Positions 1-39,972 of a stretch of 39,972 nucleotides of DNA are shown one piece after another. The stretch is from Prevotella sp. GTDB taxonomy: Bacteria > Bacteroidota > Bacteroidia > Bacteroidales > Bacteroidaceae. Both the position numbers and the translations under genes were made by a program. The stretch covers positions 1 through 39,972 of the forward strand of contig JAGCXX010000171.1 in assembly GCA_017961115.1 (NCBI GenBank), written 5' to 3'. The notes under the pieces are model-generated. The model ran no database searches. It was not told where the DNA came from and was given only the letters and a program-made list of their open reading frames with translations. Position 1 is the first letter of the stretch, and every line of letters starts with the position of its first letter.

Positions 1-24
1 AAACCAAGTAATTTTGCAGCCGAT

Positions 25-42
25 TCGGAATAATTATACATC
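25..42 (+). promoter_or_regulatory. Candidate ARG box (ArgR operator) just before argR
   Basis: The 18 bases ending two bases before the argR start codon match the classical ARG-box pattern WNTGAATWWWWATTCANW at 13 of its 16 defined positions; the mismatches are at 27, 38 and 42. The core GGAATAATTATACA is a near-palindrome. Its position over the leader would let ArgR repress its own gene. The promoter itself lies outside the window, so the operator role is an inference from sequence match and place. Confidence 0.55.
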
Positions 43-43
43 T

Positions 44-520
44 ATGAAGGTAAAAAATAGCAGGATGGAAGCCCTTAAAATGCTGATTTCAAGCATGGAA
101 CTGGGCAGTCAGGAAGAAGTACTCCAAGCATTGGAGAGAGAAGGATTCAAACTCACGCAAGCTACGCTGAGCCGTGACCTGAAGCAACTGAAGGTAGCCA
201 AGGCCGCCAGCATGAACGGCAAGTATGTCTATGTGCTGCCCAACGACACGATGTACAAGCGCGTCACGCGTCCGAAGACAGCCATGGAGATGCTCCAGAC
301 ATCGGGTTTCATCTCCATTTCCTTCTCCGGAAACATGGGCGTCATTAAAACCCGTCCTGGGTATGCCAGTTGCATCGCCTACAACATCGACAACAGTGAG
401 AGTTCCAACATTATCGGAACCATCGCGGGAGACGACACCATTTTCATCGTCATCAAGGAGGATGCGACACAGGATGACGTCATCAATGAATTGTCACCCA
501 TCCTCGGTGATATCCGATAA
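44..520 (+). CDS. argR: Arginine repressor ArgR
   Basis: This 158-aa protein is a full-length ArgR/AhrC-type regulator, which senses arginine and controls arginine biosynthesis genes. The N-terminal winged helix (about residues 7-65) carries the recognition-helix signature TQATLSRDLKQL (residues 38-49). The C-terminal hexamerisation and arginine-binding domain has GTIAGDDT (125-132), whose Asp pair binds arginine in the family. I chose the ATG at 44 because an in-frame ATG at 14 would add ten residues with no family counterpart and would put the ARG-box-like sequence inside the coding region. It heads the arginine gene run and is followed after 79 bases by the GNAT gene. Identification is firm; the exact start is likely. 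Confidence 0.95.
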   Translation: MKVKNSRMEALKMLISSMELGSQEEVLQALEREGFKLTQATLSRDLKQLKVAKAASMNGKYVYVLPNDTMYKRVTRPKTAMEMLQTSGFISISFSGNMGVIKTRPGYASCIAYNIDNSESSNIIGTIAGDDTIFIVIKEDATQDDVINELSPILGDIR

Positions 521-599
521 GGTGACTCACCAAACAAAGATAAAACAAGCAGTCACCCCAACAACCCACAAAACTAACCCATTCATCTCATCAAGGAAA

Positions 600-1193
600 A
601 TGGAAGACATTAAAGTCATGGTGGCCGACTCATCACATGAGAAATACGTCGACACCATACTGGAAACCATCGCCGATGCCGCAAAAGTACGCGGCACCGG
701 TATCGCCAAGCGCACACACGACTATCTCGTGACCAAAATCAGGGAGGCGAAGGCTGTCATTGCCCTCGACGGCGACATCTTCGCAGGATTCAGCTATATC
801 GAGACATGGGGCAACAAGCACTATGTGACCACCTCCGGCCTCATCGTACACCCCGACTACCGCGGCAGGGGTGTGGCAAGACGCATCAAGGAGATGACCT
901 TTTCACTTGCACGCACCCGATGGCCCCACGCCAAGATATTCAGCCTCACCAGCGGTGCTGCTGTGATGGCCATGAACACCCGCCTGGGCTACCAACCCGT
1001 CACCTTCGACGACCTGACCGACGACGAGGCATTCTGGCGCGGCTGTGAGGGCTGTGTCAATGTGGACATCCTCAAACGCACCAACCGGAAATACTGCATC
1101 TGCACAGCCATGCTCTACGACCCCGAGGAGCATCTGCCTGCCAAAATTCCCGCCGAGGTAATCGAGCGCATCAAGGAAATAGAAAAGGAATAA
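600..1193 (+). CDS. GNAT-family N-acyltransferase, candidate for the first step of arginine synthesis
   Basis: This 197-aa protein has the GNAT fold signature: the acyl-CoA pyrophosphate loop RGRGVA (residues 88-93) after strand LIVHPDY, and motif B-like NTRLGYQP (126-133). A cysteine-containing C-terminal part (C149, C152, C166, C168) is not standard GNAT. It lies between argR and argG, so it probably acylates glutamate with acetyl- or succinyl-CoA to begin ornithine synthesis; this role is inferred from context and not from any substrate motif. The downstream carbamoyltransferase of this genome is of the N-succinylornithine type, which favours succinyl-CoA as donor. The frame is open upstream to 225, but that stretch overlaps argR; ATG at 600, after an A-rich leader, is the sensible start. 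Confidence 0.8.
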   Translation: MEDIKVMVADSSHEKYVDTILETIADAAKVRGTGIAKRTHDYLVTKIREAKAVIALDGDIFAGFSYIETWGNKHYVTTSGLIVHPDYRGRGVARRIKEMTFSLARTRWPHAKIFSLTSGAAVMAMNTRLGYQPVTFDDLTDDEAFWRGCEGCVNVDILKRTNRKYCICTAMLYDPEEHLPAKIPAEVIERIKEIEKE

Positions 1194-1197
1194 TCTC

Positions 1198-1259
1198 GAT
1201 TGTCGTGCAAACCGAATGCAGATGCAAGCATGCTGTATGCCGAGGTGCAGCCGACAATC
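1198..1259. repeat. Intergenic inverted repeat (62 bases)
   Basis: GATTGTCG at 1198-1205 pairs perfectly with CGACAATC at 1252-1259. Inside, TGCA (1206-1209) can pair with TGCA (1246-1249) and the centre contains the palindrome GCATGC, so the element can fold into one long imperfect hairpin. It starts four bases after the GNAT stop codon and ends 36 bases before argG. No T-run follows, so it is not an ordinary terminator. It looks like an interspersed palindromic repeat or an RNA structure that tunes argG expression or mRNA stability. Confidence 0.6.
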
Positions 1260-1295
1260 AAGCGAGCTTAAATCTCAAATTTCAAAACCCATAAT

Positions 1296-2498
1296 ATGTC
1301 AAAGAAAAAAATTGTAGTGGCATTCTCTGGCGGTCTTGACACCTCATACACCGTCATGCGGCTTGCCAACGAAGGAAATGAAGTATATGCTGCCTGCGCC
1401 AACACCGGCGGATTCAGCGAGGAGCAACTGAAGAAAAACGAGGAGAACGCATACCGTCTTGGAGCCAAGGGCTACGTTACCCTTGACGTGACACAGGAGT
1501 ATTACGAGAAGTCGCTGAAATACATGATTTTCGGCAATGTGCTCCGCAACAACTGCTATCCCATCTCCGTTTCATCGGAGCGCATCTTCCAAGCCATCGC
1601 CATCGCACGCTACGCCCGTGAGATTGGCGCTGATGCCATCGCACATGGCTCGACAGGTGCCGGCAACGACCAGATTCGTTTCGACATGACCTTCCTCGTC
1701 ATGGCTCCCGGCGTGGAAATCATCACCCTCACACGCGACCAGACCCTCACAAGGCAAGAAGAGGTGGACTATCTCAACGAGCATGGTTTCTCTGCCGACT
1801 TCACCAAACTGAAGTATTCCTACAACGTGGGTATCTGGGGCACCAGCATCTGTGGCGGCGAACTCCTCGACCCGACCCAGGGACTGCCCGAGGAAGCCTA
1901 TCTGAAGCATGTCACCGCAGCAGAGCAGAGCACCCTGCTGAAAATACAGTTTGAGAAAGGCGAGATTGTGGGTGTCAACGGCGAGGCATTCGACAACCCC
2001 GTGAAAGCCATCCAAAAAATCGAGCAGATAGGCGCCTCCTACGCCATCGGCCGCGACTGCAACGTGGGCGACACCATCATCGGCATCAAGGGTCGTGTGG
2101 GCTTCGAGGCCGCTGCACCCAAACTCATCATCGAGGCACACCGCCTCCTGGAGAAATCAACACTGAGCAAGTGGCAGCAATACTGGAAAGACCAAGTCGC
2201 CAACTGGTATGGCATGTTCCTGCACGAGAGCCAGTACCTGGAGCCTGTCATGCCCGACATCGAGGCCATGCTCACCAGCAGTCAGCGCCATGTGACGGGA
2301 ACCTCCATCCTCCGTCTGCGCCCCTACGGATTCGATACTGTCGGCATCGACTCTCCCAACGACCTGACCCGCAGTAAACTGGGCGAATATGGCGAGACAC
2401 AAACCGGTTGGACTGCCGACGAGGCGAAAGGCTTCATCAAAGTCACCTCCACCCCACTCCGTGTCTACTACGGCATCCACAAAGATGAGAAAAGATAA
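1296..2498 (+). CDS. argG: Argininosuccinate synthase
   Basis: ArgG joins citrulline and aspartate using ATP, giving argininosuccinate, AMP and pyrophosphate in the cytoplasm. The 400-aa length is normal for the family. The N-type ATP-pyrophosphatase loop SGGLDTS is at residues 11-17, and the conserved nucleotide/citrulline segment GSTGAGNDQIRFD is at 118-130, followed by ICGGELLDP near residue 187. Start ATG at 1296 follows an A-rich leader. In pathways with acylated ornithine, deacylation must precede this step. The gene follows the GNAT gene with a 102-base gap that holds an inverted repeat. Identification is secure. Confidence 0.97.
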   Translation: MSKKKIVVAFSGGLDTSYTVMRLANEGNEVYAACANTGGFSEEQLKKNEENAYRLGAKGYVTLDVTQEYYEKSLKYMIFGNVLRNNCYPISVSSERIFQAIAIARYAREIGADAIAHGSTGAGNDQIRFDMTFLVMAPGVEIITLTRDQTLTRQEEVDYLNEHGFSADFTKLKYSYNVGIWGTSICGGELLDPTQGLPEEAYLKHVTAAEQSTLLKIQFEKGEIVGVNGEAFDNPVKAIQKIEQIGASYAIGRDCNVGDTIIGIKGRVGFEAAAPKLIIEAHRLLEKSTLSKWQQYWKDQVANWYGMFLHESQYLEPVMPDIEAMLTSSQRHVTGTSILRLRPYGFDTVGIDSPNDLTRSKLGEYGETQTGWTADEAKGFIKVTSTPLRVYYGIHKDEKR

Positions 2499-2501
2499 AG
2501 G

Positions 2502-2545
2502 CATTTGTCCAAACTTCATGCAAGCAAAACATTTGTCTAAACTCC
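2502..2545. repeat. Pair of 16-base direct repeats between argG and pspC
   Basis: CATTTGTCCAAACTTC (2502-2517) and CATTTGTCTAAACTCC (2530-2545) match at 14 of 16 positions with a 28-base period. They begin four bases after the argG stop and end 20 bases before the next start codon. The octamer CATTTGTC also occurs in the leaders of the genes at 23401 and 34638. Use as a protein-binding site is possible but unproven. Confidence 0.5.
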
Positions 2546-2564
2546 TAAACTAAAATAGAAAAAA

Positions 2565-2759
2565 ATGGAAAAGAGATTTTATCTATCAGATACAGACAAA
2601 AAACTTGGCGGCGTATGTGGTGGATTGGCCGAGTATTTCGGCATCGACTCACTGCTTGTACGCATCGTGTTCGTCATCCTTATCTTTGGCTACGGCTGCG
2701 GACTGCTCGCCTATATCTTGCTGTGGCTGCTCGCACCCAAACATAATGCCATACGATGA
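2565..2759 (+). CDS. Small PspC-domain membrane protein
   Basis: This 64-aa protein is essentially one PspC domain: the KLGGVCGGLAEYFGID motif at residues 13-28, a predicted transmembrane helix of about residues 31-57, and a short basic tail. PspC proteins belong to envelope-stress (phage-shock) systems; stand-alone short versions are common in Bacteroidetes and their function is not settled. Its stop codon overlaps the argC start in ATGA (2756-2759), so the two are probably translationally coupled. No other psp gene is visible nearby. The family call is firm, the link to arginine synthesis is only positional. Confidence 0.88.
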   Translation: MEKRFYLSDTDKKLGGVCGGLAEYFGIDSLLVRIVFVILIFGYGCGLLAYILLWLLAPKHNAIR

Positions 2760-3724
2760 TAAGAGTAGGAATCCTCGGAGCAGCAGGTTACACTGGCGGT
2801 GAACTCATCCGCCTTCTGCTCAACCATCCCGAGACAGAGATCATATTCGCCAACAGCGAAAGCAATGCCGGCAACCCCATTGCCGATGTGCATGGGGGGC
2901 TGCAGGGCGACACCGACCTCACCTTTACTGACCAGATGCCTTTCGACCAAGTCGACGTGGTGTTCTTCTGCTTCGGCCATGGCAAGAGTGCGGCATTCCT
3001 TGCCCAGCACACCATCCCCGCTAACGTGAGAATCATCGACTTGGCACAGGATTTCCGTATCGCAGCACCAGACAATGACTTTATCTACGGACTGCCAGAA
3101 ATCAACCGCGCCAGCATTGCCAAGGCACAGCATGTAGCCAACCCAGGGTGTTTCGCCACCTGCATCCAACTTGGACTGCTCCCCGCCGCCCATCTCGGAC
3201 TGCTCTGCGGCGACATTTCCGTCAACGCCATCACAGGCAGTACGGGAGCCGGACAGAAAGCTACCGCCACCACCCATTTCTCTTGGCGCAACAACAACAT
3301 GAGCATCTACAAGCCCTTCCAACACCAGCATGTGCCGGAAATCTTGCAGAGCATCAAGCAAGTGCAGGGGAATTTTGAAGGCGAGATAGGATTCATCCCC
3401 TACCGCGGCGACTTCGCCCGCGGCATTTTTGCTACTGAGGTGGTGAAGACCGATGCCGACATCGACGATATCGTGGCAGCCTACAAGGCTTTCTATGCCA
3501 GCGCACCCTTCACTCACTACAGCGACAAGTCCATCGACCTCAAGCAGGTGGTCAACACCAACAAGGCACTGGTGCACTGCGAGAAATATGGCAACAAACT
3601 GCTCATCACCTCGTGCATCGACAACCTCCTCAAAGGCGCTGTCGGACAGGCGGTGGAGAACATGAACATCATGTTTGGCATTGACGAGACGGCCGGACTG
3701 AAACTCAAACCATCCGCATTTTAA
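2756..3724 (+). CDS. argC: N-acyl-gamma-glutamyl-phosphate reductase
   Basis: ArgC reduces the acylated glutamyl phosphate to the semialdehyde with NADPH, the third step to ornithine. The 322-aa protein has the Rossmann nucleotide loop GAAGYTGGE (residues 8-16) and the catalytic cysteine C132 in ANPGCFAT (128-135). The segment STGAGQKATATTHFSW then follows where other ArgC proteins have SGVSGAG. Start ATG at 2756 overlaps the pspC stop codon by four bases. Whether the acyl group is acetyl or succinyl cannot be read from this protein; the ArgF' type suggests succinyl. Identification is secure. Confidence 0.96.
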   Translation: MIRVGILGAAGYTGGELIRLLLNHPETEIIFANSESNAGNPIADVHGGLQGDTDLTFTDQMPFDQVDVVFFCFGHGKSAAFLAQHTIPANVRIIDLAQDFRIAAPDNDFIYGLPEINRASIAKAQHVANPGCFATCIQLGLLPAAHLGLLCGDISVNAITGSTGAGQKATATTHFSWRNNNMSIYKPFQHQHVPEILQSIKQVQGNFEGEIGFIPYRGDFARGIFATEVVKTDADIDDIVAAYKAFYASAPFTHYSDKSIDLKQVVNTNKALVHCEKYGNKLLITSCIDNLLKGAVGQAVENMNIMFGIDETAGLKLKPSAF

Positions 3725-3735
3725 CAACAAGACCT

Positions 3736-4872
3736 ATGAAACTATACGACGTATATCCCTTGCTCGATGTCAACATCGTGAAGGGAAAAGGCTGTCAGGT
3801 ATGGGATGACAAGGGAACCCAATACCTTGACCTATATGGCGGTCATGCCGTCATCAGCATCGGCCACTGCCACCCCCATTACACCGAGGCGGTGAGCCGT
3901 CAGGTGAGTCAGTTGGGCTTCTACTCCAACTCTGTCATCAACACCCTGCAGCAGCAATTAGCCACTCGTCTGGGGAAGGTCTGCGGCTACGACGACTACC
4001 AACTTTTTCTGGTAAACAGTGGTGCTGAGGCCAATGAGAACGCACTGAAACTCGCTTCCTTCCACACTGGGCGCACCCGCGTGCTCTCCGCACAGAAAGC
4101 TTTCCACGGCCGCACCTCCCTCGCTGTGGAGGTAACCGACAACCCCAAGATTATCGCACCCATCAATGCCAACAACCACGTCACCTACCTGCCGCTGAAC
4201 GATATCAGCGCCTGGGAGGCAGAACTCGCCAAGGGCGACGTGTGCGCATGCATCCTCGAGTGCATCCAGGGAGTCGGTGGCATCAGGATGGTAACGGCGG
4301 AATTCGCCGCCCAACTCCTTGAGGCTTGCCACCGCTATGGGACTGTGCTCATCTGCGACGAGATACAGTGTGGCTACGGACGCAGCGGACGATTCTTCGC
4401 CCACCAATGGCTCGGCATACGGCCCGACCTCATCACCGTAGCCAAAGGCATCGCCAACGGTTTCCCCATGTCGGCACTGCTTATCTCACCCGATTTCACC
4501 CCTGTCTACGGACAACTTGGCACCACCTTTGGCGGCAACCACCTGGCTTGTGCCGCAGCCCTTGCCGTGCTCGACATCATCGAACAAGAGCATCTGGTGG
4601 AGAATGCTGAGAAAGTGGGCAACCACATCATCGAAGAACTGAGAAAACTGCAGGCCACACAACCACACATCATCGACGTGCGCGGCAGAGGTCTGATGAT
4701 AGGCATCCAACTCGACATGCCCTACAAGGAGGTGCGCCGCCGACTGGTGGAAGAGGAGCACTGCTTCGTAGGCTGTTCTGGCACCGACACTCTGCGCTTG
4801 CTGCCACCCCTCTGCCTCACCGAAGCCGAGGCCGACCTGTTTATTGAGAAACTAAAAACCGTATTGTCATGA
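3736..4872 (+). CDS. argD: N-acylornithine aminotransferase
   Basis: ArgD is a class-III PLP aminotransferase that makes N-acylornithine from the semialdehyde and glutamate. The 378-aa protein shows NSGAEANE (94-101), the PLP-ring Asp in CDEIQCGYGR (D208), and the Schiff-base lysine K237 in VAKGIANGFPMSA. It follows argC after 11 bases and its stop codon overlaps the proC start by four bases (ATGA, 4869-4872). Some members of the family also act in lysine synthesis on succinyl-diaminopimelate; the context here supports the arginine role. Confidence 0.95.
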   Translation: MKLYDVYPLLDVNIVKGKGCQVWDDKGTQYLDLYGGHAVISIGHCHPHYTEAVSRQVSQLGFYSNSVINTLQQQLATRLGKVCGYDDYQLFLVNSGAEANENALKLASFHTGRTRVLSAQKAFHGRTSLAVEVTDNPKIIAPINANNHVTYLPLNDISAWEAELAKGDVCACILECIQGVGGIRMVTAEFAAQLLEACHRYGTVLICDEIQCGYGRSGRFFAHQWLGIRPDLITVAKGIANGFPMSALLISPDFTPVYGQLGTTFGGNHLACAAALAVLDIIEQEHLVENAEKVGNHIIEELRKLQATQPHIIDVRGRGLMIGIQLDMPYKEVRRRLVEEEHCFVGCSGTDTLRLLPPLCLTEAEADLFIEKLKTVLS

Positions 4873-5660
4873 GAACTGCCATCATAGGAGCAGGAGCCAT
4901 GGGTGGTGCCCTGGCGGAAGGACTGCTCAATAGCGGAGCGATAGAACCCTCCTGCCTTACCATTGCCGACCCCTGCGAAGCCGTCCTCAGACGCTTTGAG
5001 GAAAGTGGTGCCAGCATCACCACCGACAACTCCGCCGCCGTCGCCGATGCCGACACCCTGTTTGTCGTTGTGAAACCCTGGCTCGTCCAGCAAGTTATCG
5101 AAGGCATCCTGCCCCATATCAGTGGCAGACGCCTCACCATTGTGGTCATCGCCGCAGGAGTGCCCTCAGCAAGCATCAGCCATTGGCTGCAGATGGAAAG
5201 CAACCCCGAATTCACCCTCTTCCTCGCCATACCCAACACCGCCATCGCCGTGATGCAGTCGATGACCTTCCTTGTACCCGCCATAGCAGAACCTGCCGAT
5301 ACAGAGGCAATGAAGGCACTCTTCGAGAAGGTAGGCGAGTGCATTGTCACTGAGGAGCGGTTGCTGGCTGCCGGCACAACCCTTGCCTCATGCGGCATCG
5401 CCTACGCCATGCGCTACATCCGTGCAGCCACAGAGGGCGGCGTGGAAATCGGCTTCAAGGCTCATGATGCCCAACAGATTGTACAGCAGACCGTAAAGGG
5501 TGCCGTCGCCCTGCTGCAAGCCACCGGCAATCATCCCGAGGCTGAAATCGACAAGGTGACCACCCCCGGCGGTGTCACCATCAAGGGTCTCAACGAAATG
5601 GAACATGCCGGATTCACCTCTGCTGTCATCCGTGGTCTGAAGGCAGGAATGAAAGCATAG
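4869..5660 (+). CDS. proC: Pyrroline-5-carboxylate reductase
   Basis: ProC makes proline from pyrroline-5-carboxylate with NAD(P)H. The 263-aa protein has the N-terminal dinucleotide loop GAGAMGG (7-13), a VVKPW segment at the end of the Rossmann domain, and the family C-terminal signature TTPGGVTIKGL before the last helix. It is translationally coupled to argD through an ATGA overlap, which ties arginine and proline synthesis into one transcript. The length is normal and the identification is secure. Confidence 0.95.
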   Translation: MRTAIIGAGAMGGALAEGLLNSGAIEPSCLTIADPCEAVLRRFEESGASITTDNSAAVADADTLFVVVKPWLVQQVIEGILPHISGRRLTIVVIAAGVPSASISHWLQMESNPEFTLFLAIPNTAIAVMQSMTFLVPAIAEPADTEAMKALFEKVGECIVTEERLLAAGTTLASCGIAYAMRYIRAATEGGVEIGFKAHDAQQIVQQTVKGAVALLQATGNHPEAEIDKVTTPGGVTIKGLNEMEHAGFTSAVIRGLKAGMKA

Positions 5661-5703
5661 GTGAGGAGATTAGCCAATATATTTCAACCTAATATCAAAC
5701 TTT

Positions 5704-6258
5704 ATGGAAGAACAAATCAAACAGATAGGCGAGCGCCTGCGCGGACTGCGCGACGTGCTCGACATCAGCGCCGAAGAGATGGCTGAAGTCTGCGGCATCA
5801 GTGTGACACATTATGAGCAGATGGAGAACGGTGAGAGCGAACTCTCCGTCGCCAACCTCCAAAAGATAGCCAAGCACTACGGTGTGTCGCTCGACGTACT
5901 CATGTTCGGCGAAGAGCCCAAGATGAGTTCCTATTTCCTCACCCGAAAAGGACAGGGCATGAGCGTGGAGCGCCGCAGCGCATACAACTACGAGAGTCTC
6001 GCCAGCGGTTTCCGCGGCAGGAAAGCAGACCCGTTTATCGTCACCGTGGAGCCCAAACCCGCCGACACCCCCAAGGAGATGAACTCACACAGCGGTCAAG
6101 AATTCAACATGGTGCTTGAGGGAACCATGGAACTCACCATCGGCAGCAAGGTGCTCACCCTCAATGAGGGCGACTCCATCTATTTCGACGCCACACAGCC
6201 CCACGGCATGCGGACCCTCAACGACCAGCCTGTGAGATTCCTGGCCATTATTTTCTAA
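5704..6258 (+). CDS. XRE-type regulator with cupin sensor domain
   Basis: This 184-aa protein joins an N-terminal helix-turn-helix of the XRE/Cro type (about residues 5-68) to a C-terminal cupin_2 domain (about 126-184, with the strand pattern HSGQEFNMVLEG, EGDSIYFDA and QPHGM). Such proteins bind DNA and are thought to sense a small metabolite in the cupin barrel. The likely metal or ligand residues H129, E133 and H167 are present. It sits 43 bases after proC and 62 bases before a synthetase gene; the same neighbour pair suggests it regulates the synthetase or the cluster. The ligand is unknown. Confidence 0.9.
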   Translation: MEEQIKQIGERLRGLRDVLDISAEEMAEVCGISVTHYEQMENGESELSVANLQKIAKHYGVSLDVLMFGEEPKMSSYFLTRKGQGMSVERRSAYNYESLASGFRGRKADPFIVTVEPKPADTPKEMNSHSGQEFNMVLEGTMELTIGSKVLTLNEGDSIYFDATQPHGMRTLNDQPVRFLAIIF

Positions 6259-6280
6259 GAAAACTTTATTTCCCCCAAAA

Positions 6281-6293
6281 CCGAAATCTCCGG
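6281..6293. repeat. CCGRAATCTCCGG motif before the synthetase gene
   Basis: CCGAAATCTCCGG, ending 27 bases before the synthetase ATG, differs by one base from the two copies found before proA (8756-8786). The motif can pair its ends around a three-base centre. Its repeated use in leaders of the same cluster suggests a shared regulatory or repeat element. Confidence 0.45.
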
Positions 6294-6320
6294 AATAAAA
6301 AACAAAAAGACAAGACAAAA

Positions 6321-7991
6321 ATGGTAGAAAGATTCCTCTCGCAGACCTCCTTCACTTCAGTGGAAGACTTCAAGGAGCACCTGCACTTCAACATCAAGGA
6401 GAACTTCAACTTCGCCTACGACGTGGTTGACGCGTGGGCAGAGGAACAGCCCGACAAACTTGCGCTGCTGTGGACCAACGACGAGGGAGCCGAGGTAAGG
6501 CTGTCATTCAGCGACCTCAAGCAGCGGAGCGACCAGGCCGCCGCCTATCTCATGTCATTAGGCATCGGTCAAGGCGACATGGTGATGCTCATCCTGAAGC
6601 GCCGCCTTGAGTGGTGGATTACGATGCTTGCCCTCTGTAAAATCGGTGCCGTCGCCATCCCCGCCACCCACATGCTCACCAAAAAAGATATCATCTACCG
6701 CAACAACCGTGCCTCGGTGAAAGCCATTATCTGCGTAGGCGAGGAATATGTCACCAGTCAGATTCTGGCCGCCATGCCCGACAGTCCCACCGTCGATGTG
6801 CTCGTCAGCGTGGGTCCCATCATCGGCGAGGGCTTCCATGACTGGAACGCCGAGATTGGTGGGGCACCCGCCTTCGTGCGCCCCAAGCATGTCAACACCA
6901 ACGACGACACCATGCTGATGTATTTCACCAGCGGGACAAGTGGCGAGCCCAAGATGGTGGCTCACGACCACCTCTATGCCTTAGGACATCTCACCACTGG
7001 TGTGTTCTGGCACAACCTGAAAGAGGACAGCATTCACCTGACTGTCGCCGACACCGGATGGGGAAAGGCCGTGTGGGGCAAGTTCTACGGACAATGGTTT
7101 GCCGGTGCCGCCGTCTTTGTCTACGACCACGAAAAATTCTCTGCCGACAACATGCTGCGGCAGATGGAAAAATACCGCGTCACCTCGTTCTGCGCACCAC
7201 CCACTGTCTACCGCTTCCTCATCCGTGAGGACTTCTCACAATACGACCTCAGTGCGCTGCGCTACTGCTGCACCGCCGGTGAGGCGCTCAACGCTGCTGT
7301 TTACGACAAGTTCCTGCAACTCACCGGCATCAAGCTGATGGAGGGATTCGGTCAGACCGAGACCACCATGACCCTCGGCACCATGCCGTGGATGGAGCCC
7401 AAACCCGGCAGCATGGGAATGCCCAACCCTCAGTACGACATCCGGCTCATCAAACCCGACGGCACGCCCTGTGAGGACGGTGAGAAAGGCGAGATTGTGG
7501 TGCATGTGGGTGACCGCAAACCCATCGGACTGTTCAAGGAATACTACCGTGATGAGGAACTCACCCGAGAGGCATGGCACGACGGACTCTACCACACTGG
7601 CGACGTGGCATGGCGCGACGAGGATGGCTACTACTGGTTTGAGGGCCGTATCGACGATGTCATCAAGTCGAGCGGCTACCGCATCGGCCCATTTGAGGTG
7701 GAGAGTGCGCTGATGACTCATCCCGCCGTCGTGGAATGCGCCATCACTGGAGTGCCCGACGAAATTCGTGGCATGGTGGTGAAGGCTACCGTGGTGTTGG
7801 GCAAGGAATGGAAGGACAAGGCTGGCGACGCGCTGGTGAAGGAACTGCAAAACCATGTGAAGCGGGTAACAGCACCCTACAAATATCCACGTATCATCGA
7901 ATTTGTGGATGAACTGCCCAAAACCATCAGCGGCAAAATACGCCGTGTGGAAATCAGGGACAAGGACAAAGCACAACAGGCAAAATCATGA
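6321..7991 (+). CDS. AMP-forming acyl-CoA synthetase (medium-chain/acetyl-CoA synthetase-like)
   Basis: This 556-aa adenylate-forming enzyme activates a carboxylic acid as acyl-AMP and passes it to CoA. The phosphate loop TSGTSGEPK is at residues 203-211, a GWGKAVWGKFYG segment typical of the ACSM-like branch follows, and the C-terminal subdomain has YHTGD, the hinge part RIDDVIKSSGYRIGPFEVE and the catalytic lysine K539 in PKTISGKIRR. The substrate cannot be read from the sequence; short or medium-chain or aryl acids are typical for this branch. It follows the XRE-cupin regulator and its stop codon overlaps the proB start by four bases (7988-7991), an unusual coupling between acid activation and proline synthesis. 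Confidence 0.92.
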   Translation: MVERFLSQTSFTSVEDFKEHLHFNIKENFNFAYDVVDAWAEEQPDKLALLWTNDEGAEVRLSFSDLKQRSDQAAAYLMSLGIGQGDMVMLILKRRLEWWITMLALCKIGAVAIPATHMLTKKDIIYRNNRASVKAIICVGEEYVTSQILAAMPDSPTVDVLVSVGPIIGEGFHDWNAEIGGAPAFVRPKHVNTNDDTMLMYFTSGTSGEPKMVAHDHLYALGHLTTGVFWHNLKEDSIHLTVADTGWGKAVWGKFYGQWFAGAAVFVYDHEKFSADNMLRQMEKYRVTSFCAPPTVYRFLIREDFSQYDLSALRYCCTAGEALNAAVYDKFLQLTGIKLMEGFGQTETTMTLGTMPWMEPKPGSMGMPNPQYDIRLIKPDGTPCEDGEKGEIVVHVGDRKPIGLFKEYYRDEELTREAWHDGLYHTGDVAWRDEDGYYWFEGRIDDVIKSSGYRIGPFEVESALMTHPAVVECAITGVPDEIRGMVVKATVVLGKEWKDKAGDALVKELQNHVKRVTAPYKYPRIIEFVDELPKTISGKIRRVEIRDKDKAQQAKS

Positions 7992-8755
7992 AACACAGGA
8001 TAGTCGTAAAAGTTGGCTCCAACGTGCTCACCCGCACCGACGGAAAACTCGACGTGACCCGTATGTCGGCACTCGTCGACCAAATTGCCATGCTCAGGAA
8101 ACATGGCTATGAGGTCATCCTGGTATCATCGGGTGCCATGGCGTCAGGGCGCGGCGAACTCAAGGTGAGCCACAGTCTCGATTCCGTCGAGCAACGGCAG
8201 TTATTCTCCGCCGTCGGACAGGTGAAACTCATCGGACTATACTACGACCTGTTCAGGGAGTTCGGCATCCATGTGGGACAGGTGCTCACGATGAAGGAGA
8301 ACTTCGAGCCCGGCGAGCAGTACAGCAACCAACGCGCCTGCATGACGGTGATGCTGGAGAACGACGTGCTGCCCATCGTCAATGAGAACGACACGGTGAG
8401 TGTCACCGAACTGATGTTTACCGACAACGATGAGTTGTCGGGACTGATTGCACAGATGATGCAAGCCGACACGCTCATCCTGCTGTCAAACATCGACGGC
8501 ATCTTCACTGCCAATCCCGACAACCCCGATGCCAAACTCATCCGCGAGGTGGCACCCGACTGCGACCTGAGCGAGTATATCCAACCTGAGAAGAGCGCCT
8601 TCGGACGCGGCGGCATGCACTCCAAATACACCACTGCCCGAAAAGTGTCACAGAGCGGCATCCGCGTCATCATCGCCAACGGCGAGCGCGAGAATATCCT
8701 CACCGACCTCTTCGAGCGGCCCGCCGACACCCCCCACACAGAATTTATCATTTAG
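7988..8755 (+). CDS. proB: Glutamate 5-kinase, short form without PUA domain
   Basis: ProB phosphorylates glutamate, the first step of proline synthesis and the usual point of proline feedback. The 255-aa protein is a complete amino-acid-kinase domain: VVKVGSNVLT (6-15), LVSSGAMASGRGEL, NENDTVS, the sugar-kinase-like stretch LLSNIDGIFTANP and the GRGGMHSKYTTAR loop. It ends after the kinase domain, so the C-terminal PUA domain of longer enzymes such as that of E. coli is absent; the ending looks natural, not frameshifted. It overlaps the upstream synthetase by ATGA and is followed by proA. Confidence 0.95.
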   Translation: MKHRIVVKVGSNVLTRTDGKLDVTRMSALVDQIAMLRKHGYEVILVSSGAMASGRGELKVSHSLDSVEQRQLFSAVGQVKLIGLYYDLFREFGIHVGQVLTMKENFEPGEQYSNQRACMTVMLENDVLPIVNENDTVSVTELMFTDNDELSGLIAQMMQADTLILLSNIDGIFTANPDNPDAKLIREVAPDCDLSEYIQPEKSAFGRGGMHSKYTTARKVSQSGIRVIIANGERENILTDLFERPADTPHTEFII

Positions 8756-8786
8756 CCGGAATCTCCGGATAATCCGGAATCTCCGG
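8756..8786. repeat. Tandem CCGGAATCTCCGG motif between proB and proA
   Basis: Two identical 13-base copies lie at 8756-8768 and 8774-8786 with an 18-base period, starting directly after the proB stop codon. Each can pair CCGGA with TCCGG, and the two copies can also pair with each other. A one-mismatch copy precedes the synthetase gene at 6281. The place, 20 bases before the proA ATG, would suit a translation or attenuation control or a binding site. Confidence 0.6.
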
Positions 8787-8806
8787 AAAAAACAGACACC
8801 ACCTAT

Positions 8807-10054
8807 ATGCAATTAAAAACAATCTTTGAGCAGGCGAAAGCCGCCAGCCGAGAGTTGCTGCTCATCAGCGACCAGCGCAAGAATGAAATCCTCAGAGCCG
8901 TAGCCGACGCCATCGCCGACAACAGTGCCATGCTCCTTGAGGCCAATGCCCGAGACCTGGCACGGATGGACCGCAGCAATCCCCTCTACGACCGTCTGCT
9001 GCTCGACGAGAAACGCCTGGCAGGCATCGCCAGCGATATGCGCCATGTAGCCGAACTGCCCACACCACTTGGCAAGACCCTTATTGACAAGACCCTTGAC
9101 AACGGACTTCATCTGCGCCGCGTGTCGGTGCCGTTTGGTGTGATAGGTATCATCTATGAAGCCCGACCCAATGTGAGTTTTGATGTCTTCTCCCTCTGCT
9201 TCAAGAGCGGAAATGCCTGTGTGCTCAAGGGAGGGCGCGATGCCGATGACTCCAACCGCGCCATTGTGAGGATGATACAAGACATTCTCGCTAAAGAGGG
9301 CATCAACCCCTTCGTGGTGCAGCTGCTCCCCGCCACCCATGAAGCCACGGGCGAGATGCTCAATGCCGTGGGCTATATCGACCTCTGCATCCCCCGCGGT
9401 GGAAAGCGCCTCATTGAGTTCGTTCGCGACAACGCCCGTGTGCCAGTCATAGAGACAGGTGCCGGTGTGGTCAACACCTATTTCGACAAGGAGGGCGACC
9501 TCGCCATCGGGCAGCGCTGCGTCAACAACGCCAAGACACGCCGCGTGAGTGTGTGCAACGCCCTCGATTGCCTCATCATCCACGAGGAGCGCCTTGACGA
9601 CCTCGCCGAACTCTGCGCACCGCTCAGCAGCAGCCATGTCGTAATCTATGCCGACGAGCAAGCCTATCGGGCACTCAACGGGAACTACCCCGCCGACCTG
9701 CTCCGCCCTGCCACCGATGAGAGTTTCGGTACGGAGTTCATGGACTATATCATGGCCATCCGCACCGTGCCGACGTCAGAGGAGGCCATCCGCCACATCA
9801 GCCAGTATGGCAGCGGACACAGCGAGAGCATCATCACCGAGAACGCCGACACGGCAGCCATGTTCGAGGCACAGGTAGATGCTGCCTGCGTCTATGTCAA
9901 CGCACCCACCAGCTTTACCGACGGCGCACAGTTTGGCCTCGGAGCCGAAATCGGCATCAGCACCCAAAAACTGGGTCCACGCGGACCGATGGGTCTCGCT
10001 GAAATCACCACCTACAAATGGATCATTGAAGGGCGTGGGCAAGTGAGACCATAA
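8807..10054 (+). CDS. proA: Gamma-glutamyl phosphate reductase
   Basis: ProA reduces glutamyl 5-phosphate to glutamate semialdehyde with NADPH; the product cyclises and is used by ProC. The 415-aa length is normal. The catalytic cysteine is C250 in [14 protein letters not shown], the cofactor segment reads [15 protein letters not shown] (112-126), and the C-terminal [21 protein letters not shown] is the family signature. It follows proB after 51 bases containing a tandem repeat. With proB and proC present, the proline route from glutamate is complete in this window. Confidence 0.96.
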
Positions 10055-10059
10055 ACACT

Positions 10060-10090
10060 GTGCTTTTTGGCACGTTTCAGATTTTTTTTA
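10060..10090 (+). terminator. Weak terminator-like hairpin after proA
   Basis: GTGC (10060-10063) can pair with GCAC (10070-10073), helped by CTG/CAG further out (10058-10060 with 10078-10080), and an eight-T run follows at 10082-10089. The stem is short, so termination may be partial. A promoter box lies shortly downstream, which supports a transcript boundary here. Confidence 0.35.
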
Positions 10091-10132
10091 GTTAAAATTG
10101 TCTTTCGATGCCATCAATTCGGGGGAAAATAA

Positions 10133-10140
10133 TATCTTTG
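10133..10140 (+). promoter_or_regulatory. Bacteroidetes -7 box TATCTTTG before the 1647-aa protein
   Basis: TATCTTTG followed by CA fits the TAnnTTTG -7 element of the Bacteroidetes main sigma factor. It lies 40 bases before the ATG at 10180, giving a leader of roughly 30-35 bases. No clear TTTG-like -33 element is seen at the usual spacing. Confidence 0.65.
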
Positions 10141-10179
10141 CATTTTATATAACTCTTTCAGCAATTGAAAGTTGGGCGA

Positions 10180-13100
10180 ATGCACAACAAGAAATTACAA
10201 TCTATTCCCGAAATGATGGTATCGAAACGTTTTTATCTAATACTGACGGCTTTTATTTTGACAACCGTCATAGGCATGGCACAGGACTTCAAACTGTACA
10301 TGTCGACCAAGGCGATGGAAATCCCCACCGCCCAGAGAATCAGTTCTCCCGAACTAATCAGAGACTGGATAGAGGTGTCCGACGGCGGCATTTACAGCAA
10401 CAGGCTCGAGGTGGACAATTTCATCCAGATGATGAAATCGAACAAGATGAAAGGAAGGGAGGAAGCCGAACAGTTCCGCCAGATGCGCGACCGCACCATT
10501 CTCGCCTTCCGCATCGATGACGGAGGAAAGAAAAAGGCATACAACATCACAGCCAAACTTGGCAGCAAGTCCAAGAAATTCTCCTCAAGCGGCTATTTCT
10601 TCCTAAATCTACCGATGAGTGAGGACTATGTCAACCTAACGGTGAGCCAGGTGGGCGATGCCTCCAACAAACTCAGCATCAAGTGCCAGTCGAAGCCCTT
10701 TGGCAATGACAGCATCTACCTGTTCCAACTCGACAGAGTGTGCCAAGAGGTGCCAGAGATCTTCAACCTGGAGATTCTCATGAGCGACTCCACGTATGAG
10801 AATTTCCCTATTACCAACCAGAAATTCCAATGTCTCTTCACCACACCGGTACGCTACCCCATCAAGGCATTCCTTGGGATGCCAGATAAGAAACTGGAGC
10901 TCAACACCCAGAACTGGATGCCGGGAGTAGGCCTCTCTGAGACGTTCAACAACCTGATTATACGCAAGGACGGCAACTTCGACCAGCACAGCGCAGAGTT
11001 TGCCACCTTCAACTGGATTGGCGCCGGACTGTTTGCCAAATACGACACCCTCTTCATTCAGGCACGCAGCACCACCGGAACCCTCATCGAGAACGCCACC
11101 GTCAACATACAGAGTATTGACAACGACATGAAACCGGTTGACAACCCCGACGTGAGGTATCTCGGTTACAACAAGCCGACGCATGAGTACATGATTGTCA
11201 CCAAAGGCAACCCTGCCTACATTGAGTTCATCGCCGATGGGTTCCTGCCCTTACTCTACCATTACAAAGGAGCCGCCGACCCCGTCACTCATGTGCTGAG
11301 CATGACGGGCATTTCAGACAACATCACGATGACACCCGGAAAGGTGGACATGAACTCCCTGGCTTTTTTCAAGAAAGAACTGCGATTCGTGCAGAAGAAG
11401 GACAACTATCTCAACAGTGCAAAAAAGATATGGGATGCCAATACCGTCTCGATGGACCTCGTGAACCGACCCGCCACTGAGACGGTGTACTTCTCGCCCA
11501 ACGGAGCGACAGAGGAACTGAAGATGGTCAACGGGCAACTGCTCGATAAATATGCCACACTCGACCTGTCCTACTCTGTTCCTAAGGGTAGTGCCATCAA
11601 AGAAAACGGCCAACTGCAGATTGATTTCAAGAACAACACGGCAACTTGCTTTGCCCCCTTCATCGGCAATGAGGTGGTCGATGCCCAAGTCTACAAGGGT
11701 CTGCAGCACAGTTATGTGAAAAGCAGTTACGACCTGAGCGACTGCATCCCCAAAGGCGAGACGGCCGCCTTCACACTGAGGAACGGTGATGTCGTAGACA
11801 CCAGTTATCCACTGCTCTGCAACTTCTCCTTCACCGAGAAGGAAATCAAAGAGAGCGGTGAGCAAGAATCCGAACTCCCCACCAAGAAGGCTGAGGATGA
11901 GAAGCCACAGGATCAGCTGGAGAAAGACATGGAGTTGAAAGTGCCGTTCAATATCAACTTCAAGGTCAGTGACAAATGCAAAATCAGCCTCAGTGCCAAA
12001 CTCGACTATGTCAAGGGTGAGATTAGCTGGAAACTCGTTGTGAAAATCAACGAGTCAGACCCGAGCATCAAACCAGTTATGGATGATGCCAAAGAGAACA
12101 ACAACATCATCAATTCCTACAAAAATTTCAAGTCTGGAGACAAGACTTACAACTTCAACAGCGGCGTGGTGGACAGCGACAAAGATGTCAACGATATCTT
12201 CGGTCAGACCGTCTCCTCCAGTGCCGGCACAAAAATTTCCTTCTTCGCATCCGGCAAGATTCCGTTCACCGGATACATTGACCATCCCAAGACAAATTTC
12301 TTCGACTTCGTGGAAGAACTTGGTGGCACCTACGGTTATGGCATCACATACGGCATGACCACGCTTGGAAGTCTGATGCGGGAGAAGAACTTCCCTGAAG
12401 TGCTCATCAACGCAGCCGACTATATTGATGATTACATCCGCTTCGGCTTCAAATTGGACTGCTATGTCGGCGGAGGCATAGGCCTCACCACTTTCAACGA
12501 TGCCTATGCCGACCAACTCTGTGGCCGCGGTGCATACGCAGAGTTCCTGGCATACGTCATCCTCGCTGCATGGCTGGAGATGGGATTCCCTCCCAATCCC
12601 ATGTTCAATTTCGAAGGCGGCATCCGAGGAGGTGGAAAACTGGGCTTCTCTACCAAGTTGGTCACCTCATTGGACCTTCAGGGCGGCTTTGGCGTGAAAC
12701 TCACATACCGTGCCCTCATGCAGTTCTATATGTTCCTGGACTCTTTCCTCGGCGGATTCCACAAGTCGGCGGACATCTTCAACTTAGGAGAGTCCAAACT
12801 CATCCCCGAAACAGACTTTAATCCCTATCATAAGAACTTCCCCTACTGGCTGCCCAAAGGCGGCAAGACCCGCGCCAACAGCTATGCTCCGCTGCGTACT
12901 GCCGTTGACAGCGACTTCGGCAACATCGTCTACGAGGATGTGGCCAGGGATGTAGCGCCTCATTATATCAACGAGAATGCCATCGTCATCAACCACCTCC
13001 ATGACAGTCAGGTGTATGACGATGATGCCATCGACGTGGTCAGCATACCCAATAAGGAGACCACCAAACTATCGGATGCCGAGCATCTCGCCGTTAATCA

Positions 13101-15123
13101 TCAGATGTCGTCCGACGGCGACCAGAAAATGGTGGTGTTTGAGCAATGCAGCGAGAAAGTGAACCCCGAGAGCGTGACTGACAACAATCTCAACCAACGT
13201 TCCATCGAACTCAGCCAGGCATTCAATGTCAGAGCCAGCATCCTCCAACCCGACAATACGTGGACCACTCACAAGGTGTATGAAAGTGATGAGGCCAATC
13301 TGCGTCCCGTCGGTGCCATTCAGAAAGACGGCAAGGCTGCCGTGGTGTGGATGAAGGGCATGTACAACGGCATTGGAGAGGAGACCGAATATGCCATGGA
13401 CAAGAACAGTATGCTGATTGGCGACCTTGTCTATAGCCGCTTCGATGGAAATTCATGGAGCGCACCTATCAGCCTGATGCAGTTGAATGAGGATAGGTCA
13501 ACCAACAACTACCAAGTCATCATGCGCAAGGACAGCATCCTCATCGCCACGCTTCAGACAGACCATCCCAACACTGACCGTCAGACTACCAAGATCATGT
13601 ATATCTCCGTCGCTCCCGATGGCAAACAGCAATTCACCGATGAGCCTATCGACGCCTACGGTTTCTCCCTTGCCAAGGTAGGAGATTACAACCTCATCGG
13701 CATCACCCATGAGGCCGACACCAGCAAGGCTGATATCTATATGAAGACACTGCGCATGGACGGCAGCAACGAAGGAACAGTGGGTACCGACGTGGGCCTT
13801 CAGGATCATTCCCCCGTCGGAGCAAAAATCATCCCCTCACCAAATGCCTACAACATCAACGACTTCGCCCTGATGTGGATAGAGAACACCAGCACCGGCA
13901 ACAACGAGGATGGCGAGCGCACCTACCTCAACGGATACCGCCGTGTGCTGAATGCCGCCCGTGTCAACCTGCTCGGCGACCTCCATGCCACCACACCCAT
14001 CATGCTCGGTGCTGACAAGGACAATCTCATGCTGCTCGCCTTTGACGGATACTTCGACGATGATCGTGTGAAGGCTGTCTATACGCTTTCCGACCCTTCC
14101 ATCTCTGGAGGCACGGTGATTGTAGAGAGCGAAAAGATCTTTGGCAACAGCTTCACCTACGACCTCATCTATGACGACACCCATGTCACCGACAACGTGT
14201 ATATCCCGCTCAAACTGACCATCAACAATACTGGCACTTCTGCCATACATGCTGTCAAACTGACACTCAACGAACAACAGATTGAGATAACTGATGCTTT
14301 CGTGGCTCCCTTCCAGTCGCGTGACTTCATCGTGTCCTACCCCATGGATGAGACTTTCAACGGCTATATTTCCTCCCAAGTGACCGTGATGTATGAAAAC
14401 ATCTTCAAGTCGAATGTCAGCCGCCGCCTGAAGAAAAGCCTCCTCGCAGGTAGCAAGAGCAAATCACTGCTGGTCAACAATATCAACACGGAGTTGCGAG
14501 TCATCTCACAAAACGTTGACGACAAAGGCAACAACACCTTCGTGGTGGAAGTCATCAACCACTCGAAAATCAAGTTCCGTGAGAACCAATCGATTGTCGT
14601 GGGCATCTTTGACAATCCCCGATTCACCAGAGACCTGGTCAACAAGTCTGCCGTCATCCTGCCCACCTCAGAGTTCATCGATTATGGACTTTTCCAGAAA
14701 GCCGTCACCACCATCACGGCTCCCAATGTCACCAACGACTCGGAAGCATACCTGATGGCCACCATCTATGACCAAAGATTTGGCACAAGCGAAGAGTCCA
14801 TCATCTATGAGGAGGAAAACCGTGAGAACAGCTACCAGACAGTGAGGTTGCTCTCCAAGGGCACGCCCACCATTGTCGACGGCATCAGGCAAGACCTCCG
14901 TGCAGAGCGCCAGATGAAAGGCCAGCGCATCTCCTTCACCTATAAGTCCAACGGTATCCTTGTCAGCGGACTGCACTCCCGTGAGACCGTGCGCCTGCAT
15001 GACATATACGGCAGGGAAATCTATGTCGGCAAGGCCAAGGGCGGTCAGCATCTTGTGCCCATCGAGCGCCATGCATTCTATGTGGTGACTGCCGGCGACG
15101 AGAGTCTTAAGTTCCTCTTCTAA
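10180..15123 (+). CDS. Large exported protein of unknown family with propeller-like and Ig-like parts
   Basis: This 1647-aa protein starts with a signal peptide; cleavage is likely after GMA (residue 34). Later ATGs at 10213 and 10216 would give a tighter signal peptide and are plausible true starts. I do not recognise the N-terminal 900 residues, which include a charged linker rich in Lys and Glu near residue 570 and a Gly-rich part near 805-840. Residues of about 900-1330 contain repeated strand patterns such as LVYSRFDGNSWSAP and IMYISVAPDG that resemble beta-propeller blades. Two Ig/CARDB-like segments follow (about 1340-1560). The end (about 1590-1647, with RLHDIYGREIYVGKA) resembles a type-A C-terminal sorting domain, so the protein is probably on or outside the outer membrane. 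It is the first gene after a promoter and a 51-base gap links it to the next. Confidence 0.85.
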   Translation: MHNKKLQSIPEMMVSKRFYLILTAFILTTVIGMAQDFKLYMSTKAMEIPTAQRISSPELIRDWIEVSDGGIYSNRLEVDNFIQMMKSNKMKGREEAEQFRQMRDRTILAFRIDDGGKKKAYNITAKLGSKSKKFSSSGYFFLNLPMSEDYVNLTVSQVGDASNKLSIKCQSKPFGNDSIYLFQLDRVCQEVPEIFNLEILMSDSTYENFPITNQKFQCLFTTPVRYPIKAFLGMPDKKLELNTQNWMPGVGLSETFNNLIIRKDGNFDQHSAEFATFNWIGAGLFAKYDTLFIQARSTTGTLIENATVNIQSIDNDMKPVDNPDVRYLGYNKPTHEYMIVTKGNPAYIEFIADGFLPLLYHYKGAADPVTHVLSMTGISDNITMTPGKVDMNSLAFFKKELRFVQKKDNYLNSAKKIWDANTVSMDLVNRPATETVYFSPNGATEELKMVNGQLLDKYATLDLSYSVPKGSAIKENGQLQIDFKNNTATCFAPFIGNEVVDAQVYKGLQHSYVKSSYDLSDCIPKGETAAFTLRNGDVVDTSYPLLCNFSFTEKEIKESGEQESELPTKKAEDEKPQDQLEKDMELKVPFNINFKVSDKCKISLSAKLDYVKGEISWKLVVKINESDPSIKPVMDDAKENNNIINSYKNFKSGDKTYNFNSGVVDSDKDVNDIFGQTVSSSAGTKISFFASGKIPFTGYIDHPKTNFFDFVEELGGTYGYGITYGMTTLGSLMREKNFPEVLINAADYIDDYIRFGFKLDCYVGGGIGLTTFNDAYADQLCGRGAYAEFLAYVILAAWLEMGFPPNPMFNFEGGIRGGGKLGFSTKLVTSLDLQGGFGVKLTYRALMQFYMFLDSFLGGFHKSADIFNLGESKLIPETDFNPYHKNFPYWLPKGGKTRANSYAPLRTAVDSDFGNIVYEDVARDVAPHYINENAIVINHLHDSQVYDDDAIDVVSIPNKETTKLSDAEHLAVNHQMSSDGDQKMVVFEQCSEKVNPESVTDNNLNQRSIELSQAFNVRASILQPDNTWTTHKVYESDEANLRPVGAIQKDGKAAVVWMKGMYNGIGEETEYAMDKNSMLIGDLVYSRFDGNSWSAPISLMQLNEDRSTNNYQVIMRKDSILIATLQTDHPNTDRQTTKIMYISVAPDGKQQFTDEPIDAYGFSLAKVGDYNLIGITHEADTSKADIYMKTLRMDGSNEGTVGTDVGLQDHSPVGAKIIPSPNAYNINDFALMWIENTSTGNNEDGERTYLNGYRRVLNAARVNLLGDLHATTPIMLGADKDNLMLLAFDGYFDDDRVKAVYTLSDPSISGGTVIVESEKIFGNSFTYDLIYDDTHVTDNVYIPLKLTINNTGTSAIHAVKLTLNEQQIEITDAFVAPFQSRDFIVSYPMDETFNGYISSQVTVMYENIFKSNVSRRLKKSLLAGSKSKSLLVNNINTELRVISQNVDDKGNNTFVVEVINHSKIKFRENQSIVVGIFDNPRFTRDLVNKSAVILPTSEFIDYGLFQKAVTTITAPNVTNDSEAYLMATIYDQRFGTSEESIIYEEENRENSYQTVRLLSKGTPTIVDGIRQDLRAERQMKGQRISFTYKSNGILVSGLHSRETVRLHDIYGREIYVGKAKGGQHLVPIERHAFYVVTAGDESLKFLF

Positions 15124-15174
15124 TCAAGAGAAAATGTCATTTTCGTTTATGACGAAGCAAACTTCTTTGAACCA

Positions 15175-18100
15175 ATGAAAGAATTCAAACATATTCTTCT
15201 GGCATGCCTGACAGCCTGTCTGTCCATGTTTCCCGCCTCCGCCCAAACGCAGGCAAACAAAGTGTCGGACGGTGTTCTGACTGACAACACTTATGTCTTC
15301 CTGAAAGGAAGAGGAACAAAACAAGAGCCCTTCATCATCGACAGTTATGAAGAATTGGTGGAGTTCAGGGAGTATGCCGCTCTGAAAGGCGACGTCCTAT
15401 ACGTGCGCCTGAACGCTGACATCGATCTGGGCGATGACACCAACTGGGTGCCCATCCGTTACTACGACTTCCTTCATGAGGGCAGTACCATCCCTGGGCA
15501 GGAAATGTTTTTCCAAGGGCAGGTGGATGGTGATAACCACAGCATCACCCACATGACTGTCAACAAGACAATAGCTGCCTCCAGCAACAACAACACCTAT
15601 GTAGGTCTTTTTGGCAGAAGCAACTACCTTGCCACTTTCAAACAGCTGAACCTGAAAGACATCAAGGTAAGAGTGAACTTTGAGAGCAGTGGCCCTTCTC
15701 CTAAAGACGTTTACGTCGGCGGTCTGCTGGGTCTCTCCGGCTCGATGATGTCATACATCCATGCAGACGGAGAAATCACCATTGGTGAAGAGCAAACCTC
15801 TGGAGAAATTATCAACACCGTCTATGCCGGAGGTGTGGCAGGCAAAGCCACCAACGGATATGTTGACGGTATGGGAGGATACAGCGGCACCCCCGAATGG
15901 CTGGAGGCTCATGTCAATATCTCCACACAGAAACCATTAAGTTATATTGGCGGTATCGCGGGGGTAATTGAAAGGAAGGGACTTAGGCAATGCACAGCCT
16001 CTGGCACTCTGACAGGCCAAACCTCTCCCGACCTTACGGACATCCACATCGGTGGCATCGTGGGTGATGTGATTATCGATGGTGAAAATGTTGAATTAAC
16101 AGACTTGTGTACCACCACCCAAATAGCAGGATGCGAAAAAGCAGGCGGACTGGTGGGTGAGGTTTATACCAAAATCAATTGGAGTAACAACACTTACTTG
16201 AGCAACTGTATTTCATCAGGTGCCATCTATGGACAATCCTATGCCGGAGGTTTCATCGGCCATTTCATCAATGGCACCAATGACAAAACGAGATGCATAT
16301 TCAAAACCTGTCTCAACACAGGAACGGTGAGATGCGACAATCCCAACTACCGCAAAGCCTTCATTGGCAACCTCAGCAAGAACAATGAATACAAAGAAAT
16401 CAGTTTTGTCAACTGCTACTATGACAATCTGATGACGACCGACCCTACCGATTACATTACCCTTTTGGGCTACACATCCGATGAGGACCAACGCGTCAAG
16501 GTTTACGGCTATCCCACCGAGGAGTTGACTGGCAAAGCAGCAGAAAGCCATTTTCTCATCACTCCTGAGGACTGGAAGTTCGAGGCGGGCAGATATCCTC
16601 AGTTGAAGACCATTCAAGAGACAACAGTTTCGCAGTTGGCTGCCGTACCGATGCTCTTCGAAGGCAGCGACAACGCCTCCCGACTATATCAGGGAGCCCG
16701 TCTGCCCCTTGCCGCCATCGCCAGCAACACAGGAGAGTGGACTGCTCCCTTGGGCAACGGCATCATCAGCAAGGGTTCAGTGGAATACGACCGTCTGGTG
16801 TCCCAAAACACTGGCTATGAGACCCTCACGCTCACCAGCGGCGGTCATTCCAAGCAACTGGACATCTTCATGGCCTATTCCGCCACCACCTGGGAGGGTG
16901 AGGATAACATACCCACAGGCGATTTCGGAGATGTGTTCTCCATTGGCGACGGCGGTTCCCACAACCCCTACATTATCATGAACGGCGGTCAGTTGGCCTA
17001 TGCCGTGAAAAACAACAAAGAGGGGCAGTTCTACCGTCTCGGCAACGACATCATCCTCAACCGCAACCTGCTCTCTGGTAAGTCGCTCATTCCATGGATT
17101 GACACGAAGAAAAAGAATTATGTTTGGAAAGCCGACCTTGACGGCTATGGTTACCTCGTCCACGGCATGTACCTGCCCAATCAGTCTTCCTATGACAGCG
17201 GGCACCATCATGGACTGGTAGGCACCATCGCCAATGGCGGCAGCATCCACGACATGGGTATGGTGGAGGCAGTCATCACTGATGACTTCACCCAAGTAGA
17301 GGCTCCCGCTTACATCGGACTCTTCGCCGGCACAGTGGAAGAAGGCGGGTCGCTGACCAATTGCTTCGCTTTGGGCGACATCCTGCTCGAGGGAGTTGCC
17401 AACGTCTATGCCGGCGGCCTTGCCGGCCAGTCGGCAGGCACCCTGACCGATTGCATGGGGGCCGTCTCTGTGCTCACCACTGGCAACCGTACGGTGATGA
17501 CCGACAACCAGCAACTAGGCGGCATCGTGGGCAAAGCGACAGGAGGTTTCATGACCAACTGCCTCAGTGTGGGACGTGTCTCGCATTATGATTTCAAGGA
17601 CACTGAGACCTATTCCTACAAAGGAGGTATCTGTGCCAACACCGATGCCACCTACAGCCAATGCATCTTCGACAACCAGGCGACCTCCTGCGACGCTTCT
17701 TCCATCACCGGACAGACAGCGATGACCACCAATAGTCTGACTGATGGTTCGGTGATGGCAACACTCCAGCGCTGGCAGGCAGTGAAAGGGCGTTATCCTA
17801 TGCTGAAACTTTTTGCCAACAACGACTATGCCATCTTGGCCTCGCTGCCCATCGTGTTCAGCACCGACGAGCGCTCATTCCATGTCAAGACCATCTTCAG
17901 CCTGCCCAGTGCGGTGGAATGGAGCCAGCAGAGCGGCACCGACTATCTGCACCTCTTTGCCGACCAAGCCCTTGCTGAACCCCAGGCACAAGGCACTGCA
18001 CAACTAAGGTCGCAGCTGAAGTCGAAAGATGCCAAATACTTTGCCTTGCGCAACAATTACCTGACTGTGGGCAGCGACGTTCTCCGCGGCATACAGTTTG

Positions 18101-19422
18101 AGGACCCCAAAGCCGAGGAAGCCTGTGTGGCAGCCTTTGGCAACAACAAGGATTACCTGTCATTGGAGGACGCGCTGAAAGTGACCGATTTCTCCGCCTT
18201 CACCCAGCACCAGGCCTCCGCCGACATCGTGACCTTCCCTGAGTTGCGCTATTTCGGGGGCATCACCAACCTGACCGACGAGCTGAAATCCTGCAGCAGC
18301 CTGACAAGTGTGACACTACCGGTGTCATTGGAACGCATCTCTGCCGATGCCTTTGATGGCTGCGCCAGTCTGCAGAGCGTCTCCATGCCGGTCAGCCTTA
18401 CTTTCGTAGCTCCCTATGCCTTCCGTGGTTCCAATCTGAAGGAGATTCTCACCGATGACGGAAGTCACCACTTCATCAGCCGCGACGGCGTGCTCTTCGA
18501 CACATCCGAGAACCTTGTTGCCTATCCCCCAAAACGGGCAGGCAGCAGTTATATGTACACCTCCCCACTCACGGGCATCAAGAAAGGTGCCTTCCTTGAG
18601 GGAGAGCAACTGACCACCCTCTATCTGGGCGATGACTTAGGGCAGTTCATCAACCTCGCTCAAGACGGCATACCCAGTTCGATGCAGGTTTACATCAACG
18701 ATGCGACAGACTATGAGAGCATTCTCGAAAACTACTGCGACGAAGACCAAAATGCTTATTGGCCCGACTTCTACGACAAAGACCAATTGGGCAGGTACTA
18801 TCCGCTCACCATCACCAGTGCCCATTATGCCACCATGTGCATCTATTTCGACACTCAGTTGCCTGAGGGACTGACAGCATACTACTGCCGTGCCATCGAC
18901 GAGGAAACAAAAGAGTTGATATTCCAAAAACTCGGACGTGAGGTACCCGCCACCCTGCCAGTGCTTATCTACGGAAAGGAAGCTGGTGTATATCCACTAT
19001 TCCCCGACCAGAACCACGACTACAGCGACTATGAGTTACCTGCCAACAGATATTCCAATTACCAAGGCAGCGGTGAGCGCGGCACCAGTGCAGGCGACCA
19101 ATCAGAAGAGTCTGGCACCACCGAGGGTTCCATTCTGACCCTTGGCCGCAACAGCAAAGGTGAGTTGGGCTTCTTCGCCTACCGCAAGTCGACCGTTCCC
19201 CCCTATAGGGCGTATCTCGTTATAGACAAGCTGAACGCGAATCCTTTCACCATCGTCTTTGAAGACAATACTAACGACATCGTCTCCACAACAGCTGTCG
19301 CTCCCCGCACCAGTGCCATCTACGACCTGAGCGGCAGGAAAGTGGCCGACAACACCTCCAACACCCGCCAACTGCCCAAGGGCATTTATATTAAGGACGG
19401 CAGAAAATTCATCATCAAATAA
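15175..19422 (+). CDS. Exported GLUG-repeat and BspA-type leucine-rich-repeat protein
   Basis: This 1415-aa protein has a signal peptide ending about ASA (residue 23). Two GLUG-type regions follow (about 40-480 and 585-875), each opened by a strand pattern with a 'DIxL...FxGxxDGxxHxI' core and then repeated Y-x-G-G-x-x-G motifs such as YVGGLLG, YAGGVAG and YIGGIAG. A leucine-rich stretch of the BspA (LRR_5) kind occupies about 1018-1165, with LTSVTLPVSLERISADAF as a clear repeat. The last 30 residues carry IYDLSGRKVAD and the tail GIYIKDGRKFIIK. BspA-type LRRs in related oral bacteria bind host proteins, so an adhesive surface role is likely. Six bases separate it from the next gene. Confidence 0.88.
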   Translation: MKEFKHILLACLTACLSMFPASAQTQANKVSDGVLTDNTYVFLKGRGTKQEPFIIDSYEELVEFREYAALKGDVLYVRLNADIDLGDDTNWVPIRYYDFLHEGSTIPGQEMFFQGQVDGDNHSITHMTVNKTIAASSNNNTYVGLFGRSNYLATFKQLNLKDIKVRVNFESSGPSPKDVYVGGLLGLSGSMMSYIHADGEITIGEEQTSGEIINTVYAGGVAGKATNGYVDGMGGYSGTPEWLEAHVNISTQKPLSYIGGIAGVIERKGLRQCTASGTLTGQTSPDLTDIHIGGIVGDVIIDGENVELTDLCTTTQIAGCEKAGGLVGEVYTKINWSNNTYLSNCISSGAIYGQSYAGGFIGHFINGTNDKTRCIFKTCLNTGTVRCDNPNYRKAFIGNLSKNNEYKEISFVNCYYDNLMTTDPTDYITLLGYTSDEDQRVKVYGYPTEELTGKAAESHFLITPEDWKFEAGRYPQLKTIQETTVSQLAAVPMLFEGSDNASRLYQGARLPLAAIASNTGEWTAPLGNGIISKGSVEYDRLVSQNTGYETLTLTSGGHSKQLDIFMAYSATTWEGEDNIPTGDFGDVFSIGDGGSHNPYIIMNGGQLAYAVKNNKEGQFYRLGNDIILNRNLLSGKSLIPWIDTKKKNYVWKADLDGYGYLVHGMYLPNQSSYDSGHHHGLVGTIANGGSIHDMGMVEAVITDDFTQVEAPAYIGLFAGTVEEGGSLTNCFALGDILLEGVANVYAGGLAGQSAGTLTDCMGAVSVLTTGNRTVMTDNQQLGGIVGKATGGFMTNCLSVGRVSHYDFKDTETYSYKGGICANTDATYSQCIFDNQATSCDASSITGQTAMTTNSLTDGSVMATLQRWQAVKGRYPMLKLFANNDYAILASLPIVFSTDERSFHVKTIFSLPSAVEWSQQSGTDYLHLFADQALAEPQAQGTAQLRSQLKSKDAKYFALRNNYLTVGSDVLRGIQFEDPKAEEACVAAFGNNKDYLSLEDALKVTDFSAFTQHQASADIVTFPELRYFGGITNLTDELKSCSSLTSVTLPVSLERISADAFDGCASLQSVSMPVSLTFVAPYAFRGSNLKEILTDDGSHHFISRDGVLFDTSENLVAYPPKRAGSSYMYTSPLTGIKKGAFLEGEQLTTLYLGDDLGQFINLAQDGIPSSMQVYINDATDYESILENYCDEDQNAYWPDFYDKDQLGRYYPLTITSAHYATMCIYFDTQLPEGLTAYYCRAIDEETKELIFQKLGREVPATLPVLIYGKEAGVYPLFPDQNHDYSDYELPANRYSNYQGSGERGTSAGDQSEESGTTEGSILTLGRNSKGELGFFAYRKSTVPPYRAYLVIDKLNANPFTIVFEDNTNDIVSTTAVAPRTSAIYDLSGRKVADNTSNTRQLPKGIYIKDGRKFIIK

Positions 19423-19428
19423 TCGGAT

Positions 19429-21822
19429 ATGACACGCTACACATACAATATCATCCCATTATCTTCGGTTCTCGCTGTCTTTCTGCTGACCCTGTTTTCA
19501 CCAGTCCAAGCAGCCACAAAAGGTTATGCCCTGTGGTGCTTCGATTCGAAGACACTCTATTTTGTGGCGGCGGAAAGCGCTCCCTATACCTACAACGGGA
19601 AACAAATGAGCAAAGTCTGGGAAATCAACGACTTCAACATAAGAGGTGGAGCCGCAGCACCCATCTGGATCAACGGAGGCCACAGCAGTGAGGTGTCGGT
19701 GGCTTCTGATGTCGAGACCGTCATCTTCGAAGAGAGTTTCACATCCGTGCAACCTTCCGGCCTCTACAGTTGGTTTCATGGCTGCAGCAAACTCACCAGG
19801 GTAGAGGGACTGGCCAACATCAACACAAGCCAGGCGAATTACGCCAACAAGATGTTCTATGGCTGCACCAGTCTTAGGGAACTCAATTTCGTGGGATTCG
19901 ACATCAGCCATATCACCAACACCACAATGATGTTTTATGGCTGTGAAGCACTGGAGACCATCTATGCTGATGGCCATTGGGATGCCGCCCACTCCTCCTT
20001 CATGTTCCGGGGTTGCACCTCACTGCACGGAGCAGCCAATTATCAGGCAGATGCCGTGGGAGGAGAGATGGCCAATGACGAAACTGGCTATTTCACCACA
20101 GGCCAATATACCTATGCGGTTATCATTTCATCCGAACCTCAACTGCATCTAATCCGCACACCTTATCCTCTGGCAGTAGGTGAAGAATACAAAGGAAAGC
20201 TCATTTACGAACTCTTTGAGGGGAGTTCATTCCTAAGCATAACCAATGGAGATATGCCTTGGCATAATTGGGGATTGACAAATGTTGTCGTGGACAGGAC
20301 ATTCCGCAACGTGGCGCTGAAATCGTGCGCCAACTGGTTCAACACCTCACAGGGCAGGATTGTCAGCATCACTGGTCTGGAGAATCTCAACACCTCGGCA
20401 GTGACCTCGATGAGTGGGATGTTTGAGGGTTGTGGCAACCTCACCAGCCTTGACCTGAGCCAGATGGACACACACAACGTCACTGATGTGAGCCGCCTGT
20501 TTGCAGGTTGCAGTTCACTGACCAACCTCACCCTCGCCGACAACCAGTTTAAGGGCATCACCCAGATGCAGTCGATGTTCAGTGGTTGCAAGGCTCTCAG
20601 GACCTTCGATTTCTCCGCCATAGTCACCGACCATGCCGTCGACATGTCCTACTTGTTCCAAGATTGCAGATTTGAGTCCTTCGATGTGAGTGTCCTCCAA
20701 ACCTCCAACGTGGAGTGCATGAAAGGCATGTTCAAGGGATGCAACAAGTTGACCGAACTGGATGTCAACACCCTCGACATAGGTAAAGTGACCGATGCCA
20801 GCGAGATGTTCAGCGGTTGCAGCAGTCTGACCACCATCTACTGCGACAAGACCTGGAGCATCGCCACTTCCGACGACATGTTTGCTGGTTGCACAAGTCT
20901 CGTCGGAGCCATCACTTACGATGAGTCAAAGGTGAGCGGCGACTATGCCAACCCCATGACAGGCTATTTCTACTCTGAGATTGCAGGACCCACTTATGAT
21001 CCACAGGGACGCTTCATCATCCGCAATGCAGACGACTGGGAGACCTTTGCCCAACTGGTCAATGGCGATGACGGTAATCCAAAACTTAACGCAGTGATGA
21101 TGAGAGATGTCAACCTTGGCGACAAGCAGACCAAAGTGGGCACAGATGACAAGCCCTATGAAGGTACTTTCGACGGAAAAGGCCACCTGCTGACCATCGC
21201 ATACGTTTCCGAGAGTAATTTCACCGCCCCCTTTGCTTTCATCAAAAATAGTACAATTGAAAACCTGCATGTGACAGGAACCATTCAGACCAGCCACAGG
21301 TATACAAGCGGTATTGCCGGATGTGTCGAAGGAGAGAGCACTTTTACCAAATGCTGGTCAAGTGTCTCCATCCAGTCTGACATCAACGGGAATGGTTTCC
21401 ATGGCGGTATGATTGGAATAATGGAAAACACATCATCCGTCTCCATGACCAACTGTCTCTTCGATGGTAAACTGCTGGGTGAGAACACCACCATTTGCGG
21501 TGGATTCATCGGCTTAGCCACGAACTACATCAAGTCTTCAACCCTCTACATGTGCCTGTCCAATCCTGCCAGCATCAGTTTCAATGTTGATCCGATTACG
21601 GAGAGGTTCCGTTACTACAGTGGTCCGATGTATGCCTTCTACGATTCAAGCAGCCAGCAACAAATAAACAAAATTGACGCAACATATTCCTTTTACACCA
21701 ATTCATTTGGCAGTACATCCGGCCAAGGAACATTACATACCGGAACACCCCAAGGAATAGTGGATTCTATGGATCCCGAACACTGGCAATTATTTGACGG
21801 CAAACCAGCCCTCAAATACTGA
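19429..21822 (+). CDS. Exported DUF285/BspA-like repeat protein with a GLUG-like C-terminal region
   Basis: This 797-aa protein has a signal peptide ending about VQA (residue 28). Two related halves follow (about 29-228 and 229-517) built from the 25-residue repeat pattern of DUF285/BspA-like proteins: 'NTSxVTxMxxMFxGCxxLxxLDL', seen for example as MSGMFEGCGNLTSLDL and MFSGCSSLTTIYC. A GLUG-type region ends the protein (about 520-797, with YEGTFDGKGH and GFHGGMIGI). No lipobox and no C-terminal sorting tail are seen, in contrast to its neighbours, so how it is held at the surface is unclear. It follows the preceding gene after 6 bases and is surely co-transcribed with it. Confidence 0.87.
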   Translation: MTRYTYNIIPLSSVLAVFLLTLFSPVQAATKGYALWCFDSKTLYFVAAESAPYTYNGKQMSKVWEINDFNIRGGAAAPIWINGGHSSEVSVASDVETVIFEESFTSVQPSGLYSWFHGCSKLTRVEGLANINTSQANYANKMFYGCTSLRELNFVGFDISHITNTTMMFYGCEALETIYADGHWDAAHSSFMFRGCTSLHGAANYQADAVGGEMANDETGYFTTGQYTYAVIISSEPQLHLIRTPYPLAVGEEYKGKLIYELFEGSSFLSITNGDMPWHNWGLTNVVVDRTFRNVALKSCANWFNTSQGRIVSITGLENLNTSAVTSMSGMFEGCGNLTSLDLSQMDTHNVTDVSRLFAGCSSLTNLTLADNQFKGITQMQSMFSGCKALRTFDFSAIVTDHAVDMSYLFQDCRFESFDVSVLQTSNVECMKGMFKGCNKLTELDVNTLDIGKVTDASEMFSGCSSLTTIYCDKTWSIATSDDMFAGCTSLVGAITYDESKVSGDYANPMTGYFYSEIAGPTYDPQGRFIIRNADDWETFAQLVNGDDGNPKLNAVMMRDVNLGDKQTKVGTDDKPYEGTFDGKGHLLTIAYVSESNFTAPFAFIKNSTIENLHVTGTIQTSHRYTSGIAGCVEGESTFTKCWSSVSIQSDINGNGFHGGMIGIMENTSSVSMTNCLFDGKLLGENTTICGGFIGLATNYIKSSTLYMCLSNPASISFNVDPITERFRYYSGPMYAFYDSSSQQQINKIDATYSFYTNSFGSTSGQGTLHTGTPQGIVDSMDPEHWQLFDGKPALKY

Positions 21823-21863
21823 GAAAATCATAAAGAAAAAACTAAGAATCATCATATAATAAT

Positions 21864-22049
21864 ATGGAAAAGATGAAAGCTCTATATATTGCTCCTCAGA
21901 CATACAGCCATCCTTCTACGATGGCCAATACCCCCTTCATGGCTTCTGAACCGGAGGAGGAGGAGTTGAAGATAAAGTATGATGAGACCGACTTCACAGA
22001 GGATGCGCTCTCTTCCGAAGCTCATTTCGACTCATCACTGTGGGACTAA
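21864..22049 (+). CDS. Small acidic protein of unknown function
   Basis: A 61-aa reading frame lies between two clear genes with an A-rich leader (gap 41 bases upstream, 38 bases downstream). It opens with MKALYIAPQTY (a second ATG at 21873 is an alternative start), has no signal peptide or membrane segment, is acidic in its second half (EPEEEEL, DETDFTED) and ends in SSLWD. I recall short proteins with a Y-I-x-P start and a L-W-D end as frequent in Prevotella and Bacteroides, without known function. The intact frame and its place in a tightly packed run support a real gene. A precursor peptide or a small regulator are possibilities without direct evidence. Confidence 0.65.
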   Translation: MEKMKALYIAPQTYSHPSTMANTPFMASEPEEEELKIKYDETDFTEDALSSEAHFDSSLWD

Positions 22050-22087
22050 AAAATCACCAACATAAAATATTAAGTTATCAATTAAGA

Positions 22088-23044
22088 ATGAAAACATTTT
22101 TCAATGTAGAAGACCTTGGTGACCTGCGCGGTGCGTTGGCCGAAGCACAGGAAGTCAAGAAAGACCGTTATGCCTTTCAGCATTTGGGCAAGAACAAGAC
22201 ACTGCTGATGATTTTCATCAACAACAGTCTGCGCACCCGTCTGTCGACACAGAAGGCCGCCACCAACTTAGGCATGAACGTCATCGTGCTCGATGTGAAC
22301 GCCGGTGCGTGGAAACTGGAGACCGAGCGCGGTGTCATCATGGATGGTGACAAGAGCGAGCATTTGCTCGAAGCCATCCCTGTGATGGGCAGCTATTGCG
22401 ACATCATCGCCGTGCGCTCCTTCGCCGGCCTCACCGACCGCGAGTTTGACTATGCCGAGACCATCGTGGGACAGTTCGTACGCTACAGCGGACGCCCCGT
22501 TATCGCCATGGAGACCGCCACGGTGCATCCCCTTCAGGCCTTCGCCGACCTCATCACCATCGAGGAATACAAACCCGTTGCCCGCCCGAAGGTGGTGCTC
22601 ACCTGGGCTCCCCACTGCCGTGCCCTCCCCCAGGCTGTGCCCAACTCATTCGCCCAATGGATGAATGCCGCTGACGTCGACCTTGTCATTACCCACCCAG
22701 AAGGTTATGAGCTCGACCCGAAGTTTGTGGGTGACGCCCGTGTGGAATACGACCAACGCAAGGCTCTCGAAGGTGCCCATTTCGTCTATGCGAAAAACTG
22801 GAGCTGTCCTGGCGTGACCAATCCCGAGGACTATGGCAAAATCATCAGCCGCGACATGAGCTGGACCATTGACACAGAGCACATGTCATGGACCGACAAC
22901 GGATATTTCATGCACTGCCTACCTGTACGCCGCGGTCTGATTGTCACCGACGATGTCATCGAGAGCGACCACTCCATTGTCATCCCAGAGGCCGCCAACC
23001 GCGAGATATCTGCCCAAACCGTCCTCAAACGGGTGCTGGAGTAA
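22088..23044 (+). CDS. argF': N-succinylornithine carbamoyltransferase (ArgF')
   Basis: This 318-aa transcarbamylase moves the carbamoyl group from carbamoyl phosphate to an N-acylated ornithine. The carbamoyl-phosphate loop reads NNSLRTRLS (45-53), HPLQ is at 147-150 and the C-terminal loop FMHCLPVRR at 274-282. It matches the Bacteroides fragilis succinylornithine enzyme, as I remember it, along its whole length. At position 90, where that enzyme has Pro and the acetylornithine enzymes have Glu, this protein has Ser. ATG at 22088 gives the family N-terminus MKTFFNVEDL; an upstream in-frame ATG at 22040 overlaps the small gene and is rejected. It is separated from the other arg genes by about 12 kb of surface-protein genes and seems to be the last gene of their transcript. 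Confidence 0.93.
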   Translation: MKTFFNVEDLGDLRGALAEAQEVKKDRYAFQHLGKNKTLLMIFINNSLRTRLSTQKAATNLGMNVIVLDVNAGAWKLETERGVIMDGDKSEHLLEAIPVMGSYCDIIAVRSFAGLTDREFDYAETIVGQFVRYSGRPVIAMETATVHPLQAFADLITIEEYKPVARPKVVLTWAPHCRALPQAVPNSFAQWMNAADVDLVITHPEGYELDPKFVGDARVEYDQRKALEGAHFVYAKNWSCPGVTNPEDYGKIISRDMSWTIDTEHMSWTDNGYFMHCLPVRRGLIVTDDVIESDHSIVIPEAANREISAQTVLKRVLE

Positions 23045-23079
23045 AAAGTTCCAACCATCAGTACTATACTCTTAGAACG

Positions 23080-23158
23080 TTAAGTAGTTAAAGAAGTTAA
23101 GTAGTTAGATTTGTCATGTTTAACTACACAGCGAAGTGTGACTTCTTTAACTACTTAA
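23080..23158. repeat. Long inverted repeat with cloverleaf-like fold after argF'
   Basis: An 18-base arm at 23080-23097 (TTAAGTAGTTAAAGAAGT) is the perfect reverse complement of 23141-23158. Between the arms GTAGTTA (23101-23107) can pair with TAACTAC (23121-23127), and CACA (23127-23130) with TGTG (23137-23140), so the whole can form a three-way, cloverleaf-like structure. GTTAAGTAGTTA also occurs as a direct repeat (23079-23090 and 23096-23107). It begins 36 bases after the argF' stop. It may act as a bidirectional terminator or be a mobile palindromic repeat. Confidence 0.7.
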
Positions 23159-23181
23159 TTTCTTTCAACTTATACCATGAT

Positions 23182-23235
23182 GCGACAGTTTTTCCCTATC
23201 TCTCACCATTTGTCGCCTTTTTCTATTTTTGTCGC
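23182..23235. promoter_or_regulatory. TTGTCGC repeats upstream of the giant gene
   Basis: TTGTCGC occurs twice as a direct repeat (23210-23216 and 23229-23235, period 19), and its reverse complement core GCGACA is at 23182-23187. They lie 55-110 bases upstream of the -7 box at 23290. This arrangement could be an activator-binding site. The rest of the 23045-23400 intergenic region is AT-rich, and besides the inverted repeat and promoter I see nothing else in it. Confidence 0.3.
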
Positions 23236-23289
23236 AACCAAATTATTCTTTTTTACTTGATATAGAAAATTCAATATTTCCGATTTTGT

Positions 23290-23297
23290 TAGTTTTG
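23290..23297 (+). promoter_or_regulatory. -7 box TAGTTTTG before the giant gene
   Basis: TAGTTTTG followed by CA fits TAnnTTTG. It is 104 bases before the ATG at 23401, so the leader would be about 95 bases. No convincing -33 element is seen at normal spacing. Confidence 0.55.
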
Positions 23298-23400
23298 CAA
23301 CATTATGAGATTGTGTATTCATATGATTTTGAAGAAAAATAATCATAGAAATCACCTCTCTTATCTTAAAGTATTTTAATAATTTAGCAAAACAACAAAT

Positions 23401-26400
23401 ATGAATCGGAAAATTGACTCTATTATGATTAAGGACAATAGCATGGAATGCTATCGATGGGGAACAGGTCTGATGCTCTTCATCATGTCTATGCTCATGC
23501 CTCAGATGGCATCAGCAACCGATGTGGACGACGCTTCCAACTATAAGGTAACCCCCATGGGAATACGTGAAATTTCCATTGCATGCCCAATTGTCGACCA
23601 GGACGGTGCCGACTGTTGGGTCGTCGATGGCAACCTCATAGTCTCTGTTGATGGCGGTCCCAAAATCACCGTGCTGCATTGGAGTTGTTACGACAACAAC
23701 GACTCGGGCACGATGCGAACATACGTGAAGACGGACGCCAACGGAGAGGTATACATCACCAATGTCAGCAACAGCAAGCCTGTTCTGCTCACCAAAGGCG
23801 TTCAGACGCTTCAAAAAGTTGAGCAGGGTTCCAAATCCTACCTTTATTCACTCAAGGCAAAATGGAATATCCCCGATGATTATTTCGGTAAGGAGTTGAA
23901 ATTCACATGGGATGTGAAGAGAGATGGCAACGCCAGATACAAAGAGAAGGTGTCTGGATTGCCTGATTTCGAATGGTCGGTACCCGATTCTCCCCCAGTG
24001 CTTGATGTAATGGTGTCGGAACCGTTGATACTGCCCGATAATGCGGGCAAGATTCTTGTTCCATGGATGCTGGGTTCGAATGACATTCAGAAAGCCGAGG
24101 CATATTACTATGATGTGAACAACCAAGAAGTGCGGATGCCTGTGGACATCAAGAATGGCTCCAACATGGTTTCGCTCGATGCTACAAGCCCTCACCGTGG
24201 TTTTTATATTGAGACGGACTACAAAGATACTTATGGCTCGCTCATCAAGAATGTGCGCAACCAGCCTGTGGACATCAAGATGATTCATGCCCCTCTCAAT
24301 TTCAAAGGATCATTGACAAACGACTCACTGCTGTCGATAATCCTGACTTGGAATATCTTTGCACAAAACGACGATGACCTGCTCGAAAGCGACCTCTTTG
24401 AGATACAGAGATCTCTTAACGGCAAAGACGGCAATTACACAACAATTGGTGTGGAAATGCTTGACTTGTCGAAGAGGAACTACTCTTTCAAAGATTCCAC
24501 CCTGATACCATCGTTGACCGCAGATATGTTTAATGAAGACGGTAGTGTCAAAGACATCTACTACCGCATACGGCGTGCGTGCACTGATATGTGGGGATGG
24601 TATCCTGAAAACAACACCGTGGCTGCTTTTAGCATCAAGCCGAATATACCCTCTCTCTTCATGGTCAAGAAAGCGTGGATAGAGAAAGACAGCCAAAACG
24701 AATATGCCGTGACTGCTGCTTGGGATTACAACACATACTTGGATGAGGAAGACTGGTTTCACCATCAGTTTGTTTGGGATGATCGTGCCCAAATGAAGCT
24801 TAAGGTAAAAATGTGCAACCGCAAAGGAGAAATTGTGGACACCCAAGAATACATCCTCACCAAAGATGAGATTTATGCCAAGAAAAAGAAACTGACTTTC
24901 TCGCGGCCTTGTGTCAACTATTACGTGGAAATAACGGTCGACAGAGGGACAAGTCCCATAGGAACAGGCATAAGGGGTATCACCATCAACTCGAAAAATG
25001 AATGGGATGACTTAGTACAAGAAATCAGACAGAATTCCCTCAATGCCTTAAAGTATTACGTTCAACTCAACGCTGACTTTGAGATACCTCAAACCAACAA
25101 TGAGGATTTTCTCATGGGAACTAAAAACAGACCTTTTGTCGGTATCTTCAATGGCAACGGACACACCATCAAGGCAAATGGAAATCCTATATTCAATTAT
25201 GCAAAAAACGCCAAAATATGCAACTTAAACGTGGTGCAGGAAGGGAGGTCAAATTATCATTATGACAATTTGGCTTGTATGGTCAACGATGCCGACAATG
25301 TGGTGGTCAGCAACAGCACAGTGACGGCTGATTTGGACAGGTTCAAGAAAATTGCAGGTTTTGTCTTTAAAGCAAAAGATGTAACCATCAACAACTGTCT
25401 CTCAACCCTTAAATGGCGAAGAGATACAGACAACGACTCTTTTGCGGGATTTATCTACAACAGCATTTCGGGCAATACCATTGTCAACTCTTATTTCTGT
25501 TCAGACAACCTGGATTCCAAATTTGGCAAAGACTTCTATTATGATGGGGCATGCACCCTCGTCAACTGCTGGTATCCACGCTCTATTAAAGAATACACGT
25601 TCACGGATGGACAGGGAAAGGAATATTGGAGAGAAGACCCCGACAATCCTCCACTCACTGAGATTCTCGGCGATCAATGGGAATCTGCAGACAATGTCCC
25701 CGGAGACTTACCTTTCAAACTCTCTAAGGTTTGGCCTGTTGTGGCGCCAATAGACACAGAGACCAACACGCTGGTCACATCGGCCATGGGATCGACATTC
25801 TACTACGAGTCATCAGGTAAGGTGGACAAGCCTATCACTGCCATCACCTTGCAGAGCAGCGTCGTCATACAATGGTCTGTGAGCGATGGTGCCGTCGATT
25901 ATTTTGAGGTGATGCGGCGCGAACAAGGCAAGCAGGAATGGAGTGTCATCGCTACTGACCTCACCGAACTAAGTTACGAAGACAAGAAGGTCTCGCCACT
26001 TAAAAAGTACGAGTATAAAGTTCGCTCTGCTGTGAACTGCGAAGGCACAAGCTATCACTATTCCGACTCTGTGGCAGGCTTCTGTAAGGAGACTTGCCTC
26101 ATCGAAGGATATGTGAGATTCTCCGACGGAACAGGCATTTCCAACATCACATTGTCTGTCACTGGACCCAACGGCATTCATGTCGGTGATTACCTGACCG
26201 ACGAAAAAGGCAAGTTCGTCATCGACAACCTGTCATATTATGGGAATAGTTCTGTCACCTACAAGGTGGGTGTAGTAAGCGAGGACGATTTGAAACTTGA
26301 ACTCAGTGAATATCAGGTGACGTTCAATGATACAATCAACCACCGGGTGCTCAAGGACTTCATTGTCACCTCTGGATATAGGTTCACTGGTTTTGTGATG

Positions 26401-29400
26401 TATGAAGGCACGTCGATACCTGTGCAGGGAGCCAATGTTTCCGTCGATGGGCATGACATTTACCTTCCCACAGGCAAATTGCTTGAGACCGACTTCAGCG
26501 GCAAATTCTCATTCATTGTGCTGGGAGGCAAGAGAGACATTGTGGTCAAGATGGACGGCCATCAATTCAAAGACGGAGGCAAATTCACACATGTCTTCAC
26601 CGACAAACTCTCAAGCATCTACTTCTATGACAAGACTTCGGTGAAACTGATTGGCCGCGTGGTGGGAGGCGACACGCAGGGTAACCTGCCTCTTGGACAA
26701 AACCTCTCGACCAACAATCTCGGAAGCGACATCACCATGGTTTTGACACTGGAGGGCGACAACGTATCCAATATCGTGTCCGACAACACCAATCCCACAC
26801 TCGCAGAGCGCGACACCGTGTTTCACAACGGCAAATCAGCAGGCGACTCCAACGACTACATCACAAAGGTGAAGATGTACCGCAAGCGTATCGTCGTGAA
26901 GCCCGATTCCCTCACCGGTGAGTTCACACTCATGCTGCCACCGGTGAAATGGAAGGTGCAGCAAATCTACTGTGAAGGATATGCCTCTCTGTTCCAAGAG
27001 GGAAAGGTAAGCGATATCATCGACCTCACCAACTGTGTGGAACGACAGCAAATGACATATGAGGGAGCATGGACCAACCACGCCGGAGTCACCATCACCA
27101 ATCCCATGGTGGAATACAATGCCATCTACAACCGCATCTACCACAGTCCTGTGGAACTGACCTACTCGCAGATGGGCTACTCGACATTCGACTATTATGG
27201 CGACTTCAGCTACACTGCCACCAACATCGGCGGCGGTACGGATGTGGTGCCATTGGTCTATCAGGTGCCTGATGAGAAGGCAGGCAAGAGCAGTGGCAAA
27301 GTAATGAAGACCAAATACACCTTCGAACATCCTGTATTCACGGTCAACCGCAAATACACTTACAAACTGGCTGCTGTGGAGCGCTATTATTGGAACAACA
27401 ACCACTCGAGCGACACCGTCGACTTGGTGCAGATGAATGGTGGAAAGGTGAGGGTACACAATGGCTTGTACAGCTCCACCCATTTCGAGGATATCGACCT
27501 CGATGACCATGGCGAGGGTTACATGGATCTTGAGGTGGCTCAGGTCAACTACAACCTCACGAAAAAGGATGCGCTCCGCACCGTGACCATGACGCTTGAC
27601 CTCGACGGCAAGACTTATGAGGCAGAGCCGCTCAAGGCTTACATCTTCAATTTATATACCTTTGCTGGAGCAAGCGATGTGCTCAATTCATCAAAGCCCA
27701 CACTCGTCGATATCCTGCGCGACCCACCGGGAGGAGGCAGTTTTGCCACCTTGTCAAAAGGTTCGACACTGAAATACACCTATGCCATGGACTTAAAATG
27801 GTCGGCAGGTGTCTCCATGGACTTCAAGACAGGAACAGGCATGAACAACTACTACGGCTTCGTGATGAGCACTTCGGCTGGCATGTTGGGACCATCCTAT
27901 GGTGTGATACAGGATTCCAAGACAGGATTCCAATACAAGAATGACATCTTGTTCTCCGGCAAAGGGAACAGGGCCTTCGAATACACCATGACCTCCACAG
28001 AGGACATCTCCACCAGTTCGGCTGCCTCCATGGTTGGCGCGCCCGCCGACATCTACATTGGAATGGTGCAGAACAACGTCGTGAAAAAAGGCGTTACCAT
28101 CAGGGCTATCCCCGACAGAATCTTCAAGCAGATGGAAGGACGTCTCCCGGGAGCCATTTTGCCCGACGGCAGCAAGGACAAAGCCGGCACTATGGTTGAG
28201 ATAGCATGTGGAAAGGATGCCAATGACAGCATCTACCATCTCGTGCGCGACGAATCGCTCGTGCTCGGTGCCAACATAGAGTCTACTTTCGTCCACTCGC
28301 AGAATTACATCATCAAGCAACTTCTGCCCGACCTGGTGGAGAAATGCCGGTCGCTCATGTTCATCGGCACACCTGATGAGGCTCAGGCACAAGCCAACGC
28401 CACAGGCAATAACGTGTATCTCTCATTGAGAACTCCCGATGACGAGAACTTCGCGATGATGAACTCATCGTACTATACACTTAAGATGCACCAGTCCGAT
28501 GAACGGAAAGAGGACATGAACTACTGCGTTGTCACACCTAATGGCGACATTGATCCCGTCCAAAAAGATGAGGTGCAGAAATATTGCGGCATCATGTATG
28601 AATGGATCAATATGATTGTCCGGAATGAGGAGGAAAAACTAAATGCTGACGAGCTTGTGCAGAACATCGATGTCGATGGCGGCTCAAAGAACAACTATTC
28701 TGAGAATTTTGAGACTTCTTACTCGACCAGCTCATCGACAATCTGGCCACTCGGAATCAATGCCGACAACTTCCTCTCTGCCACAGGCAATGAAGGAGAG
28801 AATATTGCTAATGCTTTGAGCATATTTGGCAATACTTTCGGAAAGTTTTACATCAATATTCTGCAAAAAGCGATGAAAACCAGCGACATCGAGGCCGATT
28901 GGTTGTCATCTGAAACAGAGGTCAACTTTACGGGCAGCAGCTTCAAGTATCTCTTCTATCCTGTCATGTCCTATGATGTCACGCCCAACAATACGACAAA
29001 GCAGACGTACAACCGCAAGGAGTCATTCTCCATCAGCATGAACAATGCCTCACACCTTAATGTTGATGTTTACCGCGCCAAGTCGGTTGTTGGCTCCACC
29101 AAAAAGAGCAAAGACGTGATGGACGTGTTCACCAGCCAGAACTTCTACGCTCAAGTGGATTACAACAACGATTACCTAAAAAGGCACCTTGACCTGGGCT
29201 CAAATGACACCCCAGTCAGGTTTGCCCGTGGCTTCGTCTACCGCACACGCGGGGGTGCTACCGCACAACCTTGGGAAGATGAGCGCAAGACCGTTTTCTA
29301 CAATTCGGGAACGGTGCTCGACACACGGACAAAGAAGATAGAGAACCCCAAAATCACACTCGACAAGCAGAGTATCAGCGGGGTGCCGTATGGAGAGCCT

Positions 29401-32400
29401 GCACGTTTCAAACTCTATATGACCAACGACAGCGAGGAGCCCAACTCCGTGACCGGTGGCCTCTCCTATTACAATCTCTACCTCAACGACGCATCCAATC
29501 CCAATGGTGCGAAACTGATAATCGACGGAATACCACTTTCAGGCAATCCGCGTGAGATTTATGTTCCGTTCGGCCAGGTGACAGAAAAGACCCTTGAGGT
29601 GTATGCCGGAGAAGAATTCGATTACGAAGGATTGCAACTGAGTTTGATATCCAAGGGTGATTCAAAGACCTTGGACATGGTGAAATTCGACGTTCACTTC
29701 CTGCATACGGCAGGCGCTGTCAACATCTCCACACCAGGCGACAAGTGGGTGATGAACACCGATGCGCCATATCATGAGAAGAGAGGTTATTTCCTGCCTG
29801 TCAAGATTGACGGATTCGACCGCAAGCAGAAGAACTTCGACCATATAGAGTTCCAGTACAAAGAGTCGTCACGCGGTGATGACCATTGGACCAACCTCTG
29901 CTCATACTATGACTCTGACACGCTCATGGCAAAGGCGAGCGGAAACAAGTTGAAGATTCCCGACAACGGATACATCAGCACTGAGTTCTATGGCGAGGGT
30001 ATCGTCATGGAGATGGCTTATGACCTGCGTGCCGTGCTTTTCATACGCAATGGAAACGGCTTCATCACTTCCTCGTCGAAGGTCCTCAGTGGAATCAAAG
30101 ACACCAGGCGACCAAGTCTCTTTGGCACACCTGAACCTTCCGACGGAATACTTGATATCGGGGAGAATGTCATATTCAACTTCTCCGAAGACATCCAGCA
30201 CAACTACCTCGACCAAAAGACCAACTTCGAGGTGAAGGGTGAGGTAAACAACGACAATGTTTCCGAGGCTGTGTCTATTGAGTTCCAAGGCGAAAGCAGC
30301 GTTGAGACGGATGCCATGCGCAATTTCACCGGAAAGGACATCACCATCAGCATGATGGTATTGCCCGAGTCTACCGGCAAGCCCATGCCGCTCTTCTCAC
30401 ACGGGACCGACAACAAGAAACTGCAATTCTGGCTCACCGAAGACTTCAGACTCAAGGCAGTGGTCGACGACCAGAGTTTTGAGACGGAAAAAGCTGTTGA
30501 GTTTGACACGTTCAAACAACTTTCCATGGTCATCCGCCAACCCGAAAAAGAGCAAGATCCATGCACACTTACCCTTTACAGCGGCGGAGTGTCCTATGGT
30601 GAATACGATTTGGCTGTACCTTACACCGGAACAGGCGCGCTCATCTTCGGACGCACCAATGAGAAAAACAGAACCGATGCCAACTGTTCCTTCTACAAAG
30701 GACGCATGATGGAGGCAAGACTCTGGTACCGTGCTCTCACAGGTATACAGATAGGCACCGTCTATGGCAACAAACGCCTCACAGGATATGAACTGGGGCT
30801 TGTGGACTATTACCCGATGAACGAGGGTGAGGGCGACCATGCTGTCGACAAGGCACAGGGAGCACATGCGCGGCTTTTCGATGCCTCATGGGTACAGCCA
30901 CGGGGTATGTCGCTGCACCTCGACAAGGAGGACAAAGGCATGGCGCTCAGCCAGGATGCCTTCAACCGTACCGATGACGAGGACTACACCCTCATGTTCT
31001 GGTTCAAGACAAACAGCGAAGGACGTGGCGCGCTCATCAGCAACGGTTCCGGTCAAGCTTCCGATATCGATGCCCGCAACCAATTCTTCATCGGTTTCGA
31101 GGCCGAGCGCCTCTACTACCGCTCCAATGGCATGGAGATAGAAATCACCGGCGACTACAGCGACAACAAGTGGCATCATTACGCCATGACGGTGAACCGC
31201 TCAAGCAATATAGGCAACATCTATATGGACCGCGAACTTAAGGCCACCTTCTCCGTGGATAACCTCGGAGGTGTATCTGGCGGTTATCCCATGCTTGGGG
31301 CTACGCTCCACAAGACTGTCGACGGCAACGTTGTGGAAGATACCCAAAACTGGTTCAAGGGCAACATCGACGAGATCTGTGTCTTTGAGCAGGCGCTGCC
31401 GCTCTCGCTCATCAAGAGTTATAGCCTCAAGAGTCCTTACGGTGATGAGGCAGGCCTCCTGACATACATGGGATTCAGCCGTCAGGAAAGACAGCAGAAC
31501 AACAACCTCGAATTTGTTCCCTACGTCTATAGCCAGCGCATCTACAAAGATGACCAAGGCAATATGAGATACGAACTCGACCCGTTGACAAAACAGCCCA
31601 CCAACACGCCGGTGCGCGACTTCATCTTTGATGAATCCTCAGTGAAGCCCCAGGACGTGATGGCACATATCGACCAGACGGAAGGCGCTCCTGTGAAGCC
31701 TTATGAGGAACTGAAGAATCTCAACTTCAGTTTCGTGGGACGCGACAACCAACTGCTCGTGAACATCGATGAGCCAACGGAGTATATCAACAAGCGCAAC
31801 ATCTATGTCACAGTAAGAGACATTCCCGACATGAACGGCAACGCCATGGCTTCTCCAGCCACCATCAGTTGCTTCATCGACCGCAACCCGCTGCGATGGA
31901 AGGAGAAGACCCAGAAGTATGTCATTCCTTACGGAGAAGGACAGGTCTTCGACGTGCTGATCAAGAATGTCAGCGGAAGCGCCCATACCTATGAGGTGAC
32001 CAATACGCCGAGGTGGCTGACCGTCTCGCCGATGACCAACACCATATCTGCCAAAGACGAGACCCTGCTGCAGTTCAGCGTCAACAAGAACCTCAATGTG
32101 GGCACATACGACGAAATCATCTACCTCACTGATGAGAACGGCCTCTCGGAGCCGATGTCACTAAGCGTCACCATCTATGGAGAGGCTCCCGACTGGGAGG
32201 CCAGCAGAGATTTGCGCCAGTACACGATGAACATTGTGGGACGTGTCGTGATGGGAAGCCACGACAACAATCAGTTGGTCACCGACTCACGTGACGTTGT
32301 TGGTGCGTTCGACCGCAAGGGCATATGCCATGGCGTGGCCAACATCTCCTATGATGAGCAGACCGGCAGCAGCATGCTTTACCTCACGGTATACAACAAC

Positions 32401-33558
32401 TCGACCCAAATCGATGAGCTCTACTTCAAACTATGGCACTATGCCACCGGCAAGGAGATGATTCTCACCAACTACGACAATATCTCATTCGTTCCATCCA
32501 AGCTCTACGGCTCCAAGAACTCGCCTTGCATATTCTATGCTGACAATCAGTATGTGCAGACGCTTCACTTGGAGAAGGGCTGGAACTGGGTGTCGTTCAA
32601 TGTCTATTCCGAAAGTTTCAAAGACCTCAACCGGCTTCTCGACGGCTTCGACTGGCAGAATGGTGACATCCTCACCGACAACACCAACAATATGACGCTG
32701 GTCTACTCCGACAACCACTGGACGCTCTCCGAGAAGATTGAGAATCTCTCCATCAACCCCAGGAACTTCTATGCCGTGAGGGTCAGCAAAGACATCACCG
32801 TGCAACTGGCAGGATATACTGTCAAGGACAAGAGCGACCGCACCATAAAAATCAATCCGGAATGGAACAGCATAGGATACACTCCAATGGTCAACCTGCC
32901 CGTGGAAACGGCTCTTGCCGGTTACTTCCCGTATGCCAAGGATGGCGACATCATCAAGAGTCACGATGAGTTTGCTGTCTTCAACGAATACGGCGGAAGC
33001 GGACACTGGGAAGGCAGTTTGCAGTACATGAAACCCGGAGAAGGATACATGCTTTACCACAACAGTACCGACAAGGTGACGTTTGAATATCCGTTCTACG
33101 AACCGGGAAGCATGTTTATCGATGCCAACTATGCCCCACCATCTCCCAACATGCACCTGTCTATGGCGAACACCATGTCGCTCACAGCAACTGCTGTAGG
33201 GGTGACACTGGAGCCTGGCGACAAACTGCTCGCATTTGCAGATGGCGATTTGCGTGGTGAAGCCACAGTGGAGTCCGACAGCATCTTCTACCTCAGCATC
33301 GGTGGCGACCACCAGCAAGGCATCTCATTCGCCATCGAGCGCGAAGGTGAGATTGTAGCCACTACACCGGAGGTAATCACCTATACCACCAATACCGTGA
33401 TGGGTAGGAAAGACACACCTACACGCATCGATTTCACTCAGACTGAAGCCAAGCCACAGCAAGGATGGTATACCCTCGAGGGTGTCAAACTGCCAAGCCG
33501 TCCGACAAAGAAAGGTGTCTATATCTTCAACGGCAAGAAGATTGTGATAGAAAACTGA
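23401..33558 (+). CDS. Giant multidomain exported protein (3385 aa) with Fn3, LamG and C-terminal tail
   Basis: A hydrophobic segment at about 22-36 with possible cleavage after ASA (residue 39) serves as signal peptide; M9 and M15 are alternative starts. In order I see: two Fn3-like domains (about 300-420 and 810-895), a GLUG-like module between them (about 525-670, PFVGIFNGNGHTI), carboxypeptidase-regulatory-like beta domains (about 900-1080, TDFSGKFSF), a long part of no recognised family (about 1100-2230), an Ig-like part (about 2235), two LamG-type lectin-fold domains (about 2290-2465 and 2500-2680, WHHYAMTVNR and FKGNIDEICVFE), an Ig-like domain (about 2840-2925), a repeated VGAF/LLAF module (about 2940-3040 and 3250-3340) flanking a GWNWVSFNV domain, and the tail GVYIFNGKKIVIEN. 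It is probably a surface or released adhesion or glycan-binding protein. Twenty bases separate it from a lipoprotein gene. Confidence 0.88.
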   Translation: MNRKIDSIMIKDNSMECYRWGTGLMLFIMSMLMPQMASATDVDDASNYKVTPMGIREISIACPIVDQDGADCWVVDGNLIVSVDGGPKITVLHWSCYDNNDSGTMRTYVKTDANGEVYITNVSNSKPVLLTKGVQTLQKVEQGSKSYLYSLKAKWNIPDDYFGKELKFTWDVKRDGNARYKEKVSGLPDFEWSVPDSPPVLDVMVSEPLILPDNAGKILVPWMLGSNDIQKAEAYYYDVNNQEVRMPVDIKNGSNMVSLDATSPHRGFYIETDYKDTYGSLIKNVRNQPVDIKMIHAPLNFKGSLTNDSLLSIILTWNIFAQNDDDLLESDLFEIQRSLNGKDGNYTTIGVEMLDLSKRNYSFKDSTLIPSLTADMFNEDGSVKDIYYRIRRACTDMWGWYPENNTVAAFSIKPNIPSLFMVKKAWIEKDSQNEYAVTAAWDYNTYLDEEDWFHHQFVWDDRAQMKLKVKMCNRKGEIVDTQEYILTKDEIYAKKKKLTFSRPCVNYYVEITVDRGTSPIGTGIRGITINSKNEWDDLVQEIRQNSLNALKYYVQLNADFEIPQTNNEDFLMGTKNRPFVGIFNGNGHTIKANGNPIFNYAKNAKICNLNVVQEGRSNYHYDNLACMVNDADNVVVSNSTVTADLDRFKKIAGFVFKAKDVTINNCLSTLKWRRDTDNDSFAGFIYNSISGNTIVNSYFCSDNLDSKFGKDFYYDGACTLVNCWYPRSIKEYTFTDGQGKEYWREDPDNPPLTEILGDQWESADNVPGDLPFKLSKVWPVVAPIDTETNTLVTSAMGSTFYYESSGKVDKPITAITLQSSVVIQWSVSDGAVDYFEVMRREQGKQEWSVIATDLTELSYEDKKVSPLKKYEYKVRSAVNCEGTSYHYSDSVAGFCKETCLIEGYVRFSDGTGISNITLSVTGPNGIHVGDYLTDEKGKFVIDNLSYYGNSSVTYKVGVVSEDDLKLELSEYQVTFNDTINHRVLKDFIVTSGYRFTGFVMYEGTSIPVQGANVSVDGHDIYLPTGKLLETDFSGKFSFIVLGGKRDIVVKMDGHQFKDGGKFTHVFTDKLSSIYFYDKTSVKLIGRVVGGDTQGNLPLGQNLSTNNLGSDITMVLTLEGDNVSNIVSDNTNPTLAERDTVFHNGKSAGDSNDYITKVKMYRKRIVVKPDSLTGEFTLMLPPVKWKVQQIYCEGYASLFQEGKVSDIIDLTNCVERQQMTYEGAWTNHAGVTITNPMVEYNAIYNRIYHSPVELTYSQMGYSTFDYYGDFSYTATNIGGGTDVVPLVYQVPDEKAGKSSGKVMKTKYTFEHPVFTVNRKYTYKLAAVERYYWNNNHSSDTVDLVQMNGGKVRVHNGLYSSTHFEDIDLDDHGEGYMDLEVAQVNYNLTKKDALRTVTMTLDLDGKTYEAEPLKAYIFNLYTFAGASDVLNSSKPTLVDILRDPPGGGSFATLSKGSTLKYTYAMDLKWSAGVSMDFKTGTGMNNYYGFVMSTSAGMLGPSYGVIQDSKTGFQYKNDILFSGKGNRAFEYTMTSTEDISTSSAASMVGAPADIYIGMVQNNVVKKGVTIRAIPDRIFKQMEGRLPGAILPDGSKDKAGTMVEIACGKDANDSIYHLVRDESLVLGANIESTFVHSQNYIIKQLLPDLVEKCRSLMFIGTPDEAQAQANATGNNVYLSLRTPDDENFAMMNSSYYTLKMHQSDERKEDMNYCVVTPNGDIDPVQKDEVQKYCGIMYEWINMIVRNEEEKLNADELVQNIDVDGGSKNNYSENFETSYSTSSSTIWPLGINADNFLSATGNEGENIANALSIFGNTFGKFYINILQKAMKTSDIEADWLSSETEVNFTGSSFKYLFYPVMSYDVTPNNTTKQTYNRKESFSISMNNASHLNVDVYRAKSVVGSTKKSKDVMDVFTSQNFYAQVDYNNDYLKRHLDLGSNDTPVRFARGFVYRTRGGATAQPWEDERKTVFYNSGTVLDTRTKKIENPKITLDKQSISGVPYGEPARFKLYMTNDSEEPNSVTGGLSYYNLYLNDASNPNGAKLIIDGIPLSGNPREIYVPFGQVTEKTLEVYAGEEFDYEGLQLSLISKGDSKTLDMVKFDVHFLHTAGAVNISTPGDKWVMNTDAPYHEKRGYFLPVKIDGFDRKQKNFDHIEFQYKESSRGDDHWTNLCSYYDSDTLMAKASGNKLKIPDNGYISTEFYGEGIVMEMAYDLRAVLFIRNGNGFITSSSKVLSGIKDTRRPSLFGTPEPSDGILDIGENVIFNFSEDIQHNYLDQKTNFEVKGEVNNDNVSEAVSIEFQGESSVETDAMRNFTGKDITISMMVLPESTGKPMPLFSHGTDNKKLQFWLTEDFRLKAVVDDQSFETEKAVEFDTFKQLSMVIRQPEKEQDPCTLTLYSGGVSYGEYDLAVPYTGTGALIFGRTNEKNRTDANCSFYKGRMMEARLWYRALTGIQIGTVYGNKRLTGYELGLVDYYPMNEGEGDHAVDKAQGAHARLFDASWVQPRGMSLHLDKEDKGMALSQDAFNRTDDEDYTLMFWFKTNSEGRGALISNGSGQASDIDARNQFFIGFEAERLYYRSNGMEIEITGDYSDNKWHHYAMTVNRSSNIGNIYMDRELKATFSVDNLGGVSGGYPMLGATLHKTVDGNVVEDTQNWFKGNIDEICVFEQALPLSLIKSYSLKSPYGDEAGLLTYMGFSRQERQQNNNLEFVPYVYSQRIYKDDQGNMRYELDPLTKQPTNTPVRDFIFDESSVKPQDVMAHIDQTEGAPVKPYEELKNLNFSFVGRDNQLLVNIDEPTEYINKRNIYVTVRDIPDMNGNAMASPATISCFIDRNPLRWKEKTQKYVIPYGEGQVFDVLIKNVSGSAHTYEVTNTPRWLTVSPMTNTISAKDETLLQFSVNKNLNVGTYDEIIYLTDENGLSEPMSLSVTIYGEAPDWEASRDLRQYTMNIVGRVVMGSHDNNQLVTDSRDVVGAFDRKGICHGVANISYDEQTGSSMLYLTVYNNSTQIDELYFKLWHYATGKEMILTNYDNISFVPSKLYGSKNSPCIFYADNQYVQTLHLEKGWNWVSFNVYSESFKDLNRLLDGFDWQNGDILTDNTNNMTLVYSDNHWTLSEKIENLSINPRNFYAVRVSKDITVQLAGYTVKDKSDRTIKINPEWNSIGYTPMVNLPVETALAGYFPYAKDGDIIKSHDEFAVFNEYGGSGHWEGSLQYMKPGEGYMLYHNSTDKVTFEYPFYEPGSMFIDANYAPPSPNMHLSMANTMSLTATAVGVTLEPGDKLLAFADGDLRGEATVESDSIFYLSIGGDHQQGISFAIEREGEIVATTPEVITYTTNTVMGRKDTPTRIDFTQTEAKPQQGWYTLEGVKLPSRPTKKGVYIFNGKKIVIEN

Positions 33559-33578
33559 CGATTCGCACTCAATGAAAG

Positions 33579-34418
33579 ATGAGAAATATGAAAAAGAACG
33601 ATCTATTCGGTTTGATGATGCTCGCAGCCCTCACACTCATGTGGGGCTGCAGCTCATCCGATGACAACAATGATGATGATGTCACCCCTGCACAGACGGC
33701 CCTGAGATGGACCAAGACCCAGGGAGCACCCAACTGGGAAATCGACTGGTCGGGCAATGACAGTCCTCCTCAATGGACGGCACCCTCACCAGAAAAGTAT
33801 GAGACATGGATGATACTGATGGTCACCTTGCAGCCAGAACTGGTACCCTACTGTACGGACGATGACTTGATGGCAGCATTCATCGACAATGAGTTGAGAG
33901 CTTTGACTGGTCCTGGAGTAAAAGTGGGAACTAACACGAAAAAAGTCTCGTTCATCCTGAAAATAATGGGCAATGAGACAGCTGATGTGAAAGTGAACAT
34001 GACCCTGAAATATTATTGCAGCAAACTGAAGCAGACGTTCACCATCACTGGCAATGAACTGTTCTTGCCAGAGCAGGTGTATGGCGTGGATCAGGACTAT
34101 ATACCCAACCTGTTGAAAGGATGCCCCAGATACCCTGTACAAATGCAACTCTCATTGCTTTTCCCGCAGCCGATGCCCAAGGAACTGCAGCCCAATGCTG
34201 CTGATATCATAGCCGTCATGGTGGGTAGTGATTGCAGGGCCATGACCACAGTAGGAGAAAATCTGCTCGCCAGTCCTGTGAACCTTATGGTGAGTGCAAA
34301 ACAGGAAGGTGAGAAAGGCACCATCTACTATTTCAGCGCACGTGAGAATACAGTTTGGAACACTGGAGTGACAGTGGACATCACATCAGCAGCTCAACAC
34401 CTGATGATGAAATACTGA
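33579..34418 (+). CDS. Surface lipoprotein made of two copies of the module also found in the giant protein
   Basis: This 279-aa protein has a lipoprotein signal peptide with lipidation at C24 (MWGC) followed by SSSDDNNDDD, an acidic stretch that in Bacteroidetes sends lipoproteins to the cell surface. ATG at 33588 is an equally good start. After a Trp-rich linker come two related segments: residues 72-185 with DDLMAAFIDNELRAL (95-109), and 186-270 with AADIIAVMVGSDCRAM (207-222). Both resemble the modules at about 2940-3040 and 3250-3340 of the upstream giant. The 20-base gap and the terminator behind it make the two genes one transcription unit, so the lipoprotein may anchor or assemble with the giant. 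No known function. Confidence 0.88.
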   Translation: MRNMKKNDLFGLMMLAALTLMWGCSSSDDNNDDDVTPAQTALRWTKTQGAPNWEIDWSGNDSPPQWTAPSPEKYETWMILMVTLQPELVPYCTDDDLMAAFIDNELRALTGPGVKVGTNTKKVSFILKIMGNETADVKVNMTLKYYCSKLKQTFTITGNELFLPEQVYGVDQDYIPNLLKGCPRYPVQMQLSLLFPQPMPKELQPNAADIIAVMVGSDCRAMTTVGENLLASPVNLMVSAKQEGEKGTIYYFSARENTVWNTGVTVDITSAAQHLMMKY

Positions 34419-34458
34419 CTCTACTTCCACAAGTTGAGGGATAACACCCAACATTTAG

Positions 34459-34496
34459 GATGTGCCTGAAGCCGAAACTTCAGGCACATCTTTTCT
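34459..34496 (+). terminator. Strong rho-independent terminator
   Basis: GATGTGCCTGAAG (34459-34471) and CTTCAGGCACATC (34478-34490) form a perfect 13-bp stem around the six-base loop CCGAAA, followed by TTTTCT. It lies 41 bases after the lipoprotein stop and ends the giant/lipoprotein transcript. Confidence 0.92.
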
Positions 34497-34597
34497 GCTG
34501 ATATAGATGTATAGAGCTTATTCAACCATCATTTGTCAAAATTGCTCTTTTTTTGATTTTTCCGACGTTATTTTTCCAAAGTTACAAGTTTTTTTAT

Positions 34598-34605
34598 TAT
34601 CTTTG
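34598..34605 (+). promoter_or_regulatory. -7 box TATCTTTG before the 1503-aa protein
   Basis: TATCTTTG followed by CA is identical to the box at 10133 and again lies about 40 bases before the start codon (34638). The upstream region is T-rich; CATTTGTC is at 34530-34537. A -33 element is not clear. Confidence 0.65.
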
Positions 34606-34637
34606 CATTCTCTACTACTCAAGAACTATCATTTAAC

Positions 34638-37600
34638 ATGAAAAGGCCTATAACTCTATTACTATACAGTCTACTGTGCATATGCTTATCTTCAGCAGCT
34701 TGGGCACAAGAGAGCCACGTATTGGGATATTGCTCCGATGACCTCACCGGAGCTGCAGCCTTTGGAATCAACTCTGAAGTGCGTCTTTCTGGTGCCATCC
34801 GCCTACCGATGAGTACGATGCAGCGATATAAAGGCGGCCGTGTCACACACATCAAGGTTGCACTTGGCGAAGGAGTGGAAAAACCATCCGTGTGGATTCG
34901 CACATCACTGACTGAAAGTTCGAAAGTAAGCCAAAGCATCAGCCAGCCCGTCAACGGATGGAACGATGTGCAACTCAACCGCCCGCTCACCATCGATGGC
35001 AGCGACCTCTATATCGGTTTTACCTACACCCAGCCAGCGGGCGTGAAAGGCATACTCACCAAGGGCGAGGGCAATGCCAACACCTCACTGCTCGCCATCG
35101 ACAACATATGGGATGACTTCCACAATGATGGTGTCGGCATCCTTTGCATCCAGGCTGTGGTGGAAGCCGACCTCCCGGAACACGACCTTGGTGTCATTGC
35201 CGTAGAGACCGACAGTCTTTTCTACCATCAGTCTGGTCAAGTGCAGGTCACGGCAACGATAGAGAACCTGGGCACTGGCAACACCAATGGTTATTATTTG
35301 GCATGGAGCATCGACGGACAAGTCGTCAATGCCGACAAAATCCTTTATGAAGCCCCTGCTCCTGGCGAGACCTTCACCGCACACAAGACATTCAATCTGA
35401 ATACTCTCAGTGAGGGTGCCCATAAGGTGGAAGTCATTTTGAATGGTGGCGAGGCTGATGAGAAAACCGACAACAACATCTGTCAATCCAACTTCTATAC
35501 CTACAAGACCTGTTACGGCCACAAGGTGCTGCTGGAGCACTTCACATCGCTGCCCTGCGTCAACTGCCCCCCAGTGGACCAACTGTTGGAGAGCGTTGTC
35601 TCCAAACGCAACGATGTGGTTTGGGCCGCCCACCATGTGGGATACCGCAACGATGAGTTCACCATTGATGCCAGTGAGCCCTACATCAAGTTTGGTGTCC
35701 TTGGCAATCCCTATGTCATGCTCGACCGATACCCTGTCGGTGAAGAAACACCCGCCTTCACCATCAGCAATTACACCGCCGACCAACTCAGTGCCACCTT
35801 TGACAAGACAAGTCAGCGGCCCGCCTTCGTGCAACTCGAAGCACAGCTTGAGGCTGAAGGCAGACAATTGAAAGCCACAATTGGCGGACAGGCATGGAAA
35901 TGTTTCCAGGAACTCTATCCCCGTGCCACAATCAACGTATTCATCGTAGAGGATGACGTGCCAGCAGTCGGTTCACAGGCAGGTGACTCCAACAAGAAAC
36001 GCCACGACAACATCGTCAGAGCCATCCTCACAAGGCAGTCGGGCGACCTGCCCACCTGGACGGAAGCGAATACCTTCGCACAAACCTATACCGCCGAGGC
36101 TGATGCCTCATGGAACTTAAGCAACCTCCGCGTGGTGGTGTTCGCCACCGCAGCAGCCGACCGCAGCACCGGCTATCCCACCGGCGAGGTGCTCAACGCT
36201 ACGCAAGCCCCCATCAGTCTCCAAGCCCAAGCCACACTGCCCTACCGACAGACTTTCGACGACGTGAGCGACTTCGAGACCTTTATTGTTGAAGATGGGA
36301 ACAACGACGAGTCTACCTGGCAATACGACGACATCATGTTGGCTGCAAAAAGCGAGCGCAATTATGATGCCGACGACTGGCTTATCACACCGGCATTCGA
36401 ACTGAAGAAGGGACAGACCTACCAACTCAAGTTCAATGCATACAACGAATTGGAAGATACAGAGACCATCGACATCTTCATGGGAACCGGCAGTACGGCA
36501 TCCGCTCTGACCACCAACATCATGCCGGCCACCACTGTCACCGCCATCACCGCCACGACCTTCACCGTCACCTTCGTGGCCGACAACACCGATTTCTACC
36601 GCATCGGTTTCCACCACCGCACGACAGGCAATCCCTACTTCAATTTCCTCTACATCGACAATATCACCCTGGAGGAAGTCACCAGTCAGGCGGCACCAGC
36701 AGCCGTCACCGACCTTATCGTGACACCAGGTGAGAAAGGAGCTCTCTCCGCCACCATTACCCTACGCACACCAAAGCAGACCATCGACGAGCAACCACTC
36801 ACCCAACTGAACAAGGTGGACCTCTACCGCGACGGCCAACTGCTCCACTCGTTTGCTTCCCCGGCAATAGATGCAGAGCTTACCTATGACGACACGGAGG
36901 GACTCTCCAACGGCAGCCATACCTACAAGGCCATCGCCGTCAACAGCAAGGGCAGCAGCAGTCCGACAGAGACCACCACCTATATCGGCATCGATGTACC
37001 GGGACCCGTGGAAAACCTTCATTTCACCTACGACTACGACACCCACAAGGCCACCGTCTCCTGGGATGCGCCCTCCATGGGCGCCCACGGCGGCTATGTC
37101 GACACCAGCAACCTACGTTACAGCCTGCGCAAATACCCCATGTCATCGGGCAAGACCATCACCGCCCCCATCAGCACCACACACTATGAGGAGGAATTCG
37201 ACATCGAATGGCTCATCGCCGCCGCAGAGGAACGCTACCGTGAAACCGAGGAGGCCTATGGGATTCCCGTGGCCCATACCATCGTCATCGACGGGCAGGG
37301 ACTGACTTACTACTTTGTGAAAGCCATCTCCGACATCGGTGAGGGAGCAGAGACCACCTCCGAATCACGCATCATCGGCGAGCCCTACCCACTCCCCTTC
37401 GCAGAGTCGTTCTCCGGTGCCATACCAAGTCATTTCTGGCACAAGCCCGTCACCTCTCTCCGCAACCGCTGGTATGAGATGTCCGACAACCGCTACTCAC
37501 AGGACGGCGACAATGGATTCCTCGCCTATACCGTCTCTGTCATCGAAGGCAATGACACCAACATCGAGGAGACAGCCATCGCCCATACCGGTAGGCTTGA

Positions 37601-39149
37601 CCTGTCGAAAGCCACCACACCAGTCATCTCGCTCTATTACTTCATCCCCTACACCATGAGTCACCCGCTGAACATCAAGGTGTCTGACGACGGACTGAAT
37701 TTTACCACCATAGGCACTATCGACACTTCCGATGAGACAATGACGGGCCGCTACGTGCGCGCCATCATACCACTGACGGGCATCAGCAATCCCAGCAGTT
37801 GCTATGTAGGACTGGAAGGCACGCTCACCAACAGTTCGGAACTCATCTATGTGGACAACATCACCATTTACGACCAGAAGAACTACGACCTCGCAGCCCA
37901 TCTCGCCCACCTGCCCTCACACCTATGGAGCGGCGAACCACGCATCGTGAAAGTGGATGTGAGCAACATTGGCGAGACCGACGTGGAAGCAGAAGCCTAT
38001 GATGTGGACATCCTCGTCGATGGCCAACTGTGCGGCCATGCCTCTGGAACCACTGTGAAAGTGGGTGAGACAGAGACCGTCAGTGTGGCTGTCACCGCCA
38101 CCGTCAACATGGCCTCCACCAGTGAAATCTTCGCAAGGGTGAATTACGCCGCCGACGAGAACACAGACAACAACACCAGCAATACCGCCAACATCAAGGT
38201 GAGAACTCCTTCGTTCCCCGTGCCACAACATCCCGTCATCTCCAGCGGAGTCTCCATCCTCTCATGGAATACCCCTGAGCCACCCCGCAGTCAAGATGAG
38301 ACGGTCACCGAAAGTTTTGAGGACTATGAGGACTTCACCACTACTGACCTCGGCGACTGGGTGCTGATTGACGGCGACAAAAACCTTACCTACAGTTGGG
38401 GCGAAGACTACAACTGGCCCAACCGCACCCGTCCACATGCCTTCATCGTCATGACTCCCGCAGAAGTGGAACTGTCAAACGGCGGAAAGGGACTGAGTCC
38501 CTCATGGCAGGCTCACAGCGGTGCCAAGATGCTCATGTCGTCGAGCAGCTACGAGGCCAACGACTGGCTCATCTCCCCCGACCTGTCGGGCAGTGCGCAG
38601 ACCATCACTTTCTTTGCCCGGGGCACCAACAGTTACGCAGAGTCGTTCGAGGTACTCTATTCCACCACCGATAATGAGCCTGAGAGCTTCACTGCCATAG
38701 GAAAGACTGTAGCCTTCAAGGGAGCAGAATGGAAACAATATACCTACCAACTACCTGAGGGCAGCCGCTATTTCGCTATCCGTAAGGTGACCAATGACGG
38801 CAACATGCTCTTCATCGATGACATCACATTCGTTCCTGAGACCCATGCCCGCCAAGACCTGACCTTGTTGGGCTACAACGTCTATTGCGATGGTGAGCGC
38901 ATCAACGATGTTCTCATCACCGGAAACTCTTTCGGTGAGATTGGCAATGGCGACTATTACGTCACCGCCGTCTATGACAAGGGAGAATCCGCCTTGTCTG
39001 AGAAAGCCATCAGAAACCAGACAGGAATCCGTGAACTCCCAGCAGATACAGAAAAAACTTCCCGTCTCTACGACCTCATGGGCCGTCCTGTATCAGGAAA
39101 ACAGAAGGGCATCTACATACAGGGAGGGAAGAAGGTGATTAAAAATTAA
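34638..39149 (+). CDS. Exported Omp28-like protein with three choice-of-anchor-J/cleaved-adhesin-type domains
   Basis: This 1503-aa protein has a signal peptide ending about AWA (residue 23). After a beta-rich N-terminal region and a CARDB-like domain (about 185-285) comes an Omp28-like, thioredoxin-related region starting near 291 with VLLEHFTSLPCVNC, a CxxC pair at C307 and C310. Choice-of-anchor-J or cleaved-adhesin-like domains follow at about 534-670, 918-1080 and 1221-1404 (each with a W-L-I-S/T-P or LDLS strand and a V/I-D-N/D-I-T ending); Fn3-like domains lie at about 690-910 and a CARDB domain at about 1085-1190. The end has LYDLMGRPVSG and the tail GIYIQGGKKVIKN. Related modules occur in Porphyromonas haemagglutinins and Omp28, so an adhesive surface role is likely. 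It has its own promoter behind a strong terminator. Confidence 0.88.
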   Translation: MKRPITLLLYSLLCICLSSAAWAQESHVLGYCSDDLTGAAAFGINSEVRLSGAIRLPMSTMQRYKGGRVTHIKVALGEGVEKPSVWIRTSLTESSKVSQSISQPVNGWNDVQLNRPLTIDGSDLYIGFTYTQPAGVKGILTKGEGNANTSLLAIDNIWDDFHNDGVGILCIQAVVEADLPEHDLGVIAVETDSLFYHQSGQVQVTATIENLGTGNTNGYYLAWSIDGQVVNADKILYEAPAPGETFTAHKTFNLNTLSEGAHKVEVILNGGEADEKTDNNICQSNFYTYKTCYGHKVLLEHFTSLPCVNCPPVDQLLESVVSKRNDVVWAAHHVGYRNDEFTIDASEPYIKFGVLGNPYVMLDRYPVGEETPAFTISNYTADQLSATFDKTSQRPAFVQLEAQLEAEGRQLKATIGGQAWKCFQELYPRATINVFIVEDDVPAVGSQAGDSNKKRHDNIVRAILTRQSGDLPTWTEANTFAQTYTAEADASWNLSNLRVVVFATAAADRSTGYPTGEVLNATQAPISLQAQATLPYRQTFDDVSDFETFIVEDGNNDESTWQYDDIMLAAKSERNYDADDWLITPAFELKKGQTYQLKFNAYNELEDTETIDIFMGTGSTASALTTNIMPATTVTAITATTFTVTFVADNTDFYRIGFHHRTTGNPYFNFLYIDNITLEEVTSQAAPAAVTDLIVTPGEKGALSATITLRTPKQTIDEQPLTQLNKVDLYRDGQLLHSFASPAIDAELTYDDTEGLSNGSHTYKAIAVNSKGSSSPTETTTYIGIDVPGPVENLHFTYDYDTHKATVSWDAPSMGAHGGYVDTSNLRYSLRKYPMSSGKTITAPISTTHYEEEFDIEWLIAAAEERYRETEEAYGIPVAHTIVIDGQGLTYYFVKAISDIGEGAETTSESRIIGEPYPLPFAESFSGAIPSHFWHKPVTSLRNRWYEMSDNRYSQDGDNGFLAYTVSVIEGNDTNIEETAIAHTGRLDLSKATTPVISLYYFIPYTMSHPLNIKVSDDGLNFTTIGTIDTSDETMTGRYVRAIIPLTGISNPSSCYVGLEGTLTNSSELIYVDNITIYDQKNYDLAAHLAHLPSHLWSGEPRIVKVDVSNIGETDVEAEAYDVDILVDGQLCGHASGTTVKVGETETVSVAVTATVNMASTSEIFARVNYAADENTDNNTSNTANIKVRTPSFPVPQHPVISSGVSILSWNTPEPPRSQDETVTESFEDYEDFTTTDLGDWVLIDGDKNLTYSWGEDYNWPNRTRPHAFIVMTPAEVELSNGGKGLSPSWQAHSGAKMLMSSSSYEANDWLISPDLSGSAQTITFFARGTNSYAESFEVLYSTTDNEPESFTAIGKTVAFKGAEWKQYTYQLPEGSRYFAIRKVTNDGNMLFIDDITFVPETHARQDLTLLGYNVYCDGERINDVLITGNSFGEIGNGDYYVTAVYDKGESALSEKAIRNQTGIRELPADTEKTSRLYDLMGRPVSGKQKGIYIQGGKKVIKN

Positions 39150-39210
39150 AATTGGAGAATTATATATTTAAATCTATCATTTATGTTTAACCTATTAAAA
39201 GTACTAACGT

Positions 39211-39972
39211 ATGAAGACTAGAATTTTACCTATCCTCATGATGCTACTGACAGTGGTAGGCATGGGTAGCGCAAGAGCGCAGACAGTCATCTACTCTTGG
39301 GACCAAGGCGTTGAAAGCGGAGGTGTTGCGACTTCTACGAAAGACAACGAACATGTCGGCAATACTCAGAACATCAAAGACGGTGATGAGGTTGTGGCCT
39401 CTTACATCACCTTACGCTTGAGCGGCAAGGCTGACTATTCTACGGATTATGTCACCATTACGCTCGACAAAGCCCTTGCAGGAGGTGAGACGCTCAGTGT
39501 CACTGCTTTCCGCAACAAAAACGATAAGGAAAAGAAGAGCGGATTCTTGGCTAAGTTTGACAAAGGCGGTGAAGTGACCACCTCGACAGGATTGGAGTAT
39601 GTCAATGTCGACAGGTCTGACGCCTCAGTAGGCGACAGCAACCGAGGCACAGAACCCAACACCTGTGAGTTTAAGATTCCCGCAGAAGCTGCCGGCAGTA
39701 CGGTTATCACTCTGACCCGTGCCAACGGGCAGACGGGAACCAACCTGTACATCACCAAGTTGGTGATTGGCGAGGGCGGTGACGAACCCATCGAACCCGT
39801 CGTGACCATCGCCAAGCCGACCTTTGAGGTAAACGGCGTGAAGTACGAGAGCGGCGCTACAGTGGAAGGTCTGAAGACAGGACAGCAAGTCATCATCAAT
39901 GTGGAGGACGGCATGTATATCTACACCAACTGGAGCAGCAAGACTGGTGGCAAGAAAGAAACCTACTTCGTC
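39211..39972 (+). CDS. Secreted protein, N-terminal part (cut by the window end)
   Basis: An open frame of 254 codons runs from ATG at 39211 to the window edge without a stop. It begins with a clear signal peptide (MKTRILPILMMLL..., cleavage about ARA at residue 23, then QTVIYSW). A beta-sandwich-like domain follows (about 24-190, ending TNLYITKLVIGEGG), of a kind common at the start of secreted Prevotella proteins. A linker EPIEPVV leads into a chitobiase-C-like segment (PTFEVNGVKYESGATV, KTGQQVIINV). The catalytic or binding part, if any, lies beyond the window. The 61-base gap to the previous gene has no clear promoter box, so it may be co-transcribed with it. Confidence 0.85.
   Translation, partial: MKTRILPILMMLLTVVGMGSARAQTVIYSWDQGVESGGVATSTKDNEHVGNTQNIKDGDEVVASYITLRLSGKADYSTDYVTITLDKALAGGETLSVTAFRNKNDKEKKSGFLAKFDKGGEVTTSTGLEYVNVDRSDASVGDSNRGTEPNTCEFKIPAEAAGSTVITLTRANGQTGTNLYITKLVIGEGGDEPIEPVVTIAKPTFEVNGVKYESGATVEGLKTGQQVIINVEDGMYIYTNWSSKTGGKKETYFV

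Follow-up and report, generated by a model that had tools for sequence, protein, structure and literature searches.

Two adjoining genes on one Prevotella contig, coding for a giant protein of 3385 residues and a lipoprotein of 279 residues, each carry, as judged by profile comparison and structure prediction, two copies of one β-sandwich module. The pair points to a two-part surface structure that is undescribed so far. The window analyzed (the whole stretch of DNA, 39,972 nucleotides long) is a single contig of a genome assembly of 3.84 Mb in 303 contigs that is 86.1% complete. The two genes lie close together on the same strand:

23401..33558, + strand, giant protein gene (3385 aa, open frame)
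33579..34418, + strand, lipoprotein gene (279 aa, open frame; possible start at Met4, position 33588)

The possible lipoprotein start at Met4 (33588) is where 71 relatives align, the relatives' own starts being script-chosen. Upstream of the giant (15175-21822) are two proteins with BspA-type leucine-rich repeats, and downstream of the lipoprotein (34638-39149) is a 1503-residue Omp28-type protein with choice-of-anchor J domains; a profile search for the module in these BspA-type and Omp28-type neighbors gave no match.

An earlier note on this DNA had drawn attention to four short motifs, two in the giant (residues 2964-2980 and 3273-3288) and two in the lipoprotein (residues 95-109 and 207-222). 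All four are found at these residues. They fall within the following segments:

32185..32535, + strand, giant module copy 1 (GM1)
33148..33438, + strand, giant module copy 2 (GM2)
33768..34088, + strand, lipoprotein module copy 1 (LM1)
34119..34415, + strand, lipoprotein module copy 2 (LM2)

Similarity between the single sequences is weak, so the likeness had been recognized by pattern: blastp with the window's own sequences matches two of the six segment pairs (E 0.006 and 0.016) and none of the other four, and single-sequence hhalign of the four segments gives probabilities below 1.5%. The pairs were then compared as profiles in hhalign, with an ortholog alignment built separately for each segment. 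(In this first set, of 9-11 sequences per segment, rows covering less than 60% of the segment were omitted, and L022 and L023, which have one-module partners, were left out of LM2 by choice.) The resulting E-values are 5e-16 for GM1-LM1, 4e-16 for LM1-LM2, 9.6e-14 for GM1-GM2, 1.6e-10 for GM1-LM2, 6.9e-7 for GM2-LM1 and 9.1e-6 for GM2-LM2. Twelve control comparisons of the module with neighboring domains of the giant (one PapD-like, two WNW-type) all remain below 2.1% probability. A second set, of 72 lipoproteins and 41 giants, returns the six pairs at E-values from 2.6e-19 (LM1-LM2) to 3.4e-6, its 12 controls reaching a probability of at most 3.9%; it is largely, not wholly, separate from the first: both sets include the window, L015 and L084 agree over their full length, and stretches of L015 and L016 recur in a few other loci. 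Pairwise profile alignment, which the earlier note had proposed as a check, is significant for all six pairs in two sets with clean controls. At the level of profiles it confirms a homology of the four segments beyond chance, with the module present twice in the giant and twice in the lipoprotein, as had been suggested. In AlphaFold2 models (mean pLDDT 89.0 for the lipoprotein, with LM1 mostly above 90 and one loop at 69, and 87.1 for giant residues 2826-3385), the order of strands, compared by eye, is the same across the module copies.

The module has no evident counterpart in the domain libraries searched. Against Pfam at E<=1 the module stretches of the window match DUF3196 only (E 0.18, 11.9 bits vs a cut-off of 28.2), and against NCBIfam they match nothing. 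When 22 module copies were run against Pfam, the best E-value was 0.014 and each family was matched by a single copy only; a PDB sequence search with the module gave no match. The earlier note's remark that it knew of no such system as described agrees with the literature searches, which turned up no description of a two-part surface system of this kind.

The rest of the giant is made up of regions that change at very different rates. Further features were located as follows:

23401..25800, + strand, fast-changing N-terminal part, residues 1-800, likely the distal end (block identities)
30937..31401, + strand, LamG-like (Laminin_G_3) domain, residues 2513-2667 (Pfam PF13385, 4.6e-21, in two stretches)
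31876..32181, + strand, PapD/MSP/ASH-like domain, residues 2826-2927, directly preceding GM1
32545..33100 (approximate ends), + strand, tandem WNW-type domain pair between GM1 and GM2 (GW1-GW2 hhalign 4.1e-9)

In comparison with 53 complete relatives in blocks of 50 residues, residues 1-800 show 5-36% identity with many gaps; beyond residue 801, identity to the same 53 relatives is 18-75% per block and mostly at least 40%. Fn3-like and CarboxypepD_reg-like domains lie near residues 820-1055, and domain searches in the middle of the giant gave nothing convincing. The WNW region of the window giant yields no Pfam domain, and the GW1-GW2 comparison, repeated with the second set and different borders, gives a probability of 9% only. 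(W236-N237-W238 of the aligned WNW segment does not vary among the 41 giants aligned.) A variable far end on a base that has been kept would suit an adhesin-like protein whose tip meets varied targets.

Both proteins are predicted to be on the outer face of the cell. The features that bear on export are these:

33424..33555, + strand, sorting-tail-type C-terminal end of the giant (GVYIFNGKK; tail profile, diverged relatives)
33648..33650, + strand, lipobox cysteine, residue 24
33651..33680, + strand, serine-then-acidic stretch after the cysteine, like the Bacteroidota lipoprotein export signal (PMC5080379)

The lipobox cysteine is present in 72 of 72 aligned lipoproteins, namely the window's and those of 71 out of 77 loci (the six omitted are near-copies, 94-100% identical to ones that were kept). 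In the window it is followed by SSSDDNNDDD. At least two Asp or Glu occur at positions +2 to +7 in 67 of the 72, and positions +4 to +7 are 60-78% acidic, vs 14% in the rest. The stretch thereby resembles the SDDDD export signal that PMC5080379 describes for surface lipoproteins of Bacteroides fragilis.

For the giant, a scan of the window protein's tail with TIGR04183 gave no listing at E<=1. The tail does resemble 62 other places in its own genome (tail profile, E<=1e-3), the giant ends of diverged relatives pass the TIGR04183 (T9SS type A) cut-off in five of five scanned, and parts of the T9SS score over their cut-offs in the same genome (SprA_N at 3.6e-232, PorV family at 9.3e-128). The earlier note had one protein exported and the other lipid-anchored. 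That assignment agrees with the lipobox, the acidic stretch, the SprA and PorV matches and the T9SS-type ends of the relatives, from which both proteins are predicted to face outward.

In the close family the two genes are firmly established as a pair. At least 529 relatives of the giant's C-terminal end exist, so the family is large; the 80 loci retrieved with that C-terminus are the best 80 of these and thus represent the closest part of the family rather than a random sample. A two-module lipoprotein is next downstream of the giant in 77 of the 80, and the remaining three (L067, L128 and L139) meet contig ends at or just after the giant. The search from the lipoprotein side found matches in 10 of 60 genomes, the own genome included, with 11 places outside it; in the 11 stretches taken, a giant relative is directly upstream in 10, and in the eleventh the contig starts partway through the lipoprotein. 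The genes thus adjoin wherever the close family is seen with enough DNA, and the expectation that the pair would recur in other genomes is borne out, all exceptions being at contig ends. Best aligned stretches of the giant show 43-49% identity to seven ortholog loci and 28-34% to three. With script-chosen starts, the intergenic gap in the 77 loci has a median of 13 bases (<=50 in 60 of 77; maximum 381), and 16 of these loci show an overlap of 4 bases between the frames. Such short gaps and overlaps make it likely that giant and lipoprotein are co-expressed. The titles of the 80 records name Prevotella, Prevotellaceae, Bacteroidaceae, Bacteroidales, "bacterium" and, once, Xylanibacter brevis. 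Strain ATCC 19188 of this species (L124), a rumen relative available in culture, possesses the pair. At least 22 of the 80 titles (our own count) mention a compartment of the ruminant stomach, and many others belong to RUG isolates. In rumen Prevotella these giants may therefore rank with the longest proteins of the cell surface, and no role assigned to them was found.

In the window's own genome the module is confined to neighboring genes. A narrower profile, to which the second pair did not contribute, finds six matches at E<=0.01, three per pair, and a wide profile (56 copies) finds seven at E<=1 in four proteins that form two adjacent pairs; since all seven were rows of that profile, what this result says is that nothing further appeared, in a genome that is incomplete and with a profile that diverged copies may escape. 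The sole other place found is a diverged pair on contig 36 (L032, 3157-13724), with a giant of 3202 residues and a module-bearing neighbor of 334 residues. The short C-terminal tail, searched in the same genome with its own profile, is much more widespread, at 63 places at E<=1e-3 and 86 at E<=1. Three of the 63 are in the two giants and the contig-36 partner and the other 60 in frames devoid of the module, so that the module is no routine part of exported proteins.

Farther afield, the first profile finds matches in 32 of 80 genus genomes and in 9 of 296 phylum genomes (own genome included), and the wide profile in 79 of 201 family genomes belonging to 15 of 30 genera. (One family genome, G506:C25, has three giant-length module frames on one contig, 10-11 kb apart.) The 11 places in the phylum sample outside the own genome comprise 10 giants and one module protein that no giant adjoins (L197). 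Five of the 10 giants have one or two module-bearing neighbors (L188, L189, L190, L195 and L196) and five have none that is detectable (L191, L192, L193, L194 and L198). The genus set consists of 19 usable stretches, selected rather than random. In eight, a large module protein adjoins a smaller protein that also bears the module (L142, L143, L145, L147, L148, L151, L156 and L158), one (L144) has two mid-size neighbors, in one (L149) a module protein lies 3.1 kb downstream, beyond an intervening frame, and two (L152 and L155) have two giants in a row and no small partner detected. (In the latter, at L152 1-15624 and L155 3-15113, the second giant frame opens right after the stop codon of the first.) No partner was detected in the other seven (L146, L150, L153, L154, L159, L160 and L161), two of them (L146 and L154) being short frames, and L153 having one of its two giants at a contig end. 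Missing partners make a weak statement, because the profiles miss diverged copies and it took a second-round profile to find that of L158; as counted, the five of 10 phylum giants and seven of 19 genus stretches with none argue against obligatory pairing.

Diverged pairs occur in other families, and in them the anchor of the partner is exchanged. The partner of L024 has a T9SS type B sorting domain (TIGR04131, 5.5e-17), those of L190, L195 and L196 have a T9SS type A sorting domain, and those of L019, L142, L151 and L158 have a dockerin (no lipobox is seen by eye in the L019 partner). The smallest partners, at L188 and L189, are frames of 140 and 145 residues with a signal peptide, a lipobox (by eye) and one module. 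At the other extreme, the L190 partner (11714-16795) is 1694 residues long and combines its type A domain with tandem-95-type repeats and four copies of the module. A second kind of pair (L142, 2015-8043; also L143, L145 and L156) joins a large protein with a C-terminal module to a module protein of 546-574 residues. The L142 pair consists of a CotH kinase that has lamin-tail domains and, next to it, a dockerin-bearing Cthe_2159 carbohydrate-binding protein; the two bodies are thus unrelated, and the module is the domain that these neighbors have in common.

Giant and lipoprotein are likely to be a functional unit. Our preferred reading, to which we give roughly an even chance, is a two-part structure of the outer-membrane surface in which the modules of the lipoprotein contact the giant and seat its base. 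The arrangement that we infer has the giant leaving the cell by the T9SS and being held through its C-terminal end, which would keep its modules near the surface. The fast-changing N-terminal 800 residues would form a binding tip directed away from the cell. The acidic export signal would carry the lipoprotein to the outer face, with its two modules just above the lipid, where they could contact those of the giant and seat or steady its base like a membrane-bound collar. The target bound by the tip might plausibly be plant fiber, mucus or another cell. A more general reading, which we put forward tentatively, makes the module a self-recognizing docking domain of Bacteroidota, through whose homologous copies a secreted giant and an anchored partner join outside the cell, bodies and anchors being swapped. 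If so, it would be a plug-and-socket system with a role comparable to that of cohesin and dockerin, in which the body (giant adhesin, CotH kinase or carbohydrate-binding β-helix) and the anchor (lipid, sorting domain or dockerin) change and the dock is kept.

The main alternative is that both proteins bind a common third partner (a glycan of the surface, lipopolysaccharide or a polymeric substrate) side by side, making no contact with each other; we consider this rather unlikely, and only slightly less likely than a general docking domain. Joint divergence adds little on this point: the distances between lipoproteins track those between giant C-termini (r 0.82 for 40 pairs, with none of 2000 permutations as high), and such a correlation is expected of linked genes, which have a common tree even if their products never touch. 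The close pairing and the existence of a minimal partner (a lipobox and one module) mean that small proteins would suffice for a direct test of the contact. The module might also act as no more than a spacer, or as an aid to folding, close to the sorting end of exported proteins, its copies reflecting common ancestry and no joint function. The giant's module is indeed close to the C-terminal tail, and sorting domains terminate all five diverged giants scanned. However, the great majority of tail matches in the own genome (60 of 63) manage with no module, and in 77 of 77 close-family loci two copies are present in the lipoprotein, a protein with no need of a sorting domain; we regard a spacer as improbable.

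We rate as just as improbable that the lipoprotein helps in the secretion or assembly of its giant, acting at the secretion pore, and is absent from the finished structure. Close pairing and short gaps would suit such a helper, and SprF beside SprB is a known case of a dedicated helper next to a T9SS cargo, but the stretch after the cysteine predicts a lipoprotein that faces outward, and in other lineages the partner itself has a T9SS sorting domain, which makes it ill-suited to be an export helper. Type V (FimA/Mfa1) fimbriae belong to Bacteroidales, and a two-domain lipoprotein could in principle be a polymerizing, fimbrillin-like subunit. In contrast to those fimbriae, the window lipoprotein is without a Pfam fimbrillin match and its partner is a protein of 3,385 residues, and we think this reading very improbable indeed.

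The preferred two-part structure can be set beside several known systems. In Flavobacterium johnsoniae, the giant adhesin SprB is exported by the T9SS and its partner gene sprF adjoins; SprF is an outer-membrane protein required for SprB export. The likeness is in a T9SS-exported giant surface protein beside a dedicated partner gene, and the difference is in the partner, which here is a lipoprotein built of the giant's own module instead of an outer-membrane export protein. Sus-type pairs, in which a SusC transporter goes with a SusD lipoprotein, are likewise encoded by adjacent genes and likewise have an outward lipoprotein that bears an acidic export signal and sits on a larger partner (a position that is proposed here), but the present pair has no transporter, and one module is common to both of its members. 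The cohesin-dockerin system, with docking modules repeated on large surface proteins and on small anchored partners, is similar in just this repetition, and four related partners even carry a dockerin; it differs in that here a single family serves on both sides, and Pfam calls the module neither cohesin nor dockerin.
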